Of a stretch of DNA of 64,000 nucleotides, positions 1 to 64,000 are shown piece after piece; within the stretch, counting starts at the first letter, position 1; each line of letters opens with the position of its first letter. A model generated the notes under the pieces. It was given only the letters and a program-made list of their open reading frames with translations, did no database searches and was not told the origin of the DNA. The stretch comes from Pseudomonas neuropathica (lineage in GTDB: Bacteria > Pseudomonadota > Gammaproteobacteria > Pseudomonadales > Pseudomonadaceae): positions 124,001 through 188,000 of the forward strand of contig NZ_JACOPX010000008.1 in assembly GCF_015461835.1 (NCBI RefSeq), written 5' to 3'. The position numbers and the translations under genes are program-made.

Positions 1-1320
<1,320 letters not shown>

Positions 1321-2876
1321 ATTCCCCTCCCGATGCCACTTTGAAGTTGAGACTGACGCGGGTTCCCTCCTGCTCGCGGCTGGTCAGCACGACCGAACCT
1401 GCGAAACGCTCCATGATTCTTTTGACCAACGCCAGGCCAACCCCGAGGCCGCCCTGTTTGGTGGTGAAAAACGGTTTGAACACCAACAACTGCTGCTGTG
1501 CGCTCATGCCCTTGCCGGTGTCACTCACGGTCAGGCGCACGCTGTCGGGCTGCGGCGATTCGAATTCGACGCTGAGCACACCGCCCTTGGGCATGGCTTC
1601 GAGGGCGTTGGCAAACAGGCTATTAAGTATTTGCGTGAGCAACACCTTCTGGCTGACGACCGGCGCGCAATTCTGCGGTGTGAAGCGCACTTCGACGTTG
1701 CAGCGCTTGATCAATGCTTCGAAGGCGCCAACGGTGTCTTCGACCGCCATGACCAGGTCCACCGCCTCGCCGTCGTCATTCATCGGCCGCAGCGACACCA
1801 GCAACTCGCGCACCCAGCGCGACATGCGATCGACCTGGCTGATGATGTCGCCGATGTTGCGCTGCGCACCGGGGCTGGCAATTTCCTGGGCCAGTTCGGC
1901 GCTGGAACGAATGGTCGCCAATGGATTGCGCAGGCTGTGCGCGACCGCCGATGACATCTCGCCGAGGGCAACAAAAGTTTCGTTGCTGATCAGTTGTTGC
2001 TGCTGGCTCTGCAGCAACTTCGCGGCGCGGCGGACGATCCAGAACAACGCCAGAAAGATCGCCGCACCGCCGAAACACGTAGCGGCCCAGATCGAGGCAA
2101 ATCCACGGTCGATGCGGTCGACCAGATCCGCCGGCTCCTTGTAGATTTCGACCATGGCAACGACTTTGCTCTTGTCGGCGTTGAACATCGGGATGTAGTT
2201 CTCGATGAACAAATACTTCGGTTCGCGCAGTAACTGCTGCTCGGGTTTCTCATCGTCGATCTTGTGATAACTGGAAGACACCGCGACTTTCATCTCGAAC
2301 GACTCGTCGAGTTCGTCGTCATCTTCGAATTTGACCCCGATCAGCTCGGGATTGGTCGACCAGATCACCGTGCGGTCCAGCGCATAAACCGTGGCCAGAA
2401 GAACGTCGGGCAGGTGTTCGACATGGTCGAGAAACTCGGCGCGGGCCGCCGCATGGGCGCCCGGATCGACATCGGGAAAGTTATTGTCCTGGCGCGGGTC
2501 AAGCATTTCGCCCATGGTCCGCGCCGGGCTGATGCCAGCGTGGCGTATTTCTGCCGAGCCGATGGCCTGGACGAATTGTGCGGTCAGCAAGGCGTCGCGC
2601 TCGACGCTTTCGGTGACCACGAAGCGCGTCGAGATGTACCCCAGCCCCACGGCCACGGCGGCGATGATGAAAAAGCTCGCGAGCGAGAACCAGCGCAGCA
2701 GATTGAACTGTTCGCGCCAACTTTTGCCCATTGCCGCCGGCGTGTCCGGCGCAGAGGTTGTTTGTGCTTCCAGTCGCTGCATGGGAGTGTCCTGGAGGTT
2801 TTGTATCGAGCCAGTTACAGCCATCAGTGTAGGTGGCTCTGACCGCGACACACGGTTCAATGATGCTATTTCGCCG

Positions 2877-3980
2877 CTACCGCATCTGACTCACCGTCGC
2901 GGCTCGATCGCCCGGTTTTACTGGCGTCAAAGCACCGTCGGCCACGGCCGTGGTGGGCGGTTGCTGGCGCTCGGTTTCGTCACTGAGGAAATCGATGATC
3001 GACTGCGCAGATGCCTCGTCGAGGCGCAGGTTGGGCATCGGGATTCGCTCGAATTGTTCGTAGAGTTGCAAGGCAATCGGGTCTTTTTCCGCGAGCAGGC
3101 GATCCGGCTCGCGGATCCAGCGATTCAGCCACTTCGGATCACGGTGACGGGTCACGCCGATCAGGTCAGGGCCGATGCTGCGCATGCCAAGGCCCTGGCC
3201 ATCCATTGGGCCGAGGCTGTGGCAGGAGGCGCAGCGCGTGCGGAAGAGTTCTTCGCCATTGCTCGGCGGACGAATGTCCGGGGCATTGGCGTAGCTTTCT
3301 TCGATGCTCGGCTGCTTCCAGTTCTGCAAGGTGTTGGCCAGTTGATCGGCGAGGATCCACGGGTTTTCGAACGGCGAAGCTTTCATCCAGCGCCCGGTGG
3401 TCTGGTTGCCGACGATCAGGCTGAGGTTGTGATCCTTGTTGCGACCGTTGTCGACGCCTTCGATGAACAGCCCGAGCTTCTTGCGCAAGTCAGTGACATC
3501 GGCGAATTCGCCAGTGAGAAATTTCCAGCCCGGGCCGACCTTGAAGCGCTGCGCATAGGCCTTGAGCACTTCGGGCGTATCACTGAGCGGATCGATGCTG
3601 ATCGAGTAGAAAAAGATGTCCTGGCCAACCCGATCACCAAGCAGTTTTTGCACCTGGCGCAGGCGCGCGGTTTCCAAGGGGCAGGAGTCGCTGCACGAAG
3701 TGAAGATGAAGTTGATCACCACCACTTTGTCTTTGATCAGGTCATCGAAGAAATGCACCTGCTGACCGTCCTGATCGGTCAGCAAGGTGTTGGGGAAATA
3801 GTCGCCACCCCACGGGGTGGCGGATTCACTGGCCGCAGGTGGTTCGCCGACGCTGGCCTGATGTGCCAGCAGCACGCGGCTGCCGAGCACACAGGCGACC
3901 AGCAGCAGCACCAGGTGCATGCCCAGCGCCCGGGAGCGCGGGGTATGCACGGGTTGGCTGTCACCGTGGCGACGGTTCAT
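2877..3980 (-). CDS. SCO1/SenC copper-chaperone domain fused to cytochrome c
   Basis: A 367-residue exported protein. After an N-terminal membrane/signal segment (about residues 20-40) comes a thioredoxin-like SCO1 domain with the copper motif 'TSCSDSCP' near residue 97 and a later conserved 'KDHNLSLIV' carrying the third ligand His. A class I cytochrome c domain follows, with haem motif 'CASCH' near residue 252 and a likely axial Met in 'RIPMPNLRLD'. SCO1 proteins deliver Cu to oxidases and reduce Cu-site cysteines. Its start codon overlaps the stop of the multicopper oxidase gene (ATGA), so it is translated with that enzyme and is best explained as its copper-loading or redox partner. The haem domain could feed or drain electrons at the same site; that part is inference. 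Confidence 0.82.
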   Translation of the reverse strand: MNRRHGDSQPVHTPRSRALGMHLVLLLVACVLGSRVLLAHQASVGEPPAASESATPWGGDYFPNTLLTDQDGQQVHFFDDLIKDKVVVINFIFTSCSDSCPLETARLRQVQKLLGDRVGQDIFFYSISIDPLSDTPEVLKAYAQRFKVGPGWKFLTGEFADVTDLRKKLGLFIEGVDNGRNKDHNLSLIVGNQTTGRWMKASPFENPWILADQLANTLQNWKQPSIEESYANAPDIRPPSNGEELFRTRCASCHSLGPMDGQGLGMRSIGPDLIGVTRHRDPKWLNRWIREPDRLLAEKDPIALQLYEQFERIPMPNLRLDEASAQSIIDFLSDETERQQPPTTAVADGALTPVKPGDRAATVSQMR

Positions 3981-6784
3981 GGCTTGACCACCACTTGTGG
4001 GCCCATACCGTCGCCGCTGCGGAAGGTAGGCAGCGCGGCCGAGTTGACGTAGCGCACACCGTCCCAGCTCGGCAATGGGGTGGGCATCAGTTGCAGCTGA
4101 CCGGGTTTTTCCAGGTCCCAGCGCAGCAGCATCGAGTTGTCCTCATGCTGAGTGTTGTGGCAGTGCTCCATGTAGGTCCCGGCGAACTCGCGGAAGTTGA
4201 TCGCCATCTCGACGTTGTCCAGACCATCCGCTTCAGAACCAATCCGATAGACGTCTTTGCGCGCCCACTTTTCCCACTCTGGCGGGGCCTTGCCGCCGCG
4301 ACTGAGGATGATCCCCTCCTCGAAGTGCACGTGCACCGGATGGCTCCAGCCCGTGCCGCCAGCCTTGATCTTCCACACTTCCAGCGTACCGAACCCGGTG
4401 ACACCGGCGTCGGTCGGGCCGCTGGACAATTGGGTCGAGGCATTGAGCCGGCGTGGGTCCATGTGGAAGCCGAAGCCGCCGTCAGTCTTGACCGTCCACG
4501 GCGCTTCATCGGTGCCGTCGGAACGGCCGAAGGTGAAGGTGCGGTGGCGGGCCTTGGCCAGCAGTGCCTTGTCGGCGGCGTTGTCGCGGTGGAGCTTCAG
4601 CGGGATCATCACCAGCCCTTCAGCCTTGCCCGGTTTTGCCGGTTCGTACGCAGCTGGGTTCATCGCCAGATCCTGACCGGTGTAAGCCTTGACGTTGAGC
4701 TGCAAGACCTTGCCCACCGCCGGATCGCCTCTGTCCCATTGCGGCCCCTTGCTGGTCTGCTTGATCACCGCCAGGTATTTCTCCGACAGGATGTCGCCCA
4801 ACGGAATGACCTCTTTGGGTCCCTTGCCGTCGTCGTGGGCCTGCAGGTTGACGAAGAACAACTTGTCCCCCGGCTTGATACCGTTTTTCGAGAAGTTGAC
4901 GATGATATCGAAGCGCTCGGCGATGCCCTGGGTCGGCAGGATCGCGTTGTGGTTCTGTTTATCGCCATCGGCGTCGAGGTCCATGCTGCCGTCGAACGGT
5001 ACGCTGTGCTCCATGATGTTGCCGTCGTTGGCGATCATGTGGAACGGCACGCGGCTGTAGGTTAGGCCAGAGTTTTTCGGCCCCTGAAATTCACCACCGC
5101 TGCCTTTGATTTCGCGCACCAGCGCCAGTTTGAAGTAGCGCGACACCGAGCCGTTGAGGATGCGGAAGCGATAACTGCGCGCGCGCACGTCGAGGGTCGG
5201 TTTCCACTGCCAGTTGACCAGCACCTGGTCACCGAGGAAGCCGTCGGTGTTGAACGGGTTGAACCACAATTGGCCTTCCTGATCCCAGGCCTTGTCAGCG
5301 AACACCAGATTGACGTCGTAGTCGCGGTTGCCCCACGGCAAGGCGCTGCCGCTGGGCAGACGCAGGTTGACGCCGTCGTTCACCGACTCGTTGCCGCGAT
5401 CCAGCGCGCTGTAGTAGTTCATCATCGCCGCGTTGCCCTTGTAGACGTTCTGCGCGGTGAAATCGAGCATGTGATCGTGGAACCAGTGGGTGCTCATGGT
5501 TTCGCGCCAGTCGCCCCGAATCTTGATGGTGCCGTTGTCACAGGTCTTTTTCGCCGGTGCGAGATCGTTGACCCACAGGGTTTCGCCGGGGGCGCAGGGG
5601 AACGCTGCGCGCGGGTCTTCAGCCTTGGTGTTGATGCTGTCGTAACCGGCGAGCTGGATCGGCCAGCGATAGTCATAGAACTGCCCCGGAAAGAAGAAGG
5701 CGTTGGCATAGCCGTCGCTTTCCGCTGGCGCGTGGCCGTTGTGCTCGTGGGTGCTGATGGTGTGCAGGCCAAAACCACGGTTGGCCGACGGGTCGATTGG
5801 CAAGCCGTTGTAGTGGCGCATCATCACCGGTTGGCCATAGCGCACCATCAACAGTTTTGGCGGTAACGTGCCGTCGAAGGTCCACACCGAGTTGTGGTTT
5901 TGCGCCGGCATCGCCGGGTGGAAACGCGGGTCGACGCCTTTCGCAGTACCGTCAGTCAGCGGTACACCCGCGACGTTGTGGTAAAGGCCGCCGGGGCCGA
6001 ATTCGCCCACCGCGTAATGGTGCATTTGCACGCTGTCACGCAGGCCACCATTGAGGCGCGCGCCGGTCTGCGCGGTTTTATAGGCGACCTGTGGGTAGAA
6101 CTCGTTCCAGCGCTGGTGTGCCCAGCCTTTTCCTGGTGGCCGGCCTTCAGCGGACGAGCCGATGTGGCGATTGAGGAACACTTCGATCTGCGCCTGCCAC
6201 GGGTTACGGTCGACCACGTTAGAGAATTGGCTGGGGAATGGCGTCAGCCCCGGTTGCCGCAGGAACGCATCAAGGGCGGTGCCGGGTGGCGCGCTGCGGG
6301 CGACGTTGTTCGGGTCCTGAGCCGGTGCCGGGCCAATCGCCGCCGGTGGAAATGGCAGCGGCGCGGCGGGAGTGGTCGGGTCGAGCTTTTCCGGGCCGAA
6401 CTCTTCGAACAGGGTCAACTGCTGGGTGAACGGCTGCGCGCCATACAGCGGGCTCGGTTTGCCGTTGGTAGGGTAGTTGAAACTGGTCTGCACGGACGGC
6501 GGCAAGACGTTTTCGATGCGCGTTTCGGCACGGGTGCCTTTGACGCCGTCGGGCAAGTCGAAGGAGTCTTCGTTGGCCTCGGGCATGGTCAGGATGGCGT
6601 TGAGCGCCGTCGGTTCGTCTGCCGGCTCGTCGTAGTACGCCGACGGATCGGAGGTTTCTGGCTGTCGCTCGTCATCGATCGGACTGGCGCGAACGCCGGC
6701 CATGGTGCCGAGGGTCAACATCAGAAAGACACTCAGGGGCGTCAGCAGAAAGGTATTGCTTGGGTTACGCGTTGTTCTGTCCAT
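3977..6784 (-). CDS. mcoA: McoA-like multicopper oxidase (candidate Mn(II) oxidase)
   Basis: A secreted multicopper oxidase of 935 residues. All four copper-ligand motifs are visible in order: 'THEHNGH' near residue 346, 'HWFHDH' near 435, 'HPVHVH' near 816, and 'HCHNTQHEDNSML' near 876. The enzyme family couples one-electron substrate oxidation to reduction of O2. In P. putida GB-1, McoA is one of two multicopper oxidases that can each oxidise Mn(II); the nearby MnxR/MnxS-like regulators and the MnxG homologue in this window support the same identity. I chose ATG 6784 (GAGG 9 bases upstream, then a signal peptide ending near 'AGVRASP'). The longer frame to 6826 begins with TTG inside a sigma-54 -12 element and cannot be the start if that promoter is real. 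The gene overlaps the SCO1-cytochrome gene by 4 bases. A different metal or phenol substrate is possible. Confidence 0.75.
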   Translation of the reverse strand: MDRTTRNPSNTFLLTPLSVFLMLTLGTMAGVRASPIDDERQPETSDPSAYYDEPADEPTALNAILTMPEANEDSFDLPDGVKGTRAETRIENVLPPSVQTSFNYPTNGKPSPLYGAQPFTQQLTLFEEFGPEKLDPTTPAAPLPFPPAAIGPAPAQDPNNVARSAPPGTALDAFLRQPGLTPFPSQFSNVVDRNPWQAQIEVFLNRHIGSSAEGRPPGKGWAHQRWNEFYPQVAYKTAQTGARLNGGLRDSVQMHHYAVGEFGPGGLYHNVAGVPLTDGTAKGVDPRFHPAMPAQNHNSVWTFDGTLPPKLLMVRYGQPVMMRHYNGLPIDPSANRGFGLHTISTHEHNGHAPAESDGYANAFFFPGQFYDYRWPIQLAGYDSINTKAEDPRAAFPCAPGETLWVNDLAPAKKTCDNGTIKIRGDWRETMSTHWFHDHMLDFTAQNVYKGNAAMMNYYSALDRGNESVNDGVNLRLPSGSALPWGNRDYDVNLVFADKAWDQEGQLWFNPFNTDGFLGDQVLVNWQWKPTLDVRARSYRFRILNGSVSRYFKLALVREIKGSGGEFQGPKNSGLTYSRVPFHMIANDGNIMEHSVPFDGSMDLDADGDKQNHNAILPTQGIAERFDIIVNFSKNGIKPGDKLFFVNLQAHDDGKGPKEVIPLGDILSEKYLAVIKQTSKGPQWDRGDPAVGKVLQLNVKAYTGQDLAMNPAAYEPAKPGKAEGLVMIPLKLHRDNAADKALLAKARHRTFTFGRSDGTDEAPWTVKTDGGFGFHMDPRRLNASTQLSSGPTDAGVTGFGTLEVWKIKAGGTGWSHPVHVHFEEGIILSRGGKAPPEWEKWARKDVYRIGSEADGLDNVEMAINFREFAGTYMEHCHNTQHEDNSMLLRWDLEKPGQLQLMPTPLPSWDGVRYVNSAALPTFRSGDGMGPQVVVKP

Positions 6785-6821
6785 CACCAGCCGCCTCATC
6801 AAGGAAGGGGTGATGGTGTTT

Positions 6822-6837
6822 TGCAACTAGTGCGCCA
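6822..6837 (-). promoter_or_regulatory. Sigma-54 promoter of mcoA
   Basis: Read on the minus strand: TGGCGC-ACTAG-TTGCA, a near-consensus -24/-12 element with the invariant GG and GC 10 bases apart. Transcription would start near 6812, about 28 bases before the ATG at 6784. The element covers the TTG that a longest-frame gene call would use as start. Confidence 0.75.
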
Positions 6838-6891
6838 ATAAATTATTTCCAGTTGTAACAGGGACTTGGAAGATCTACGGGTTTCCCCACT

Positions 6892-6929
6892 CCCCGGTGA
6901 CCGGGGCTTGACACCCACTAGCGGGGGAA
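6892..6929. promoter_or_regulatory. Candidate enhancer repeats upstream of mcoA
   Basis: Two inverted repeats lie 55-90 bases upstream of the -24 element: CCCC-GGTGACC-GGGG (6892-6906, 7-base spacer) and ACCC-ACTAGC-GGGGGAA (6913-6929, 6-base spacer). They match the pattern seen upstream of mnxG and of the secretion operon, and are the likely binding sites of the MnxR-like activator. Confidence 0.55.
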
Positions 6930-6950
6930 GTTCAGAGAAGTTTTGCCGAT

Positions 6951-8399
6951 TTACGGCACAAGCTGAAACGCCAGACGAACGGTGGTGCCCTCACCTTCGC
7001 GGCTGTCGAGGGTCACGCCGCCGCCGAAGCGTTCCATGATGCGTTTGACCAGCACCAGACCGACACCGAGGCCGCCAGACTTGGTGGTAAAAAACGGCCG
7101 AAACGCCATGGTCCGTTGTTCTTCGTTCATGCCTTTACCCGTGTCACTGAGTACCACGCACACACCACGGTCATCACTCGGTTCCAGGCTGACAGTCAAT
7201 GTGCCGCCCTTGTCCATCGCCTCCAGGGCGTTGGCCAGCAGGCTGTTGAGGATCTGCGTCAGTTGTACCGGCTGACTGAGCACCATCGGCGTGTGCTGCG
7301 GATGAAACACCACTTGCACGCCGGCCTTGGCGATCTGCTGTTCAAACGCAACGAGGCTTTCGTGCAACGCCGCCACCAGGTTCACTGGCTCCGGATCATC
7401 GTTGAGCGGGCGCAGGGACTGCAGCAGCTCGCGCACCCATTTCGACATGCGGTCGACCTGGCCGATGATGTCCTTGATGTTCTTTTCTGCCGGGCCGGCA
7501 TCGAACTCCAGCGCCAGTTCTGCACTGGAACGGATCGTCGCCAACGGGTTGCGCAGGCTATGCGCAACAGCTGAGGACATCTCGCCGAGGGCAACAAAGG
7601 TCTCATTGGCGATCAGTTGTTTTTGCTGGGCGGTGAGCAGAATCGCCGCGCGCCGCACGATCCAGTACAAACCCAGATAAATCAGCCCGCCGCCTAGCGC
7701 GGTGGCCAGCCAGATCAGCGTCAGCCCACGTTCCATGCGCGCGATCAGGTCTTTGGGTTCCTTGTAGATTTCGACCATCGCCGTGACGTTCTTGCCCTCG
7801 GCGTCGAACAGCGGAATGTAGTTTTCGATAAAGATGTAATCCGGCGGGATGACGAACTTCTGTTCCTCCCGGGCCTTGTCGACGTCGTGGTAACTGGCGG
7901 AGACCGGAATCTTTTCGTTGAAGGAGCGATCGAGATCTTCATCGGCATGAATGCTGGTGCCGATAAGCGCGGGATTGGTCGACCAGATCACTTGGCGATC
8001 CGGCGCGTAAATGTTGGCGAGGATCACGTCCGGCAGGTGCTCGATATGATCGAGAAATTCGCCCCGCGCCCCTGCCCGAGCCTGTGGGTCGACATCCGGA
8101 AAATCCTTGTCCTGGCGCGGGTCGAGCAATTCACCCATCGTCCGGATATTGGGAATGGAAACGTGACGCACCTCGGCCGAAGCGATGGCCTGGATGAACT
8201 GCGCGGTGAGCAAGGCATCGCGCTGCACGCTTTCTTCGATCACGAAACGCGTTGAAACCGCGCCCAGTGCGATGGCCACGGTGCCGATCACGGCCATGCT
8301 GATCAGCGAAAACCAGCGCAGCAGGTTGAACGGTTGCTTGCGCGAACCCAAGCGTAGCGTGCCCTCCTCAACCGGAAGCGATTTCGACTGCATGTTCAT
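6951..8399 (-). CDS. Membrane sensor histidine kinase, second MnxS1/MnxS2-type paralogue
   Basis: A 482-residue kinase built like the one at 1289-2782: a shared 'FNLLRWFSL' lead-in to the first membrane segment, a periplasmic sensor region containing the shared 'MGELLDPRQDKDFPDVDP', a second membrane segment ('YLGLYWIVRRAA'), H-box 'AVAHSLRNPLA' (His near 280), N-box 'NSLLANALEAM' and G-boxes 'DTGKGMN' and 'GGLGVGLVLVKR'. The two kinases flank the mcoA/SCO pair, which points to a local duplication with retained function. It ends 114 bases before the mcoA promoter and may be transcribed separately. In GB-1 MnxS1 and MnxS2 are both needed to activate MnxR, so a two-sensor input is expected; the signal is not evident from the sequence. 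Start ATG 8399 has a moderate GGAAG ribosome site. Confidence 0.8.
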   Translation of the reverse strand: MNMQSKSLPVEEGTLRLGSRKQPFNLLRWFSLISMAVIGTVAIALGAVSTRFVIEESVQRDALLTAQFIQAIASAEVRHVSIPNIRTMGELLDPRQDKDFPDVDPQARAGARGEFLDHIEHLPDVILANIYAPDRQVIWSTNPALIGTSIHADEDLDRSFNEKIPVSASYHDVDKAREEQKFVIPPDYIFIENYIPLFDAEGKNVTAMVEIYKEPKDLIARMERGLTLIWLATALGGGLIYLGLYWIVRRAAILLTAQQKQLIANETFVALGEMSSAVAHSLRNPLATIRSSAELALEFDAGPAEKNIKDIIGQVDRMSKWVRELLQSLRPLNDDPEPVNLVAALHESLVAFEQQIAKAGVQVVFHPQHTPMVLSQPVQLTQILNSLLANALEAMDKGGTLTVSLEPSDDRGVCVVLSDTGKGMNEEQRTMAFRPFFTTKSGGLGVGLVLVKRIMERFGGGVTLDSREGEGTTVRLAFQLVP

Positions 8400-8508
8400 G
8401 GCGGCGACTTCCCGATACGTCCTATAGGGTTATAGCCCACGGGTGGGGGTTTGCCCGGATGCGGGGATATCGACCCGATCTACACCTCCCAAACCCACCT
8501 CAGATCTG

Positions 8509-8601
8509 TGTAGGAGCTGTCGAGTGCAACGAGGCTGCGATCTTTTGATCCTGCTTTTGTGAATCAAGATCAAAAGATCGCAGCCTGCGGCAGCTCCTAC
8601 A
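8509..8601. repeat. REPIN (inverted REP pair, TAGGAGCTG type)
   Basis: Two REP sequences in opposite orientation, outer ends 'TGTAGGAGCTG' and 'CAGCTCCTACA', with inner 'GATCTTTTGATC' and 'GATCAAAAGATC' stems. It sits between the divergent kinase and curli-region promoters. Related copies are at 14519-14594 and 46097-46173. Confidence 0.85.
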
Positions 8602-8643
8602 GGGGTTCTGCGTACGACGGGCCACTAAGAGCATCCCCACCGT

Positions 8644-8657
8644 CCCCGATTCTGGGG
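8644..8657. promoter_or_regulatory. Candidate enhancer repeat upstream of the curli-region genes
   Basis: CCCC-GATTCT-GGGG, flanked by T and AA, matches the repeat found upstream of mnxG and the secretion operon with the same 6-base spacer. It lies about 90 bases upstream of the candidate -24 element and 165 bases upstream of the first ATG. A weaker half-match, GCCC-GGATGC-GGGG, is at 8453-8466 near the kinase start. Confidence 0.5.
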
Positions 8658-8747
8658 AATGACGCCCTTTTCCCGCAGGCCAAAAACCTGACCCTTCTGC
8701 GCGTCAAGCCCTCTATCCCGGCCCTCTCCCGCCCAACCACCACACAT

Positions 8748-8763
8748 TGGCATGGAAGGTGTA
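8748..8763 (+). promoter_or_regulatory. Weak candidate sigma-54 promoter of the curli-region operon
   Basis: TGGCAT-GGAAG-GTGTA keeps a good -24 box, but the -12 box has GT where GC is expected. Start of transcription would be near 8775, about 50 bases before the ATG at 8824. It is listed because of its position downstream of the shared repeat. A small palindrome, TGTACAG-GCC-CTGTGCA, follows at 8760-8776 and could be an operator. Confidence 0.3.
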
Positions 8764-8823
8764 CAGGCCCTGTGCAACTGACCCATCCCCAAGGGGCAGG
8801 TACTTTGATAGAGGGATTAACTC

Positions 8824-10170
8824 ATGCACCCTTTACTGTCCAAAACCGCGACTGTCCTGGTCGTGAGCGCCTTGGCCCAGGGCATTGCTCAGGCCGCTTT
8901 GTTTGCTGTTGACCCCGGTCCGTACGCGCCGGCCAACGGCGGTTTCGCCAGTTGGTATCAGGACACCCACGGTCGCACCCTGGACCTATGCCTGTCCAAA
9001 GCACTCAGTTCTCGCGTACCGAGCGCACCCGGCGCACCTTCGTACATGTGCTCGCTGCTGCCGGCGCCCGGCATATTCGATGACGCCCAGCCGCTGGTTT
9101 TCCCCAGCAACTTCCCCGACGAGGCATTCTGGTTTACCGCTGACGGCACGATTGTCGACGCCGCGCGCGGCATCAACCTCTCCTACGGCTCGGCGATCGA
9201 AGCCGCGTTCAGTGGCGGTGACCCGGCGGAAGGCGATCAGATCAGCTTCGCGCGGATCCGCATCCGGGTCGATATTCCTACGGCCGGCACCTACGTCATC
9301 ACCCACCCGTATGGTGTCGAAGTGTTCAACATCGACACGCCCGGCCGCCGCGCGATCAACATGACCCGCGACATCGGCATCGGCACACCGAAAACCTACG
9401 ACGGTGCGCTCAAGGGTGACGTCGGACCGTTCCTGCGCAGTCTCAACGGGCCCTACACCGAAACCAACCCGGTGACTGGCTCGGCAGAACAGTTTGTCGG
9501 TGATCCGAACCTTGAAGAAGCCGTGACCGGCAGCCCGTTCAACACCAATTTCATCCGTATCGAAGGCCCCAATGGTCTGGATCTGCGGACGACGACATTT
9601 GCCGTCTCCGGCAAGTTGTCGACGGTAGTTCGACCCACACCAATGATTACCCAGCGCAGCACTTACTCGCGCAAAGCCGGGACCAGCGCACCGGTGGCCC
9701 AACAGGACGTGTTCGTCCTCGCACCGCCAGCCCCGGGCACCGTCGCCGTGACCAGTTTCACCCCGTTGCTGAACATGACCGAAGCCAACTCCACCGGTGC
9801 CTGGTATGCGCAATCGTCGGCCAACCCGACCGTACCGAGCGTCCTGCAAGTGACCGCCGACAACCACCTGGCCATCGCCAGCAGCACGCCGACCACCCTG
9901 CCCATGACCCTGACCGACCTGGTAGTGATCCAGAGCGCGCAATACAGCCTCAGCTCCGGACAACTCACCGTGGTGGCCTCGACCAGTGACGAAACCTCGC
10001 CACCCGTACTCACCGCCACCTCTGGCAGCGGCGCCGCGATCGGTGCGCTGAGTGGCGACGGCGCGGTGAAAAGTCTGGCCACCGGGATCTCGCCGATACC
10101 GCCAGCCAAGGTGCGCGTGACGTCGTCCAACGGCGGCAGCGACACCGAAGAAGTGGTCATCGTGCAATGA
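8824..10170 (+). CDS. Secreted protein of unknown family, curli-linked (paralogue 1)
   Basis: A 448-residue protein with a signal peptide ending near 'AQAALFA'. I do not recognise the family. Residues about 27-285 are plainly homologous to the next gene product, sharing 'AVDPGPY', 'WYQD', 'MC-LLP-PGIFDD', 'SFARIRIRV', 'GTYVITHPYGVE', 'PGRRAIN', 'GPFLRS-NGPYTE-NP' and 'EAVTGSPFNTNF'. The C-terminal part looks like one or two beta-sandwich modules ending 'GGSDTEEVVIVQ', also matched in the neighbour. Cysteines in the N-terminal block ('LDLCLS', 'YMCSLLP') may form disulfides. It leads a same-strand cluster with the curli subunit genes, 35 bases before its paralogue. A role in the extracellular matrix is inferred from position only. 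Start 8824 follows GAGGG at 8 bases. Confidence 0.75.
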   Translation: MHPLLSKTATVLVVSALAQGIAQAALFAVDPGPYAPANGGFASWYQDTHGRTLDLCLSKALSSRVPSAPGAPSYMCSLLPAPGIFDDAQPLVFPSNFPDEAFWFTADGTIVDAARGINLSYGSAIEAAFSGGDPAEGDQISFARIRIRVDIPTAGTYVITHPYGVEVFNIDTPGRRAINMTRDIGIGTPKTYDGALKGDVGPFLRSLNGPYTETNPVTGSAEQFVGDPNLEEAVTGSPFNTNFIRIEGPNGLDLRTTTFAVSGKLSTVVRPTPMITQRSTYSRKAGTSAPVAQQDVFVLAPPAPGTVAVTSFTPLLNMTEANSTGAWYAQSSANPTVPSVLQVTADNHLAIASSTPTTLPMTLTDLVVIQSAQYSLSSGQLTVVASTSDETSPPVLTATSGSGAAIGALSGDGAVKSLATGISPIPPAKVRVTSSNGGSDTEEVVIVQ

Positions 10171-10205
10171 ACGCTCACATGCCCAGATCCGCATCAGGAG
10201 GCATC

Positions 10206-12440
10206 ATGAACAAGTGGCCACGCTTTGCGCTCAACGCGCTCGGGCTCGCTCTCTCGCTGACCGGCAGTGCCTATGCGCAACTTGCCGCCGTCGACCCCGG
10301 CCCCTACACCTTTGCCACCGGGAAATTCCCGATGTGGTATCAGGACAGCAACAACCTGTCGATGGAACTGTGCCAGTCGCGCGCCGCCAGTTCGCGCGTC
10401 GGCGTCACCACGCCACCGGCCTACATGTGTACCCTGCTGCCGGAACCGGGCATCTTCGATGACAGCCTGCCGATGGTGTTCCCCGACAACTGGCCGCCGG
10501 AAGCCTTCTGGTTTCTCGCCGAAACCACTATTCCCAACAACGGCGCTGGCTATGGCATGGACGCTTATGTCGCCGGGATAGAGGCGGCATTTGCCTCGGG
10601 AAACCCGGCGGATGGCGATCAGCAAAGTTTTGCGCGGATCCGCATCCGGGTGAACGTTCCGGTGGCCGGCACCTACGTCATCACCCACCCGTATGGCGTG
10701 GAAACGGTCAACGTCACCACCCCTGGGCGCCGCGCGATCAACATCACCAAGGACATCGGCATCGGTGCGCCGGGCGATTTCAGCGGCACGCTCAACGGCG
10801 CCATCGGACCGTTCCTGCGCAGCATCAACGGCCCCTACACCGAAGTGAACCCGGACACCGGCGGCGTCGAAACCTTCGTCGGCGACCCGAACCTCACTGA
10901 AGCGGTAACCGGCAGCCCGTTCAATACCAACTTCGTCCGCATCGTCGGGCCGTCCGGCGCCGGCACGATTCAAACCACCCTGTTCACCGTCGCCGGCAAA
11001 GTGCTCGACAGCCGTCAGCAAACCCATGTCGACATCGACCGCGCCACCTATCGCCGCACCTCGGCCGGTGTGCGTGCCGAAGTGTTCGCCAAGGCTGACA
11101 GCAACTCGACCCTGTGCTTCCGCGAAACCGTGGCGCTGCTGCCCGGCCCTCCGCCAACGCCTTGCCAGACCAGCCTGACCGGTGACAATACCGGTTTGTT
11201 CTTCGGTCAGCGCCTGGGCAACGGCACCCTGCCGTCAGTCGTCGTCGTGACCGCAACCAACCCGGCCGGGACCACACGCCCGACATCGGTGTCTAGCAAG
11301 CTCACCGACGTGGTGAAAGTGCAGACTGCGCGCTACAACTGGTCCAACAAAACCTTGTTGATCGAAGCGACATCGACCGATGAAGTAGCGATCCCGGACA
11401 TGGTTGCCCAAGGTTACGGACGTCTATCGAAGTCCGGCACCTTGCAGCGCATCACCGTCGCCGACCTGACTCAGCCACCGGCCACCGTGACGGTGAAATC
11501 CGCCGCTGGCGGCAGTGACACTGAAGCAGTCGTCGTAGTTGGCACCGCACCGGACACCGGAGAAAACCAGGCACCGATCGCTAACGCCGACACCGGCAGC
11601 ACCAGTTTCGGCGTGCCGATCACCCTCAGCCTGTTGACCAACGACAGCGATCCCGACGGCAACAACCCACTGGGCATCACCGCGCTGACCCAACCGGCGG
11701 CCGGCCAAGGCACCGTCGCCCTCAGCGGCACCGCCGCCGTGGTCTACACGCCGCCAGCCGTGGTCAACACGCCACTGACCACGACCTTCACCTACAAAGC
11801 GCAGGACGCCAAAGGTCTGGCCTCGGCCAACCCGGCCACCGTGACGATCACCGTCGCGCCAAACCGGGCACCGACCGCCGTCGCCGACAGCGTCGCCACC
11901 CTCGGTGTAGCGATCCCGATCAACGTGCTTGCCAACGACACCGATCCGGAAGGCAACGTGCCGCTGGGCGTCGCCAGCCTGACCCAACCAGCCGCCGGCC
12001 GTGGCACGGTCAGCACTGACGGCACGGTGATCACCTACACCCCACCGGCCACGGTGACCACGGCGTTCACCACGACCTTCACCTACATCGCCCGGGACAG
12101 CTTCGGCGCCCTGTCGACGCCGGCCACGGTCACGGTACAAGTGTCGCCACGGCCAGCGGCGGAGACCTTCACCATCACCACCTCGACGGTGCAGGCACGC
12201 TCGGGCGGACGCTTCAACTGGGACTTCGCCGGCACCTCGTCGGTGACCACCGGCAACACCATCACCGTGCAGGTCACCACCCCGACCGGGCTGGTCACCC
12301 TCGGCACCACCACCGTACCGGTCACCGGACGCTGGCGGCTGACGCTGAACAACACGCTGGTGGTGCCATCGGCCAACCCGACCGCGACGATCCGCTCGTC
12401 CCAGGGCACCGTGCGCACGGTCTCGGTGACCACGCTGTAA
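10206..12440 (+). CDS. Secreted Ig/cadherin-like protein, curli-linked (paralogue 2)
   Basis: A 744-residue exported protein (signal peptide ending near 'GSAYAQL'; ATG 10206 directly after AGGAGG). Its first 285 residues repeat the unknown domain of the upstream gene. After a shared 'GGSDTEAVVVV' module come two tandem cadherin-like repeats, each starting 'NQAPIANADTG' or 'NRAPTAVADSV' and containing 'LTNDSDPDGN' or 'LANDTDPEGN' and 'TYTPP'; such DxDxDG segments often bind Ca2+. A final beta-rich domain runs to the end. The gene duplicates its neighbour with added adhesive modules, so an anchoring or matrix role beside the curli fibres is plausible but unproven. It ends just before a strong hairpin. 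Confidence 0.78.
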   Translation: MNKWPRFALNALGLALSLTGSAYAQLAAVDPGPYTFATGKFPMWYQDSNNLSMELCQSRAASSRVGVTTPPAYMCTLLPEPGIFDDSLPMVFPDNWPPEAFWFLAETTIPNNGAGYGMDAYVAGIEAAFASGNPADGDQQSFARIRIRVNVPVAGTYVITHPYGVETVNVTTPGRRAINITKDIGIGAPGDFSGTLNGAIGPFLRSINGPYTEVNPDTGGVETFVGDPNLTEAVTGSPFNTNFVRIVGPSGAGTIQTTLFTVAGKVLDSRQQTHVDIDRATYRRTSAGVRAEVFAKADSNSTLCFRETVALLPGPPPTPCQTSLTGDNTGLFFGQRLGNGTLPSVVVVTATNPAGTTRPTSVSSKLTDVVKVQTARYNWSNKTLLIEATSTDEVAIPDMVAQGYGRLSKSGTLQRITVADLTQPPATVTVKSAAGGSDTEAVVVVGTAPDTGENQAPIANADTGSTSFGVPITLSLLTNDSDPDGNNPLGITALTQPAAGQGTVALSGTAAVVYTPPAVVNTPLTTTFTYKAQDAKGLASANPATVTITVAPNRAPTAVADSVATLGVAIPINVLANDTDPEGNVPLGVASLTQPAAGRGTVSTDGTVITYTPPATVTTAFTTTFTYIARDSFGALSTPATVTVQVSPRPAAETFTITTSTVQARSGGRFNWDFAGTSSVTTGNTITVQVTTPTGLVTLGTTTVPVTGRWRLTLNNTLVVPSANPTATIRSSQGTVRTVSVTTL

Positions 12441-12447
12441 GCCAGAT

Positions 12448-12473
12448 CCCCAGCCACTCGCGGGTGGCTGGGG
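12448..12473 (+). terminator. Strong hairpin between the Ig-like gene and csgB
   Basis: A perfect 10-base stem, CCCCAGCCAC / GTGGCTGGGG, with a 6-base loop. No T-run follows, so it may be an attenuating or mRNA-stabilising hairpin rather than a full terminator; it could set the subunit genes' level apart from the upstream pair. Confidence 0.5.
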
Positions 12474-12512
12474 CTGAATTGAAATCGGTTAACGCCTGAC
12501 AGGATGTGAGCC

Positions 12513-12977
12513 ATGAACACGCCGACCGCCGCCCTGCTTTGCCTGCTCCTGCTGTGCAGCACTGCGGGCGTGCGTGCCGACGACCTGATGGACAACGACG
12601 ACCTGGCCCCAACCAGCAGCGACCTCGGCGAACTGCCCCCACCCGTGGGTCAGCAAGCCCTGATCGACCAGCTCGGCCAGGCCAACGTCGCCCTGCTGCA
12701 ACAGAACGGTCAGTCGCTGCTCGGGCAGATCGTGCAATCGGGCAGCAATCAGGAGGCATACATCCTGCAACAGGGCAGCGACCTGATGGCGCTGATCAAC
12801 CAGAACGGTTCCGGCAACGCCGCCTCCATCACGCAGAACGGCAGCCACAACCGCGCGCAGATTTCGCAAAACGGCAACAACAACGACGCCAGCATCGAGC
12901 AGGCCGGCGCGGGGCTGCAAAGCGCCGTGACCCAGTCGGGCAACGGCATGAGCGTTTCGGTCAAGCAATATCGCTAA
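12513..12977 (+). CDS. csgB: Curli nucleator-like subunit CsgB
   Basis: A 154-residue secreted protein: signal peptide to about residue 23 ('GVRADD'), an acidic linker, then about five imperfect curlin repeats of 22-23 residues with the Gln/Asn ladder ('LGQANVALLQQNG', 'SGSNQEAYILQQG', 'NGSGNAASITQNG', 'NGNNNDASIEQAG', 'SGNGMSVSVKQYR'). Curlin repeats stack into a beta-helix-like amyloid; the short subunit next to a long one fits the CsgB nucleator and its anchor role. It ends 27 bases before the csgA-like gene, which has its own GGAGAG ribosome site, so the two form an operon. The secretion genes csgE, csgF and csgG lie at 18.5-20.2 kb on the other strand. Confidence 0.85.
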   Translation: MNTPTAALLCLLLLCSTAGVRADDLMDNDDLAPTSSDLGELPPPVGQQALIDQLGQANVALLQQNGQSLLGQIVQSGSNQEAYILQQGSDLMALINQNGSGNAASITQNGSHNRAQISQNGNNNDASIEQAGAGLQSAVTQSGNGMSVSVKQYR

Positions 12978-13004
12978 GCACTGCAAATCATCGGAGAGTT
13001 CATC

Positions 13005-14456
13005 ATGTTCAAACTGACGCCCCTCACCGCCGCCCTCCTGGTCATGATCAGTGCCCAGGCCATGGCCGACGACAGCCTGTCCAACCAAAGCCAGGTCGGT
13101 ACCGCCAACATCGCCGACGTGAAACAGACCCAGGCGCCGTTCAGCACCGCCACCCAGACCCAACTGGGCCAGGGCAACGACGCCGCCGCCGTGCAAGACC
13201 ACGCCACCAGCGTGATCACCCAGGACGCGGTCGGCGACTACAACGCCGGTTACGCCGAACAACTTTACGAAGACAACGCCACCATCACCCAGCAACAAGT
13301 CGGCGCCTTCAACACCGCCCACGCCAGCCAGTCGCTGGGCTTCGGCTCACCGAACAGCGCCCTGCAACAGCAGCAAGGCACCGGCAACTTCTCGTTCATC
13401 TATCAGGACTCGCAGAACGGCAGCGAAGGCAAAACCTTCCAGTTCGGCGACAGCAACGAAGCCAACATCGAACAACTCTATGAAGGCAGCGGCAACAGTT
13501 CAGTGATCACCCAGTACGGCACCGCCAACTACGGCACCGCCGAACAAGTGCTGCACAACGGCGGCCAGATCGGCATCAACCAGGCCGGCGAAGGCAACTA
13601 CGCCTACGGCGACCAGCGCAACGGCACCGGCGGCAACATCACCATCAACCAGTTCGGCAACCTCAACGGCACGGAAATCTGGCAGGACGCGCAACTGGCC
13701 AGCCAGGCCACCGTCAACCAGTACGGCGACAGCAACGAAACCGTGGTCGACCAAAGCTTCGGCGAAAACAACAACGCCGCCGTCACCCAGGTCGGCAATA
13801 CCAACGCGATCTACGCCGACCAGTTCGAATCGGTCAACTCGACACTGGCGCTGTATCAGGTCGGTAACGGCAACGTGCACTTCACCTACCAGAACGGCGA
13901 CAGCCACGTGCTCAACGCCACCTCGGTGGGCAACGACAACAAGGTCTATGCCAGCAACTGGAAAGGCCCGCAATCCGGCGGTCAGTTCGGCAGCGGCCAG
14001 CGTGCGACGGTTACTCAGGCGGGGAATGGCAACATCGCCAGCTTCACTCAGGACGGCGTCGGGCAAGTCATGACCACGCATCAGACCGGGACTGGCAACA
14101 AGACCACGGTCAGTCAGGCTGAGTCGTATAACGAGCTGTACTTTGATCAGAATGGTAGCGACAACATTCTGATCTCGGATCAGCGCGGGACGGGCAACCT
14201 GGTGCAGGGTTCTTCGAATGGCACGGGGAACAGCGCTGAGTTCGATCAATCCGGGACTGGCAACCAGGCGTATACCGCGCAGCTGTATGGCAGTGACAAC
14301 ATGATCACGGTGAAACAGGCGGATACGATGAACGTGGCGTATGTGACCCAGGGCGGGACGGGGAACATTGCCAATGTCGATCAGAGTGGGGTTACGCAGA
14401 CGGCGAACATTCAGCAGTTTGGGTCGGCTAACCAGGCGACGGTTTTGCAGCAGTAG
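13005..14456 (+). CDS. csgA: Giant curli major subunit, CsgA-like
   Basis: A 483-residue protein with a signal peptide ('AQAMADD') followed almost wholly by curlin repeats of the form xxGxxNxAxVxQ; by eye I count more than twenty, against five in E. coli CsgA. Examples are 'FGDSNEANIEQ', 'GENNNAAVTQVGNTN', 'SGTGNQAYTAQ' and 'FGSANQATVLQQ'. Gly/Asn/Gln dominate and there are no cysteines. It should assemble as extracellular amyloid after export through CsgG. Codon use changes inside the gene: the first two thirds are strongly GC-ending, while from about 13980 on many GGG, GAT, CAG and ACG/AAT choices appear, which may mean later repeat expansion or recombination. It is probably cotranscribed with csgB. 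Confidence 0.88.
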   Translation: MFKLTPLTAALLVMISAQAMADDSLSNQSQVGTANIADVKQTQAPFSTATQTQLGQGNDAAAVQDHATSVITQDAVGDYNAGYAEQLYEDNATITQQQVGAFNTAHASQSLGFGSPNSALQQQQGTGNFSFIYQDSQNGSEGKTFQFGDSNEANIEQLYEGSGNSSVITQYGTANYGTAEQVLHNGGQIGINQAGEGNYAYGDQRNGTGGNITINQFGNLNGTEIWQDAQLASQATVNQYGDSNETVVDQSFGENNNAAVTQVGNTNAIYADQFESVNSTLALYQVGNGNVHFTYQNGDSHVLNATSVGNDNKVYASNWKGPQSGGQFGSGQRATVTQAGNGNIASFTQDGVGQVMTTHQTGTGNKTTVSQAESYNELYFDQNGSDNILISDQRGTGNLVQGSSNGTGNSAEFDQSGTGNQAYTAQLYGSDNMITVKQADTMNVAYVTQGGTGNIANVDQSGVTQTANIQQFGSANQATVLQQ

Positions 14457-14474
14457 GGGTTGGGTGTTGATGGG

Positions 14475-14511
14475 TCGCGATTCTCTGGTGAGGGGGGTCG
14501 CGGTTTTTTTT
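14475..14511 (+). terminator. Possible terminator after csgA
   Basis: A short CGCGA/TCGCG stem with a long loop runs into eight consecutive T. The stem is weak, but the T-run and position just after the csgA stop suit termination. Confidence 0.35.
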
Positions 14512-14518
14512 GGCCTAT

Positions 14519-14594
14519 GCAGGAGCTGTCAAAGGCTACGATCTTTTGATTTTGCTATTGAAGATCAGAAGATCGCAGCCTTCGGCAGCTCATA
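14519..14594. repeat. REPIN (GGAGCTG type)
   Basis: Inverted REP pair with outer 'AGGAGCTG' / 'CAGCTC' and inner 'ACGATCTTTTG' / 'AGAAGATCGC' arms. It closes the curli operon and marks the junction with the low-GC PAAR cluster. Confidence 0.8.
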
Positions 14595-14599
14595 GTCGA

Positions 14600-15076
14600 T
14601 CAATCTGGCATTGAACGAATAATGTCGGCCAGATCATCCTTGGTTAATTCATTGGCCTTAATGGCGGCAGCGATATCTTTTTTGGAAAGCGGAAAACGCT
14701 TGAAAATTTCTTTCAAAGTATCTGCATCCACATTTGCCAGCCAGAGCGGATCAATAAAAGAACCACCATACTCAGGCTTCATGGGCACTTCTTCGTGAGC
14801 AATCGCGCCTTTATGATTCAGATACACCACATAACGATCGTGACCTTCAGGAAAGCTTTTATCGTGGTAGAGCGTAGTGCCCAGAGGCAGGACATAGAAA
14901 TTATCGTCGCCATTTGGACCTTCGATAAGCAACGGTTCTTTAGTTTTGATCATTTTCATATCGTGCCCCTTCGCAATATCATCAGAAATCAGAAAAGCCA
15001 AAAAAATCGCATTTACGGATAAAACTGCCACCAGCCAAAGGCCAAGTCGCCTATTTGTAAACATTTTTCTTATCAT
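14600..15076 (-). CDS. Membrane-anchored putative immunity protein
   Basis: A 158-residue protein with one N-terminal membrane segment ('LGLWLVAVLSVNAIFLAFLI') and a soluble domain predicted to face the periplasm; I do not recognise the family. I chose ATG 15076 for its GAGG at 6 bases; the start sits inside the end of the upstream effector-like gene (26-base overlap), the usual arrangement for an immunity gene translated with its toxin. The segment has clearly lower GC than the surroundings, suggesting horizontal arrival. A periplasmic location would suit protection from a cell-wall-cleaving toxin. The role is inferred from order, overlap and topology. Confidence 0.6.
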   Translation of the reverse strand: MIRKMFTNRRLGLWLVAVLSVNAIFLAFLISDDIAKGHDMKMIKTKEPLLIEGPNGDDNFYVLPLGTTLYHDKSFPEGHDRYVVYLNHKGAIAHEEVPMKPEYGGSFIDPLWLANVDADTLKEIFKRFPLSKKDIAAAIKANELTKDDLADIIRSMPD

Positions 15077-15749
15077 AAGGTGCCTCGGTATTCGCTTCGA
15101 GCATGGCTTGCAAATCCGCTGGCATAAAAATTCCGTCCTGCGGACTACTTTGCGTACGCGCTGCCTGTCTTTCAATGAAAGAAAGACCGCGCATCTCATT
15201 ATATTTCGCCGGATTATGCACAATTGGCTTACCCGAAACTTTTGCTCCTGCAATTGTTACGGTTGTGCAGTTATTCGTAGTTGGATGATAGTTTGAAGGC
15301 AGGACGTAACGTGCTGACGACGCTGTCTTTCTTCTCTGTTCTTTTTGTTGAGCGACAATACCGTCGAAATGGGCGATAACAGCCTCAGCCTTAGCATTAT
15401 CCAAAAAATAAACAAAACCAGTTGTTGTACGCCCCAAACTATTCTCACCAGAGATATACGTTTTGAAGGACGTCCAAACATTCAACACACCCTCCCCCTC
15501 GCTATCGAAGGTTCCCCATGTTTTGCCATAACGACCAAAATCGTAGGTGATGTCTTTGCTACCAACCACCACGTGTAAAGCTGCGTGCCCGAAAGGATGC
15601 TCTTCTTTATCGCGGGTATAGGGACCACCAACCAGTATTTCCATATAGGCACCTGACACGACTACCTGATTAGTCTTTGTAGTTTTTCCTGATGCGCCTG
15701 TATTTTTTGCTGCCTGTGTGGTGCTGTTAGTTTTAGTAGGCTGAACCAT
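15051..15749 (-). CDS. Putative type VI secretion effector with permuted papain/NlpC-like motifs
   Basis: A 232-residue protein with no signal peptide. A Thr/Lys-rich N-terminal tail of about 30 residues leads to a domain containing 'EILVGGPYTR', 'HPFGHAALHV' (candidate catalytic His), 'ITYDFGRYGKTWGT' and, about 100 residues later, 'TTNNCTTVTIAG' (candidate catalytic Cys). The His-then-Cys order is that of circularly permuted NlpC/P60 (YiiX/LRAT-like) cysteine hydrolases, which cut peptidoglycan peptides, amides or lipids. The start overlaps the PAAR gene stop by one base (TAATG), so it should be loaded on that PAAR tip. The fold call is from motif order alone; the substrate is unknown. Confidence 0.6.
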   Translation of the reverse strand: MVQPTKTNSTTQAAKNTGASGKTTKTNQVVVSGAYMEILVGGPYTRDKEEHPFGHAALHVVVGSKDITYDFGRYGKTWGTFDSEGEGVLNVWTSFKTYISGENSLGRTTTGFVYFLDNAKAEAVIAHFDGIVAQQKEQRRKTASSARYVLPSNYHPTTNNCTTVTIAGAKVSGKPIVHNPAKYNEMRGLSFIERQAARTQSSPQDGIFMPADLQAMLEANTEAPYDKKNVYK

Positions 15750-16255
15750 TAAAGATGTTCCGTATCTTCAAGTTTCGGAAACTTTATGCTGCAACTCCCT
15801 CTAGGAATATTTGCAACATGCACAAAGCCATTTTCGTCAAGGACGCCAGTCATCAAGGTTCCATCCGGCAGCGTCAGTTCATACGCCTCATTGGCGATGG
15901 GCTCATCTTTTTCGTTAAGCAACTGAAACTCGACAAAAGTCTTTTCTTTCAGAAACTGCGAGAAGAAGCTAGTGGAAGCGCCACCACCAGACTCACCGAC
16001 GAAGGTGTCGGGTGATCCGGCAGTAATCGTCGCTCCGCATGCTGTTTGGGAGCCAACATGGGCAACGTCTTTCCCCAAACCGAAAACATGGGGAGCGCCC
16101 GTCGTTATGGGGTTGCTGCCGTGAAGAGGACAGGAATAGATATCTCCTACCAATGCCACGGGCATTGAATTAACAAAAATAGGACTTGATCCAGTGGAAA
16201 TGTTTCCGCCGTGACTCCCTGGGTCTCCGAGCCTTGCGACTGGCTTTCCTGCCAT
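15749..16255 (-). CDS. PAAR-domain spike tip protein with transthyretin-like extension
   Basis: A 168-residue PAAR protein ('GKPVARLGDPGSHGG', then 'GDIYSCPLHG', 'VGSQTACGATI') that should cap the VgrG spike of a type VI secretion system. After residue 90 the chain continues as a small beta-sandwich ('FQLLNEKDEPIANEAYELTLPDG', ending 'ANIPRGSCSIKF'), the transthyretin-like extension known on some PAAR proteins, which helps attach cargo. It heads an effector/immunity trio with no vgrG or structural genes nearby, so it would use a machine encoded elsewhere. AAGGAG precedes the ATG. Confidence 0.85.
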   Translation of the reverse strand: MAGKPVARLGDPGSHGGNISTGSSPIFVNSMPVALVGDIYSCPLHGSNPITTGAPHVFGLGKDVAHVGSQTACGATITAGSPDTFVGESGGGASTSFFSQFLKEKTFVEFQLLNEKDEPIANEAYELTLPDGTLMTGVLDENGFVHVANIPRGSCSIKFPKLEDTEHL

Positions 16256-16290
16256 CGTTTCTCTCCTTTGAATATTACAATCAACCGATG

Positions 16291-16536
16291 TTACCTGATC
16301 TTTGATGACTCCTGAACGGTCAAGGATTCATCGTTGTCAGACGCCTCAAGTGCCTCCTGCTTGCGCCGCACCCTTTCCATCAATGCCTCGATCTCTGCCA
16401 TTACCTGCTCATGCGGAATGTTCGGACGCGGGTCATCGAGTGACTTCTGGACTTCGGCACGGAACCAGCGGTCGTAGCTGGCCGCCTGCTCTTCGTTTTC
16501 GAAATCTGCAATGGTTGTGGAAAACAGGGGATCCAT
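16291..16536 (-). CDS. Small antitoxin-like protein, copy A
   Basis: An 81-residue protein, 'MDPLFSTTIADFENEEQ' onward, with 'YDRWFRAEVQKSL' and 'HEQVMAEIEALMERV', which recall the ParD/RelB-type antitoxin 'F.t.eea..yd.W....v..al.dpr......v......l' pattern. No toxin gene is next to it. ATG 16536 follows GGAGG at 5 bases. It is duplicated at 16689-16916, each copy preceded by the same 110-base palindromic repeat. The function is uncertain. Confidence 0.6.
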   Translation of the reverse strand: MDPLFSTTIADFENEEQAASYDRWFRAEVQKSLDDPRPNIPHEQVMAEIEALMERVRRKQEALEASDNDESLTVQESSKIR

Positions 16537-16577
16537 GGTGCCTCCGGACTGAGGGTGAAAACGCGGTCTCTGTTCTT

Positions 16578-16691
16578 GATCGTTCCCACGCTCTGCGCGG
16601 GAATACCTCTCGGGACGCTCCGCGTTCCAAATTGCAAATTTGACGCAGAGCGTCAGGGGCTGCATTCCCACGCAGAGCGTGGGAATGATCA
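16578..16691. repeat. Palindromic intergenic repeat, copy 1
   Basis: About 114 bases bounded by inverted 'GATCGTTCCCACGCTCTGCG' and its complement, with an inner 'GACGCTCCGCGTTCC' segment. It is near identical to 16957-17070. Confidence 0.8.
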
Positions 16692-16916
16692 ACGTGGGAG
16701 CGCCGGGTCTACTTTGCGCAACGTCTCTTGAGTTTCATGCTTGATTCGCCGTTCCGTCATCAATGCCTTCATATCTGCCATTACCTGCTCATTCGGAATG
16801 CAGGGGCGCGGATCTTCGAGCGATTTCTGGACTTTGGCACAGAGCCAACGGTCGTAGCTGGCGGCCTGTTCTTCGCTTTCGAAATATTGAACGGTTGTGG
16901 AAAACAGTGGATCCAT
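16689..16916 (-). CDS. Small antitoxin-like protein, copy B
   Basis: A 75-residue paralogue of copy A: it shares 'MDPLFSTT', 'EEQAASYDRW', 'VQKSL-DPRP-IP-EQVMA' and then diverges ('RRIKHETQETLRKVD'). The ATG at 16916 has the same GGAGG site. Gene plus upstream repeat form a unit of about 380 bases present twice in tandem. Confidence 0.58.
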   Translation of the reverse strand: MDPLFSTTVQYFESEEQAASYDRWLCAKVQKSLEDPRPCIPNEQVMADMKALMTERRIKHETQETLRKVDPALPR

Positions 16917-16956
16917 GGTGCCTCCGGACCGAGGGTAAAACCCTGTCTCTGTTCTT

Positions 16957-17070
16957 GATCGTTCCCACGCTCTGCGTGGGAATGCCTCTCGGGACGCTCC
17001 GCGTTCCAAATTACGAATTTGACGCAGAGCGTCAGGGGCTGCATTCCCACGCAGAGCGTGGGAACGATCA
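16957..17070. repeat. Palindromic intergenic repeat, copy 2
   Basis: Second copy of the GATCGTTCCCACGC repeat, ending next to the DUF6124-like gene. Together with copy 1 it flanks antitoxin-like copy B and is the probable substrate of the duplication. Confidence 0.8.
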
Positions 17071-17071
17071 A

Positions 17072-17443
17072 TCAGCCATCCTTCAGCTCGACGTGATCGA
17101 GGGCTTGATTCACCGCCAGTTCGCCCAGCATGACGACTTGTGCGATGCCCAGTGCTGTCTTGCGATGCGAGGTTTCCAGGGAGGCGGCGAAGTTGATGAG
17201 CATTTCGCTGGCCGAGCCGAGGGTTTCGCTGGCGTTGGCGAGCAGGGATTCGGTGTTGTACCTGGGGTTGGCGAGGTACATGGGTTCCGGCTCGTTGGCG
17301 CTGGACATGATGTGGGCGGTGGGGTTGAGGTAGAAATCCAGGGCGCGGTCGGCGGCTTCGTGGAGTTTTTTGCTGTCGACTGAGGCGTAGGGGGATGTGG
17401 TGTTGGTGTCTGATTCTGGGGGGTTGGGTGTTGGTTTTTTCAT
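17072..17443 (-). CDS. DUF6124-type Pseudomonas protein
   Basis: A 123-residue cytoplasmic protein with the pattern I associate with the Pseudomonas DUF6124 family: 'KPTPNPPE' start, 'KLHEAADRALDFYLNP', a variable middle and an amphipathic helical C-terminus ('NAFE'-like stretch here 'LANASETLGSASEM'). No function is established. The upstream 250 bases carry several short inverted repeats but no gene. Confidence 0.7.
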   Translation of the reverse strand: MKKPTPNPPESDTNTTSPYASVDSKKLHEAADRALDFYLNPTAHIMSSANEPEPMYLANPRYNTESLLANASETLGSASEMLINFAASLETSHRKTALGIAQVVMLGELAVNQALDHVELKDG

Positions 17444-18461
17444 AGTGATTCTCTCTCATTGATAGTTGCAGCTGGCCCATTCGACTTCCAGGAAAAATGG
17501 GTGGCAGCTGTACGCAGGCTGGAAATCCGGGAGAGAGCAACCCGGCAGACACGAATGTCTCCCGCGCACAACCGCCATAACAGAGTGCACACAATGAAAG
17601 TGCGCAAGCATACGTTATGAAAGGCGTATCTGCTCTCTCGTGTCTTCGGGTTTCCATGCCCGGTCGCTGAATTGGCAGCGACGAACACAGGCTAGAGACC
17701 GGACGTCCGACGGACAACCTGAAAACCTTGTGGGAAGGTTCCGCCGATTCAGACACTTCTTTAAACACACTTCAGATCGCAGCCCTCACCCTAGCCCTCC
17801 CGAAACGTCGGACCGCCCGGAGGGAGAGGGAACTGACCGAGGTGTTTGGGTGAGGTACGCCGACGTGAAATACCGAGCTGAACTCAGATTTTGAAGCGTT
17901 GAAGCAAGAGCCCCTCACCCTAGCCCTCTCCCAGAGGGAGAGGGGACTGACCGAGTGGTTTGGTAGAGGTACGCCGACGTGCGATACCGCGTTGAACTCA
18001 GGTTTTGAAAAGCACACAAATCGGCTCCCTCTCCTCGGGGAGAGGGCTGGGGTGAGGGGCAAATCCACCACAAATCCAAAGCCGAACACCCGCGCTCTTC
18101 ACCACTCAATAGGCCGAGTGTCAGCTCGCCTGCTCTTGATCTTGATCCACGGGCGACGTCGGAAGGCTGAGTGGAGGGATTGATCCGGGCGTGGGAGCGC
18201 AGCGACCGTTTGGCGCAGCCAAACACAGCGAGAGGAGGTGCAGCGAAGCAAACCGTAGGCGCTGCGCCCGGATCGATCACGGAGCGAAGGAACCCCGAGC
18301 TTTAGCGAGCGGGCCGCACGTAGGAGCAAGCCTTTTTGGTTACTTTTTCGGCGTCTGGAAAAAGTGACCCGCCGTAAGGGCGGAACCCTAAGCTGCCGTT
18401 ACCGCAGCAACGGATATGCACCCGCCCAACCAGAACCTGGTCGGCCCGAAGGCCGCCACGT
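17444..18461. repeat. Gene-free repeat-rich interval
   Basis: About 1 kb without a convincing gene. 17500-17700 has short inverted repeats. 17760-18080 holds three copies of a 'CCTCACCCTAGCCCTC' / 'GGGAGAGG' element alternating with 'GTACGCCGACGTG-GATACC', also found at 47656-47945. 18100-18410 is a longer low-complexity element of a kind scattered between Pseudomonas genes, with 'GGAGCGCAGCGACCG' and 'TTTTTCGGCGTCTGG'. Small frames here are incidental. Confidence 0.7.
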
Positions 18462-19322
18462 TCACTCCGCCTCAGGGTCAATCTTGTTCTGGCTCAAATA
18501 CCGATTCAACACATCATCCTGCCCAGGCACAGAAGCGTCCCCCGCCACCTGCCACAACCGCCGCTCAATCCCCTGCGCCACCATATGCCCCACCGCCGCC
18601 TCAATCGCCGACAACACACAAAGCTGCGCCGGCTCATTCGTCGTATACCCGACCTCAGCCTCAAGCAACTTTTTGAACTCGATAAACTTGAAAATCCCGG
18701 CACTGCGCGCCACCGAATAAATCGTCTTGCTGGTCATCACATTCGCCAACACCTGCCCGCTGCGAACATCCACCGCACGCAAGTTCACAGTCACCTGATC
18801 CACCCGATACTCACGCTGCAAATCAATCCCCAGATACCGCGCCCCTTCCCCACCGCTACGCACGTTCGTGTCATAAGCGATGATCCCACCCTCAAGCATC
18901 ATGTTCGCCGCCTGCAACGGCGGCAGCTCACCCTGAATATTCACCGGCGTATTCGGCTTCTTCTGCGACGCGCGAATGATCTTGCGCTCGGTCAACAGGT
19001 TCTGCAGCCCTTCCCGCTCCAGCACCACAAACCAACCACTGGCCTGCATCGCGTCCATCAACATCGACGCTGCACCCTGGGTCACACTGGTGGAAAACGA
19101 ACTCGCCGGCGTCGGCTTGTACTGCCCGGTCTGATCACGGAACCCGTACACCACCGCCATCAACCGCCCCTTGGGCCGTGGCATCTTCAGCAAGTCGTAA
19201 TAAGTCGAGGCCCTTGGAGTCAGGGTCGGGGTTTCGGTGTCCTGCTCGGCCGACATCGGCTCACGCAGACTGCACCCTTGTAATGTCGCCAACAGCAGCC
19301 CTAACGCGATGATCTTTTTCAT
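18462..19322 (-). CDS. csgG: Curli secretion channel lipoprotein CsgG
   Basis: A 286-residue lipoprotein (lipobox 'LQGCS') with the hallmarks of CsgG: 'VYGFRDQTGQYKP', 'MLMDAMQASGWFVVLEREGLQNLLTERKII', 'GIIAYDTNVRSGGEGARYLGI', 'YRVDQVTVNLRAVDVRSGQVL' and 'SKTIYS'. CsgG forms a nine-fold outer-membrane pore that exports curlin subunits. It is the last gene of the long minus-strand chain, 28 bases after csgF. The final 30 residues are longer than in E. coli. Confidence 0.93.
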   Translation of the reverse strand: MKKIIALGLLLATLQGCSLREPMSAEQDTETPTLTPRASTYYDLLKMPRPKGRLMAVVYGFRDQTGQYKPTPASSFSTSVTQGAASMLMDAMQASGWFVVLEREGLQNLLTERKIIRASQKKPNTPVNIQGELPPLQAANMMLEGGIIAYDTNVRSGGEGARYLGIDLQREYRVDQVTVNLRAVDVRSGQVLANVMTSKTIYSVARSAGIFKFIEFKKLLEAEVGYTTNEPAQLCVLSAIEAAVGHMVAQGIERRLWQVAGDASVPGQDDVLNRYLSQNKIDPEAE

Positions 19323-19350
19323 GTCCGTTCTCCCCGGAACCGTCAGCCCG

Positions 19351-19782
19351 TCATGGGTTGAGGCCGTTCACCTGAATTTCCGAAACCTCACCGGTCGCTC
19401 GATCGGTCACTTCAATGCTCAGTGCCCCGGAGTCGTCGATGACGTTGACGATAAAAGAGTCGGTGGACAGGCTCCCCGTGTTGCCGGTGGAGATGTTGTC
19501 CAGCAACTGCCCTAGCAGCCGCGATTGCAATTGACTGGTGAAGCGCTCCAGCGCCGAGGTGCCGGCCACGCTCGAACGGCTTTTCAGGTCCGGATCGTCG
19601 TGATCGTTTTGCGCCTGCGCGTTGTTGAGCAGCCAGGTGCCGTTGAGCGGGTTGCCGCCGAACGACGGGTTGACCGGCGTGTAGACCAGTTCAGTGGCCT
19701 GGACAGCCGCAACGCTGGCGAGCCCGATCAACAACCCCGAGATCCAGAATCCGCTGCGCCGTGAGAACGTTGTGCTGTTCAT
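19351..19782 (-). CDS. csgF: Curli assembly factor CsgF
   Basis: A 143-residue secreted protein with signal peptide to 'VQATELVYTPVNPSFGG'; the 'YTP-NPSFGGNPLNG' start of the mature chain, then 'LLNNAQAQN', is diagnostic for CsgF, which inserts in the CsgG pore and couples export to nucleation. The ATG overlaps the csgE stop by 4 bases. Confidence 0.92.
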   Translation of the reverse strand: MNSTTFSRRSGFWISGLLIGLASVAAVQATELVYTPVNPSFGGNPLNGTWLLNNAQAQNDHDDPDLKSRSSVAGTSALERFTSQLQSRLLGQLLDNISTGNTGSLSTDSFIVNVIDDSGALSIEVTDRATGEVSEIQVNGLNP

Positions 19783-20171
19783 AGTTCGTCCTTCTCAAGG
19801 TCGGTGGTGTCCTGCAACAGAGCCTCCAGCTTGCGCTGGACAACCTGGCGTCGAACCCAGTCGGCGGCCGCGTAGGCCTCGTCCTTCAGTTCCACGGTGT
19901 TCGGCGGCAGGAAGCGCCGATAAACCAGGCGTTGCTGATATTCCACGGTCACCAGGCTGCCCCAGCGCGCGTCGGGGCGCTCGCGCACCACCAGGTTGAA
20001 ATCCATCGGGCTGGTGTCACGCAGGCGTTCACTGAACGAGTAGTAAAAGTCGTGGCCGATGTGCGAGATCGTGTCGTCGACGATGAAGCCCATCATTTCG
20101 TCTTCTTCACCGGCGTGGGCGCAGCACGCCACAGCGGTGAGGATCAGCGCGCACCACCACTGACGAGTCAT
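19779..20171 (-). CDS. csgE: Curli chaperone/export factor CsgE
   Basis: A 130-residue periplasmic protein (signal peptide to 'CCAHAG') with the CsgE features 'GFIVDDTISHIGHDFYYSF' and 'LVVRERPDARWGSLVTV', and the later 'QQRLVYRRFLPP'. CsgE caps CsgG from the periplasm and feeds unfolded subunits. Its start overlaps the stop of the pseudopilin gene at 20168, which links curli export genes to the secretion machine by translational coupling. Confidence 0.9.
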   Translation of the reverse strand: MTRQWWCALILTAVACCAHAGEEDEMMGFIVDDTISHIGHDFYYSFSERLRDTSPMDFNLVVRERPDARWGSLVTVEYQQRLVYRRFLPPNTVELKDEAYAAADWVRRQVVQRKLEALLQDTTDLEKDEL

Positions 20172-20707
20172 GGCTGCAACGCCTGCGGCAAATTTGACTG
20201 GCCTTTGGCCGGGCCATTGGTGCCTTCAAGAAAGGCTTTTTCGGCAACGAACTGCCAGTCCGAATAGCGCTGCATGCCTTCGAAATCCGACCACTGTGTC
20301 GGGAAGTCCGCCTGCTTCAACGGCAGCTCGGTCGACGGGCTGTTGAGGCCGGTGATGCGTCCATCGAAACCGCGTTGTACTGCCCATTCACCCTGACCGA
20401 TCGGGTCTGGATAAAGCTGACGCAAATGATGTTTCGCTTCTGGAAAACGTTGATCGTCGAGCAGGTCGACCAATTCTTTCGGGTACTGCGCCAACCCCGG
20501 CGAACTGCGGTAGTAGCTGCGCAGCGCCTGGGCGTATTGAGTGCCGACCCAGAGCAACTGGCGTTCACGGTCACGGCGCGACGCGGTCGACCACAACTCG
20601 CCAGCACTGGCCAGGCCCATGCCCATCACCACAATCAGGAACAGCACGCCCAGGTAAGTGAAGCCGCCCTGCTGCGCGCGGTTACCACTCGGAATACTGG
20701 CTGCCAT
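20168..20707 (-). CDS. Atypical pseudopilin lacking Glu5
   Basis: A 179-residue pseudopilin: prepilin cleavage site in 'QQGGFTYLGVLFLIVV' and a long hydrophobic helix, but the residue at mature position 5 is Leu rather than the conserved Glu, as in tip-type pseudopilins. The C-terminal domain has 'ARRDRERQLLWVG-QYAQALRSYYRSSPG'-like helices (here 'TASRRDRERQLLWVG') typical of a recurring T2SS-associated protein. ATG 20707 follows GGGAGG at 7 bases. It is the last of three pseudopilin genes and overlaps csgE by 4 bases. Confidence 0.78.
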   Translation of the reverse strand: MAASIPSGNRAQQGGFTYLGVLFLIVVMGMGLASAGELWSTASRRDRERQLLWVGTQYAQALRSYYRSSPGLAQYPKELVDLLDDQRFPEAKHHLRQLYPDPIGQGEWAVQRGFDGRITGLNSPSTELPLKQADFPTQWSDFEGMQRYSDWQFVAEKAFLEGTNGPAKGQSNLPQALQP

Positions 20708-21056
20708 CACGCGCCCTCCCGGTAGCACCGCTTTTGATATCAGCCACACCACCGGCAACGCCGTCCGGTGGCGCGATCAGCACCCACTGGTCTTTGCGTT
20801 CGGTAATCGGGTCGAGTGGCGCGTTGCGCAGGTAACGTTGTTCGATCAGTTGCTCGATGGAATCCGGATAACGGCCGGTGTCGCCGTAGAAGTGATCCAG
20901 CGCCTCGCGCATCGCCGACAGACTCTGGCGCAGGGTGGTTTCCTTCGACGCTTCGAGGCTGTTGAAGTAGCGCGGCAGCGCGATGGTCATCAGCGTGGCG
21001 ATGATCGCCATCACCACCATCAGCTCCAGCAAGGTAAAACCTTTTTCCCGGCGCAT
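20682..21056 (-). CDS. GspG-like pseudopilin
   Basis: A 124-residue pseudopilin starting 'MRREKGFTLLELMVVMAIIATL', with G/F cleavage and Glu5 present, and a GspG-type globular part ('SAMREALDHFYGDTGRYPDSIEQLI', 'LDPITERKDQW'). It follows the previous pseudopilin gene by 5 bases and overlaps the next by 26. Prepilin peptidase is not encoded in the window and must be supplied elsewhere (PilD). Confidence 0.83.
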   Translation of the reverse strand: MRREKGFTLLELMVVMAIIATLMTIALPRYFNSLEASKETTLRQSLSAMREALDHFYGDTGRYPDSIEQLIEQRYLRNAPLDPITERKDQWVLIAPPDGVAGGVADIKSGATGRARDGSQYSEW

Positions 21057-21061
21057 GAGGT

Positions 21062-21541
21062 TCACCACTCGCGGTAGGCGATGCCGTTGAGGCCCTTGCC
21101 CCGGGCGTGGGAGTAGACGTCGAACACGTCCTCGCCATCGCGCGGATTCTGAGCCGAACTGTTGTAGGCGCGCACGCCCCAACCCCCTTCATCATCACGT
21201 TTGGCCGGCACCAGCGGATCGCGCGGGATGCGGCGTAAAAAGTAGAACTTGGCGCCCTTGGCGCTGCGCACATCGCGCACGCCTTCGACCAGCACTTTCA
21301 GGTTCGGCGGGTAGCCGCTGCTGTTCAGCGACTTCTCGATGTAGCCGGCATCGAAGGCGCGTTTGTAGGCGTCGATGGCATCGCGAATCTGGTACAGCGC
21401 GTTGCGCAATTCCTGCTCCTTGCCCCGCCGCACCAGGGTCTCGGTCAGCGGCGCGGCCATGCTCGCCAACAGGCCAATCAGGGCCAGCGTCACCACGACT
21501 TCGATCAGGGTGAAACCGCGTTGGGAGGCGTTCATGATCAA
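21062..21541 (-). CDS. GspG/PilE-like pseudopilin
   Basis: A 159-residue pseudopilin: 'SQRGFTLIEVVVTLALIGLLASMA' gives the cleavage site and Glu5, followed by 'LRNALYQIRDAIDAYKRAFDAGY' and 'RRIPRDPL', the usual major-pseudopilin core. The start (ATG 21541 or ATG 21535) overlaps the secretin stop. With two more pseudopilins downstream and gspG at 41.0 kb, the system has four pilin-like subunits. Confidence 0.83.
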   Translation of the reverse strand: MIMNASQRGFTLIEVVVTLALIGLLASMAAPLTETLVRRGKEQELRNALYQIRDAIDAYKRAFDAGYIEKSLNSSGYPPNLKVLVEGVRDVRSAKGAKFYFLRRIPRDPLVPAKRDDEGGWGVRAYNSSAQNPRDGEDVFDVYSHARGKGLNGIAYREW

Positions 21542-23385
21542 GGCTTCTCGACAGTGACGCGGGTGGTGGCCACGGCCGATTCACCGACGGCACGCGGCTG
21601 CGCGGCAGGCGACGGCATCACGTAGCTCTGCGAACGATCCGGGGCCTGGATGTGCATGCTGGTCTCGGTGCCGGTGGAGAACTCCATGTCCGACGGGCTC
21701 TGATACGGCAGGTTGCGCACGATCCGTGGGGTGATCGACAGCACCAGTTCGGATTTGCCGATGGTGTCTTTGTTGCTGCCGAACAAACGGCCGAGTCCGG
21801 GAATATCGCCGAGCCCCGGAATCTTGTTGCCGGTGGCGCCGTGGTCGTTGCGCACCAGCCCGGCGAGGATCTGGGTTTCGCCATCGTGCAGACGCAGCGA
21901 GGTTTGCGCATTGCGGGTGTCGACCTGCACCGGGATCGTGCCCTGACGGGTCGGTTCCAGCGGCGTGGCGTTACTCACTTCGAGAGCAATCTTGATCGCC
22001 ACTTCGTTGTTCAGGTGCACGGTGGGCGTCACTTCGAGCTTCAGACCGACATCCAGGTAGGTCACGCTTTCAGTGATCACCGGCCCCTGTGTCGACGGCA
22101 CCGAGGTCGCGCTGATGATCGGCACGCGCTGACCAATGTGAATGCGCGCCTGCTCGCGGTTGCTGACGCGAATCACCGGACTGGCGAGGGTGTTGATGTC
22201 GTTGTCCTGCGCGTTGATCTTGGCTTGCGGCGATGGGCCGATGGAGATGCGGTCAGAGTTGATGCCCTTGAGCTGGCCCAACAGGGTGACTGGCGAACCA
22301 TCGGAGTTGACCACACCGAAGGTGCTCGGCCATTGCAGGCCAAGGTCGAGAATGCGCTGGGTGGCGACTTCCATCACCTCCACTTCGAGCACCACCTCGG
22401 GGTTGGACTGGTCTTGCGATTGCAGAAGTTTCTCGGCCATGCGCACGGCGTCTTCGGTGTCGCGCATGGTCAGGGTGTTGAGTCGTTCGTCGACAAACAC
22501 ATCGCGGGTCTTGAGCATGGTTTTGACCATGTTTAGCGCGGTGTTGGCGTCGATGCTGGTCAGGTAGAACGTGCGCATCACCAGTTCCTGGTAATCCTTC
22601 ACTTTCTGTGGCGAATCCGGGTAGATCAGCAAGGTGTTTTCGTTCACCACTTTCTGGTGCAACTGGTTCTGTTGCAGCAGCAAGGTCACGGCGTCTTCGA
22701 TGCGCACGTCACGCACGAAGATCGTCGCTTTCATGTCCGGGCGCAGGTCTTTGTCGAAGATGAAATTGAGCCCGGCGACTTGCGACAGCACTTCGAAAAT
22801 GGTCTTGAGGTTGGCGTCACGAAATTCCAGAGTCACCGGGCGATCGAGCTTGGTGCGCAGTTGCGGATAAGCAATCACGTTGCGGCTCTGCACCAGGCGA
22901 ATGTTGCCTTGCAACTCCAGCGCGCCTTGGTTGGCCGGGTCGAGTTCGAGGATCTGTTTGACCTGACGATCCGCACCGTAGATGTCGCCACGACGCAGGT
23001 CGCCGCGGGCCAGCTCAAGTTTCTCGTCCATGCTGCGCAGGTACTCCATCTGCTTCAGCGCATCCTGGGCGCGGCGGTTGTTCGGCTCGATGGTCAGCAC
23101 GCGCATGTAGGCGGTGCGCGCCGAAGTGAAGTCGCGACGCGCGCGGTCGGTGTCGCCGGCCGTCAGCAACGACGTGATCGCCTTGGCCCGGCCGGTGTTG
23201 AGCAGCAGGTGCAATTCGGTGTCGCGAGGGTTTTCACGCAGGCCTTCTTCGATCCGCGCCAGCCCCGCCTCGTACTGACCCTGTTCAATCAGGTCGGCGG
23301 CTTCCTTGTTGGCCACCTGCGCGGTGCTGCACGCGGCCAGCCCGGCACACAGGCCCAGGCTCATCAGCAAACGGGAACGGTTCAT
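21538..23385 (-). CDS. gspD: Lipoprotein secretin of the type II-like system (GspD/MshL type) with TPR N-terminus
   Basis: A 615-residue outer-membrane secretin. Lipobox 'LAACS', then TPR-like helices (about 25-145), a STN/N0-type domain ('VTLEFRDANLKTIFEVLSQVAGLNFIFDKDL'), a short N1-type domain ('VMRTFYLTSIDANTALNMVKTML') and the secretin core ('VLEVEVMEVATQRILDLGLQWP', 'RVPIISATS', 'VTYLDVGLKLEVTP', 'GNKIPGLGDIPGLGRLFG', 'ELVLSITPRIV'). With only one N1-like repeat and fused TPRs it is closer to MSHA/type IV pilus secretins than to classical XcpQ. It overlaps the PilP-like gene by 4 bases. It should form the exit channel for this machine. Confidence 0.9.
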   Translation of the reverse strand: MNRSRLLMSLGLCAGLAACSTAQVANKEAADLIEQGQYEAGLARIEEGLRENPRDTELHLLLNTGRAKAITSLLTAGDTDRARRDFTSARTAYMRVLTIEPNNRRAQDALKQMEYLRSMDEKLELARGDLRRGDIYGADRQVKQILELDPANQGALELQGNIRLVQSRNVIAYPQLRTKLDRPVTLEFRDANLKTIFEVLSQVAGLNFIFDKDLRPDMKATIFVRDVRIEDAVTLLLQQNQLHQKVVNENTLLIYPDSPQKVKDYQELVMRTFYLTSIDANTALNMVKTMLKTRDVFVDERLNTLTMRDTEDAVRMAEKLLQSQDQSNPEVVLEVEVMEVATQRILDLGLQWPSTFGVVNSDGSPVTLLGQLKGINSDRISIGPSPQAKINAQDNDINTLASPVIRVSNREQARIHIGQRVPIISATSVPSTQGPVITESVTYLDVGLKLEVTPTVHLNNEVAIKIALEVSNATPLEPTRQGTIPVQVDTRNAQTSLRLHDGETQILAGLVRNDHGATGNKIPGLGDIPGLGRLFGSNKDTIGKSELVLSITPRIVRNLPYQSPSDMEFSTGTETSMHIQAPDRSQSYVMPSPAAQPRAVGESAVATTRVTVEKP

Positions 23386-23897
23386 TGCGTACTCCCCACA
23401 GACAAGGTCTGCGACAAATGCAAAGGCAGGTAGACCAGGCTCAATTCCACATCGGAAATGCCGGTGATCTTCCAGGTGTCGTCGATCACATCCCCGTTGC
23501 GCACGACGTAGATCTTTTCGCCGTTCTGCAAAAACACTTGCAGGTCGCTGCGGTCATGCAGCCGACCGACGAACTGAAACGGCACCGGTGGCAGGCTCGG
23601 GGCTTGCACCACTGTGGCCGGGTTGATCGCTTGTTCGGTGACCGTGGCCAGGGTCGGCGCGGCCTTCCAGGATTTCGCCGCGAACAGATCGCCGGCCGGG
23701 CTCAGGTCCTTGATCGGTGCATCCTTGGCCTTGGCGGTGCTGGCCGGCAGCGCGCCCCGGGTTTTCCCCGGTGTGGCGACGGCAACCTGGTTCGAATCGG
23801 CGTCTTCGCTTGGCGAGAAATACGCCGGCAACCACGCCAACGCCGCCGCCACACCGAAGAACGCCAGCCACCCTGTCACGCGCTTGGTATTCATCAC
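23382..23897 (-). CDS. PilP/GspC-like inner-membrane linker protein
   Basis: A 171-residue protein with one N-terminal membrane segment ('WLAFFGVAAALAWLP'), a Pro/Ala-rich linker, and a small beta domain near the end ('FQFVGRLHDRSDLQVFLQNGEKIYVVRNGDVIDDTWKI'), the HR/PilP-type domain that contacts the secretin. It overlaps its neighbours by 4 bases on both sides. Confidence 0.78.
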   Translation of the reverse strand: MMNTKRVTGWLAFFGVAAALAWLPAYFSPSEDADSNQVAVATPGKTRGALPASTAKAKDAPIKDLSPAGDLFAAKSWKAAPTLATVTEQAINPATVVQAPSLPPVPFQFVGRLHDRSDLQVFLQNGEKIYVVRNGDVIDDTWKITGISDVELSLVYLPLHLSQTLSVGSTQ

Positions 23898-24442
23898 GAC
23901 CTCGACAGGTAAAGGGTCATACGGATCCGGCCATTGAGGTCGGTGTCGCCAATCTTCTTGCGTTGCAACTCGAGGTCTTCCACCACCACCGCCGGCAACT
24001 GACCGAGCAAGGCGTGCACGAAGCGGCGCAGTTGCGGGTAGCTGCCGCGCACTGGCAAGAGGATCTGATAGCGCGCCAGATGGGTTTTCGGGTCGACACC
24101 GAGGGCGTACTCACCGCGCGCCAGGGTGATGTGCTCCTGGGCTGCGAGGGCGTAGATGCGGTCGATGGCGACGGTGGCTTGCGGCTGCGCCGGCAGTTTG
24201 TTGCGGAAGTCGTCGAGCTGACGCTGCGGCACCACCGGCGGCGCGATGCTGCCGTCTTCAACCTTGGCCAGGTACTCGCTGGCTTCCTGAGTCTGCTGGC
24301 TCAAGTGCTGCAACGATTGCCAGCCCGGCAGCAAGCCACCGAGTGCCCAAGCCACGGCGACCAGCAGCAACGCCAACCCGGCGAGGCCCGGAACGCCGAG
24401 GCCTTGCAGGTATTCGTGGACGATCAGTCTAGGGATTCGCAT
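23894..24442 (-). CDS. PilO/GspM-like protein
   Basis: A 182-residue inner-membrane protein: a membrane segment ('LAGLALLLVAVAWALGGLLPG'), a coiled-coil stretch, then a ferredoxin-like domain ending 'VVVEDLELQRKKIGDTDLNGRIRMTLYL', typical of PilO. It overlaps the PilN-like gene by 14 bases. Confidence 0.8.
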   Translation of the reverse strand: MRIPRLIVHEYLQGLGVPGLAGLALLLVAVAWALGGLLPGWQSLQHLSQQTQEASEYLAKVEDGSIAPPVVPQRQLDDFRNKLPAQPQATVAIDRIYALAAQEHITLARGEYALGVDPKTHLARYQILLPVRGSYPQLRRFVHALLGQLPAVVVEDLELQRKKIGDTDLNGRIRMTLYLSRS

Positions 24443-24974
24443 CGCCCATCTCCCAGGTCGCCGACAGGTTGAATTGCACCGGTTGCTCCGGCGATTTGAC
24501 GACGATTTCGTGGCTCAGCAGCGACACGTCGGACAGCTCGTCGCTGGCTTCCAGCCGTTTGTGGAAATCGAGCATCGCTTGCAGATCCCGCGCTTCAGCG
24601 CTGATCCGCACTTGGCCCTTGCGCGCATCCGGGGTCAGAGTCAGCAGCGCGACGTCATCGCGCGGCATGGCTTCGAGCATGGCGAACAGGCGTTCCCACG
24701 GCCGGCGCAGTTGCTGCGAGACCTTGCGCATCTCGGCGAGGTTTGCCGCTTGCTCGCGGGTTTCCGCCGGGCTCAGGGTGGACTTGGCGCCGCTGTCGCC
24801 GGTGAGCTGACGCTGCGTGGTTTGCAGATGACCTTGTTGCTGTTCGGTGTGCGCGTCGAGGTGCTGTTGCACGCCGAAGCACAGCAGCGCCAGCAGCACG
24901 CCGCCGCCGAGCAGGCTCCAGCCCAACGGGCCGGAACGTGGACGTGGCTGAAAATCGAGATTAAGCGCGCGCAT
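24429..24974 (-). CDS. PilN/GspL-C-like protein
   Basis: A 181-residue inner-membrane protein starting 'MRALNLDFQPRP', with one membrane segment ('LGWSLLGGGVLLALLCFG'), a coiled coil and a C-terminal PilN-like fold ('VALLTLTPDARKGQVRISAEARDLQAMLDF'). Its ATG lies one base after the PilM-like stop. PilN/PilO pairs bridge the cytoplasmic motor to the secretin linker. Confidence 0.8.
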   Translation of the reverse strand: MRALNLDFQPRPRSGPLGWSLLGGGVLLALLCFGVQQHLDAHTEQQQGHLQTTQRQLTGDSGAKSTLSPAETREQAANLAEMRKVSQQLRRPWERLFAMLEAMPRDDVALLTLTPDARKGQVRISAEARDLQAMLDFHKRLEASDELSDVSLLSHEIVVKSPEQPVQFNLSATWEMGDANP

Positions 24975-24975
24975 G

Positions 24976-25779
24976 TCAGGCCACCGCCCGGGACATGACG
25001 TACAAGCCGTCACGCACGGTCATCGCGTCGTCTTCAAGGGTGCGCAGTTGCACCCCCGCCACGTCCGGATGCGCATCAAGGCGCGCCGGCGCATGCAGAT
25101 AAACGTTGAAGGCGCGTTCGCTGGTCGAGGCCTGCAGCTGCCGTTCGCGACCGATCAGGGCATTCAACGCGGCATCGCTGTCGCTGCCGCCCACTGAGCG
25201 CACACCGGCCCAGCGCCCTTCCCTTGCGAGCAACAACACGCTGCGTTGCGGCTCGGCGACGACGAAGAGGAAGTCGCCGGCATCGAGACTTTTGTCGAAG
25301 CGGTTGAACGCCGCCATCAGGTACGGCTGCACCGAGCGCAGGCGCAAACCGCGACCACTGACCAGCGTGCGCAGGCGTTCGAGCAAGTCTTGCGGCAAGG
25401 CGCTGGCGATGCGGTCGTAACCGGCCGGTTCGGCGGACAACACCAGACTCCACGGCTGGGTTGGTGCACCGAACAGGTCTTCGAAACACAGTTGGGCAAA
25501 GCCGCGCAGTTCCTCAGGGCTGCTGATCTGCGCGCTCCATGGCACCAGGCAGAAACGGCTGAAGTGACCGGAAATGACCACGCTCAATTCGGCACCGGCG
25601 CCGGCGTGTTCACCGAGCAGGCGATCGAGGGTATCCAGCGCCACCGCGTAGCTCTGGAAGCCTTCGTCGATGTAACCGACGCTGCCCAGCCACAGGGTGT
25701 CGCTGCCGCGCCGCTGACCGAGACCAACACCGCTGGCGCCGAGCACGGCGACAAAACGCTCACGAGATAAATGTGACAC
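24976..25779 (-). CDS. PilM-like cytoplasmic assembly protein
   Basis: A 267-residue protein that I start at GTG 25779, because GGAGGAG lies 7 bases upstream; it overlaps the gspE stop by 20 bases. 'ERFVAVLGASGVGLGQ', 'DRLLGEHAGAGAELSVVISGHFSRFCLVPW' and 'SVLLLAREGRWAGVRSVGG' fit a shortened actin-like PilM/GspL-N fold. It would connect the ATPase to the PilN-like protein. Confidence 0.68.
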   Translation of the reverse strand: MSHLSRERFVAVLGASGVGLGQRRGSDTLWLGSVGYIDEGFQSYAVALDTLDRLLGEHAGAGAELSVVISGHFSRFCLVPWSAQISSPEELRGFAQLCFEDLFGAPTQPWSLVLSAEPAGYDRIASALPQDLLERLRTLVSGRGLRLRSVQPYLMAAFNRFDKSLDAGDFLFVVAEPQRSVLLLAREGRWAGVRSVGGSDSDAALNALIGRERQLQASTSERAFNVYLHAPARLDAHPDVAGVQLRTLEDDAMTVRDGLYVMSRAVA

Positions 25780-27481
25780 GGTTGATCTCCTCCAGCGTGG
25801 TGCGACCTTGTTCCACCAGCTCCAGCGCCGATTCGCGCAGCAGGCGCAAACCACGGGCGCAGGCCAGGGCTTTGATTTGTTTGATCGGTTGGCGCTCGAC
25901 GATCATCTGGCGCAGCTCGTCGTCGAGGTGCAGCAACTCGGCAATCGCCGTGCGCCCGCGATAGCCGCTGCCCCGGCAGTGGCCGCAACCCTTGCCGTGA
26001 ACGAAGTGGTAGTGATCGACTTTCTGCGGATCGAGGCCCGATGCGCGCAGTTCTTCATCGCTCGGATTGACCGGTGCGCTGCAACTGGCGCACACCAGCC
26101 GGATCAGGCGCTGGGCGAGAATCGCGTTGAGCGCCGAAACCAGGCTGTAGGGGTCGATTTCCATTTGCGTGAAGCGGCCGATCACGTCGAAGACGTTGTT
26201 GGCGTGGATGGTGGTGAACACCAGGTGACCGGTGAGCGCCGATTGCACAGCGATCTGCGCGGTGTCCGGATCACGGATTTCGCCGACCATGATCTTGTCC
26301 GGGTCGTGACGCAGGATCGAGCGCAAGCCACGGGCGAAGGTCAGGCCTTTTTTCTCGTTGACTGGAATTTGCAGCACCCCCGGCAACTGATATTCGACCG
26401 GGTCTTCGATGGTGATGATCTTGTCCACGCCGTGGTTGATCTCGGTGATCATCGCGTACAGCGTGGTGGTCTTGCCGCTGCCGGTCGGGCCCGTCACCAG
26501 GACCATGCCGTAGGGTTCGGCGGCGAGGCGACGCAACTGGCGCAGGGTTTCGTCTTCAAAGCCCAGCGCCTGCAATTGCACGCCGCAGACCTTGTCGGCG
26601 AGATCCTGTTTGTCGAGCACCCGCAGTACCGCGTCTTCGCCGAAGATGCTCGGCATGATCGATACGCGAAAATCGATCTGGCGGCCACTGATGCCGATCT
26701 TGAAGCGACCGTCTTGCGGTACGCGCTTCTCGCCGATGTCCAGTTCAGCCATGACCTTGACCCGCGAAATCACCTGCTCGGCGAACTCGCTGCCCTGGAC
26801 TTTGCTGATGTTGTTGAGCACACCGTCGATGCGGTACTTGATCACCAGACCGTGGCCGGTGGTGCCGAGGTGGATGTCGCTGGCGTGCATTTTCAGCGCG
26901 TCGTACAGGGTCGAGTTGACCAGTTTCACCACGCTGCTGGCGTCTTCGCTGATGCTGGTCAGCGACAGGCTTTGCAGGGTGTCGATTTCGTGGTGGGTGT
27001 CGCCCTGAGCGTTCAGCGATTCGACGGCATGAAAGCTTTCTTCGTGGCGGGCCAGATAGGCCTTGAGGTCATCGGCGTGCACCAGATACAGCGGCGCGCC
27101 GTGCAGGCAATCGTCGATCCAGGCCAGCCGCGCCGGGTCGAAGGGGTCGGCAAATACGCCGATGACTTCGTCGTTGTGGCGCAGCAGGATGAATTCGCGT
27201 TTCAGGCATTGTGCGAGGGTGACCCGGTCGAACACCGGCGTCGCGGCAAACAGGCTGTCCGTGTCGAGCACCGGGTAATGCAGGGTGGCGCCGAGGGTGT
27301 GAATGAACGGCATCGGCGCCAGTTCACAGAGTACGCCGAGGGCTTCAAGGACGCGTTCGCCGGAGGTGGCGGCCCGCGCCCGGGCCTGGGACAACTGCTC
27401 GCTGGAAAAGTATTCACTGGAAAAGCGCTCGGTGGCACTTGCGGCCAACAGCGGTTCGACGACAACGGACAGACGTTCCAT
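25760..27481 (-). CDS. gspE: Type II secretion/pilus assembly ATPase, GspE/PilB family
   Basis: A 573-residue ATPase: N-terminal GspE-N domain, then the core with Walker A 'GPTGSGKT' near residue 333, Asp box 'ITIEDPVEYQ', Walker B 'MVGEIRDPDTAQIAVQSALTGHLVFTTIH' (with His box), and a four-cysteine zinc module ('CASC' then 'CGHC'). This is the usual length and all catalytic motifs are intact, so it should power the machine. It lies 81 bases downstream of the receiver protein gene and leads the overlapping chain to csgG. Confidence 0.93.
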   Translation of the reverse strand: MERLSVVVEPLLAASATERFSSEYFSSEQLSQARARAATSGERVLEALGVLCELAPMPFIHTLGATLHYPVLDTDSLFAATPVFDRVTLAQCLKREFILLRHNDEVIGVFADPFDPARLAWIDDCLHGAPLYLVHADDLKAYLARHEESFHAVESLNAQGDTHHEIDTLQSLSLTSISEDASSVVKLVNSTLYDALKMHASDIHLGTTGHGLVIKYRIDGVLNNISKVQGSEFAEQVISRVKVMAELDIGEKRVPQDGRFKIGISGRQIDFRVSIMPSIFGEDAVLRVLDKQDLADKVCGVQLQALGFEDETLRQLRRLAAEPYGMVLVTGPTGSGKTTTLYAMITEINHGVDKIITIEDPVEYQLPGVLQIPVNEKKGLTFARGLRSILRHDPDKIMVGEIRDPDTAQIAVQSALTGHLVFTTIHANNVFDVIGRFTQMEIDPYSLVSALNAILAQRLIRLVCASCSAPVNPSDEELRASGLDPQKVDHYHFVHGKGCGHCRGSGYRGRTAIAELLHLDDELRQMIVERQPIKQIKALACARGLRLLRESALELVEQGRTTLEEINRVTFIS

Positions 27482-27562
27482 GGCTTGCTCTCCAACCGGG
27501 GCTTAGAGCCCTGTCGGCGCGGCAAACCTTGGCGGCAAGTGCCGGAACGTCTGTTCGCGCCA

Positions 27563-28093
27563 TTACTCCCCGGTGAGCATTTGATCGTCGTCCGGTGCCA
27601 TGGCGTGCAACTGTCGTCGCCGATCCGCCAACACCCAACTGCCATCGTACAACTGCAACGGGAAGCTCTCGGTCCTGCTCTGGCGTCGTTCGACAAATCC
27701 CTCGGAAGGGCTCGCACCGGGTTTCGCTTCACGCTTGATGCCCAGAAGGTCGCAGACCGCCCGCGCCAGTTCCGCCAAGGGAAACGGTTTGAACAGGATG
27801 TGGCTGACCCCCAGTTGCCGCGCCCGCTCACAGACTTCAGCGGTCGGGTGACCCGTTATCAGCACAAAATGGCACGTCCTGTTCTGGCGGACCGCGTCGA
27901 GCACCTCAAAGCCTTCCATATCGGGCAAGCGGTAATCGAACACCAGCACGTCGGGGGCAAAGGTTTCGGCCAAACCGATAGCCGTCGCTCCGTCATGTGC
28001 AATCGCGACGTCCAGCCCCTGCGCCGACAGATAATCCTGAAGGTTCTGTGCAAGCAGCTGTTCGTCTTCGACAACCAGTACTTTGTTAACCAA
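27563..28093 (-). CDS. Single-domain response regulator heading the secretion operon
   Basis: A 176-residue protein with a complete receiver domain ('VLVVEDEQLLAQN', phospho-acceptor Asp near 53 in 'DVLVFDYRLPDMEG', 'VLITGH', 'LFKPFPL') and about 55 further residues with no DNA-binding domain I recognise. The start is TTG 28093, with AAGGAG 6 bases before it; no better ATG is available. As first gene after the sigma-54 promoter it could switch the machine post-translationally; its kinase is not adjacent, but either membrane kinase at the left end is a candidate. Confidence 0.82.
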   Translation of the reverse strand: MVNKVLVVEDEQLLAQNLQDYLSAQGLDVAIAHDGATAIGLAETFAPDVLVFDYRLPDMEGFEVLDAVRQNRTCHFVLITGHPTAEVCERARQLGVSHILFKPFPLAELARAVCDLLGIKREAKPGASPSEGFVERRQSRTESFPLQLYDGSWVLADRRRQLHAMAPDDDQMLTGE

Positions 28094-28157
28094 GGTCGAC
28101 TCCTTGAAACAGCAGGTCCGATGACCCCGCCCTGAGAGTGCGCCTTACCAGGGGTAA

Positions 28158-28173
28158 CGCACACTTCATGCCA
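28158..28173 (-). promoter_or_regulatory. Sigma-54 promoter of the secretion/csgEFG operon
   Basis: Minus strand: TGGCAT-GAAGT-GTGCG, with invariant GG and GC 10 bases apart. Transcription would start near 28147, about 54 bases before the TTG start. Confidence 0.6.
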
Positions 28174-28246
28174 GGCTGAGTGCCGGTAATTTTATCTCTT
28201 CATGTCCTTGAATTTAATGACAATGCCCGCTCGTCCTGGTACCCCG

Positions 28247-28309
28247 TTCCCCAGAAACGGGGAAGCACCTGAATGGGCATCGAAGCCATTCCCCACTATT
28301 GGGGGGGAA
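28247..28309. promoter_or_regulatory. Two enhancer-type inverted repeats upstream of the secretion operon
   Basis: TTCCCC-AGAAAC-GGGGAA (28247-28264) is a perfect 6+6 inverted repeat with 6-base spacer; TTCCCC-ACTATT-GGGG (28289-28304, followed by GGGAA) is a second. They lie 76-118 bases upstream of the -24 box and are 42 bases apart, four helical turns. Confidence 0.65.
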
Positions 28310-28312
28310 CCT

Positions 28313-29074
28313 TCAGTCGTCGTCAATTCGTTCGATCCTGTTCTGCACCCGTAATTGCGCGAGCACCTGACGACGAGCCTGGGTCTGTTGCTGTCGGGCG
28401 AACTCTGCCCTGACTGTATCCAGCCCCTGTAAATCTGGGACATCGGCGGCCTCCAAGTGGTTCGGCAAATAAATCACATGCCAGCCAAACGGTGAACGCA
28501 GTGGTTGGCTGGCAAAACTCGCCCCGCTGACAATCGAGGCGCGCATTTGCATCAAGCGTAGACGCGCTTGAGCCACTGTGGCTGCATCTGCTTGCACGGG
28601 CACGCGGATCAACAGGTGACGGGGTTGCAAGGTATTGGCGCGGATCAGTTCGGCGAACATCTGCTGCGCCGCCAGTTCGCGGCGGGTGTACTCGGTGAAG
28701 GAGGCCTCATCGAAACCGGCGTCCTGCAAGCGCCGGACGAATTTATCCGCGCCGCCGATGGCCATGCGGGTTTGCTCGATCTGCTGACGCAGCAATTGTT
28801 CGTCGATCTGCCGGCCACGTTTCTGCGACTCCTGCCACAGCAATTCTTTGTCGATCAGCATTTGCAACGCGGCCTGGCGCAGTTCCTTGTAGGCCTTGGG
28901 GCTGCGAATACTCGTCACCGCGCGGCCCTGATCTTCCAGGTATTCGGCGAAGAAGCGCTCGAAGCGAAACCCGGAAATCTCCGTGCCGTTGACCCGTGCC
29001 ACGGCCGGCTCGTTATTCGCCCACGCCAGCGGCAGCCAGCAAGTCAGCAGCAAGATCAGCGTTGTGCGTTTCAT
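28313..29074 (-). CDS. SurA/PpiC-like periplasmic protein with shortened parvulin domain
   Basis: A 253-residue exported protein (signal peptide to 'PLAWANNEP') with a SurA-N-like helical chaperone domain ('VARVNGTEISGFRFERFFAEYL', 'ALQMLIDKELLWQE') and then the start ('QPRHLLIRVPVQAD') and end ('SPFGWHVIYLPNH') of a parvulin domain. The middle of the parvulin fold, normally about 45 residues with the GGDLG segment and part of the active site, is missing, so isomerase activity is doubtful and a holdase role for the exported oxidase is more likely. It is the last gene of the mnxG group and ends right beside the enhancer repeats of the next operon. Confidence 0.75.
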   Translation of the reverse strand: MKRTTLILLLTCWLPLAWANNEPAVARVNGTEISGFRFERFFAEYLEDQGRAVTSIRSPKAYKELRQAALQMLIDKELLWQESQKRGRQIDEQLLRQQIEQTRMAIGGADKFVRRLQDAGFDEASFTEYTRRELAAQQMFAELIRANTLQPRHLLIRVPVQADAATVAQARLRLMQMRASIVSGASFASQPLRSPFGWHVIYLPNHLEAADVPDLQGLDTVRAEFARQQQTQARRQVLAQLRVQNRIERIDDD

Positions 29075-29089
29075 GATCGGGCCCTCCGT

Positions 29090-30640
29090 TCAGGGGCTGG
29101 CAACCATCGGTTTATAGGGTGCGACCAGATAGAAACGTTGATCGGGCAAATCCACGGTAACCACATGCGCGCCGCTCAAGCCCAGCCGTCGACCGGGACC
29201 GAAACTCAGGCGCGGGGTCAGGCCGGTGTCGAAGTCGTGCAGGCCTTCCAGCGCCGCCACCAGTTTCTCGCGGCTGGCGTCGCGGCCGGCCTGCTTCATG
29301 CCTTCGCTGAGCAGCAACATCGAGGCATAGGCGCCGACTTGCAGCACCGCGTGCTGGGCGCCGAGGCCTTGGCCTTCACGCAGTAACGTCAGGGCCATGC
29401 GCCCGGCCTGGGTCCAGTCGCTGGGCACGAACGGATAGGCGAGAAACACCCGCCGGGTGAATCCGTCGGGGACTTGCAGCAGATCACCCGCCACCTGACT
29501 AGAGGCGGCAAACAGGTAAGGCACTTGCCCGGCGCTTTGCAGCCGCGTCGCCAGACGACTGAAGCCGCCGCCAGTGCCCAGATAAAACACTGAACGCGAA
29601 CCCAGCGGCAGCGCATCCGCCGTCGGGTCGTAGGCTTGCAGATGGACTTTCTGCCAGCCGTGATCCTGCAAGTACTGGCCGAGGTTTTGCGCGGCTTGCG
29701 TCTGGATCGGGTCATCGGGATAAGCAATCAGCGTCGGCCCTTGCAGCACGCGCAAACTGGCCGTGGCGTAATCGGCCAGCGCGATCAACTGCTCACGCAA
29801 TCCCGGTAATGGCTCGAATATCTGCGGACTGGCCTGCAGGGTGCCGAGGATCGACATCGGCCCGATCAGTGGCACCCCGGCCTGTTCCAGGCGTGGCCCC
29901 AGTTCGCTGTCGAGAGCCGGTGCCAGCGGCGCGATCAGCGCAAACACCTGTTCCTGCTCGATCAGTTGCTGCAAGGCCTGTTCGGCACTGGCGCGGTCCG
30001 GGCCGGGATCGATCACCGTCAAGCGCAACTGCCGGCCGTGTATGCCACCGGCCTGATTGATCCGCGCGACACTGCCGTTGAGCACCGCCGCAACGGTCAT
30101 GCCCTCCTCGGCCAGCGGCCCTTGGCTGGGCAGCAAGGTGCCCAGATGCAAGGTCTCGGTATCGAGGCCGGGGTCGCGTTCGTCGGCGAGGCGTTTGAGA
30201 TAGGCGGTGAGGTTGCGCTGATCCTTCATCGACAGCAGAAAGCGCGGCATGCTCGGGTCGAGACGGTTGTGGCCGGGATCTCGGCCCTGCTCAATGGCCG
30301 TGGCCAGAGTGCTTTCGCTGTAGGCCGGATAGCTGCGGCCGTTGACCTGTTGCTGGCCATACGTGCTGGTCAGTCGCGCCCAGTTCAATTCGGGGGGACG
30401 CACGCCGCCTTCAGGTCGGCCGAGGCCATCGGTGCCATGGCAATTGGCGCACGGCAGGCTGGTCGCCGGCAGCAACACATCCGCCGCGCCGACCCGCGCC
30501 ATGATCGCTTCGCCACTGGCCGACAAGCCTTGGCGGTACAAGCGTTTTCCCGCCGCCTCTTCGGGTGTCAGCGGCGCAGCGCTCGTGCCAAGGCTGACGC
30601 CGGCGAGCAGGACCAGGGCGAGGACGCAGTAGCGTTTCAT
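29090..30640 (-). CDS. Cytochrome c fused to a Leu/Ile/Val-type binding protein
   Basis: A 516-residue periplasmic protein: signal peptide (to 'LGTSAAP'), a cytochrome c domain with 'CANCH' near residue 65 and likely Met ligand in 'PSMPRFLLSM', then from about residue 160 a complete periplasmic binding protein of the branched-chain amino acid family ('LHLGTLLPSQGPLAEEG', 'AVLNGSVARINQAGGIHGRQL', 'LIGPMSILG', 'GAYASMLLLSEGMKQAG'). No ABC transporter genes are near. The fusion suggests ligand-gated or ligand-anchored electron transfer. The gene lies 9 bases downstream of a SCO1 gene in the mnxG group. Confidence 0.82.
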   Translation of the reverse strand: MKRYCVLALVLLAGVSLGTSAAPLTPEEAAGKRLYRQGLSASGEAIMARVGAADVLLPATSLPCANCHGTDGLGRPEGGVRPPELNWARLTSTYGQQQVNGRSYPAYSESTLATAIEQGRDPGHNRLDPSMPRFLLSMKDQRNLTAYLKRLADERDPGLDTETLHLGTLLPSQGPLAEEGMTVAAVLNGSVARINQAGGIHGRQLRLTVIDPGPDRASAEQALQQLIEQEQVFALIAPLAPALDSELGPRLEQAGVPLIGPMSILGTLQASPQIFEPLPGLREQLIALADYATASLRVLQGPTLIAYPDDPIQTQAAQNLGQYLQDHGWQKVHLQAYDPTADALPLGSRSVFYLGTGGGFSRLATRLQSAGQVPYLFAASSQVAGDLLQVPDGFTRRVFLAYPFVPSDWTQAGRMALTLLREGQGLGAQHAVLQVGAYASMLLLSEGMKQAGRDASREKLVAALEGLHDFDTGLTPRLSFGPGRRLGLSGAHVVTVDLPDQRFYLVAPYKPMVASP

Positions 30641-30649
30641 GGCGCGGAC

Positions 30650-31270
30650 TCAGCGGCCGGCCACGGGCATTGTCAGCAACTGCAAGCGCTGGGCAATGGC
30701 GGCAGCCGGGGCGTCGGGACGGATTTTGCTCCAGCGTTTATTGGCGACATCGCCGACGATCAACTGCGTGGAGTGTTGCTCTGGCGTCGGTACGATCTGG
30801 CCGATGCGACTCAATACCAAGTCCATCTGCGCCTTGTCGCCGGTAAGAAAAAGCCAATGAGGGTCATCGGAACCCTGCTTCAAGGTGTAAGCCTTGAGCA
30901 CCGCCGGCGTATCGCGCAGCGGATCACTGGTAAGGGAAATAAAGGTGATGTCCTGCGCCTTGTCACCCAGCAGCTCGCGGACTTCCTTGAGCTTTTGGGT
31001 GATCAGCGGACACGCGTCATTGCAACTGGTGAAGATCACGTTAAGCAGGACGATGCGGTTTTGCAGCGCATCGCTGTAGAAGCGCAGGGTCTCGCCGTTC
31101 TGATCCTGTAAAGGCGTGTCGGTGAACCAGGTTTTCGCGTCGTGGGTGCCTTTGGCCGGCGCGGCGGCCACAGCGGCTGGCGGCTCAGAGACGTGGCCTT
31201 CGTGAGCGAACACGACGTTACCAAGAATCCAGAAACACACGGTCAGGGAGATCCAGTCGAGCAGTCTCAT
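30650..31270 (-). CDS. SCO1/SenC copper chaperone, copy 1
   Basis: A 206-residue membrane-anchored or secreted SCO1 protein: N-terminal segment 'WISLTVCFWILGNVVFAHEGH', copper motif 'TSCNDACP' and conserved 'TSDPLRDTPAVLKAY'; the distal His lies in 'PEQHSTQLIVGD'. It overlaps the next SCO1 gene by 4 bases. Likely copper or redox partner of the MnxG-like oxidase. Confidence 0.87.
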   Translation of the reverse strand: MRLLDWISLTVCFWILGNVVFAHEGHVSEPPAAVAAAPAKGTHDAKTWFTDTPLQDQNGETLRFYSDALQNRIVLLNVIFTSCNDACPLITQKLKEVRELLGDKAQDITFISLTSDPLRDTPAVLKAYTLKQGSDDPHWLFLTGDKAQMDLVLSRIGQIVPTPEQHSTQLIVGDVANKRWSKIRPDAPAAAIAQRLQLLTMPVAGR

Positions 31271-31917
31271 GGCTGTTGCTCCATGGCGATGGCAGTGTGT
31301 TTGGCGTGGGTGCGCAGGCCGCTGAGTTTTTCCACTTCCTTGGCCAGCAGCGCCGGATCAGTGAAGCCGTAGTAGCGCATCCAGTGGCGGCTGTCGCCGT
31401 CGCCGACGAGGATCAGCGGTTGATGACTCTTCAGGTCGCCGCTGAAACTGCCGAGGCCCTTGAGGGTTTCATTGATCGACTGTGGCGAGCCGGTCAGCCA
31501 GCTCCAGCCCGGCCCGCGCTGGAACGTGCGCGCATAATCCTGCAGGCGTTTCGGGTCGTCGCGCTGCGGGTCGATGCTGATCGACACCAGTTGCACTTCG
31601 TTGCCGACCCGTGCACCGAGCTGTTTCTGCACCTTGCCCATGATCGACGAGACCACCGGACACACCGTGGTGCAACTGGTGTAGATGAAGCTCATGACGA
31701 CGATTTTGCCCTGCACCAGGTCTTGTTCCAGGCGTACGGTTTTGCCGTTCTGGTCGAGTAGCGGCACGTTGGCGAATTTCACCTGGGCGTGTTCCTGGGT
31801 ATTGCTGGCCGGGGCTTTGTGCCCGGCGTGCTCGTCCGCCGAATGGGCCTGGGCTTGTTGGATGCCGAGGCTCAACAGGCACAGGCTCAGCAGGCCACTG
31901 GATGCAAATCGGTTCAT
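31267..31917 (-). CDS. SCO1/SenC copper chaperone, copy 2
   Basis: A 216-residue SCO1 protein starting at ATG 31917 (AGGAG 7 bases upstream). Signal peptide to 'QQAQAHSADEH', a His-rich mature start, copper motif 'TSCTTVCP' and 'SIDPQRDDPKRLQDYA'; the distal His is in 'KSHQPLILVGDG'. Two SCO1 genes here plus the fused one by mcoA make three copper-loading proteins for two oxidases. Confidence 0.88.
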   Translation of the reverse strand: MNRFASSGLLSLCLLSLGIQQAQAHSADEHAGHKAPASNTQEHAQVKFANVPLLDQNGKTVRLEQDLVQGKIVVMSFIYTSCTTVCPVVSSIMGKVQKQLGARVGNEVQLVSISIDPQRDDPKRLQDYARTFQRGPGWSWLTGSPQSINETLKGLGSFSGDLKSHQPLILVGDGDSRHWMRYYGFTDPALLAKEVEKLSGLRTHAKHTAIAMEQQP

Positions 31918-31931
31918 GTCGAAACTCCTCT

Positions 31932-33854
31932 TCAACGGGCCTGGCCGGGGGCTACCCGAACACTGGCAAAGGTCTTGTCATCGAAACCGGCACCCAAAGA
32001 GGCCGCACGCACATGCAGATACCAGGCGCCGCTGCGGTCGAGGGTGATCGGCGCTTCGTACACGCCGTCGGCGACTTCCAGCGCGGCCACTTCGCGGGGA
32101 TGCGAGGTGGGCGCGAGGTAGTAGCGCAATTGCACGTCTTTCACGCCGCTGCGCTGGGTTTTGTCTTTGCCCTGCACGATGCGGAAACGCACGACGTAGG
32201 GGTCGTTGAGTGCCACGGCAGTCTTGTCGAGGAGGAACTCGACTTTCGGTTGGCCGAGGTGTTTTGCCACGGCGCCATTGGTTTCGATCTGCGCAGTGAA
32301 GCAGTGAATGATGTTCGGTTGATTGAGCAGGAACGCCACGTCGAAGCGCCCCGCCGCCGGCAGCTTCACCCGCGCGCTGTAAAGTCCCGGCGAGATTTCG
32401 CGCAAGCTGCGGTCGATGACCATGGCGGCGCGGGCGATCTGCCCCCGATTGGGGTAACCGGACATCGGCGCGTTCATGCCTTCGGCGTAGAAGTAGGTGG
32501 TGTTGTCGACCGGGTTGACCACGAACACCGCGTTGTCGTCACGCGACACTGCCAGACTGGAGGCCAGCGGCAAATCCCCGGCCAGACGCGGCGCTTGCGG
32601 GCCGGCTTCGAACCCCTGGCTGATCGGCTGGCGGCCTTCGCCTAAAGAAGACAGGTTGATCATGGTGACTTTCGGTGAAGCGAGTCCGCGGATGTAGGCG
32701 TAGGCCTGGGTGAACACCACTTGGTAGGGTTCGGCGCTGACGTCGAGGTCGTGAATGGCGCTGTTGGTCGCGGCGTCGATGACGCTGGCGCGGTTTTCCA
32801 CGGTGTTGAGCACCACGCCGAAGCGGCCGTCGGCGCTGAAGCCCATGGGGCCGAGGCCTTGCTGCAGTTTGATCACCCGGCGGATGGCGTGGGTGCTGGC
32901 GTCGATCACGGTCACGGTGCCGTCCTTGCCATCGGCCACGTAGACCGCGCCGGACAGCCCCGAATAGGCGACTGACAGTGGATGCGAGCCGGTTTTGATT
33001 TGCTCGACGATGTTCAGGCTGGCGATGTCGACCACGCTGACGGTGCCGTCATCGCGATTGCTGACGAAGGCGAAGCGGCTGTCCTTGCTGAAGCTGATTT
33101 CGTGGTGGCCGCGCCCGGTCTGCAAGTGTTTGAGGGGTTTGAGGCTTTGGCTGTCGATCACTGTGACGCCGGAGTCTTCGGCTTTGCTGGCGTTGTTGCC
33201 GACCCAGAGCAGACGTTCATCCGGTTGCAGCGCCACGCGTACCGGTTGGCTGCCGGCTTTAATCGAATCGAGAACCTTGAATTGTTCGCTGTCGATGACG
33301 GCCACTTCGCCGGCCGTCGGCATGGAAACGAACACGCGTTTGTTGTCTTTGGGCGTGACCCAGTCCATCGGCGGCTGCTTGAGTTCGATTCGCGCGAGGG
33401 TGCTGGTGATGCCGCCGACCGAGACCGACGGATCGACCACGGCGATGCTGGCGTCGCGGTTCATCACCAGCAGGAAATAGCTGTTGAGGTCGAGCAACGG
33501 CCGCGCACCGATGTTGGATTTGAGAAACACCCCGACCCGGGCTTTGCAGCTCTGGTCGCGGCCCTGGGCCTGATCGGCGGCGAGGGTTTGCGGATCGACC
33601 CAGGCCCCCGGCGCTACCCCGGACAACGGCTGACCGGAAGCGCTGTCGGTGATGTGGAACTGCACGTCGGCGAATTCACCTTCGCGCAGCTTGCCGTCGG
33701 CGGCCAGTGGCTTGAGGTTGAAGTCCACCGCCACGCCATCACGGTTCAGCGTCTGCCCCCCGCCGGTTTGCGCCAGCGCAATCTCACTCAGCGTCAACAA
33801 CGCCCCGGCCATGGCCAGCGTGCAAATACCGATGATGTTGATGATCCTGTTCAT
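31932..33854 (-). CDS. Secreted YVTN-type beta-propeller protein
   Basis: A 640-residue exported protein (ATG 33854; signal peptide to 'SEIALAQT'). After an N-terminal Ig-like part, residues about 125-450 are YVTN-type propeller repeats ('RVFVSMPTAGEVAVIDSEQFKVLDSIKAGSQPV', 'FAFVSNRDDGTVSVVDIASL', 'AVYVADGKDGTVTVIDAST'), and the C-terminus has a beta-sandwich ('GVKDVQLRYYLAP', 'GVYEAPITLDRSGAWYLHV'). Such propellers often serve as metallo-protein partners or scaffolds. Position between mnxG and the SCO1 genes suggests a partner of the oxidase; 327 bases with two REPINs separate it from mnxG. Confidence 0.82.
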   Translation of the reverse strand: MNRIINIIGICTLAMAGALLTLSEIALAQTGGGQTLNRDGVAVDFNLKPLAADGKLREGEFADVQFHITDSASGQPLSGVAPGAWVDPQTLAADQAQGRDQSCKARVGVFLKSNIGARPLLDLNSYFLLVMNRDASIAVVDPSVSVGGITSTLARIELKQPPMDWVTPKDNKRVFVSMPTAGEVAVIDSEQFKVLDSIKAGSQPVRVALQPDERLLWVGNNASKAEDSGVTVIDSQSLKPLKHLQTGRGHHEISFSKDSRFAFVSNRDDGTVSVVDIASLNIVEQIKTGSHPLSVAYSGLSGAVYVADGKDGTVTVIDASTHAIRRVIKLQQGLGPMGFSADGRFGVVLNTVENRASVIDAATNSAIHDLDVSAEPYQVVFTQAYAYIRGLASPKVTMINLSSLGEGRQPISQGFEAGPQAPRLAGDLPLASSLAVSRDDNAVFVVNPVDNTTYFYAEGMNAPMSGYPNRGQIARAAMVIDRSLREISPGLYSARVKLPAAGRFDVAFLLNQPNIIHCFTAQIETNGAVAKHLGQPKVEFLLDKTAVALNDPYVVRFRIVQGKDKTQRSGVKDVQLRYYLAPTSHPREVAALEVADGVYEAPITLDRSGAWYLHVRAASLGAGFDDKTFASVRVAPGQAR

Positions 33855-34181
33855 CCAGCACTCCCCTACCTCTTCATCTGGCAAAACACCGGCCCCTGTA
33901 GGAGTGAGCCTGCTCGCGATGGCGTCATCCGTCTCACCATCCGAAACCGAGTTGCCCCAATCGCGAGCAGGCTCACTCCTACAGGGGATTTGCATCCATC
34001 CCACTTCCTCACTGCCACCACTGCCCACTGTGGGAGCGAGCTTGCTCGCGAAGGCGTCTTCCGCTGCACCCTTGAAACCGGGTTGCTCCCATTCGCGAGC
34101 AAGCTCGCTCCCACAAGGGATTTGCATTCCTACCGCACCCTCACTGCCCACCACCGGCCCTCTGTAGGCCTGTCGTTGTGT
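33855..34181. repeat. Gene-free spacer with two REPINs between mnxG and the propeller gene
   Basis: Two inverted REP pairs: 33897-33983 ('TGTAGGAGTGAGCCTGCTCG' ends) and 34029-34115 ('TGTGGGAGCGAGCTTGCTCG' ends), repeated 132 bases apart with a similar 'GGGATTTGCAT' spacer. They could stabilise the upstream mRNA end and lower expression of the distal genes. No promoter is evident. Confidence 0.85.
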
Positions 34182-37100
34182 CTACTGCCCCTGCGGCGCC
34201 GGTTCCGGTTCGTTGGTCACCCGCAGCAAGCCCCATAACCCGGAGGTGTTGCCGTAGGCGGCGTAATCGCGGAACAGATAATCCCCCGGGATCGCATTGC
34301 TGCCCCCAGCGCTCGGGATCATGAAGCTGAAGTGCGCGGCCGGCAGGACGCTTTCGTGGGCGCCGATGTACATCGACATCGGGTTGTAGCCGAAGCGCAC
34401 CGAACCCACGCCCGGCGACCCCATCGGATAACCCCCGGTGTCGCTCTTCTCGGCCTGGAACGGATTGACCGACCAGACATGCCCGTCGAGCTGGAACGTG
34501 GTGCCACGACTGCCACCGCTCGGCATCAAAATATGCGTGCGCAACGGTTGCCCGGGTTTGGCATACAGCACCGGCGTCTGCGGATCGCCGCCCACCAACG
34601 CGTTGCTGTAGGCCATGTGCGCGTTGGTCATGTCGCCATAACCCGCGCCATCGGCATGCCCGAACGGTGCATCCGGGGCGAGGCCGAAGCGGTACCACAG
34701 CGGTTCGGTCTTGTAGTTGATCGCCATGCTCGAGTTGTCCTGCGGATCGGTCGGCACGCCGAAGCCTTCAGCAGCGATCCCTTCCACCGGCCGGCCATTG
34801 GCCCAACGAGTGTTCAACGCCTTGTGCCAGACCATCGCGAAGTCGCGGTAACTGGTTTGCCCAGGCGCGGTGACCGTGGCGTTGACCTTGCGCGCATCGT
34901 CGACCCAGGTCGCGCCGATCGGCAGAATGCTCATCGCACCACCGAGGCCTTTTTGCGGCTGCTTGATCACGTCCGCCGGGGTGATGTTCAAACCACCGAA
35001 CTCGACCGCCGTGGCGTTGATGTTGTCGACGCTGCGACCCAGTTGCGTCACCGGTTTGCCTTCACGCTCCAGGTGCCCGGCGTAGTACTGATAGGTACGC
35101 GTCGGGTACGCGCCGCTGTTGCCGACACGCGGTGGCACGGTCTGGATGGGGTTGGCGCCGACATTGGCACCGTCGGATTTGGTGATGTCATACGCCAGCA
35201 ATTGCGCATGCAGGCCGACGTGGCTGGACGGCCGCATCAGGTTGTTGCTGAAGGTGGTCGAGCCCAGACCGCTGTTGCGATCACGCTTGACCATGCCTTG
35301 CATCACCGCGGTTTGCGTCAAGTCGGGCATCACGCTCGGCAGACGGTTTTCCAGAGTGATGTTGATGCAATCTCCCGCGGCTGCGCGCAGCACCAGCGGT
35401 TCGACCGGGATGCCGGGTTTGAGCTTGCCGCTGAGCGGATCCAGGTCGGATTTACGCACATAGAGAATCGCGGTCGGATCATGCAGCGGCCCGCTCTGCC
35501 CGCCGATGGTGATGGTTTCGCCATCCTCCGGATCAGTCACGGTGACTTGTGGAATGCTCACCGTGCGCGAATTCAGCACCAGGGTGCCGCCCGCTGGATT
35601 GAGCGGCCCGCCGACATGCTGACCAAGCCCTTCGGGATCGCCGATGGTCAGGCCCAGCGTATTGCCGAGGATGTCATTGGCCAGCGCCGCGACCACTTCA
35701 TAGTTGCGCTGCACAGTCGGCCGAGTGCCAATGCCGTTAGGATTGGCGCCATAGCGTGGGCAACTGCCCTCGAACGCCACGGTATTGCGCATGCCCGCCG
35801 GGCTCGGGTTGTTGGGGATGGCGAACAGGTCGGCGCGTTTGGCGGTGTAGTTGCGCATCACGCCCCAGATACCGCTCCAGTAGCCTTCGATCGAAGCGTC
35901 CATCGAGTACAGATAATCACCCGTGGTCGCCGCCGAACTGGACAGCATCGACACCGGCGCAATGAAGCCCATCTGTTCGGAAATACCGATCATCTGCGAC
36001 GCGCGCCAGCCGGAGTTGGAGCTGTTGCCGAAACCGGAACCGCTCTGCAGCCATTTCACACCGTGCAGGGTGACGTTGTGCTCTTCTTCATGGCCGCCGG
36101 CATGCACCCGCAGCCGCACGTTGTCGCCGGTATAGGTGCGCAGCATCGGCGTGAACGGGTCACCGGGTTCGGCGCCGCCCTTGTTGATGTGCGGCGGGAA
36201 CAGCGTGGTGCCGCCGGTTGGGCCGGTGGCCGAGGTGAGCAGATTCGGCGCCAGGTTCATCGCCGGAATCGCGCGGTCGGTGCGGCTTTGCATGGCGAAC
36301 GACAGATCACCGCCGAGGCCGTCAGCCTGCATGCCGCGTTTGCCATCCGGGCCGACCTTGTTCGGGTCGTACACGCGCAGGGCCAGCGGTTCGTTGCGAT
36401 AGTTGACGACGAACATGCCCGGGTCATCCACCGAAATCGCCTGCGGACATGGCCGGCTCGGGCAGCCCGGCACCTGACCGCCCTGCACTTCCAGCACGCC
36501 TTCTAGCAAGTTGCTGGCGTTGTTGCGCACTGGCGGGTTGATCGCGTAACGGAAGCTGTCGGCGGTGGCCGGGAACGCCTGCGCATTCGGCACACCGTTG
36601 GGACCGGCACCGACATAGACGCCAGCTTCATAGGCGTGCTGGAAGTCGCTGTATTCGAGGAAGAACTCGCGGAAGCTGTCGTTCTTGCCGTCGCCATCGA
36701 GGTCGCCGGTGTTGATCACCGCTTGCCACGAGGTCGGGCCGCCATCCTGACGCGCGCCGCTGTACAACGGCTCACCGGTTTCGGCGTGGAACCAGGTGGA
36801 ACCGGCCGGCTCTGCAAGAACGGTTGCGTACAGACCAATCTGCTGGTGCGTCGATGGGCCTAAGTGGTCGTGGGTGAAGATCGTGCCGAGGCCGCGATCG
36901 ACGCCTTTGGCGTTGACCACCGGATCGACGAACCAGCGCTGCATCGCCGTGCGCGCACCCAGCCAGTCGGCGCGACCATACTGGCCGAAGAATGGGTGGT
37001 TCCTGGCTATCGGGCAGGCCTGGGTGCCGTCACGTGGATCGGTGCCGGCGCACTGGTTGAACTCGCGGATCGCATGAATGCGCTCCTGCACAGCGCCGGG

Positions 37101-40013
37101 CGAGAGCACGCCGTCCTCATAGTTCCAGCCGTTGGAGGAGCCGTCCGCCGAGGTCAGATCCCACTTCGGCAAGTGGATGTGCTGGCCGATCACGTCGGTT
37201 GGCGTGCGCACCTGATAGTCGTCCATCTCATAGGTGGCCGGGACCAGGTTGGTTTGCTGGTATTGCACGCAATCGAAAGTGTTCATGCGCATCACCAGCG
37301 GCTCTGGCGGACGCTGCTTGGTGATCACCGGCCAGGCGTCTTCCCACAGCGCCAGAATGCGCGCCTGCGGGAAGTGATAGCCGACCTTGTTGTACACCGC
37401 GTCGAACTGAATATTGGCGGCTTTGTAGATGCGTGGGCGGTCGGCGGTGAAGCTCGAGGCGCCGACAAAGGACATGCCGTCGATGCGCTCACCGCTGGCG
37501 AACTCGCCGCTGCCGGCGTTGCTGGTCAGGCGTTTTTGCCGATCGTCCATGCACGGCTCGTAGTACGGCGCGCCGGCCATTGGCAAGGCACCGTTGGTGC
37601 GGAAGGCCTTGGCCACCACTTGATTGCCGGGCAGCAAGGCGTAGCTTGGGTGGTCTTTTTTCGCGTGGAAGGCCATCGCCGCCTGTTCGACTTCAGTGCC
37701 TTCTTCCGGCAGGTAAATCGGTTTGGCTCGGGTGACTTCCTTGGAGAAATCCAGCGAAGTGGTGACGGTGTGCGCCTCGCCACCGGCCGCGACGCCATCG
37801 AGTGCGTGACGCTGCAAGCCGCCATTCCAACCGCCGGACTGCGCCGGGTCGAGATTGGCCCACAGTGCCTTGCCGCTGGCCTTGAGCGACTGTGCGGTGG
37901 CGGCGTCGAGCATGTCCAGTGGCGGCGTTGGCGGACGTTGGCCGACCGAGCTTTCCATACCGCCGATCCAGAACGGATAGCCTGGGTTTTTCAGGCTGCC
38001 GTCGGCATTGCGATTGGCTTCGCTGCGATCGACCAGCGCCAGCGAGCCGATGGCTTGACCGCCGGTATTGCCGCCGTGATGTTCGCCGTCGTCGCCCTCT
38101 TCTTCATCCTCGTCGTCATCATTGCCGGCGATCAGGGTTTCGCCGATTTTCGGCACGACCACGACTTTGCCCGGCATCGGTGCCATGGCTTTGCCCGGCA
38201 GCGGAACAATCGCCGGAATCGGTGTGCCGGCAATGATTTCGCCGTCCGGCAAGGCCCGCGCGCCAGCGGCGGGTTTGCCGCTGCGCAAGGCAAACGGTTC
38301 GCTGTGATAGCCGTCGGCGCCCTGTTGCGAAACGTCGAGCCGCGTGCCCTCTTCAAACACATCGTGCACGCGCCACATGGCCCACATGCCTTGAGCAAAG
38401 TGCGGATAGAAATGGCAGTGATAGATCGCATCACCGGCCACGCGGTTGCGGTTGCCCGAACCACCGTTGGCGATTTCATAGGTATAACCGGCGCCCGGTC
38501 CGATGCCCTGGGCGTCGACGTAATCGGAGTTGTCGTCGTTGGGATTGAACAGCCACTGATGGCCATGCAGGTGGAAGATGTGCTGCTCGTGGCCATTGTG
38601 GGTATTGCGGAATTTGACGAAGTCACCGATGTAGCTGTGGTTGACGTTCGACGGCTCCGACGGATACAGCGCCATGGTGGCTTTCACGCCGATCTGATCG
38701 GCGCGCGGTATCTGGCCGGGGGCGATGTTCTCCAGCCCGGTGTTGGCCGGCACATCCACCAGCATCGCCACATCGCCGACGGTGTGCGAGCTGAGGAAGA
38801 ATTCTTCATAGGCACACGACAGGCAGTCGTGCATCGGCCCCACGCCCAAGCGGTTGGCGACCACTTCGGCACCCATGCCGCCGGAGCCATAGTTGATCAT
38901 GAACGAGTCGCGGGTCGGCTCCAGCACATGGGCCATTACCGGGTCAGCCCAATAAGCCGGGAATGCTTGAGTAGCGGCGGTTTCGTCCTGGAATTGCGAG
39001 GCGAAATCGCGGAATGCTTCGAGGCGGTTGGGGATCGCCGGGTTGCGTTTGCCCATCGACTCCAGCGGGTAGGTGCTGGATGGGAAACTGCCGTCGGCGT
39101 TGCTGCCCATGACAATCGCATCGCTTTCGCTGGAGATGATTTCATTGCCGTCGACCATGCCGATGATCGGCGTACCAGCCTTGCCTTCACGCAGCCACGG
39201 TTCGCGCTGCGGGTAGCGCGCCTGGTAATCGACGATCGGTTGGCCGGTGGGTGCGCGGCCCGTGGTGGCCAGGCGCATTTCTTCTTCAGTGAGGGTATTG
39301 CGATAGGTGCGACCGCCCTTGGGCAGCACGACGACCTGGCCGAACAGACCGTTGGCAACGTTGCCGGCCGCGCCCTCGCCGCCAAACGTCGCGCCACGGC
39401 TACTGACGGCAAACGCGCCCTCACGTTCGGCGAACAAGGTGTAGGAACGGCTGGAGCCCGGAGGCACCAGGCTGTTGGCGTTACGCCCGGTGAACGAAGA
39501 GATGTCATCGATGCTGTTCACCGCTTGCAGGCCGTTGACCTGGAAACCGACGTGACGATCCGCCACTTGCTCGTCGACTTTGAAGGCTTCGGCGCCGTTG
39601 GCGTTTTCCACGCCCTCCTCTTCGCCCTGGTTTTCAAAGTGCTTGTTCGGATTGGCCTGATAGTCGAGCAGGTTCTGCAGATTGATCGTCAGGCAATCAC
39701 CCGCCGCCACGCGCAGCACCAACGGCCGTGGACGCTTGTCCGGACGCAGCGAGACTTTGCCCGGCACTGCGGCGCCGCCGTAAGCCAGCGACTGCTCATG
39801 TTCATCGACCACATCGCGGCGCAGGGCGAACATCATGCCGTTGATGTTCTGCGCACCGAGGCGGTTGAACATCAGCGGTTGATCGAAGGCGACGACGTTG
39901 GCCACCAGGTTGCGCTCGCAACGCACGGCCGCGCTGGCCAGCTCGACGCTGAGCATCGAGGCCAGAATCAGCAGCCAGTTGAACAGGGACGGAGCGTGAT
40001 GAATGCCAACCAT
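34182..40013 (-). CDS. mnxG: MnxG-like giant multicopper oxidase (candidate Mn(II) oxidase)
   Basis: A 1943-residue secreted protein, ATG 40013 (GAGG 9 bases before), with signal peptide to 'ELASAAVRCER'. Repeated cupredoxin domains fill the chain. Copper-site motifs include 'HIFHLHGHQW' near 484, 'YHCHFYPHFAQGMW' near 533, 'FTHDHLGPSTHQQ' near 1048 and 'HAGGHEEEHNVTLHG' near 1306; the last domain keeps the fold ('TTFQLDGHVWSVNPF') but lost most ligands. An acidic/His stretch ('DDDEDEEEGDDGEHH') near 630-650 lies between domains. The size and motif order match MnxG of P. putida GB-1, one of its two Mn(II)-oxidising multicopper oxidases. Bacillus MnxG works with MnxE/F; I see no homologues of those here. 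The longer frame to 40097 runs through the sigma-54 promoter and is rejected. Confidence 0.88.
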   Translation of the reverse strand: MVGIHHAPSLFNWLLILASMLSVELASAAVRCERNLVANVVAFDQPLMFNRLGAQNINGMMFALRRDVVDEHEQSLAYGGAAVPGKVSLRPDKRPRPLVLRVAAGDCLTINLQNLLDYQANPNKHFENQGEEEGVENANGAEAFKVDEQVADRHVGFQVNGLQAVNSIDDISSFTGRNANSLVPPGSSRSYTLFAEREGAFAVSSRGATFGGEGAAGNVANGLFGQVVVLPKGGRTYRNTLTEEEMRLATTGRAPTGQPIVDYQARYPQREPWLREGKAGTPIIGMVDGNEIISSESDAIVMGSNADGSFPSSTYPLESMGKRNPAIPNRLEAFRDFASQFQDETAATQAFPAYWADPVMAHVLEPTRDSFMINYGSGGMGAEVVANRLGVGPMHDCLSCAYEEFFLSSHTVGDVAMLVDVPANTGLENIAPGQIPRADQIGVKATMALYPSEPSNVNHSYIGDFVKFRNTHNGHEQHIFHLHGHQWLFNPNDDNSDYVDAQGIGPGAGYTYEIANGGSGNRNRVAGDAIYHCHFYPHFAQGMWAMWRVHDVFEEGTRLDVSQQGADGYHSEPFALRSGKPAAGARALPDGEIIAGTPIPAIVPLPGKAMAPMPGKVVVVPKIGETLIAGNDDDEDEEEGDDGEHHGGNTGGQAIGSLALVDRSEANRNADGSLKNPGYPFWIGGMESSVGQRPPTPPLDMLDAATAQSLKASGKALWANLDPAQSGGWNGGLQRHALDGVAAGGEAHTVTTSLDFSKEVTRAKPIYLPEEGTEVEQAAMAFHAKKDHPSYALLPGNQVVAKAFRTNGALPMAGAPYYEPCMDDRQKRLTSNAGSGEFASGERIDGMSFVGASSFTADRPRIYKAANIQFDAVYNKVGYHFPQARILALWEDAWPVITKQRPPEPLVMRMNTFDCVQYQQTNLVPATYEMDDYQVRTPTDVIGQHIHLPKWDLTSADGSSNGWNYEDGVLSPGAVQERIHAIREFNQCAGTDPRDGTQACPIARNHPFFGQYGRADWLGARTAMQRWFVDPVVNAKGVDRGLGTIFTHDHLGPSTHQQIGLYATVLAEPAGSTWFHAETGEPLYSGARQDGGPTSWQAVINTGDLDGDGKNDSFREFFLEYSDFQHAYEAGVYVGAGPNGVPNAQAFPATADSFRYAINPPVRNNASNLLEGVLEVQGGQVPGCPSRPCPQAISVDDPGMFVVNYRNEPLALRVYDPNKVGPDGKRGMQADGLGGDLSFAMQSRTDRAIPAMNLAPNLLTSATGPTGGTTLFPPHINKGGAEPGDPFTPMLRTYTGDNVRLRVHAGGHEEEHNVTLHGVKWLQSGSGFGNSSNSGWRASQMIGISEQMGFIAPVSMLSSSAATTGDYLYSMDASIEGYWSGIWGVMRNYTAKRADLFAIPNNPSPAGMRNTVAFEGSCPRYGANPNGIGTRPTVQRNYEVVAALANDILGNTLGLTIGDPEGLGQHVGGPLNPAGGTLVLNSRTVSIPQVTVTDPEDGETITIGGQSGPLHDPTAILYVRKSDLDPLSGKLKPGIPVEPLVLRAAAGDCINITLENRLPSVMPDLTQTAVMQGMVKRDRNSGLGSTTFSNNLMRPSSHVGLHAQLLAYDITKSDGANVGANPIQTVPPRVGNSGAYPTRTYQYYAGHLEREGKPVTQLGRSVDNINATAVEFGGLNITPADVIKQPQKGLGGAMSILPIGATWVDDARKVNATVTAPGQTSYRDFAMVWHKALNTRWANGRPVEGIAAEGFGVPTDPQDNSSMAINYKTEPLWYRFGLAPDAPFGHADGAGYGDMTNAHMAYSNALVGGDPQTPVLYAKPGQPLRTHILMPSGGSRGTTFQLDGHVWSVNPFQAEKSDTGGYPMGSPGVGSVRFGYNPMSMYIGAHESVLPAAHFSFMIPSAGGSNAIPGDYLFRDYAAYGNTSGLWGLLRVTNEPEPAPQGQ

Positions 40014-40068
40014 GATCAGTAACCTCGTAGTGGGTGCTCTTGGGAACACTTCTCGACAAATGCCTCGG

Positions 40069-40084
40069 AGCAATCCGCGTGCCA
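40069..40084 (-). promoter_or_regulatory. Sigma-54 promoter of mnxG
   Basis: Minus strand: TGGCAC-GCGGA-TTGCT, a full match to the -24/-12 consensus. Transcription would start near 40057, about 44 bases before the ATG. Confidence 0.88.
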
Positions 40085-40155
40085 CAAAAAATCTCATTAC
40101 CGTTCAATCAGTTACCGCAACCATTTGAGGATCTGGGGGATATTCCCCACCGGTT

Positions 40156-40203
40156 TTCCCCACTTTTCGGGCCTCTGCGGTTTGCCCCCGAATGTGGGGA
40201 AAA
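40156..40203. promoter_or_regulatory. Enhancer-type inverted repeats upstream of mnxG
   Basis: CCCC-GAATGT-GGGGAAAA (from 40186) and TTCCCC-ACTTTT-CGGG (40156-40171) share the 6-base-spaced pattern seen at the other sigma-54 promoters; they sit about 72-115 bases upstream of the -24 box, inside a larger TTTTCCCCAC...GTGGGGAAAA stem. A reversed GGGGA-TAT-TCCCC lies at 40136-40148. Confidence 0.6.
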
Positions 40204-40213
40204 CCGGGTTGGG

Positions 40214-40822
40214 TCACAACGGCGCATCCATGGCCAGGCCCTGCAAACGCCGGTATTGACGCAATACGTTCGGTACATAACGCTGGGTTTCGGCGAACGG
40301 CGGAATCACCCGGCCACGGCTGAGCACTGCGTCGGGCCCGGCGTTGTAGGCCGCCACGGCGAGAGCAATGTCGTTGTCGAACAAGGTCATCAGGCGTTTG
40401 AGGTATTTCGCCCCGCCCTGGATGTTGGCCTTGGGGTCGTAGACGTCGGTCACACCCAGTTCGCGCGCGGTGTCGGGCATCAACTGCATGAGCCCGCCCG
40501 CGCCTTTGGCTGAGGTCGCACCGGGGTTGTAGTGGGATTCGGCGTTGATCACCGCGTGCAGCAGCGCCTCGGGCAATTGATTGACCTTGGCCGCCGCCGA
40601 CACCAGTTCCGCGTAGGGCTGGTTGGCGATCATTTGTGGCTGTTGATCAAGGCTGGCCACAGGCATTTCAGCCTCGTGGATCACCCGTTCGTAGGTGCGT
40701 CCGGGCCGGTGAACGTTGGACAGGACATAGCTGCCCTTGGCGTCCACGGAGATGAATACGTCGGCTTGCGCGGCGCCGCTGAGCAGCACACATCCGAGCA
40801 ATCCGCTGGCGAGAAATTTCAT
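40214..40822 (-). CDS. Lytic transglycosylase (SLT domain)
   Basis: A 202-residue exported protein (ATG 40822 after GGGGAGG; signal peptide to 'GAAQADVF'). After a short DUF4124-like start comes a Slt70-type catalytic domain: 'AVINAESHYNPGATSAKGAGGLMQLMPDTA' with the catalytic Glu, then 'NIQGGAKYLKRLM' and 'ALAVAAYNAGP'. It cuts peptidoglycan glycan strands and would open the wall for the secretin. It lies just upstream of mnxG's enhancer region and divergent from gspG. Confidence 0.88.
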   Translation of the reverse strand: MKFLASGLLGCVLLSGAAQADVFISVDAKGSYVLSNVHRPGRTYERVIHEAEMPVASLDQQPQMIANQPYAELVSAAAKVNQLPEALLHAVINAESHYNPGATSAKGAGGLMQLMPDTARELGVTDVYDPKANIQGGAKYLKRLMTLFDNDIALAVAAYNAGPDAVLSRGRVIPPFAETQRYVPNVLRQYRRLQGLAMDAPL

Positions 40823-40842
40823 GTCGGGCCTCCCCGGATCGA

Positions 40843-40859
40843 CCCCGATAAATTGGGGG
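40843..40859. promoter_or_regulatory. Variant enhancer repeat between transglycosylase and gspG
   Basis: CCCC-GATAAATT-GGGGG: same half-sites as the other repeats but with an 8-base spacer, about 110 bases upstream of the weak gspG -24/-12 element. Confidence 0.4.
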
Positions 40860-40893
40860 AAATGCCCCAATGGCCGATCACGTTTGAGCCATA

Positions 40894-40909
40894 CGCAAGC
40901 ACTGTGCCG
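40894..40909 (-). promoter_or_regulatory. Candidate sigma-54 promoter of the transglycosylase gene
   Basis: Minus strand: CGGCAC-AGTGC-TTGCG, GG and GC 10 bases apart. Transcription would start near 40883, about 60 bases before the ATG; the variant repeat at 40843 would then lie downstream of the start. Confidence 0.55.
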
Positions 40910-40968
40910 ACTCTTGAAATGCCCGATTTACAAGGGCTTCAGCCAATCAACCGATCTTCAGTGAGGCT

Positions 40969-40984
40969 GAGCATGGCAATTGCA
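40969..40984 (+). promoter_or_regulatory. Weak candidate sigma-54 promoter of gspG-gspF
   Basis: GAGCAT-GGCAA-TTGCA: good -12 box, -24 box missing one of the invariant Gs. Start near 40996, 32 bases before the gspG ATG. Confidence 0.3.
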
Positions 40985-41027
40985 TAAGCCCTTCAGGCGA
41001 CACGGCTGCCACTCACGGGAGGTCATC

Positions 41028-41456
41028 ATGAAGCTGCAATTTCGTCCGCGTGGCCAACGCGGTTTTACCCTGCTCGAATTGCTCGTGGTGCTGGTGGTGC
41101 TCGGCCTGTTGGCCGGGATCGTCGCGCCGAAATACTTCGCCCAACTCGGTCGCTCGGAAGTGAAAGTGGCCAAGGCGCAGATCGAAGGGCTGAGCAAAGC
41201 GCTGGATATCTATCGACTGGAGGTCGGTCACTACCCGTCCACCGAACAGGGCTTGCAGGCGTTGGTCACCGCACCGAGTGACGAAGCGAAATGGACCGGC
41301 CCGTACTTGCAGAAAAAGCTCCCGCAGGATCCGTGGGGACGTAACTACACCTACCGCTATCCCGGCGAAAACAGCGAGTACGACTTGCTGTCGATGGGTA
41401 AGGACGGCCAGCCCGGCGGTGAAGGTGAAAACGCTGAAGTGACCAACTGGCAGTAA
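41028..41456 (+). CDS. gspG: Major pseudopilin GspG
   Basis: A 142-residue type II major pseudopilin: 'GQRGFTLLELLVVLVVLGLLAGIVAPKYF' (cleavage after Gly, Glu5 present), then the standard GspG body 'QIEGLSKALDIYRLEVGHYPSTEQGLQALV', 'GPYLQKKLPQDPWGRNYTYRYPG' and the C-terminal Ca-binding loop 'GKDGQPGGEGENAEVTNW'. GGAGG lies 5 bases before ATG 41028. Unlike the pseudopilins at 20-21 kb it is canonical. gspF follows after 14 bases. Confidence 0.93.
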   Translation: MKLQFRPRGQRGFTLLELLVVLVVLGLLAGIVAPKYFAQLGRSEVKVAKAQIEGLSKALDIYRLEVGHYPSTEQGLQALVTAPSDEAKWTGPYLQKKLPQDPWGRNYTYRYPGENSEYDLLSMGKDGQPGGEGENAEVTNWQ

Positions 41457-41470
41457 ACGGAGCGCGGCCC

Positions 41471-42658
41471 ATGCGATTTCATTTGAAAGCGGTCGGCAAG
41501 GCTGGCGTGGTGTCCTTGAGCGTCGAAGCGGCGGGTGACAGCGACGCACGGCGGATCGCCGAGGATCAAGGTTTGCGGGTGCTCAGCTCGCATGCCGACA
41601 AGCATTGGCGCTCGCTGAAACTGCGCCAGCGCGAGACCTTCAACCTGGTGTTGTTCAGCCAGGAACTGACCACGCTGCTCAATGCCGGCCTACCGTTGAT
41701 CGATGCGCTGGAAAGCCTCGCCGAAAAAGAAACCGCCCCCGCTGCCCGGAAAACCTTGAGTGAGCTGGTGCGCCTGCTTTATGAGGGCAAATCCTTCTCG
41801 CAGGCGTTGGGCCAGTTGTCGGCGGTGTTCCCGCCGTTGTACGTGGCGCTGGTACAGTCCAGCGAGAAGACCGGCGCGGTCGGCGATGCGCTCGGTCGCT
41901 ACGTCAGTTATCGCCAGCGCATGGACGAGGTGCGGCAGAAGATCATCAGCGCCTCGATCTACCCAATGCTGTTGCTGATCGTCGGTGGTGGCGTGGTGTT
42001 GTTCCTGATGGGTTATGTGGTGCCGCGTTTCAGTCTGGTGTTTGAAGGGCTGGGCAATAACCTGCCGTGGCTGTCGCAGGTGTTGATGAGCAGCGGCATG
42101 TTTCTGCATGCGCATCAGGCTGAGTTTTTTGGCGGGCTGGCGGCGCTGGTCATTGCCCTCGCCGTCCTGCAGAAGCAACCGGCGTTTCGCCGTGGGCTGG
42201 ATCGGCTGGTGGAGAAACTGCCAGCCGTGCATCAACGGATTTTCATGTATGAGCTGGCGCGGTTTTATCGTTCGCTGGGGATTCTGCTGCAAGGCGGAAT
42301 TCCGCTGGTGACCGCCATGGCCATGGTCAGGGGCTTGCTCACCGTCGCTTCGCGGACGCGGCTGGATCAGGCCTGCGAGCGGGTGCGCGAGGGGCAATCG
42401 CTGTCCACCGCGCTGGAACTCAATCACCTGGTGACGCCGGTCTCGCTACGATTGCTGCGCGCCGGCGAACAGTCCGGCAACCTCGGGCAGATGATGGAAC
42501 GCAGCGCCGACTTCTACGACGAGGAAATCAGCCGCTGGCTGGAGTGGTTCGTTAAATTGTTCGAGCCGCTGTTGATGACCTTCATCGGCCTGCTGATCGG
42601 GGTCATCGTGATCCTGATGTACATCCCGATTTTCGAACTGGCTTCGAGTATTCACTGA
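41471..42658 (+). CDS. gspF: Inner-membrane platform protein GspF
   Basis: A 395-residue protein with two T2SSF domains (about 65-190 and 270-390): 'LFSQELTTLLNAGLPLIDALESLAE', 'LLLIVGGGVVLFLMGYVVPRF', 'FYRSLGILLQGGIPLVTAMAM' and the C-terminal membrane helix 'PLLMTFIGLLIGVIVILMYIP'. It is the platform absent from the secretion operon at 20-28 kb, so the two clusters together make one machine. Confidence 0.93.
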   Translation: MRFHLKAVGKAGVVSLSVEAAGDSDARRIAEDQGLRVLSSHADKHWRSLKLRQRETFNLVLFSQELTTLLNAGLPLIDALESLAEKETAPAARKTLSELVRLLYEGKSFSQALGQLSAVFPPLYVALVQSSEKTGAVGDALGRYVSYRQRMDEVRQKIISASIYPMLLLIVGGGVVLFLMGYVVPRFSLVFEGLGNNLPWLSQVLMSSGMFLHAHQAEFFGGLAALVIALAVLQKQPAFRRGLDRLVEKLPAVHQRIFMYELARFYRSLGILLQGGIPLVTAMAMVRGLLTVASRTRLDQACERVREGQSLSTALELNHLVTPVSLRLLRAGEQSGNLGQMMERSADFYDEEISRWLEWFVKLFEPLLMTFIGLLIGVIVILMYIPIFELASSIH

Positions 42659-42733
42659 CTCCCGGGAACGGGTCCGGTCCCTGCAACAACGCACTTTTAC
42701 GTTCCCAACAAAACCACAAAGACGGAGAACGAT

Positions 42734-43348
42734 ATGCACATTCAAAAGCTCGTGCTCGCAATGGCCATCGGCGCAGTTCTGTCAGCGTCTACGGTGCTGA
42801 TTCCGGACAGTTTGTCCGGGGTATCCAGTGCTCATGCCAAGGATGGTGGAAGTGGTGGTGGAGGCAGTGGTGGCGGTAGCGGAGGGGGCGGCGGCGGAAG
42901 TGGAGGAAGTGGCGGGGGCGGCGGCGGTCACGGTGGCAGCGGTGGTGGCAGCGGTGGCAGCGGTGGTGGTGGCAGCGGTGGAAATGGTGGGGGCGGAAGT
43001 GGCGGCGGAGGCAGTCACGGCGGTGGCGGCAACAGTGGCAGTGGTGGTGGCGGTGGCAACAGTAGCCACAGCGGCAGCGACCACGGCTCGGGGCACTCGG
43101 GCGACAGCGCCTCATCCGGCCGCAACGGCGCCCATGCTGAAGCGGGAGATGACCATGGCGTCCACCGCGCTGGTGAAGTCGGCGATGACCACGGGGTCCA
43201 CCGCGCCGGTGAAGTCGGCGATGACCACGGGGTCCACCGCGCCGGTGAAGTCGGTGATGATCGTGGCGTCCACGCTGCGGCTGAAGCCGGCGATGATCGC
43301 GGCGTACATGTCGGCGGCGAGCCGGGCGATGACAAGCGCGCCAACTGA
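42734..43348 (+). CDS. Secreted Gly-rich protein with Asp/His 12-residue repeats
   Basis: A 204-residue protein: signal peptide to 'SSAHAKDGG', then about 70 residues almost only Gly and Ser, a His/Ser stretch, and five tandem 12-residue repeats of the form GDDHGVHRAGEV (the last two diverged). The 36-base DNA repeats are nearly identical, so recent amplification is likely. Asp/His clusters suggest metal binding. It lies 75 bases after gspF on the same strand and could be a substrate of the exporter or a matrix component. No known family recognised. Confidence 0.7.
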   Translation: MHIQKLVLAMAIGAVLSASTVLIPDSLSGVSSAHAKDGGSGGGGSGGGSGGGGGGSGGSGGGGGGHGGSGGGSGGSGGGGSGGNGGGGSGGGGSHGGGGNSGSGGGGGNSSHSGSDHGSGHSGDSASSGRNGAHAEAGDDHGVHRAGEVGDDHGVHRAGEVGDDHGVHRAGEVGDDRGVHAAAEAGDDRGVHVGGEPGDDKRAN

Positions 43349-43370
43349 TCATCAGACACACCGCAAAACC

Positions 43371-43991
43371 TGTGGGAGCGAGCTTGCTCGCGAATGCTGT
43401 ATGTCAGCCAATGATGTTTTGACTGACACACCGCTTTCGCGAGCAAGCTCGCTCCCACAGGGTTTTGTGGCGTGCGCAGATTTCGCAGACAACCACCATC
43501 AATTGTAGGAGTGAGCCTGCTCGCGATAGCGGTCATTCAGACACTGAAACTGTGACAGACGAAACGCTATCGCGAGCAAGTTCACTCCTACAGGGTTTTG
43601 TGGCATACGCAGATTACGCAGACGACCCTTATCAAATGTGGGAGCGAGCTTGCTCGCGAATGCTGTATGTCAGCCAATGATGTTTTGACTGACACACTGC
43701 TTTCGCGAGCAAGCTCGCTCCCACAAGGTTTTGTGGCATACGCAGATTACGCAGACGACCCTTATCAAATGTGGGAGCGAGCTTGCTCGCGAATGCTGTA
43801 TGTCAGCCAATGATGTTATGACTGACACACTGCTTTCGCGAGCAAGCTCGCTCCCACAAGGTTTTGTGGCGTGCGCAGATTACGCAGACGACCACCATCA
43901 ACTGTAGGAGTGAGCCTGCTCGCGATAGCGGTCATTCAGACACTGAAACTGTGACAGACGAAACGCTATCGCGAGCAGGCTCACTCCTACA
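43371..43991. repeat. Tandem array of five REPINs, 133-base period
   Basis: Five inverted REP pairs at 43371, 43504, 43637, 43770 and 43903, each 89 bases, separated by 44-base spacers ('GGTTTTGTGGC-T-CGCAGAT' followed by 'CGCAGAC'). Two types alternate as A-B-A-A-B: A has 'TGTGGGAGCGAGCTTGCTCG' ends, B has 'TGTAGGAGTGAGCCTGCTCG' ends. Short frames inside are incidental. Confidence 0.92.
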
Positions 43992-44009
43992 GTTTGATCT
44001 GCGTGTAAA

Positions 44010-44915
44010 TCAGAGGGCGACGTGGCTCTCGTTCAAGCGTTCACGCAAAAATTCAATCAGCGCCTGCACCGGCCTTGAGGCCTGACGATGCTGCGGGTAC
44101 ACCGCCGATAACGTCAGCGGCTCGGGGCGCAAGTCATCCAGCACCGGCACCAACCGGCCATCCTTCAGCGCCGCGCCGACAATGAACGTCGGCAAATAGG
44201 TAATGCCCATCCCCTGCACCGCCGCATCCCTGAGCAACTCGCCGTTGTTAACGCGCATGCGCCCGGTGACATTGACCAATAACGGCTTGCCCTGCCCGGC
44301 ATTGAAGCGCCATTGCACCGAACGCCCATGGCCATAAGGCAGGCAGTCATGGCTGTGCAGGTCTTCAGGCTTGAGCGGCGTGCCGCGCTCGGCGAGGTAC
44401 GCCGGACTGGCGCAGTACACCCGCTCGATCGACGCGATGCGCCGGGCAATCAGCGTCGAGTCTTCGAGCACGCCAATGCGCAGCGCCAGATCGTAGCCCT
44501 CACCGAGCAAATCCACCGGCCGATCACTCAGATCGACCTCTACCGTAACCTCACGATAGCGCTGCAAGAACAGCGGCAGCAGACAGCCCAGATGCGCCAC
44601 GGCAAACGACAGCGGCGCACTCAGACGAATCGTCCCTCGTGGCTCGGCAGTCTGCCCGGCGATGCCCTGCTCCACTTGCTCGACTTCACCCAACAGGCGC
44701 AACGCCGATTCGTAATAACTCTGCCCCAGCGGCGTGACGTCCAGGCGCCGAGTCGAGCGGTTCAACAACCGCACGCCGAGACGCTCTTCCAACTGCATCA
44801 AGCGTCGGCTGACGAACTGCTTGGACAGGCCTAACTGATCGGCCGCCGAGGTGAAGCTGCCGGAGTCCATGACCTGGCAAAAAATACGCATGTCTTCGAA
44901 CGGGTTCATTGTCAC
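44010..44915 (-). CDS. LysR-family regulator
   Basis: A 301-residue LysR regulator: winged HTH ('FTSAADQLGLSKQFVSRRLMQLEERLGVRLLNRSTRRLDVT') and an effector domain ('GTIRLSAPLSFAVAHLG', 'DLALRIGVLEDSTLIARRI'). The true start may be the second ATG, 'MNPFEDM'. It is divergent from the hydrolase gene at 45071 and probably controls it. Confidence 0.9.
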   Translation of the reverse strand: MTMNPFEDMRIFCQVMDSGSFTSAADQLGLSKQFVSRRLMQLEERLGVRLLNRSTRRLDVTPLGQSYYESALRLLGEVEQVEQGIAGQTAEPRGTIRLSAPLSFAVAHLGCLLPLFLQRYREVTVEVDLSDRPVDLLGEGYDLALRIGVLEDSTLIARRIASIERVYCASPAYLAERGTPLKPEDLHSHDCLPYGHGRSVQWRFNAGQGKPLLVNVTGRMRVNNGELLRDAAVQGMGITYLPTFIVGAALKDGRLVPVLDDLRPEPLTLSAVYPQHRQASRPVQALIEFLRERLNESHVAL

Positions 44916-45070
44916 TCTCTGGTAGACAGTTAAACGCTTTATAGCCGCTTTTTCACTTTTGAGCAGCCCATTAATCTGTGCTCACGGTGTTGCTGAGGCC
45001 TGAAGCCCAGCGCCACAGCAGCCCGCAACCCAGGCATAAAAAATCAAAAACATTCAAAAGGATTTCCACC

Positions 45071-46093
45071 ATGAACATCGTCAAGAAAACCCTTACCGCT
45101 TCCCTCCTCGCCCTGTCCATCGGCAACGCTTTCGCCGCCGAAAACAGCGGTGTCGAACACAATACCCAAGCCTTCCTCAATGCCCTCGCCGCCGGTGGTG
45201 GCAAACCGCTTGAGCAACTGAGCCCGAAAGACGCCCGTGCGGTGCTGACCGGCGCGCAGGCTTCGGTGAAGGTGGACTTGTCCGGTGTTGAAGTCAGCGA
45301 CAAGGCGATCAAGGTCGATGGCCAGACCCTCAACCTGAAAGTTGTGCGCCCGGCCAAAGTCAAAGGCGAGTTGCCGGTGTTCATGTTCTTCCACGGTGGC
45401 GGCTGGGTGCTCGGCGATTTCCCGACCCACCAACGATTGATTCGTGACTTGGTGGTGGGTTCTGGCGCGGTTGCGGTGTACGTCGACTACACACCGTCGC
45501 CGGAAGCGCAGTACCCGACCGCGATAAACCAGGCTTACGCCGCAACCAAATGGGTGGCCGAGCACGGCAAGGACATCGGTGTCGACGGCAAGCGCCTGGC
45601 GGTGGCCGGCAACAGCGTCGGCGGCAACATGGCGGCGGTCGTGGCACTGATGGCCAAGGAACAGAAAGCCCCGGCGCTGCGCTTCCAGCTGTTGATGTGG
45701 CCGGTGACCAACGCGCAGTTCGACGACGGCTCGTACCAGCAATTTGCCGAGGGCCACTTCCTCACCAAAGGCATGATGCAGTGGTTCTGGGACAACTACA
45801 CCACCAACCCCGCCGAGCGTGCGCAGATTCACGCCTCGCCGCTGAATGCCAGCGCCGAACAACTCAAGGGCTTGCCTGCGGCACTGGTGCAGACTGCCGA
45901 GTTCGATGTGTTGCGTGACGAAGGCGAAGGCTATGCGCGACACCTGGATGCGGCGGGTGTAGCGGTGACCTCGGTGCGTTACAACGGGATGATTCATGAC
46001 TTCGGTTTGCTTAATCCGCTGAGTCAGATTCCGGAAGTGAAAGCGGCAGTGCGTCAGGCGGCGGCTGAGCTGAAAACCCATCTGAATCCATAA
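45071..46093 (+). CDS. Secreted alpha/beta hydrolase (esterase, HSL family)
   Basis: A 340-residue protein with signal peptide ('LSIGNAFAAEN') and an HSL-type esterase fold: oxyanion motif 'FFHGGGWVLGDF', nucleophile elbow 'GNSVGG' and distal 'YNGMIHDFGLLN' His region. ATG 45071 follows AGGA at 8 bases. Catalyses ester hydrolysis; substrate unknown. It is followed by a REPIN. Confidence 0.87.
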   Translation: MNIVKKTLTASLLALSIGNAFAAENSGVEHNTQAFLNALAAGGGKPLEQLSPKDARAVLTGAQASVKVDLSGVEVSDKAIKVDGQTLNLKVVRPAKVKGELPVFMFFHGGGWVLGDFPTHQRLIRDLVVGSGAVAVYVDYTPSPEAQYPTAINQAYAATKWVAEHGKDIGVDGKRLAVAGNSVGGNMAAVVALMAKEQKAPALRFQLLMWPVTNAQFDDGSYQQFAEGHFLTKGMMQWFWDNYTTNPAERAQIHASPLNASAEQLKGLPAALVQTAEFDVLRDEGEGYARHLDAAGVAVTSVRYNGMIHDFGLLNPLSQIPEVKAAVRQAAAELKTHLNP

Positions 46094-46096
46094 CAG

Positions 46097-46173
46097 CAAA
46101 AGATCGCAGCCTGCGGCAGCTCCTACTTTGGAATACGTTCTTCTGTAGGAGCTGCCACAGGCTGCGATCTTTG
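46097..46173. repeat. REPIN (GGAGCTG type)
   Basis: Inverted REP pair 'AAAGATCGCAGCCTGCGGCA' and its complement, between the esterase and the channel gene. Confidence 0.85.
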
Positions 46174-46201
46174 TATCGGCAGACATTGCGGAGCTTCGGT
46201 C

Positions 46202-47629
46202 ATGAACCTTTTCTACACTCACCTGCTGTCCTGGAGCGCCGCCCTGCTGATGCTCGACGCGGTGCTCTGGCACTTCTCGCCCTTCAGCCATCGCGCCCCG
46301 AGAGTCGGTGTACGGCTGGTGCTGTTTCTGGCGTTCACGGCGCTGGTGATCAACGCCGGCGTCAGTCCGTTGCAAGCACCACAATTCACCGATGATCGCG
46401 TGGCGCAACTGGGTGCGACGGCATTGGGGATTCTCTGGTGGCTGTACGCCGCGCGGGTACTGACCGAAGTCATCGGCCTGGCGCTGATGCGCCGCATCGG
46501 CCACAGCGGCCGTTTGCTGCAAGACGTGATTGGCGCATTGGTCTTTCTGGTCGCCACCGTTGCCGCGGCCGGTTATGTGCTGGAGCTGCCGGTAAAAGGT
46601 TTGCTGGCAACCTCCGGCGTGGTCGCCATCGTTGTCGGTCTGGCGCTGCAAAGCACCTTGGCCGATGTGTTTTCCGGGATCGTGCTCAACACCACCAAGC
46701 CGTATCAGGTGGATGATTTCGTGGTGATCGACGGCGTCGAGGGCAAGGTCTTCGACATCGACTGGCGCGCCACGCACCTGCTGACCAGCGCCGGAACCAT
46801 GGCCGTGGTGCCGAACTCGGTGGCGGCCAAGGCGAAGATCGTCAACCTCAGTCGCCCGAACAACATGCATGGCGTGTCGATCAGCATTCAGGTGCCGAAT
46901 CACATCCGCCCGCGCCGGGTACTCGATGCGCTTGATCGCACCTTGCAGGGCAGCAGTTCGCTGTTGCTGACGCCAGCGCCGAAAGCCGTGCTGAAAGAGG
47001 CCGGCGAAACCATGTCGGAATACGTCGCCAGCGGGTTCATCGCCGAACTCGGCAAGAAAAGCGAAGTACGCAATCAACTGTTCGACCTCGCCCACCGGCA
47101 TCTGGAAGCGGCGGGGATTTCGCGGCATCCGGATGGCGTGATCGAACCCTCGACTCGTGCTCGCGCGTTGCTCGATGAAGTGAAAATCTTCCGCTCGCTG
47201 AGCAGTGATGAGCGCGATCGCCTGGCGGAATCGATGGTTGCCCAGCAGTACTCGGCGGGCCAGGTGGTGCTGGATCTGGACGAGGTTCCAGAGAGTCTGT
47301 TCGTGATTGCCACCGGGGTGGTCAGTGCGACGGTGCCGGACGGCGACAGCCAGGTCGAGGCCGGGCGGATGGGGCCGAGTGAGGTCATGGGTGAGCAAAG
47401 TATTCTCGCCGATACGCCGTCGCAGGCGACGTTCACGGCGTTGACGTCGAGCATCATTTATCGACTCGACAAGAACCTCACTCGTCAGTGCATGGAGCAG
47501 CGCACGGAGGTGGGTCGGGCGTTGAACAAGTTGCAGGCGGTGCGTCAGCAGAACAGTCGCCTCGCGTTGATGGCTAAACCGGTGGCGGTGAGGAAAGGTG
47601 GGTTTTTGGGATGGTTGCAGAAGCGCTGA
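46202..47629 (+). CDS. MscS-type mechanosensitive channel with cyclic-nucleotide-binding domain
   Basis: A 475-residue inner-membrane protein: four or five membrane segments, the pore-lining MscS helix 'LLATSGVVAIVVGLALQSTLADVFSGI', the beta domain ('DDFVVIDGVEGKVFDIDWRATHL'), and after residue about 325 a cNMP-type domain ('IFRSLSSDERDRLAESM', 'VIATGVVSATVP', 'EVMGEQSILADTPSQATFTALT'). The nucleotide-binding fold is typical of bacterial cyclic-nucleotide-gated MscS homologues; the Arg of the usual 'GE..L......R.AT' cassette is replaced, so the ligand is uncertain. Confidence 0.87.
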   Translation: MNLFYTHLLSWSAALLMLDAVLWHFSPFSHRAPRVGVRLVLFLAFTALVINAGVSPLQAPQFTDDRVAQLGATALGILWWLYAARVLTEVIGLALMRRIGHSGRLLQDVIGALVFLVATVAAAGYVLELPVKGLLATSGVVAIVVGLALQSTLADVFSGIVLNTTKPYQVDDFVVIDGVEGKVFDIDWRATHLLTSAGTMAVVPNSVAAKAKIVNLSRPNNMHGVSISIQVPNHIRPRRVLDALDRTLQGSSSLLLTPAPKAVLKEAGETMSEYVASGFIAELGKKSEVRNQLFDLAHRHLEAAGISRHPDGVIEPSTRARALLDEVKIFRSLSSDERDRLAESMVAQQYSAGQVVLDLDEVPESLFVIATGVVSATVPDGDSQVEAGRMGPSEVMGEQSILADTPSQATFTALTSSIIYRLDKNLTRQCMEQRTEVGRALNKLQAVRQQNSRLALMAKPVAVRKGGFLGWLQKR

Positions 47630-47949
47630 TGCGGGGATTTCAAGATCAAAAGCCTACCCCCTCACCCCAGCCCTCTCCCCCAAAGGGGGCGAGGGGGAAA
47701 GGGAGCCGATCTCCGTTTGCTTCAAGTGCGGAGTTCGACTCGATTCCCCAGGTCGGTGTACCCCGAAAAACCCCCTCGGTCAGTCCCCTCTCCCCGAGAC
47801 CGCGAAGGGAAAGGGAGTCGATCTCCGGGCACTTCAAGACCTGAGTTCGATTCGGTATCGCAGGTCGGTGTACCTCGAAAGAACCCCTCGGTCAGTCCCC
47901 TCTCCCTCCGGGAGAGGGTTAGGGTGAGGGGCTCTTCGAGATCAGCCGA
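47630..47949. repeat. Gene-free interval with C-rich intergenic repeats
   Basis: Three degenerate copies of the 'CCTCTCCC' element alternating with 'AGGTCGGTGTACC', the same family as 17760-18080. No gene seen. Confidence 0.7.
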
Positions 47950-48573
47950 TTACTTGGCAGTGAACTTGGTATAGCTGTTGATCAGGTTGCGGTAGTTCGG
48001 CAGACGCTCCGACAGCAAATGCGCCAAACCTTCCATGTCGTTGCGCCAGTCACCCTGCAGCTCGCACGCCACCGAGAACCAGTTCAGCAGGTGGGCACCC
48101 GCCGCCGACATCCGCGCCCACGCTGCCTGCTGCACGGTGGTGTTGAAGGTGCCGGACGAGTCAGTCACGACAAACACTTCATAGCCTTCAGCAATCGCTG
48201 ACAAGGTCGGGAACGCTACGCAAACGTCAGTCACCACACCGGCGATGATCAGTTGCTTGCGACCCGTGGCTTTGATCGCTTTGACGAAGTCTTCGTTGTC
48301 CCAGGCATTGATCTGGCCCGGGCGCTGAATGAATGGCGCATCCGGGAACTGCTCGCGCAGCTCAGGCACGATCGGGCCGTTCGGGCCTGCGTCGAAGCTG
48401 GTGGTGAGGATGGTCGGCAGCTTGAAGAACTTGGCGATGTCGCCCAGCGCCAGCACGTTGTTTTTGAATTCGTTCGGAGTGAAATCCTGGACCAGCGAGA
48501 TCAGACCGGTCTGGTGATCGACCAGCAATACAACCGCATCATCTTTGTTCAGACGTGTGTAAGGAACGCTCAT
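47950..48573 (-). CDS. Isochorismatase-like cysteine hydrolase (YcaC type)
   Basis: A 207-residue hydrolase of the isochorismatase superfamily: 'AVVLLVDHQTGLISLVQDF' (catalytic Asp), 'LTTSFDAGPNGPIV' and 'QLIIAGVVTDVCVAFPTLSA' (catalytic Cys). Closest in pattern to YcaC; substrate unknown. It lies 70 bases downstream of the amidohydrolase and is probably the last gene of that operon. Confidence 0.9.
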   Translation of the reverse strand: MSVPYTRLNKDDAVVLLVDHQTGLISLVQDFTPNEFKNNVLALGDIAKFFKLPTILTTSFDAGPNGPIVPELREQFPDAPFIQRPGQINAWDNEDFVKAIKATGRKQLIIAGVVTDVCVAFPTLSAIAEGYEVFVVTDSSGTFNTTVQQAAWARMSAAGAHLLNWFSVACELQGDWRNDMEGLAHLLSERLPNYRNLINSYTKFTAK

Positions 48574-48643
48574 GGGAAAACTCCTGATGGACGGATGGAT
48601 GAAGCGTGAAGCGCCGACCGGATGGCCGACGCTTTAGGGGAAA

Positions 48644-50482
48644 TCAGAAGGCGAAGCAGGAACAGCCAAACGCGCCCCAGAAACCGGCGAAATCGCTGAC
48701 CGGTGCGTTCGACATCCGCGCCTTTTCATGGCTGTGGGTGTGCACTGCACACGGCCCGCTGCACTGGTGAACCTGCGCCTGTAATGGCGAATTTGGCCGC
48801 CAGTGGCCTGGGACTTTGACCACCGGCGACCAGTCCGGCAGCACTGGAATCGAGCGCGGGCCGAGGTCTTCGAAGTCGCCAGCGGCATAAACAATCTTGC
48901 CGCCGACCACGGTCAGGACCGATTCGATCCACTTGATTGCTTCTTCCTCGACATGGAAGAAGTCCGCGCTCAGCGCCGCCAGATCCGCCAATTGGCCGAC
49001 CTTGATCTGGCCCTTCTTGCCCTGCTCCGAGGAGAACCAGGCACTGCCATGGGTGAACAGTTCCAGCGCGGTGGTGCGCGGCAGACCTTCTTCGTACAAG
49101 GCCAGACCGCCGACGGTGCGACCGCTGACCATCCAGTACAGCGAAGTCCACGGGTTGTAGCTGGACACCCGCGTGGCGTCGGTGCCGGCGCCGACCGGTA
49201 CGCCTTCGGCGAGCATGCGCTTGATCGGTGGCGTCGCTTCGGCGGCTTGTTTGCCGTAACGGTCGACAAAGTATTCGCCCTGGAACGCCATGCGATCCTG
49301 AATCGCAATGCCGCCGCCCAGTGCTTTCACCCGTTCGATGTTTTGCGGGGTGATGGTTTCAGCGTGGTCGAAAAACCACGGCAGACCGTTGAACGGAATG
49401 TCGCGATTGACCTTCTCGAACACGTCGAGCATGCGGCTGATCGATTCGTTGTAGGTCGCGTGCAAACGGAACGGCCAGCGCTGTTCGACCAAATGGCGCA
49501 CCACCGGCTCCAGCTCTTCCTCCATGGTTTGCGGCAGGTCCGGGCGCGGTTCGAGGAAGTCTTCGAAATCGGCTGCCGAGAACACCAGCATTTCCCCGGC
49601 GCCGTTGTGGCGCAGGAAGTCGTCGCCCTGATGCAACTTGACGCTGCCGGTCCAGTTCTGGAAATCGCTCAGCTCTTCTTTCGGCTTCTGGGTGAACAGG
49701 TTGTAGGCGATGCGCACGGTCAACTGGTCGTCTTTGGCCAGTTGCTCGATCACCTGATAATCGTCCGGGTAGTTCTGGAAACCGCCGCCCGCATCGATCG
49801 CACTGGTCAGGCCGAGGCGATTGAGTTCGCACATGAACTGGCGGGTCGAGTTGACCTGATATTCCAGCGGCAACTTCGGCCCCTTGGCCAGCGTCGAGTA
49901 GAGGATCATCGCGTTAGGCCGCGCGACCAGCATGCCGGTCGGATTGCCGTTGGCATCGCGAACGATCTCGCCACCCGGCGGGTTCGGCGTGTCGCGGGTG
50001 TAGCCGGCCACGCGCAGGGCGGCGCGATTGAGCAGCGCGCGGTCATACAGGTGCAGGATGAACACTGGTGTGTCCGGCGCAGCCTGGTTGATTTCTTCAA
50101 GGGTCGGCATGCGCTTTTCGGCGAACTGGAATTCGTTCCAGCCACCAACCACGCGCACCCATTGTGGGGTTGGCGTGCGGTCAGCCTGATCCTTGAGCAT
50201 GCGCAGCGCGTCGGCCAGCGATGGCACGCCTTCCCAGCGCAGTTCGAGGTTGTAGTTCAAACCGCCACGGATCAAGTGCAAGTGCGAGTCGTTGAGACCC
50301 GGAATAACGCAGCGGCCATGCATATCGACCACTTGCGTGTTCGGCCCGCGCAGGGCCATGGCCTGGTTGTCGTTGCCAACGACGACGAAGCGGCCGTCGG
50401 TGATGGCCACGGCACTGGCCAGCGGTTTGGTGCGGTCTACGGTATGAAACTGGCCATTGAATAAAATCAGATCGGCGCTCAT
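48644..50482 (-). CDS. YtcJ-like metal-dependent amidohydrolase
   Basis: A 612-residue amidohydrolase_3 family enzyme: 'LILFNGQFHTVD', metal motif 'GRCVIPGLNDSHLH' near residue 65, 'FDHAETI', 'VPVGAGTDATRV' and closing 'LADLAALSADFFHV'. Hydrolyses C-N bonds of an unknown amide. The last 60 residues form an unusual tail with 'HQCSGPCAVHTHSHEKA' and a terminal 'FGCSCFAF', not part of the enzyme fold. In an operon with monooxygenase-like and DoxX genes. Confidence 0.87.
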   Translation of the reverse strand: MSADLILFNGQFHTVDRTKPLASAVAITDGRFVVVGNDNQAMALRGPNTQVVDMHGRCVIPGLNDSHLHLIRGGLNYNLELRWEGVPSLADALRMLKDQADRTPTPQWVRVVGGWNEFQFAEKRMPTLEEINQAAPDTPVFILHLYDRALLNRAALRVAGYTRDTPNPPGGEIVRDANGNPTGMLVARPNAMILYSTLAKGPKLPLEYQVNSTRQFMCELNRLGLTSAIDAGGGFQNYPDDYQVIEQLAKDDQLTVRIAYNLFTQKPKEELSDFQNWTGSVKLHQGDDFLRHNGAGEMLVFSAADFEDFLEPRPDLPQTMEEELEPVVRHLVEQRWPFRLHATYNESISRMLDVFEKVNRDIPFNGLPWFFDHAETITPQNIERVKALGGGIAIQDRMAFQGEYFVDRYGKQAAEATPPIKRMLAEGVPVGAGTDATRVSSYNPWTSLYWMVSGRTVGGLALYEEGLPRTTALELFTHGSAWFSSEQGKKGQIKVGQLADLAALSADFFHVEEEAIKWIESVLTVVGGKIVYAAGDFEDLGPRSIPVLPDWSPVVKVPGHWRPNSPLQAQVHQCSGPCAVHTHSHEKARMSNAPVSDFAGFWGAFGCSCFAF

Positions 50483-50525
50483 CGCAGTTCCTCAAGCAAA
50501 GTGAAAAGAAGCAAACCCCGCGCGC

Positions 50526-51152
50526 TCAGCGTGGCGAGGTCTCTTGGGAATCGAGGTGTTCATGGGCCTGGCTGGCTTCGAGCCACGGCGCAAACAAACG
50601 GGTGACCGGCGGCATTACCACGTAGACCACCGACAGGACGATGGTCAGGGTTATCAGGAACGTGGCGACCACGTAGTTGGAAAGCAGCGGATGCAGCGCC
50701 AACAGCGGCCCCCAGATCAGCGGCACCAGCAAGGTGTGCGGCAGAATCACCAGTAGCGTGACGACCGCTTGCTTCCAGCGCGGCGGCGGCGAAGCGGCAT
50801 CGGCCAGTGGTGTAAACCAGAACTCCTTGATCGGCGCGACTTCAGTCTGATCGCCGTCAGCCAGCATCGGCGCCGCTTCGGCGACCAGTGCCTGACGCTG
50901 CGGCGACTCCAGCCACCCCTGCATCGCTTCAGTGGAGCTGAAACGCAGCACGCAAGTGTAAAAATCGAGACGCCCGCGCTTGCCGCGCACCACGTCCACG
51001 CCCAAATGGCCTTCACGCTGGCTCGCGACGCGGACGATATTGCGCAGCCAGGCCTCATACGCTGACTCGAAACCGGCCTTGACCCGGTGCTTGATGATCA
51101 GCGTGACCGTCTCATCGGCCCCCGGCGTTTGTGGATCGAGGACTTCAGGCAT
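50526..51152 (-). CDS. Antibiotic-biosynthesis-monooxygenase-type domain with membrane tail
   Basis: A 208-residue protein: an N-terminal dimeric alpha-beta-barrel domain ('VTLIIKHRVKAGFESAYEAWLRNI', 'FYTCVLRFSSTEAMQGWLES') and, after residue 125, two or three membrane segments ('VVTLLVILPHTLLVPLIWGPL', 'YVVATFLITLTIVLSVVYVV'). It overlaps the DoxX gene by 8 bases and precedes the amidohydrolase by 43. Confidence 0.82.
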   Translation of the reverse strand: MPEVLDPQTPGADETVTLIIKHRVKAGFESAYEAWLRNIVRVASQREGHLGVDVVRGKRGRLDFYTCVLRFSSTEAMQGWLESPQRQALVAEAAPMLADGDQTEVAPIKEFWFTPLADAASPPPRWKQAVVTLLVILPHTLLVPLIWGPLLALHPLLSNYVVATFLITLTIVLSVVYVVMPPVTRLFAPWLEASQAHEHLDSQETSPR

Positions 51153-51561
51153 AACGCAGCACTCCGGGCAAACGAACAGGAATCACCAGCCGTCCCGGCC
51201 CGGCGATCAACACAGTGGTAAACAGGATCAACAGCAACCAGCCGAACTGCCCTTCGGCCACACTCCATTGCGGATGCACGACCAGCAGTGCTACCAGCAG
51301 CACAAAGAGAATAGGCAAGCACGCCAATCGCGCCAGCACCCCGGCGACGATCAGTAGCGGACAGAGGACTTCGGCGAAGATCGCCAGAATCAGGGTGAGG
51401 TGGGCGCCGAGGTGGAACGGGTCTTCGATCAGTTGCAGTTGCGCGGTGAAATCCAGCAGCTTGGGCAAGCCGTGCACCCACAGCAAAAACAACCCGCCGC
51501 TGACCCGCAGGAACAGCAAACCGATGTCGCGTGCCTGTTCATCCCGTTGAGAAACGTGCAT
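51145..51561 (-). CDS. DoxX-family membrane protein
   Basis: A 138-residue protein with four membrane segments and the DoxX start 'GLLFLRVSGGLFLLWVHGLPKLLDF'. First gene of the four-gene operon. Role unknown; DoxX proteins are linked to redox stress. Confidence 0.85.
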   Translation of the reverse strand: MHVSQRDEQARDIGLLFLRVSGGLFLLWVHGLPKLLDFTAQLQLIEDPFHLGAHLTLILAIFAEVLCPLLIVAGVLARLACLPILFVLLVALLVVHPQWSVAEGQFGWLLLILFTTVLIAGPGRLVIPVRLPGVLRYA

Positions 51562-51782
51562 GGACTCACCCGTGAATAATTATTGGGTGAATCATGCCGG
51601 GGTTGGGTGGGAGGAAATTGGATGGGTGTGCTCAGTTCCACGGCGTGCCAGGATTTTTGAAACACCGCTCCCACAGGGGTTTTGCGTGCTTGCTGGAATT
51701 TTGTCAGGGATTTAAACCGCTGGGATATCCGCGGTGCCGCCATGGACGGGTCTGAGTTCGTCGAGTGCATTGGCCGCCGTGT

Positions 51783-53399
51783 TCACTGAGCGTTACCACG
51801 GGTCAATGCCGGCTGTTCCGGACTCAACCATTGATCGGCAGGATCGTAATCGAACCTATAGCTGCTGCTCGTCGTGTTCCAGCTCACTTGAACGATGGGC
51901 AGAAAGCGTCCTGTCTGCTGGAAGTAATCCCACTGAAAAAACCGAGCCTTCGGGCGTCCCGAGGCCGCGACATAAAAGAACGCTTCCAGCGGCAGTTGCG
52001 CAGGTATGTCCTGAGGCCAGTTGGCGATAATGACTTCGTTGTGTATTCCCTGATCCGCCGCAGTCAACCTGGATCGGGCCTCAACACTCACCGCGAACTC
52101 GGCCTGGGTACCCCTGAGACTGCAGCCGTGATATCGACTGGGCTGTGCGTAAAAATGAGTGATAACCGCATCCACACCACTGATTCCTTGCTCATCGCAC
52201 GGTTTGCTTTTTTCGGGAGATTCAGAATGACCGTTGCAGCTGTCGCTTCGATAAAAAGTGGCACCATCGAAGGGGAAAGAGCAACGTAACGTCAGCGGAT
52301 ATGCCGTCGGAAAGGCCAGTTCTTTCATGATCAGGCCTTCATTTTTTGCCCATGCAAGACGGGGCAAATGCACATCCGCCCGCAGATAGGAAAAAGACAC
52401 ACCATTGCGCTCGATCGAACCGGGGCTTGGGTTCCAGGCATGAAAGTTCGGTGAGGCGTCGGTGGTGCGGATCAGCACACCGTTGCAGTTGTAAGCGGCG
52501 GTATTGCCCCGGCATGCCATCGACGTATCGGCGTAACGAGCATTGAGTCGCGCCGCCACTTCATAGCCACTGTAAACCTGCTCCTTGAGATCGAAACCGA
52601 ACACGGCATCGGGACCGTACATCAGGTCCGTACGCATGATGGGCAGCCAGTCGCCGGTCGCGATGAAGTAATCACGCTGATCTTTCTGCGCGCCGAGTAA
52701 CGCGGCGGGTTGCGTCATGTCGTAGTACAGGCCTTGTAGCGGCAGTTGTTTCGGTGCACTGACATCCCAGTTGCGCAACTGCACCTGCATCGACCGAGCC
52801 GACCATTCGTTATCAATGCCCTGATGTGCCAGCAGGCTGGCCCTGAACTGTGCCGGGTCAAGGCTGCTCAATGAACACTGCTTTGCTGTTTGTAAATCCT
52901 GCTGATGAAAATGCGTCAACCAGCTCTCGGCATCGGTCACGCCTTGGGCAGCGCAAGAACTGCTGTCACGTCCTGACGTCACTGCGCCGCAACCAAAGTC
53001 CGGTCTATCGTCATCCAGTGCCAGTTCGAATGGATAGGCACATAACACGTTCAGCGATTTACCCAGACCTATGGCAGTGAATGAATCACTGAAGACAACG
53101 CCGTTGGCTGATGACAAGGTGCGAGTCCCCAAGTCACTGCGCAGATAAACCAAAGCCTCGGCCCCCAGTTGCGTGGCGACCTCACCGTGTTTCCAGAACT
53201 CAAGAGCCGGATCACTACCGCGCACCAGCACCCCGCTGCAAAAATACGCCGGGTTGGCGCCTGGGCATTCTGCCGTGGTGTTCTGATAGCGTCTGTTGAG
53301 CAACTGCGCGGTTTCCGGGCCGGTGGCGGCGAGGATCGGACCGCTGAGCAACAGCAATGCCAGCAGGTATCGGGTTATCTGCCTCCGTGCGCCTTGCAT
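51783..53399 (-). CDS. Secreted protein with two homologous halves (possible halovibrin HvnA-like)
   Basis: A 538-residue exported protein (signal peptide to 'GPILAATGP') made of two related domains of about 250 residues: each has 'LLNRRYQNTTAECPGANPAYFCSGVLVR' or 'RLNARYADTSMACRGNTAAYNCNGVLIR', then 'YLR-D', 'CAYPFELALDD' or 'CSFPFDGATF', 'AQGVTDAESWLTHF' or 'EQGISGVDAVITHF', and 'LPIMRTDL' or 'LPIVQVSW'. Paired Cys suggest conserved disulfides. The pattern resembles proteins annotated halovibrin HvnA in Pseudomonas, but I am not sure. It follows the Ig protein by 5 bases as third gene of a lux-box-headed operon. Confidence 0.7.
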   Translation of the reverse strand: MQGARRQITRYLLALLLLSGPILAATGPETAQLLNRRYQNTTAECPGANPAYFCSGVLVRGSDPALEFWKHGEVATQLGAEALVYLRSDLGTRTLSSANGVVFSDSFTAIGLGKSLNVLCAYPFELALDDDRPDFGCGAVTSGRDSSSCAAQGVTDAESWLTHFHQQDLQTAKQCSLSSLDPAQFRASLLAHQGIDNEWSARSMQVQLRNWDVSAPKQLPLQGLYYDMTQPAALLGAQKDQRDYFIATGDWLPIMRTDLMYGPDAVFGFDLKEQVYSGYEVAARLNARYADTSMACRGNTAAYNCNGVLIRTTDASPNFHAWNPSPGSIERNGVSFSYLRADVHLPRLAWAKNEGLIMKELAFPTAYPLTLRCSFPFDGATFYRSDSCNGHSESPEKSKPCDEQGISGVDAVITHFYAQPSRYHGCSLRGTQAEFAVSVEARSRLTAADQGIHNEVIIANWPQDIPAQLPLEAFFYVAASGRPKARFFQWDYFQQTGRFLPIVQVSWNTTSSSYRFDYDPADQWLSPEQPALTRGNAQ

Positions 53400-53404
53400 G
53401 GCTT

Positions 53405-54340
53405 CTACCCCCTGCCCTTTTGACGCTTCGCTTGAGTCGCACTAACCCCGAGGACCTGCCAATACGTGTCCTTGTTGTGCGCACTGGCATTGTCATTGAA
53501 AGAATCGCCGTTAAGGTCATAAGTCCACGCGGTACCGCCACCCAGATCTTCGCCGGTCCATACGGGATAATTCAGCCACTCAAGGTAATCGGTCACCGGG
53601 CCGGCGTCGGGGAAGTACAGCGTCCACATGCGTTTGATCTGGGTCAGCGTGACCGGCTGCAATTTTGCTGTTTCGCACAGTGTGAGCATCCCTTGAAAAT
53701 CCGCACTGTGGGTAAGGAAGTGCACTTCAACAATGCCCTTCACAGTCAACGGGTAGGTTCGGGTCTGGCTCTGGCTGTCGGTGGCGCTGATCGTACAGTC
53801 GCCATTGCGTCGGGCGCTGACTTCGCCCGTCTGCTCATCGACACTGGCAATGGCCGGGTCGCTGCTGGTGTATTGATAGGGGCCACTCCCCCACTGCGCC
53901 AGTCGCGTCATTCGGGCGGCGGCGGGTAACTTGACCGGCGGTTTGTCTACTGACACCACGTGGTTGTGTGCGCTCAGATCGAGGGTCGCTTTTGCGTCAA
54001 AGCCCGACTGCAATACGAGATGCAGTGGCTGCGAATCCACCAGATCGCCGCCATAAAACTGCACTTTGTATTCAATCAAGACGATGTCGTTCGCGTCGGC
54101 GATCAGTGCACTGCCGGGCACGGTAAATGTGACGTCGTTTCCAACAGCGGTCGAAGCAATCGGGATGTCATCGGTGTATTCCTCACCAACAAACAGATAC
54201 ACACGATCACGGTAGGCCATGCCGGTATAGGGTTTGATTCTCACAGTCACGCCTTTGGCCGGAATGTCTGCAGGATCAAGTACATCGCCGGGCGCTTCGT
54301 CTACTGACGGTTTAAGCGGGGCGTTGGTTTCTTTGCGCAT
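53405..54340 (-). CDS. Ig-like (Big_2) protein
   Basis: A 311-residue protein with no signal peptide. An N-terminal segment resembles the repeats of the upstream giant protein ('GDVLDPADIPAKGVTVRIKPY'); residues about 150-205 form a Big_2 Ig-like module ('YTSSDPAIASVDEQTGEVSARRNGDCTISATDS'). The C-terminus ('GGGTAWTYDLNGDSFNDNASAHNKDTYWQVLGV') looks like a separate folded unit. Function unknown. Confidence 0.72.
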   Translation of the reverse strand: MRKETNAPLKPSVDEAPGDVLDPADIPAKGVTVRIKPYTGMAYRDRVYLFVGEEYTDDIPIASTAVGNDVTFTVPGSALIADANDIVLIEYKVQFYGGDLVDSQPLHLVLQSGFDAKATLDLSAHNHVVSVDKPPVKLPAAARMTRLAQWGSGPYQYTSSDPAIASVDEQTGEVSARRNGDCTISATDSQSQTRTYPLTVKGIVEVHFLTHSADFQGMLTLCETAKLQPVTLTQIKRMWTLYFPDAGPVTDYLEWLNYPVWTGEDLGGGTAWTYDLNGDSFNDNASAHNKDTYWQVLGVSATQAKRQKGRG

Positions 54341-54410
54341 GGCGACACCTCACACGGTGCTCTGTCGAGCACCGTATTTCGGGGTTGAAGGAAGGCTCAA
54401 TGGCAGGCGT

Positions 54411-57400
54411 TCAACGCTCGGTATTCAGCTCGGCCCAGCGACTGGCCAGAAGTGCCCGGCCTCTGGAGGTCGGAGTGGCGTGATAAGACACCTTGCCCCT
54501 CAGCCGCTCCTGTACGGCGCTGCTGTCCCCGCCGCCATCGGCATGTCCCCAGGTCACGACGCGGCCGTCAACGGTTAGCGCAGTAAATCCATGAGTGTTG
54601 TCGTATAGCGCTTGCACCTGAGTCAGCTCAGTGACGACCGTCGAGGTGTCGCCACCTACGGTCGCATTCCCCCAGGCGACCACTGTGCCGTTCTTGCGCA
54701 ACGCGGCAAAAGCCATGGAGGAACCACACACTTGAACAATGTCATCAAGCGCTGCGATTTCGGCAGGCACCAGACCACCCTCCGCGGGAGTGCCCCACGC
54801 CACTACATGACCGTTGCCTCGGCGTGCTGCGAATGCGCGCCAGGTGGAACTGACCTCGACAATGTCCGTGAGCCCGCCAATCAGCGCGTCAATCGTCCCG
54901 CCGTACGCGGCCGTCCCCCACGCCACCACCTGCCCGGTCGCGCGCCTTGCGGTGAAGGCCTGCGCATTGGCGCAGCTCAATTCGATGATGTCGGTCAGGG
55001 ACGCAATTTCAGCCGGCACAACGCCGCCATAGGTGGCGTGGCCCCAGCCGACAATCCGTCCATTGCCACGATGCGCGGCAAAGGCACCAAAGCTGCCGAT
55101 CAGATTGTCGATATCGGTCAAGCCTGCAATCTCACCCGGAACTCTCCCACCGTTTGCCGCCAGACCCCAGGCCACAACATTACCGGCGGCTCGTTTTGCT
55201 GAAAAAGCCTGACCCGCCGCCACCACTCGAACAATATCCGTCAGTGCGCTGATTTCTGCTGGAACACTACCTCCATCGGCTGCTGTGCCCCAGGCAAACA
55301 CCTGCCCGGTAGTCTTCAACCCGGTGAACGCGGTCGCATTACCGATGACTTCGACAAAACCCAGCGGATCTATACCGCTCATGCTTCCGCCCTCGGCGGC
55401 GGTTCCCCAGGCGACAACTGCGCTATTGGCGCGGCGAGCTGCATAAGCACTGCGCGTGCAGCTCACCTCAACGATGTCATCCATGGTGATGATGGTCGGA
55501 GGAATATTGGCGCCGTACGCAGCGTTGCCCCAACCAGCGACATCCCCGACATCCCGGTGAGCGACGAAAGCCGCGAAACCTGTGACCGTGGTATCGATCC
55601 CGTTGCCAATGATATTCGCCGAGTTGAGCGTGACCAGATCATCGGCAGTGCGCACTTGCAGCGGCAGCTGCGGTGAGGTGTCGCGCCAGGTGGCTGCGGT
55701 CATCCACTCTGTGTCCGAAGCGTACTTCCACTGCGCTTGCAGCGGCTGCCCCGTGGTGGCGTTGAATGCGCTCAGTACACGAGTGGCACTGGATGCGCGA
55801 TAAGTACTGCGGTTATAACGGGCTCCCATAATCTTCAGGGTACCGCTGCCAATGACCCGGCGAACATCGTAAACCGTCGGCACCGACGGGCCATCGGTCC
55901 CTCCCGCCTTGCGCTTTACCTCATAACTCAACGCGATGCTGTCATCGAGGTTAGCGCTGATCACCGCGTGGGCCGCCTTGATCACGCTGAGTTCTTTGTC
56001 GGCCTCTGCTGCCAGAACCGTGTGGGTGTAAGGGGTGGTAGTTTTGCCGACCACGGTCACGGTGATTTCATCGTCGGTCTTCAGTTGAGCCGTCGCCGGG
56101 ATCACCACCGTTGCGCCGTTGGGGTAGACATCGTCCGGGTTCAACTGATCCTTCTGCGCCCCCGTGGCTTCCCTGAAGGTGGCAACCGGCAGCCGGAACT
56201 CTTGCGCTTGCACGTCAAACTCATAAGGTCTGCCTTGCGCCTCGCCACCTTCAAACAACTCGACCCGATAATCGACAGTCACTTTTTTGTTCAGGCTGGC
56301 CTGCACAACGGACAGGTCAACAGTGAACTCGATCGGTTTGCCCTTGTTATTGCCACTGACCGCTTTGTCATCGGTGTGCTTGACCACTCCATCTGACGAT
56401 TCCCAGGTCATATAAAAGTGATCACCGGCATTTTCGGGGTCATTGGCCGGTATCTCGACGGTCGCTCCGTCCGGAGCATTGGCCGGATCGAGAATGTCAT
56501 CGGGCGCCTGCACTACGCGGGCCGGATCCAGCAATTGCGTGGACTCACCGACGGAGAACACGAGAGGGTTGGAATAACTGATCGTGTCGGTTTCTTTGCG
56601 CCAGATTTCGTAACTGGCCGTGATCCTGGCACCGCGATTTGGCTCGATATGCTCGGCAACAAACTTCTCGCTGAGTCGGAATGGCACGTCGCTGTTCTCG
56701 TTGAGCGCAGTAATGTCGATGAAGTCGCTGGTCTTGCCTGATTGTTCCCCTTCCCATTTGTAAGTCACCTTATCGCCGCGTTTCGTCGGCGTGACGATGG
56801 ATTTGGGAGCGGTGAGCCGACCAACGCCGTTGGGTAAATCATCAGGCTCCAGAGAGCCATTGTTTTCGCCCAGCACGATCGGTTTGACCAACTCGAATTC
56901 TGGCTCGCCCACGTTCAGCGGTGCTGCAGGGCGCGACACGCGCCTGACAATGTCGTCGTTCCCATCCACACTCAGATGGACGAACGACAGCACCAGTGTT
57001 CCGCCCTCAATGGTCTTCAAGTGCAAGCCTTCGACAGTGAGGAAAAAACCGACCGGGTCGGCGATTTCATCCCGGCTCGGTGTATACCTTTCGAATTCCG
57101 GGATATAGACACTGCCATCCGGACGTTTACCGAACCACACCAGTTCAAACGCATCGCCATAGTTGAACACCGAATCAGAGCGAATCAGAATCCGGGTACG
57201 TGCCAGGTCAGGATCAATGGCGCCCTGGTTTTCATCTTCAGCAACAGGGGCATCCAGGCGCGTGGCCTCACCGTTGACTTGCACGAACTGGCCTTTGGAT
57301 TGCAGCGGATCGGGAATTCCTTCGCGCTCGACCTCATAAGAAAAAATCACCTGGGTTGTGACAAGCCTGCGCAGATCGGCATTCTCGAACTCGAACTCAT

Positions 57401-58457
57401 AGGTGTGGGGAAGATTGTCGACCTCCTGCTTCGGCGCAGTGAATGTGACGGTTTCGCCATCGGCGGTGGTACCGCTGACTTTTACTTCAATCCAGTCCTT
57501 ATGTTTGAATTGGCTTGGGGTTGCCCAGACCTGAACGAAGATATTTTTATTACCCAACAGGTCAAGGTCGAGCACATTGTTGAGCGCATCCTTGACAATA
57601 GGGGCAACCAGCCGATTGGTGTTGAGCGAAACCATGATCCGGGTTTCTTTACACCAGTCCTCCGAATAGTTATGGACGATATCGCGCACGCGAAAGCTCA
57701 CGGCCAGGCCCACCGCATCGGTATCACCTGCCTTTTCTATAACTGCCCGCTTGACGTAAACAGTGATGGGATTTTTCACCGGATCACTGATTTGCTCCGC
57801 CGTCACCGGGTCGCCCCAGATAAAAATGCCACCCCAACTGATCTGAGGCTGGTCGCCCACGGCAATCTCAGGATAGGGTTCGCCGCTACCGGATGCGTGT
57901 CGAATGACGATAGGCACACCCGCTTTCGGCGCCTCCGGATTATCCGGATCATCCGGATCCACCGGAATGTTCTCGCTGTCCACTCCACCGGAGACAAATT
58001 CCGGCGGAATGAACATGAACAGATTGGAATGCCCCGGCCCCTCCTCCGTATCCTGTCCGCCGGGAATTTCCAGCTTGACGAATATTTTCAATGGCGGCGT
58101 GTACGTCTCGGCGGGATCCAGGCCTAATCGCTTTACCCAATAGTCGATTTCATGGGAGCCCGAAGCAAGATGCCGCGGAGCAACGAACAGGGTCGCACGC
58201 TGATCAGATTCTGATTGATCACGGACGGTGTACCGATCCACCTCGACAGAGCCTTTCCTGAGCACCACCAAGTCGCCTTTATTCTTGGTCGTCCATGGGC
58301 TGAGGTAGACCTGTAATCCATGGTCCGGAAAAACCCCTAGCGCCGCAGCGCGATTGATCCCCCATTCCCCCGAGGGAAGTATCGGATGCGTACGACCGGT
58401 GATATCCGGCTCAGCAAGCGCCAGCGTTGCGATCTGTTTTTTGAGCTGTAAAAGCAT
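54411..58457 (-). CDS. Giant Ig-repeat / RCC1-repeat protein
   Basis: A 1348-residue protein with no signal peptide. Residues about 1-950 hold several Ig-like modules, often opened by 'LDPANAPDGATVEIPA' or 'LNPDDVYPNGATVVIP'; residues about 950-1330 are about nine RCC1-type repeats of around 43 residues ('AFAAHRGNGRIVGWGHATYGGVVPAEIASLTDI'), which should form a beta-propeller. ATG 58457 follows AAGGAG at 9 bases. Proteins of this build occur in plant- and insect-associated Pseudomonas; their export and target are unknown. First gene of a three-gene operon; GC is lower than the neighbours. Confidence 0.8.
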   Translation of the reverse strand: MLLQLKKQIATLALAEPDITGRTHPILPSGEWGINRAAALGVFPDHGLQVYLSPWTTKNKGDLVVLRKGSVEVDRYTVRDQSESDQRATLFVAPRHLASGSHEIDYWVKRLGLDPAETYTPPLKIFVKLEIPGGQDTEEGPGHSNLFMFIPPEFVSGGVDSENIPVDPDDPDNPEAPKAGVPIVIRHASGSGEPYPEIAVGDQPQISWGGIFIWGDPVTAEQISDPVKNPITVYVKRAVIEKAGDTDAVGLAVSFRVRDIVHNYSEDWCKETRIMVSLNTNRLVAPIVKDALNNVLDLDLLGNKNIFVQVWATPSQFKHKDWIEVKVSGTTADGETVTFTAPKQEVDNLPHTYEFEFENADLRRLVTTQVIFSYEVEREGIPDPLQSKGQFVQVNGEATRLDAPVAEDENQGAIDPDLARTRILIRSDSVFNYGDAFELVWFGKRPDGSVYIPEFERYTPSRDEIADPVGFFLTVEGLHLKTIEGGTLVLSFVHLSVDGNDDIVRRVSRPAAPLNVGEPEFELVKPIVLGENNGSLEPDDLPNGVGRLTAPKSIVTPTKRGDKVTYKWEGEQSGKTSDFIDITALNENSDVPFRLSEKFVAEHIEPNRGARITASYEIWRKETDTISYSNPLVFSVGESTQLLDPARVVQAPDDILDPANAPDGATVEIPANDPENAGDHFYMTWESSDGVVKHTDDKAVSGNNKGKPIEFTVDLSVVQASLNKKVTVDYRVELFEGGEAQGRPYEFDVQAQEFRLPVATFREATGAQKDQLNPDDVYPNGATVVIPATAQLKTDDEITVTVVGKTTTPYTHTVLAAEADKELSVIKAAHAVISANLDDSIALSYEVKRKAGGTDGPSVPTVYDVRRVIGSGTLKIMGARYNRSTYRASSATRVLSAFNATTGQPLQAQWKYASDTEWMTAATWRDTSPQLPLQVRTADDLVTLNSANIIGNGIDTTVTGFAAFVAHRDVGDVAGWGNAAYGANIPPTIITMDDIVEVSCTRSAYAARRANSAVVAWGTAAEGGSMSGIDPLGFVEVIGNATAFTGLKTTGQVFAWGTAADGGSVPAEISALTDIVRVVAAGQAFSAKRAAGNVVAWGLAANGGRVPGEIAGLTDIDNLIGSFGAFAAHRGNGRIVGWGHATYGGVVPAEIASLTDIIELSCANAQAFTARRATGQVVAWGTAAYGGTIDALIGGLTDIVEVSSTWRAFAARRGNGHVVAWGTPAEGGLVPAEIAALDDIVQVCGSSMAFAALRKNGTVVAWGNATVGGDTSTVVTELTQVQALYDNTHGFTALTVDGRVVTWGHADGGGDSSAVQERLRGKVSYHATPTSRGRALLASRWAELNTER

Positions 58458-58495
58458 GACAAAACACTCCTTCCGGGGGATTGGGCGACGGAGTG

Positions 58496-58544
58496 ATTAA
58501 AGGCTGGAAAATCGACAATCGTCACCTGTCAGATCTGACAGGTG
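58496..58544 (-). promoter_or_regulatory. Lux-box-like palindrome and promoter of the Ig/RCC1 operon
   Basis: A perfect 22-base palindrome at 58523-58544, core CCTGTCAGATCTGACAGG, fits the LuxR-family CT-N12-AG box. A -10-like TTTAAT lies at 58496-58501 (minus strand), placing the palindrome centre near -44, the position for a LuxR-type activator. Confidence 0.7.
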
Positions 58545-58619
58545 CAGAGCCTTTTCCGACGAATGGCGAGGTGACAATGGCGGAACATTCGTGGACTTTC
58601 ACAACCCTGCCCGGCGAAT

Positions 58620-59570
58620 TCAGGCCTTGCTTTCGAAGCGCTCGACCGGGGGGATATCCAGCGGCGCCGCCATGAACTGGCTGATCCGCGAACGCAGCCA
58701 TTTCTCCGCCGGATCGTTGTCATGCACCCCGCTCCACGCCATCGACAATTGCGCCGCATCAATCGGGAACGGTGGATCTTCAGCACGCAACGCACAGCCT
58801 TCCACCAAGGCGCAGGCCGCGTAATCCGGCACGGTAGCGATCATCTCGGTGCCAGCGAGCAAGGCGCGCAGGCCGCTGAATTGCGGCACGCCCAACACCA
58901 CGCGGCGGGTACGACCGACCTTGGCCAGGTCCATGTCGATATTGCCGCTCAAGTCGCCCGAGAACGACACCATCGCGTGCGGGCGCTCACAGTATTCGTC
59001 GAGGGTCAGCGGCCCCGGGCGGTCATCGCCGCGCAGGACTTTGCAGGGAATGTCGCGCAGTTTTTTGCGCTTGGCGTTGGCCGGCAACTCAGTGGTGTAA
59101 CTGACGCCCACTGAGATTTCCCCAGAGGCCAACAGTGCCGGCATCAACAAGTAATTGGCGCGGCGCACGACCACGACAATCCCCGGCGCCTCTTGCTGAA
59201 GCTGACGCAACAACGGTGGAAACAGGCCAAATTCGGCGTCGTCCGACAGGCCGATGCGAAACACTTCGCAACTGCTCGCCGGCTCGAACTCCTTGGCCCG
59301 GCTGACTGCGCCAGAGATGACGTCCATCGCCGGTTGCAGCTCTTTGAGAATCGCCAGCGCCCGCGCGGTCGGCTCCATGCCGCGACCGTTGCGCAGCAGT
59401 AACGGATCGTCGAACAGATCGCGCAAACGCCCCAACGCAGCGCTGACGGCCGGTTGCCCCATGAACAGTTTTTCGGCGACGCGGGTCAGGTTCTTTTCGA
59501 ACATCAGCGCTTCGAAAATCACCAGCAGGTTCATGTCGACGCGACGCAGATCGTTACGGTTCATGGGCAT
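58620..59570 (-). CDS. LysR-family regulator (NodD/LeuO-like)
   Basis: A 316-residue LysR protein: 'RRVDMNLLVIFEALMFEKNLTRVAEKLFMGQPAVSAALGRLRDLFDDPLLLR' HTH and a full effector domain. It lies 48 bases downstream of the metallo-hydrolase gene on the same strand. Confidence 0.9.
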   Translation of the reverse strand: MPMNRNDLRRVDMNLLVIFEALMFEKNLTRVAEKLFMGQPAVSAALGRLRDLFDDPLLLRNGRGMEPTARALAILKELQPAMDVISGAVSRAKEFEPASSCEVFRIGLSDDAEFGLFPPLLRQLQQEAPGIVVVVRRANYLLMPALLASGEISVGVSYTTELPANAKRKKLRDIPCKVLRGDDRPGPLTLDEYCERPHAMVSFSGDLSGNIDMDLAKVGRTRRVVLGVPQFSGLRALLAGTEMIATVPDYAACALVEGCALRAEDPPFPIDAAQLSMAWSGVHDNDPAEKWLRSRISQFMAAPLDIPPVERFESKA

Positions 59571-59618
59571 GTTTTCCTTTTCGGTGTCAGCGGCTTTTGC
59601 GGGTGGGCGCTGCGCACT

Positions 59619-60602
59619 TTACTCGATTAACGGCACCTTGGCCGCGCGCTTGTACGGACCGTATTCCACGGGCACCCACTGAAAATGTTTGCCCTGCGCG
59701 GTAATGTGACCGATGCCCGGGAACGGCAGGTGCGCCGCCGTCACCCACGTCTTGCTGGCGACCGCCGCGCTGAAGACCGCCTGACGCGCGTTGATCGCTT
59801 GCGCACTGTTGACGTCAAAGCCGATGGACACTTCCGGATGCTCAAACTGCACTGCCAGGTTATGCACCAGATCCCCCATGAAGACGATGCTCTGAGTCTG
59901 CGAGGTGAAACGGTAGGTGGTGCTGCCCGGCGTATGTCCGGCTTCCAGTGTCGCCTCGACTAATCCCGGCAATGGCGACTGGCCCGCGGCGAAGGTCTTG
60001 AAACGCCCGGCGGCGACGTAGGGTGCAGTGGAGTCCTGGGCGATCTTGAAAAACTCTCTGGCACCGGCCGGAGCTTTGGCCAGTGCGGCCGGATCGAGCC
60101 AGTAATCCGCTTCAGCCTTGGCGACATACACCGTGGCATGGGTAAACAACGGTTGTTTCTGTGCATCGACCAGACCACAGACATGATCAAGGTGCAGGTG
60201 CGTCAGCAAAATCGTATCGACCTGCTCTGGCTGGTAGCCGGCCGCCTGCATATTCGCCACGAGCTGCCCGGCGGTGGCGCCGATGCATTGTCCGGCGCCG
60301 CTGTCGACCAGAATCAGTTGCTTGCCGGTGTTGACCAGAAAGGCATTAAACGCCGTCTGGACACCCGGGGTTTCAATCGAACGGCGTGCCAGCAGTGCGC
60401 GAATCTGACTCTGACTCATGCCCTGCAACAGCTTCGGCGACAGGTCGTTGTAGCCATCGAACAACGCGGTGACCTCGTAATCCCCCACGGCCAGGCGGAA
60501 ATAGCCCGGCGCCTGAGTGCCCTGCTGTGGTGCCTGCGCCATGGCACCGGAAATCACCAGCGCGCACGTCAGCGCCGTCGCTGCTTTAAGGATGCCTTTC
60601 AT
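59619..60602 (-). CDS. Secreted metallo-beta-lactamase-fold hydrolase
   Basis: A 327-residue exported protein (ATG 60602 after AAGGGGA; signal peptide to 'ISGAMAQAPQ'). The metal motif is 'LTHLHLDHVCG' near residue 137, followed by 'HTPGSTTYRF' and 'FMGDLVHNLAVQF'. Could be a lactonase or esterase; the AHL-lactonase pattern HxHxDH is met but not specific. Confidence 0.87.
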   Translation of the reverse strand: MKGILKAATALTCALVISGAMAQAPQQGTQAPGYFRLAVGDYEVTALFDGYNDLSPKLLQGMSQSQIRALLARRSIETPGVQTAFNAFLVNTGKQLILVDSGAGQCIGATAGQLVANMQAAGYQPEQVDTILLTHLHLDHVCGLVDAQKQPLFTHATVYVAKAEADYWLDPAALAKAPAGAREFFKIAQDSTAPYVAAGRFKTFAAGQSPLPGLVEATLEAGHTPGSTTYRFTSQTQSIVFMGDLVHNLAVQFEHPEVSIGFDVNSAQAINARQAVFSAAVASKTWVTAAHLPFPGIGHITAQGKHFQWVPVEYGPYKRAAKVPLIE

Positions 60603-60843
60603 TTGATTCCCCTTGGACCTGCCGATTGCGGCGCCCCCTCGGTGCTTGCAGTCATCGTGCCGCAAACCGCGGGGCGCAGACTTGCAGGGATGTGCTGAGT
60701 TCAGGCCAATGCGCTGGAATTAACAACGATTAACTCGTCAGCCTCCCGCCCTCGGCCAACAATGAAACCCTCTGCGCAGCGTTGTTTTTTTGACCTGAGG
60801 GGATGCGCCAACCGTGCATTCCCCATCAACACGGACTTTGGCC

Positions 60844-61275
60844 ATGGCTCACTTACAGCACAGCGTCGCCCTTGCCCCTGCCAACGAACCACGCAAGACC
60901 GGGGTCGGCGGACTCAGTCCGCAACGCGAACGACAGGTCAAACAACTGATCCTCGAACGCCTCGGCGAAAGTCTCGAGGTCACCGAACTGGCCCGCGCCT
61001 GCTCGCTGTCGCGCAGTCACTTTTCCCGCGCCTTCAAATGCAGCACCGGGGTGTCGCCGCAGGACTGGATTCGCACCCAGCGTCTCGCGCGAGCCAAGCT
61101 GCTGATCCAGCACACCGACCTGAGCCTGACGCAAATCAGCCTGGAATGCGGGTTCTGCGATCAGGCGCACTTCTGCCATATGTTTACCCGCAGCGAGGGC
61201 ATTAATCCGTTTGCCTGGCGCTGCCAGATCATGCGTGAACCCAAAGCCCAGCGTTCACAACCCGCCATGTTTTGA
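60844..61275 (+). CDS. AraC-family regulator
   Basis: A 143-residue AraC-type protein, essentially one DNA-binding domain: first HTH 'LEVTELARACSLSRSHFSRAFKCSTGVSPQDW', second 'LSLTQISLECGFCDQAHFCHMFTRSEGINPFAWR'. No effector domain. A GTG at 60814 is an alternative start. Divergent from the metallo-hydrolase, which it may control. Confidence 0.85.
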   Translation: MAHLQHSVALAPANEPRKTGVGGLSPQRERQVKQLILERLGESLEVTELARACSLSRSHFSRAFKCSTGVSPQDWIRTQRLARAKLLIQHTDLSLTQISLECGFCDQAHFCHMFTRSEGINPFAWRCQIMREPKAQRSQPAMF

Positions 61276-61400
61276 TCGCGGTCCCCGTTGCACTGACGCT
61301 CAAACCTGAGGATTATGCCGGGACACCCCGGAATAGAAGGCCTGCGCACGCGCCCGGCCCTACTCCGCTCTGTCCGCCGCAGCACCGCAGGAGTGAGCTG

Positions 61401-64000
61401 TTGAGTCTTTCCCCGAATCAGGCCCTCGGTTTTGGCCCCTATCGGATTCATCCCGGCCAACGCCTGGTGCTCGAAGGCGATCAGCCATTGCGCCTGGGTC
61501 GACGGGCGATGGACATCCTCCTGATTCTGCTGGCCCATGCCGGCGAAGTGGTGAGCAAGCAGCAACTGATGGCCGGGGTCTGGCCGGACAGCGTGGTCGA
61601 GGACATCAACCTGCGGGTGCACATGGCGGCACTGCGCAAAGCCCTCGGTGACGGTCAGGCCGGCCAGCGTTACATCATCACCGTGGCGCAACGCGGTTAC
61701 AGTTTCGTCGCCCCGGTTCTACCGCAATCCATGGAGGAGCGTCCTGTGGGCGATGCTGGCGGTCGGCACAATTTGCCCTTGCGGCGCACGCGAATGCTCG
61801 GTCGCCAGGCGCTCGTCGACAGCTTGATGACGCAGTTACCGCGCCAACGCTGCATCACCCTGGTCGGCCCCGGCGGGATCGGCAAGACCACGGTGGCCTT
61901 GCGCGTGGCCGAGCAGTTGATCGGGCATTACCGCGACGGTATTCGGCTGGTGGACCTGGCACCGCTCAACGATCCGCGGCTGATTTGCTCACACCTGGCC
62001 GCCCTGCTCGATCTGGCACTCCCCGAAGGCGATCCGCTGGCGGCGCTGGTCAATGGCCTGCAACAGCGACAGATGCTGTTATTGCTCGACAACTGCGAAC
62101 ACCTGATCGATGCCGTCGCGATGCTCAGCGAAAGCATTCTGCGCGGCGCGCCGAAGGTGCATATCCTCGCCACCAGCCGCGAGAGCCTGCGGGCGGAAGG
62201 CGAATTCGTGCAGCGTCTCGATTCGCTCGAATACCCATTGATGAGCGCGACATTGAATCGTCAGCAAGCGCTGGATTATTCGGCGCTGCAACTGTTCATC
62301 GAACGGGCCACGGCCGCGCAGGAAAGCTTTGAACTGAGCGATACGCAGTTGCCGCAAGCAATCGAGATCTGCCACCGACTCGACGGTATTCCATTGGCGC
62401 TGGAGCTGGCGGCAGCGCAGGTCGCCGAACTGGGCCTGGAAGGTTTGCTGAGCCAGTTGCAGGGCCGTTTGCCACCGCTGGCAGCGGGTAATCAAAGCAG
62501 TCTTGAGCGCCATCTCACCCTGCGCGCCACGCTGGACTGGAGTTTCAACCTGCTCGACCGGTGCGAACAAACCTGCCTGCGCCGTCTGAGCGTGTTTTGC
62601 GGAGGGTTTACCCTGGAGTCGGCGGCGGCCGTCATCGTCGGCCAACAGATCGATCCGGGGGTGGTGTGTGTATCGATCACCCAACTGGTGGCGAAATCCC
62701 TGCTCAGCGTCGAAGTCGGTGACGAAGAGGTGTTCTATCGTCTGCTCGACACGACCCGCCGCTATGCACTGGAGAAACTCGAGCACGCCGCCGAATGCGA
62801 AGAAACCCGCGAACGCCACGCCGAACGCTGCCTGGCATTGATGCAACAGGCGCAAAGCGATTGGGAAATGACGCCGACGGCTTTGTGGATCGAGCGTTAC
62901 GCCCGAGGGCTGGAAGACCTGCGCGCGGCGCTGGACTGGAGCCTGAACGGTGTCGGCCCGGGTAGTCTGGGGATTCGCCTGACAGCAGCGTCGGCGCCTC
63001 TGTGGCAAGAGTTGTCGCTGCTCAAGGAGTACGGCGGCTATGTGCGGCGGGCGCTGAGCCTGCTCGATGAACTCGGCGAATCCTGCCCCCGTCTGAAAAT
63101 CTCTCTGAAACTGGCCCTCGGCAGTGCCTGTTATCACACGTGGGGAGGCACCCCGGAAACCATCCAGGCGTTCGTCGAGGCTCGCCAGTTGGCCCTCGAA
63201 CACGACGACGTCGCCGGGCAATTGCGCGCGGTGTCCGGACACATGGCGGTCAACCTCAGTTGCGGGCACTACCGCATGGCGCTGGCGCAGAGTGAGCACT
63301 TCGATCGCCTCGGCGTGCACGGCGACCCGTTGTTGTCACTGAGTACCCACCGTTTGCGCGTGCTGGCCCTGCACTATGCCGGCGATCAGCCGCAGGCGCG
63401 CATTCATGCCGAGCAGGTGCTGCAGCGCATGGCACAGAGCGGCCACGTCAACCGCTTCACTCACGGTTTTGGCGTGCAATACGACCAGAGCGTCGCGTCG
63501 CTGACGGTGCTGGCGCGAGTGCTATGGATGCAGGGATTGCCGGAGCAAGCGTGGCATACGGCGCGATTGGCCCTGGATATTGCCGTGCAGATCGACCATG
63601 GCACCTCGATTTGTTACACCCTGGCACTGGCCAGTTGCCTGATCGCTCATTACAACGGCGATCAGCAGAACGCACGGGCGCTGTTGCAACTGCTGCTGGA
63701 ACAATCGCAGAAGCATTCGGTGCTGCTGTTCAACACGTGGGCGCGACATTACGCGCAGGTGATCGACACACAAACCAGCACGCCTGTGCCGAAGGACAGC
63801 AGTGGGCTGATTCGGGAAATCATGGTGACGCTGGATGACCGCTTTGTGGATGAAGCACTGTTTGAACGAGCGCTGAGTGGTGATGCGGGATGGAGCACGG
63901 CGGAGGTTTTGCGGGCGCGGGCTGCTGCGTTATTGAAAGACGATCCGGATTGTCTGGACGGGGCCCTTCGCGAGCAGGCTCGCTCTCACAGGGATTTTGG
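61401..64000 (+). CDS. Winged-helix / NB-ARC-type ATPase regulator (partial, runs off window)
   Basis: At least 866 residues with no stop before the right edge. An OmpR-type winged helix ('LRLGRRAMDILLILLAHAGEVVSKQQLM', 'INLRVHMAALRKALGD', 'YIITVAQRGYSFV') leads to a P-loop ATPase with Walker A 'VGPGGIGKTTVA' near residue 160, 'LLLLDNCEHLID' and 'ILATSRESLRAEGE', 'RLDGIPLALELAAA', then TPR-like helices. The start is TTG 61401 with AGGAG 7 bases upstream. The last 40 bases are REP-like, so the visible C-terminus may include repeat-derived sequence. Ligand unknown. Confidence 0.82.
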   Translation, partial: MSLSPNQALGFGPYRIHPGQRLVLEGDQPLRLGRRAMDILLILLAHAGEVVSKQQLMAGVWPDSVVEDINLRVHMAALRKALGDGQAGQRYIITVAQRGYSFVAPVLPQSMEERPVGDAGGRHNLPLRRTRMLGRQALVDSLMTQLPRQRCITLVGPGGIGKTTVALRVAEQLIGHYRDGIRLVDLAPLNDPRLICSHLAALLDLALPEGDPLAALVNGLQQRQMLLLLDNCEHLIDAVAMLSESILRGAPKVHILATSRESLRAEGEFVQRLDSLEYPLMSATLNRQQALDYSALQLFIERATAAQESFELSDTQLPQAIEICHRLDGIPLALELAAAQVAELGLEGLLSQLQGRLPPLAAGNQSSLERHLTLRATLDWSFNLLDRCEQTCLRRLSVFCGGFTLESAAAVIVGQQIDPGVVCVSITQLVAKSLLSVEVGDEEVFYRLLDTTRRYALEKLEHAAECEETRERHAERCLALMQQAQSDWEMTPTALWIERYARGLEDLRAALDWSLNGVGPGSLGIRLTAASAPLWQELSLLKEYGGYVRRALSLLDELGESCPRLKISLKLALGSACYHTWGGTPETIQAFVEARQLALEHDDVAGQLRAVSGHMAVNLSCGHYRMALAQSEHFDRLGVHGDPLLSLSTHRLRVLALHYAGDQPQARIHAEQVLQRMAQSGHVNRFTHGFGVQYDQSVASLTVLARVLWMQGLPEQAWHTARLALDIAVQIDHGTSICYTLALASCLIAHYNGDQQNARALLQLLLEQSQKHSVLLFNTWARHYAQVIDTQTSTPVPKDSSGLIREIMVTLDDRFVDEALFERALSGDAGWSTAEVLRARAAALLKDDPDCLDGALREQARSHRDF

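Follow-up and report, generated by a model that had tools for sequence, protein, structure and literature searches.

The window analysed here, a stretch of 64,000 nucleotides from Pseudomonas neuropathica, contains an unbroken chain of genes running from gspE of a type II-like secretion machine into the genes of the curli exporter. This region is known from Mn(II)-oxidising Pseudomonas as the Xcm ("Gsp-related") locus, and the linkage between machine and csg genes is real, conserved and probably already on record. The gene identities, the overlaps, their conservation and the co-occurrence of the genes were established in this work. The reading which we favour, and consider probable, is that the Xcm machine exports the manganese oxidase MnxG and CsgEFG exports curlins, with one operon co-expressing two parallel machines for an extracellular Mn-oxidising matrix. 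The most likely effect of the linkage is joint expression of two separate exporters, not the building of one hybrid machine.

All genes of the chain are located on the minus strand. The first, gspE (25760-27481), encodes a GspE/PilB-type assembly ATPase with MshEN and T2SSE domains (Pfam T2SSE, 418 bits); the NCBIfam GspE and PilB models both stayed under their cut-offs. It is followed by a PilM/GspL-slot protein (24976-25779, possible GTG start with a 20-base overlap with gspE), assigned by position and conservation, for which queries built on other starts gave no Pfam or NCBIfam match. Next come a PilN-like protein, i.e., the periplasmic part of GspL (24429-24974; Pfam PilN 5e-6, with a longer ORF as query), a PilO/GspM-like protein (23894-24442; Pfam T2SSM_b 1.6e-5) and a PilP/GspC-slot protein (23382-23897), which was placed by its position within the conserved operon and gave no match in Pfam, NCBIfam or PDB searches. 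The secretin (21538-23385) has a TPR-like N-terminus and STN, Secretin_N and Secretin domains, with a lipoprotein-like signal as judged by eye; the GspD N0 domain was not matched by Pfam. Three pseudopilins follow, the first (21062-21541) with N_methyl, the second (20682-21065) with N_methyl and with T2SSG under the cut-off when a longer ORF was the query, and the third, XcmX-like and here called ppX, at 20168-20707. The chain continues with csgE (19779-20171; Pfam CsgE 2.7e-36, PDB 2na4 5.6e-14), whose ATG lies in a 4-base overlap with the stop of ppX, csgF (19351-19782; Pfam CsgF 2.6e-32) and, 28 bases past csgF, the gene of the outer-membrane curli pore, csgG (18462-19322; Pfam CsgG 8e-80, PDB CsgG 1.8e-81). 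With start codons picked mechanically, i.e., the nearest possible, the ten junctions from gspE/pilM to csgE/csgF had spacings of -20, +1, -14, -4, -4, -4, -4, -26, -4, and -4; the csgF/csgG spacing was +28. The original prediction had stated that nearly every gene from gspE to csgF overlaps or abuts the next, the pairs pseudopilin/csgE and csgE/csgF included, and this was confirmed, since all ten junctions overlap or are 1 base apart and both named pairs overlap by 4 bases. An artefact of the first reading was ruled out by the same computed spacings. The interval given for the csgEFG chain, 20168-28093, did not hold, as it ends at the pseudopilin, while csgEFG occupies 18462-20171; a response regulator receiver gene inside that interval (27563-28093, minus strand; Response_reg 2e-22) is separated from gspE by 81 bases. 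Shine-Dalgarno energies for pilP and csgG were left out, as they vary with the start codon picked. A terminator-like hairpin past csgG (18384-18368) was set aside, because the regional count of five such hairpins was not above that in shuffles (3.8).

The minus strand also carries, according to domain searches, genes for a SurA-like foldase (28313-29074), a cytochrome c and periplasmic-binding protein (29090-30640), two proteins of the SCO1/SenC family of copper chaperones (30650-31935) and a YncE/cytochrome-D1-like beta-propeller protein (31932-34154). MnxG, a manganese-oxidising multicopper oxidase (34182-40097, minus strand), was identified by the NCBIfam equivalog NF041487.1 (3917 bits, cut-off 3100), and its start is possibly too early. 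The chain lacks GspG and GspF, which are encoded on the opposite strand, divergent from mnxG, as a major pseudopilin (40980-41456, plus; T2SSG 3.9e-44, PulG pseudopilus 5wda 8e-27) and an inner-membrane platform protein (41471-42658, plus; T2SSF 3.9e-57). Curlin-repeat subunits are found at 12513-14456 on the plus strand, comprising a small CsgB-like candidate (12513-12977; Curlin_rpt 2e-19), convergent with csgG, and a large CsgA-like candidate (13005-14456; Curlin_rpt 2e-22).

Pfam and NCBIfam searches with ppX gave no match. Its processing site, G-FTYLG, is without the Glu at +5 which is usual in prepilin processing sites, and a Shine-Dalgarno of -10.5 precedes its ATG at 20707. A model built on ten sequences (pLDDT 56) was not used; the one predicted from a deeper alignment had a mean pLDDT of 76.5. 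In structural comparison the seven best rows for this model were all pseudopilins or pilins (PulG with Z 7.5, rmsd 4.3, and 98 aligned), and Foldseek returned nothing at E<=0.001. Since Foldseek alone was not significant and the best Z was only 7.5, the predicted model is taken as support for a pseudopilin fold and for nothing beyond that. The absence of GspK from the structural rows listed is no evidence either way.

The Xcm system of P. putida GB-1, reported by de Vrind and co-workers in 2003, is said to be a "Gsp-related" secretion pathway in which an xcmT1-xcmS pair equals GspG-GspF and xcmX stands between xcmT2/xcmT3 and the csg homologues csmEFG; mutants reportedly failed to export the Mn-oxidising factor. 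Genes corresponding to this layout are present in the window. The separate GspG-GspF pair (40980-42658, plus) is present, with what we take to be the positions of XcmT1 and XcmS, and the pseudopilin flanked by two pseudopilin genes and csgEFG is presumably XcmX-like. The strain differs, and here GspG-GspF, mnxG, the chain and the curlins all lie within one 30-kb stretch. With canonical type II systems (Gsp/Xcp/Hxc) the window has in common GspE, GspF, GspG, PilN/GspL, a GspM-like protein, a secretin and the likely export of a folded enzyme; unlike them, its chain has no Pfam matches to GspK, GspJ or GspD N0, the N-terminus of the secretin is TPR-like, and the operon ends with three small pseudopilins. 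CsgE, CsgF, CsgG and curlins of the curli or type VIII system (csgEFG, csgBA) are all present and fall within their own families, but csgEFG forms the tail of a type II-like chain and the curlin genes are convergent. A parallel would be OmpB/OxpG of Geobacter, where a multicopper protein is reportedly served by a type II system of atypical kind. In the literature, passages on Mn oxidation by P. putida credit a secretory pathway to de Vrind et al. 2003 (PMC3056050, PMC3521999), which is also cited, in title or passage, in PMC4672498 and PMC4509608, and csgEFG and csgAB are named as two clusters in P. putida in a passage of PMC3056050. In the accessible text of two Mn papers (PMC9765421, PMC11409713) the words 'curli' and 'csg' do not occur, and type II genes were not found among the words searched in the curli survey PMC3521004. 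A description of csgEFG beside pseudopilins was not found in the accessible literature, subscription papers being mostly beyond reach.

Among 77 related Pseudomonas loci, 75 retain the ATGA overlap of ppX and csgE. Presence of csgE was recorded in 77 of 80 loci, the best 80 of 277 relatives, a sample which favours close relatives because only the best were kept. The median Shine-Dalgarno energy of csgE was -2.6 kcal/mol vs. -2.7 kcal/mol for random 22-mers, i.e., background level, with some loci reaching -9.9 kcal/mol (5-95% range). The sole promoter-like site within 17800-21600 was on the plus strand, and synonymous conservation was not raised in ppX codons 161-180. Survey of the genus found mnxG in 92 of 278 genomes. 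Both ppX and csgE were present in all 92, and the proposed neighbourhood survey placed csgE no more than 2 kb from ppX in every one of them. A total of 105 genomes had ppX (108 before weak or partial matches in G534, G495, and G561 were dropped), 13 of them without csgE and with neither mnxG nor curlin detected; seven of the 278 had csgE alone. A weak 354-aa mnxG match in G704 was dropped before counting, and checks for mnxG at single loci covered those other than L129 and L132, whose stored DNA stops short of the gene. Curlin repeats were found in all 76 mnxG genomes tested out of the 92, and in none of the 21 genomes carrying ppX but lacking csgE. Within the genus the mnxG-xcm-csg association is strict, in counts which ignore shared ancestry; the 92 may be largely one lineage. 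In G516 and G609 mnxG lies approximately 180-220 kb from ppX with csgEFG still attached to the chain, and in six further genomes mnxG and ppX are on different contigs; the tie of csg to the machine is no looser than its tie to mnxG. Because the linkage is conserved in 92/92 mnxG-bearing genomes, the original prediction withstands the objection it had named itself, i.e., a separate csgE promoter and no conservation of linkage. The co-translation which it proposed is plausible; its suggestion that the two systems are built together is likely only as co-expression.

Joint losses of genes were seen in G574, G654, and G685, which retain the chain from gspE to ppX but have no mnxG, csgE or curlin anywhere in the genome. 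In G574 the GspG-GspF pair falls outside the stretch taken, and in G654, where the contig stops 240 bases past ppX, the loss of csgE is a result of whole-genome search. As mnxG and csgEFG are the two flanks of the kept chain, one simple deletion is insufficient for the joint loss. The GspE tree of 29 csg-bearing and five csg-less Mn-type loci had four label changes, three of them forced by well-supported branches, which we read, from the tree, as repeated losses. One possible though rather doubtful explanation is that secreted MnxG structurally depends on curli amyloid as an obligate partner, the coupled operon delivering both and MnxG being mounted on or among the fibres; loss of either would make the other useless, and both would then go from around a kept export chain. 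It is unlikely that csgEFG merely landed behind the operon in one chance event and persisted for the gained expression, with no functional tie. CsgG sequences from 20 Xcm loci (of 21 submitted) do form one clade (98/90) inside CsgG of the family, which fits single recruitment, and shared ancestry could account for much of the co-occurrence; however, the joint absences around a kept chain, which map to two or more separate positions in the GspE tree, and the overlap kept in nearly all related loci speak against it.

In other genera the machine without csg was found at nine loci in seven genomes. A draw of 398 genomes from the phylum, with G302 dropped for a weak ppX match and no machine at its locus, had CsgE in 28 and ppX in ten; both were together only in the window's own genome, and csgE and ppX as general partners were ruled out. 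None of 20 csgE loci from other genera, a subset of the 30 CsgE sites found beyond the window's own genome, had a nearby relative of the window's pseudopilins. A loose prepilin pattern picked five ORFs in five of these 20 loci, one being csgG itself and the other four looking, by eye, like signal peptides or chance. The earlier proposal that the pseudopilus helps curli or MnxG export fared unevenly. Its curli half is not supported, in view of these 20 loci and of machines without csg in the nine other-genus loci and the 13 genus genomes, none with detected curlin. The MnxG half gains modest independent support: of four other-genus mnxG genomes examined, two (G715, G830) have an ordinary Gsp system adjoining mnxG. 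Both have GspK, GspL/PilN, GspM and an N0-type GspD, and one has GspJ; the large tip pseudopilin GspK and GspD N0, unmatched in the window chain, are thus matched there. In the stretches taken from the other two, G710 and G156, type II genes adjoining mnxG were not seen. Since G156 carries the machine and, at a remote position, an mnxG homologue, with csgE and curlin absent, the pairing is not universal. A sister machine at 11 loci of other Pseudomonas (L032, L033, L151-L154, L168-L172) resembles the window in its homologous GspG, GspF and three pseudopilins, and in GspE where the stretch reaches that far. It differs in a permuted gene order, with ppX and GspG separated by an LPMO_10 gene in 11/11 loci (Pfam-confirmed in three), a placement resembling what an enzyme exporter might show. 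Ten genomes with only this type lack csgE and mnxG, and G683 has both types. A joint machine for curli assembly, in which CsgEFG would receive physical help from the pseudopilus or from the protein at its tip, e.g., through loading of CsgE or clearance of the CsgG pore, is not supported and appears quite improbable. The csgE/ppX junction, kept even in the two genomes with mnxG moved, would agree with it, and the conserved gene after ppX in the LPMO variant means that this slot may hold tip-pseudopilin partners; but the machine occurs without csg, csgE occurs away from such pseudopilins, and CsgE, CsgF and CsgG match ordinary families, CsgE and CsgG also solved curli structures. Finally, that CsgEFG serve MnxG and not curlin, the CsgG pore or CsgF assisting in surface anchoring or release of the oxidase, is very unlikely: mnxG without csgE was found in 0/278 genus genomes and a second mnxG adjoins a full curli operon in G501 (L155), but curlin genes accompany mnxG in all tested genomes of the genus, a convergent csgA lies within about 4.4 kb of csgG in 46 of 53 long loci (absent within reach in seven), curlin was not detected in any of the four other-genus mnxG genomes, and MnxG far exceeds the size which a CsgG pore passes.

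The favoured reading remains two parallel exporters under one operon; its inferred parts are co-transcription, MnxG as substrate, curli export and a joint matrix. The region is the Xcm-Mnx-curli island of a Mn(II)-oxidising Pseudomonas, its type II-like machine drawing GspG and GspF from one strand and GspE, the PilM/N/O/P-slot proteins, the secretin and three pseudopilins from the chain. The Xcm machine most likely pushes folded, copper-loaded MnxG across the outer membrane, and csgEFG at the 3' end of the operon would be the exporter for the nearby-encoded curlins. Because the start of csgE overlaps the stop codon of the final pseudopilin gene, and most loci show no clear ribosome site for csgE itself, production of the MnxG exporter would always bring that of the curli exporter with it. 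The two machines would stand side by side with separate outer-membrane pores, secretin and CsgG, and together may yield an amyloid matrix bearing MnxG, the site of Mn oxide formation.

These findings bear on why Pseudomonas oxidises manganese and on how a very large oxidase gets to the surface. The neighbourhoods suggest that MnxG-type oxidases are cargo for two kinds of type II system. With the strict mnxG-xcm-csg association, a functional amyloid as part of the Mn-oxidising apparatus is now directly testable.

The chain ran from 27481 to 18462 on the reverse strand and encoded a PilB/GspE-type ATPase, PilM-, PilN-, PilO- and PilP-slot proteins, a secretin and three pseudopilins, followed by CsgE, CsgF and CsgG. 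Upstream, on the same strand, were found mnxG, recognized by its match to the NCBIfam MnxG equivalog, and genes for a beta-propeller protein, two SCO proteins, a cytochrome c/binding protein, a SurA-like foldase and a response regulator. The pair GspG and GspF (40980-42658) was divergent from mnxG, and two curlin-repeat proteins (12513-14456) were convergent to csgG. The MnxG start at 40097 (region about 40000-40097, reverse strand) may be too early, since the mnxG matches in many relatives began at residue 10-20 or later, with one stop inside. Between csgG and the curlins, a PAAR protein and an adjoining protein without Pfam match occupied 15051-16255 (reverse strand), perhaps as an inserted type VI effector cassette; both were in a stretch of low G+C (0.48 for 14001-16000). 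Before the curlins, 8824-12440 (forward strand) encoded a family-less 448-aa protein and a Big_9/cadherin-like protein. Homologues of these two adjoined second mnxG copies in three genomes (loci L158, L159 and L160), and at a further locus, L143, a Big_9 protein was likewise near the machine.

The original prediction described a run of overlapping or abutting genes from gspE to csgF, and this observation stands: taking the nearest possible starts, each junction was overlapping or 1 base apart, and 28 bases separated csgF from csgG. Conservation was assessed in the best 80 of 277 relatives of the last pseudopilin gene, ppX (20168-20707, reverse strand), all of them Pseudomonas records with identity up to 99%, which puts the window in that genus too. 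Among these 80, csgE followed ppX in 77, and csgF and csgG in 76; a 4-base overlap between ppX stop and csgE start was present in 75 of the 77 loci, and the csgF start overlapped csgE in 76 of 76. When the window and six more loci were included, 80 of 84 allowed a ppX/csgE overlap. Shine-Dalgarno energies, which vary with the choice of start, had a median of -2.6 kcal/mol for csgE (some starts being strong) against a background of -2.7, and were about -6.4 kcal/mol for gspD and csgF. Fourfold-site conservation over ppX codons 161-180 was lower than the gene mean (0.557 versus 0.66). A sigma-70 consensus scan of 17800-21600, in itself weak evidence, returned a single promoter-like site, on the other strand. 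Taken together, these overlaps, energies, fourfold sites and the scan favour translational coupling of csgE to ppX and give no indication that csgE has a promoter of its own. At one locus, L108, csgE was shortened, csgF-csgG were not found and curlin fragments came immediately after, a recent-looking deletion running from csgE into the curlins.

The ppX product had no family match in Pfam or NCBIfam, and its processing site lacked the Glu found at +5 in most pseudopilins. Its model, built from 43 sequences, had a mean pLDDT of 76.5. Foldseek alone gave nothing significant; the top seven structural matches were pseudopilins and pilins, PulG first (Z 7.5, rmsd 4.3, 98 aligned). The product is plausibly a tip or minor pseudopilin.

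CsgE occurred in 28 of the 398 genomes of a phylum draw and ppX in 10; the window's own genome was the only one with both. Outside the genus, nine ppX loci in seven genomes each formed a single operon, GspG-GspF-GspE-(PilM-P slots)-secretin-three pseudopilins, in which no csg gene was found; in four of the nine, one slot protein (PilM or PilN) was not recovered. A tenth locus was a short contig, and an eleventh, a weak match, showed no machine. Conversely, relatives of the window's four pseudopilins were absent near 20 csgE loci of other genera (20 of 30 listed). The pilus-type machine and curli thus usually occur apart. The fusion was seen in Pseudomonas only, among the genomes and loci surveyed. 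In a CsgG tree, 20 loci of the Mn-type (Xcm) machine formed one clade (support 98/90), so the fusion looks to have arisen once; its neighbours in the tree were CsgG proteins from four ordinary curli loci in the same family (joint group support 100/100).

Of 278 genomes of the window's genus, in counts that ignore shared ancestry, 92 had mnxG, 99 csgE and 105 ppX, the last after exclusion of three weak or partial matches. All three occurred together in 92, ppX alone in 13 and csgE alone in 7; mnxG without csgE and ppX was not found in these genomes. A survey of csgE beside pseudopilin genes had been proposed, and the linkage proved to be kept, with csgE and ppX no more than 2 kb apart in all 92 mnxG genomes. 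In 84 of the 92, mnxG was within 25 kb of ppX; in six it was on a different contig and in two about 180-220 kb apart. Curlin repeats were found in all 76 mnxG genomes tested (76 of the genus's 92, shared ancestry again ignored), and in 0 of 21 genomes having ppX without csgE (13 of the genus and 8 of other genera). G156, of another genus, had the machine and a distant mnxG homologue, yet no csgE or curlin match, which counts against the mnxG-csg-curlin pairing as a universal rule. At locus L155 (G501:C4, 5177-17471) a second mnxG-yncE pair was divergent from a csgE-csgF-curlin-csgG-curlin set and no Xcm genes were seen; this is an independent mnxG-curli neighbourhood.

The chain is flanked by mnxG on one side and csgEFG on the opposite side. 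In three genomes with the Mn-type machine (G574, G654, G685) the gspE-ppX chain was kept, and mnxG, csgE and curlin were not found genome-wide; the GspG-GspF pair of G574 fell outside the stretch taken. A GspE tree of 29 csg-bearing and 5 csg-less Mn-type loci required four label changes, three forced by well-supported branches, which we read as repeated losses.

Three hints point to secreted enzymes as the machine's cargo. Firstly, the sister, LPMO-type machine, found in ten genomes of the genus and once more in G683, at a second locus, had an LPMO_10 gene between ppX and GspG at all 11 loci, Pfam-tested in three. One in-frame TAG was noticed within the ppX match of this machine in G579, G459 and G452. 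Secondly, a class draw of 173 genomes plus eight ppX genomes gave mnxG homologues in four genomes of other genera, G715, G830, G710 and G156, with no curlin match in any of them. In the gammaproteobacteria G715 (L202-L203) and G830 (L204-L205), mnxG adjoined ordinary Gsp type II genes, namely GspK, PilN/GspL, GspM and N0-type GspD, and GspJ in G715; the 20 kb examined around mnxG in G710 showed no type II genes, and in G156 mnxG and machine were far apart. Thirdly, two papers (PMC3056050, PMC3521999) refer to de Vrind et al. (2003) for secretory genes with an important part in Mn oxidation by P. putida, and a third (PMC4509608) mentions an "Xcm cluster" in GB-1 and KT2440.

The arrangement most likely means that two exporters working in parallel, for MnxG and for curlin respectively, are expressed together. 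The machine/csg linkage itself was reportedly published by de Vrind and co-workers in 2003 as the Xcm/csm cluster. The literature searched contained no description of how strictly mnxG, csg and curlin go together in the genus, or of the two-sided losses. With this association and these losses, a role of curli in Mn oxidation becomes testable.
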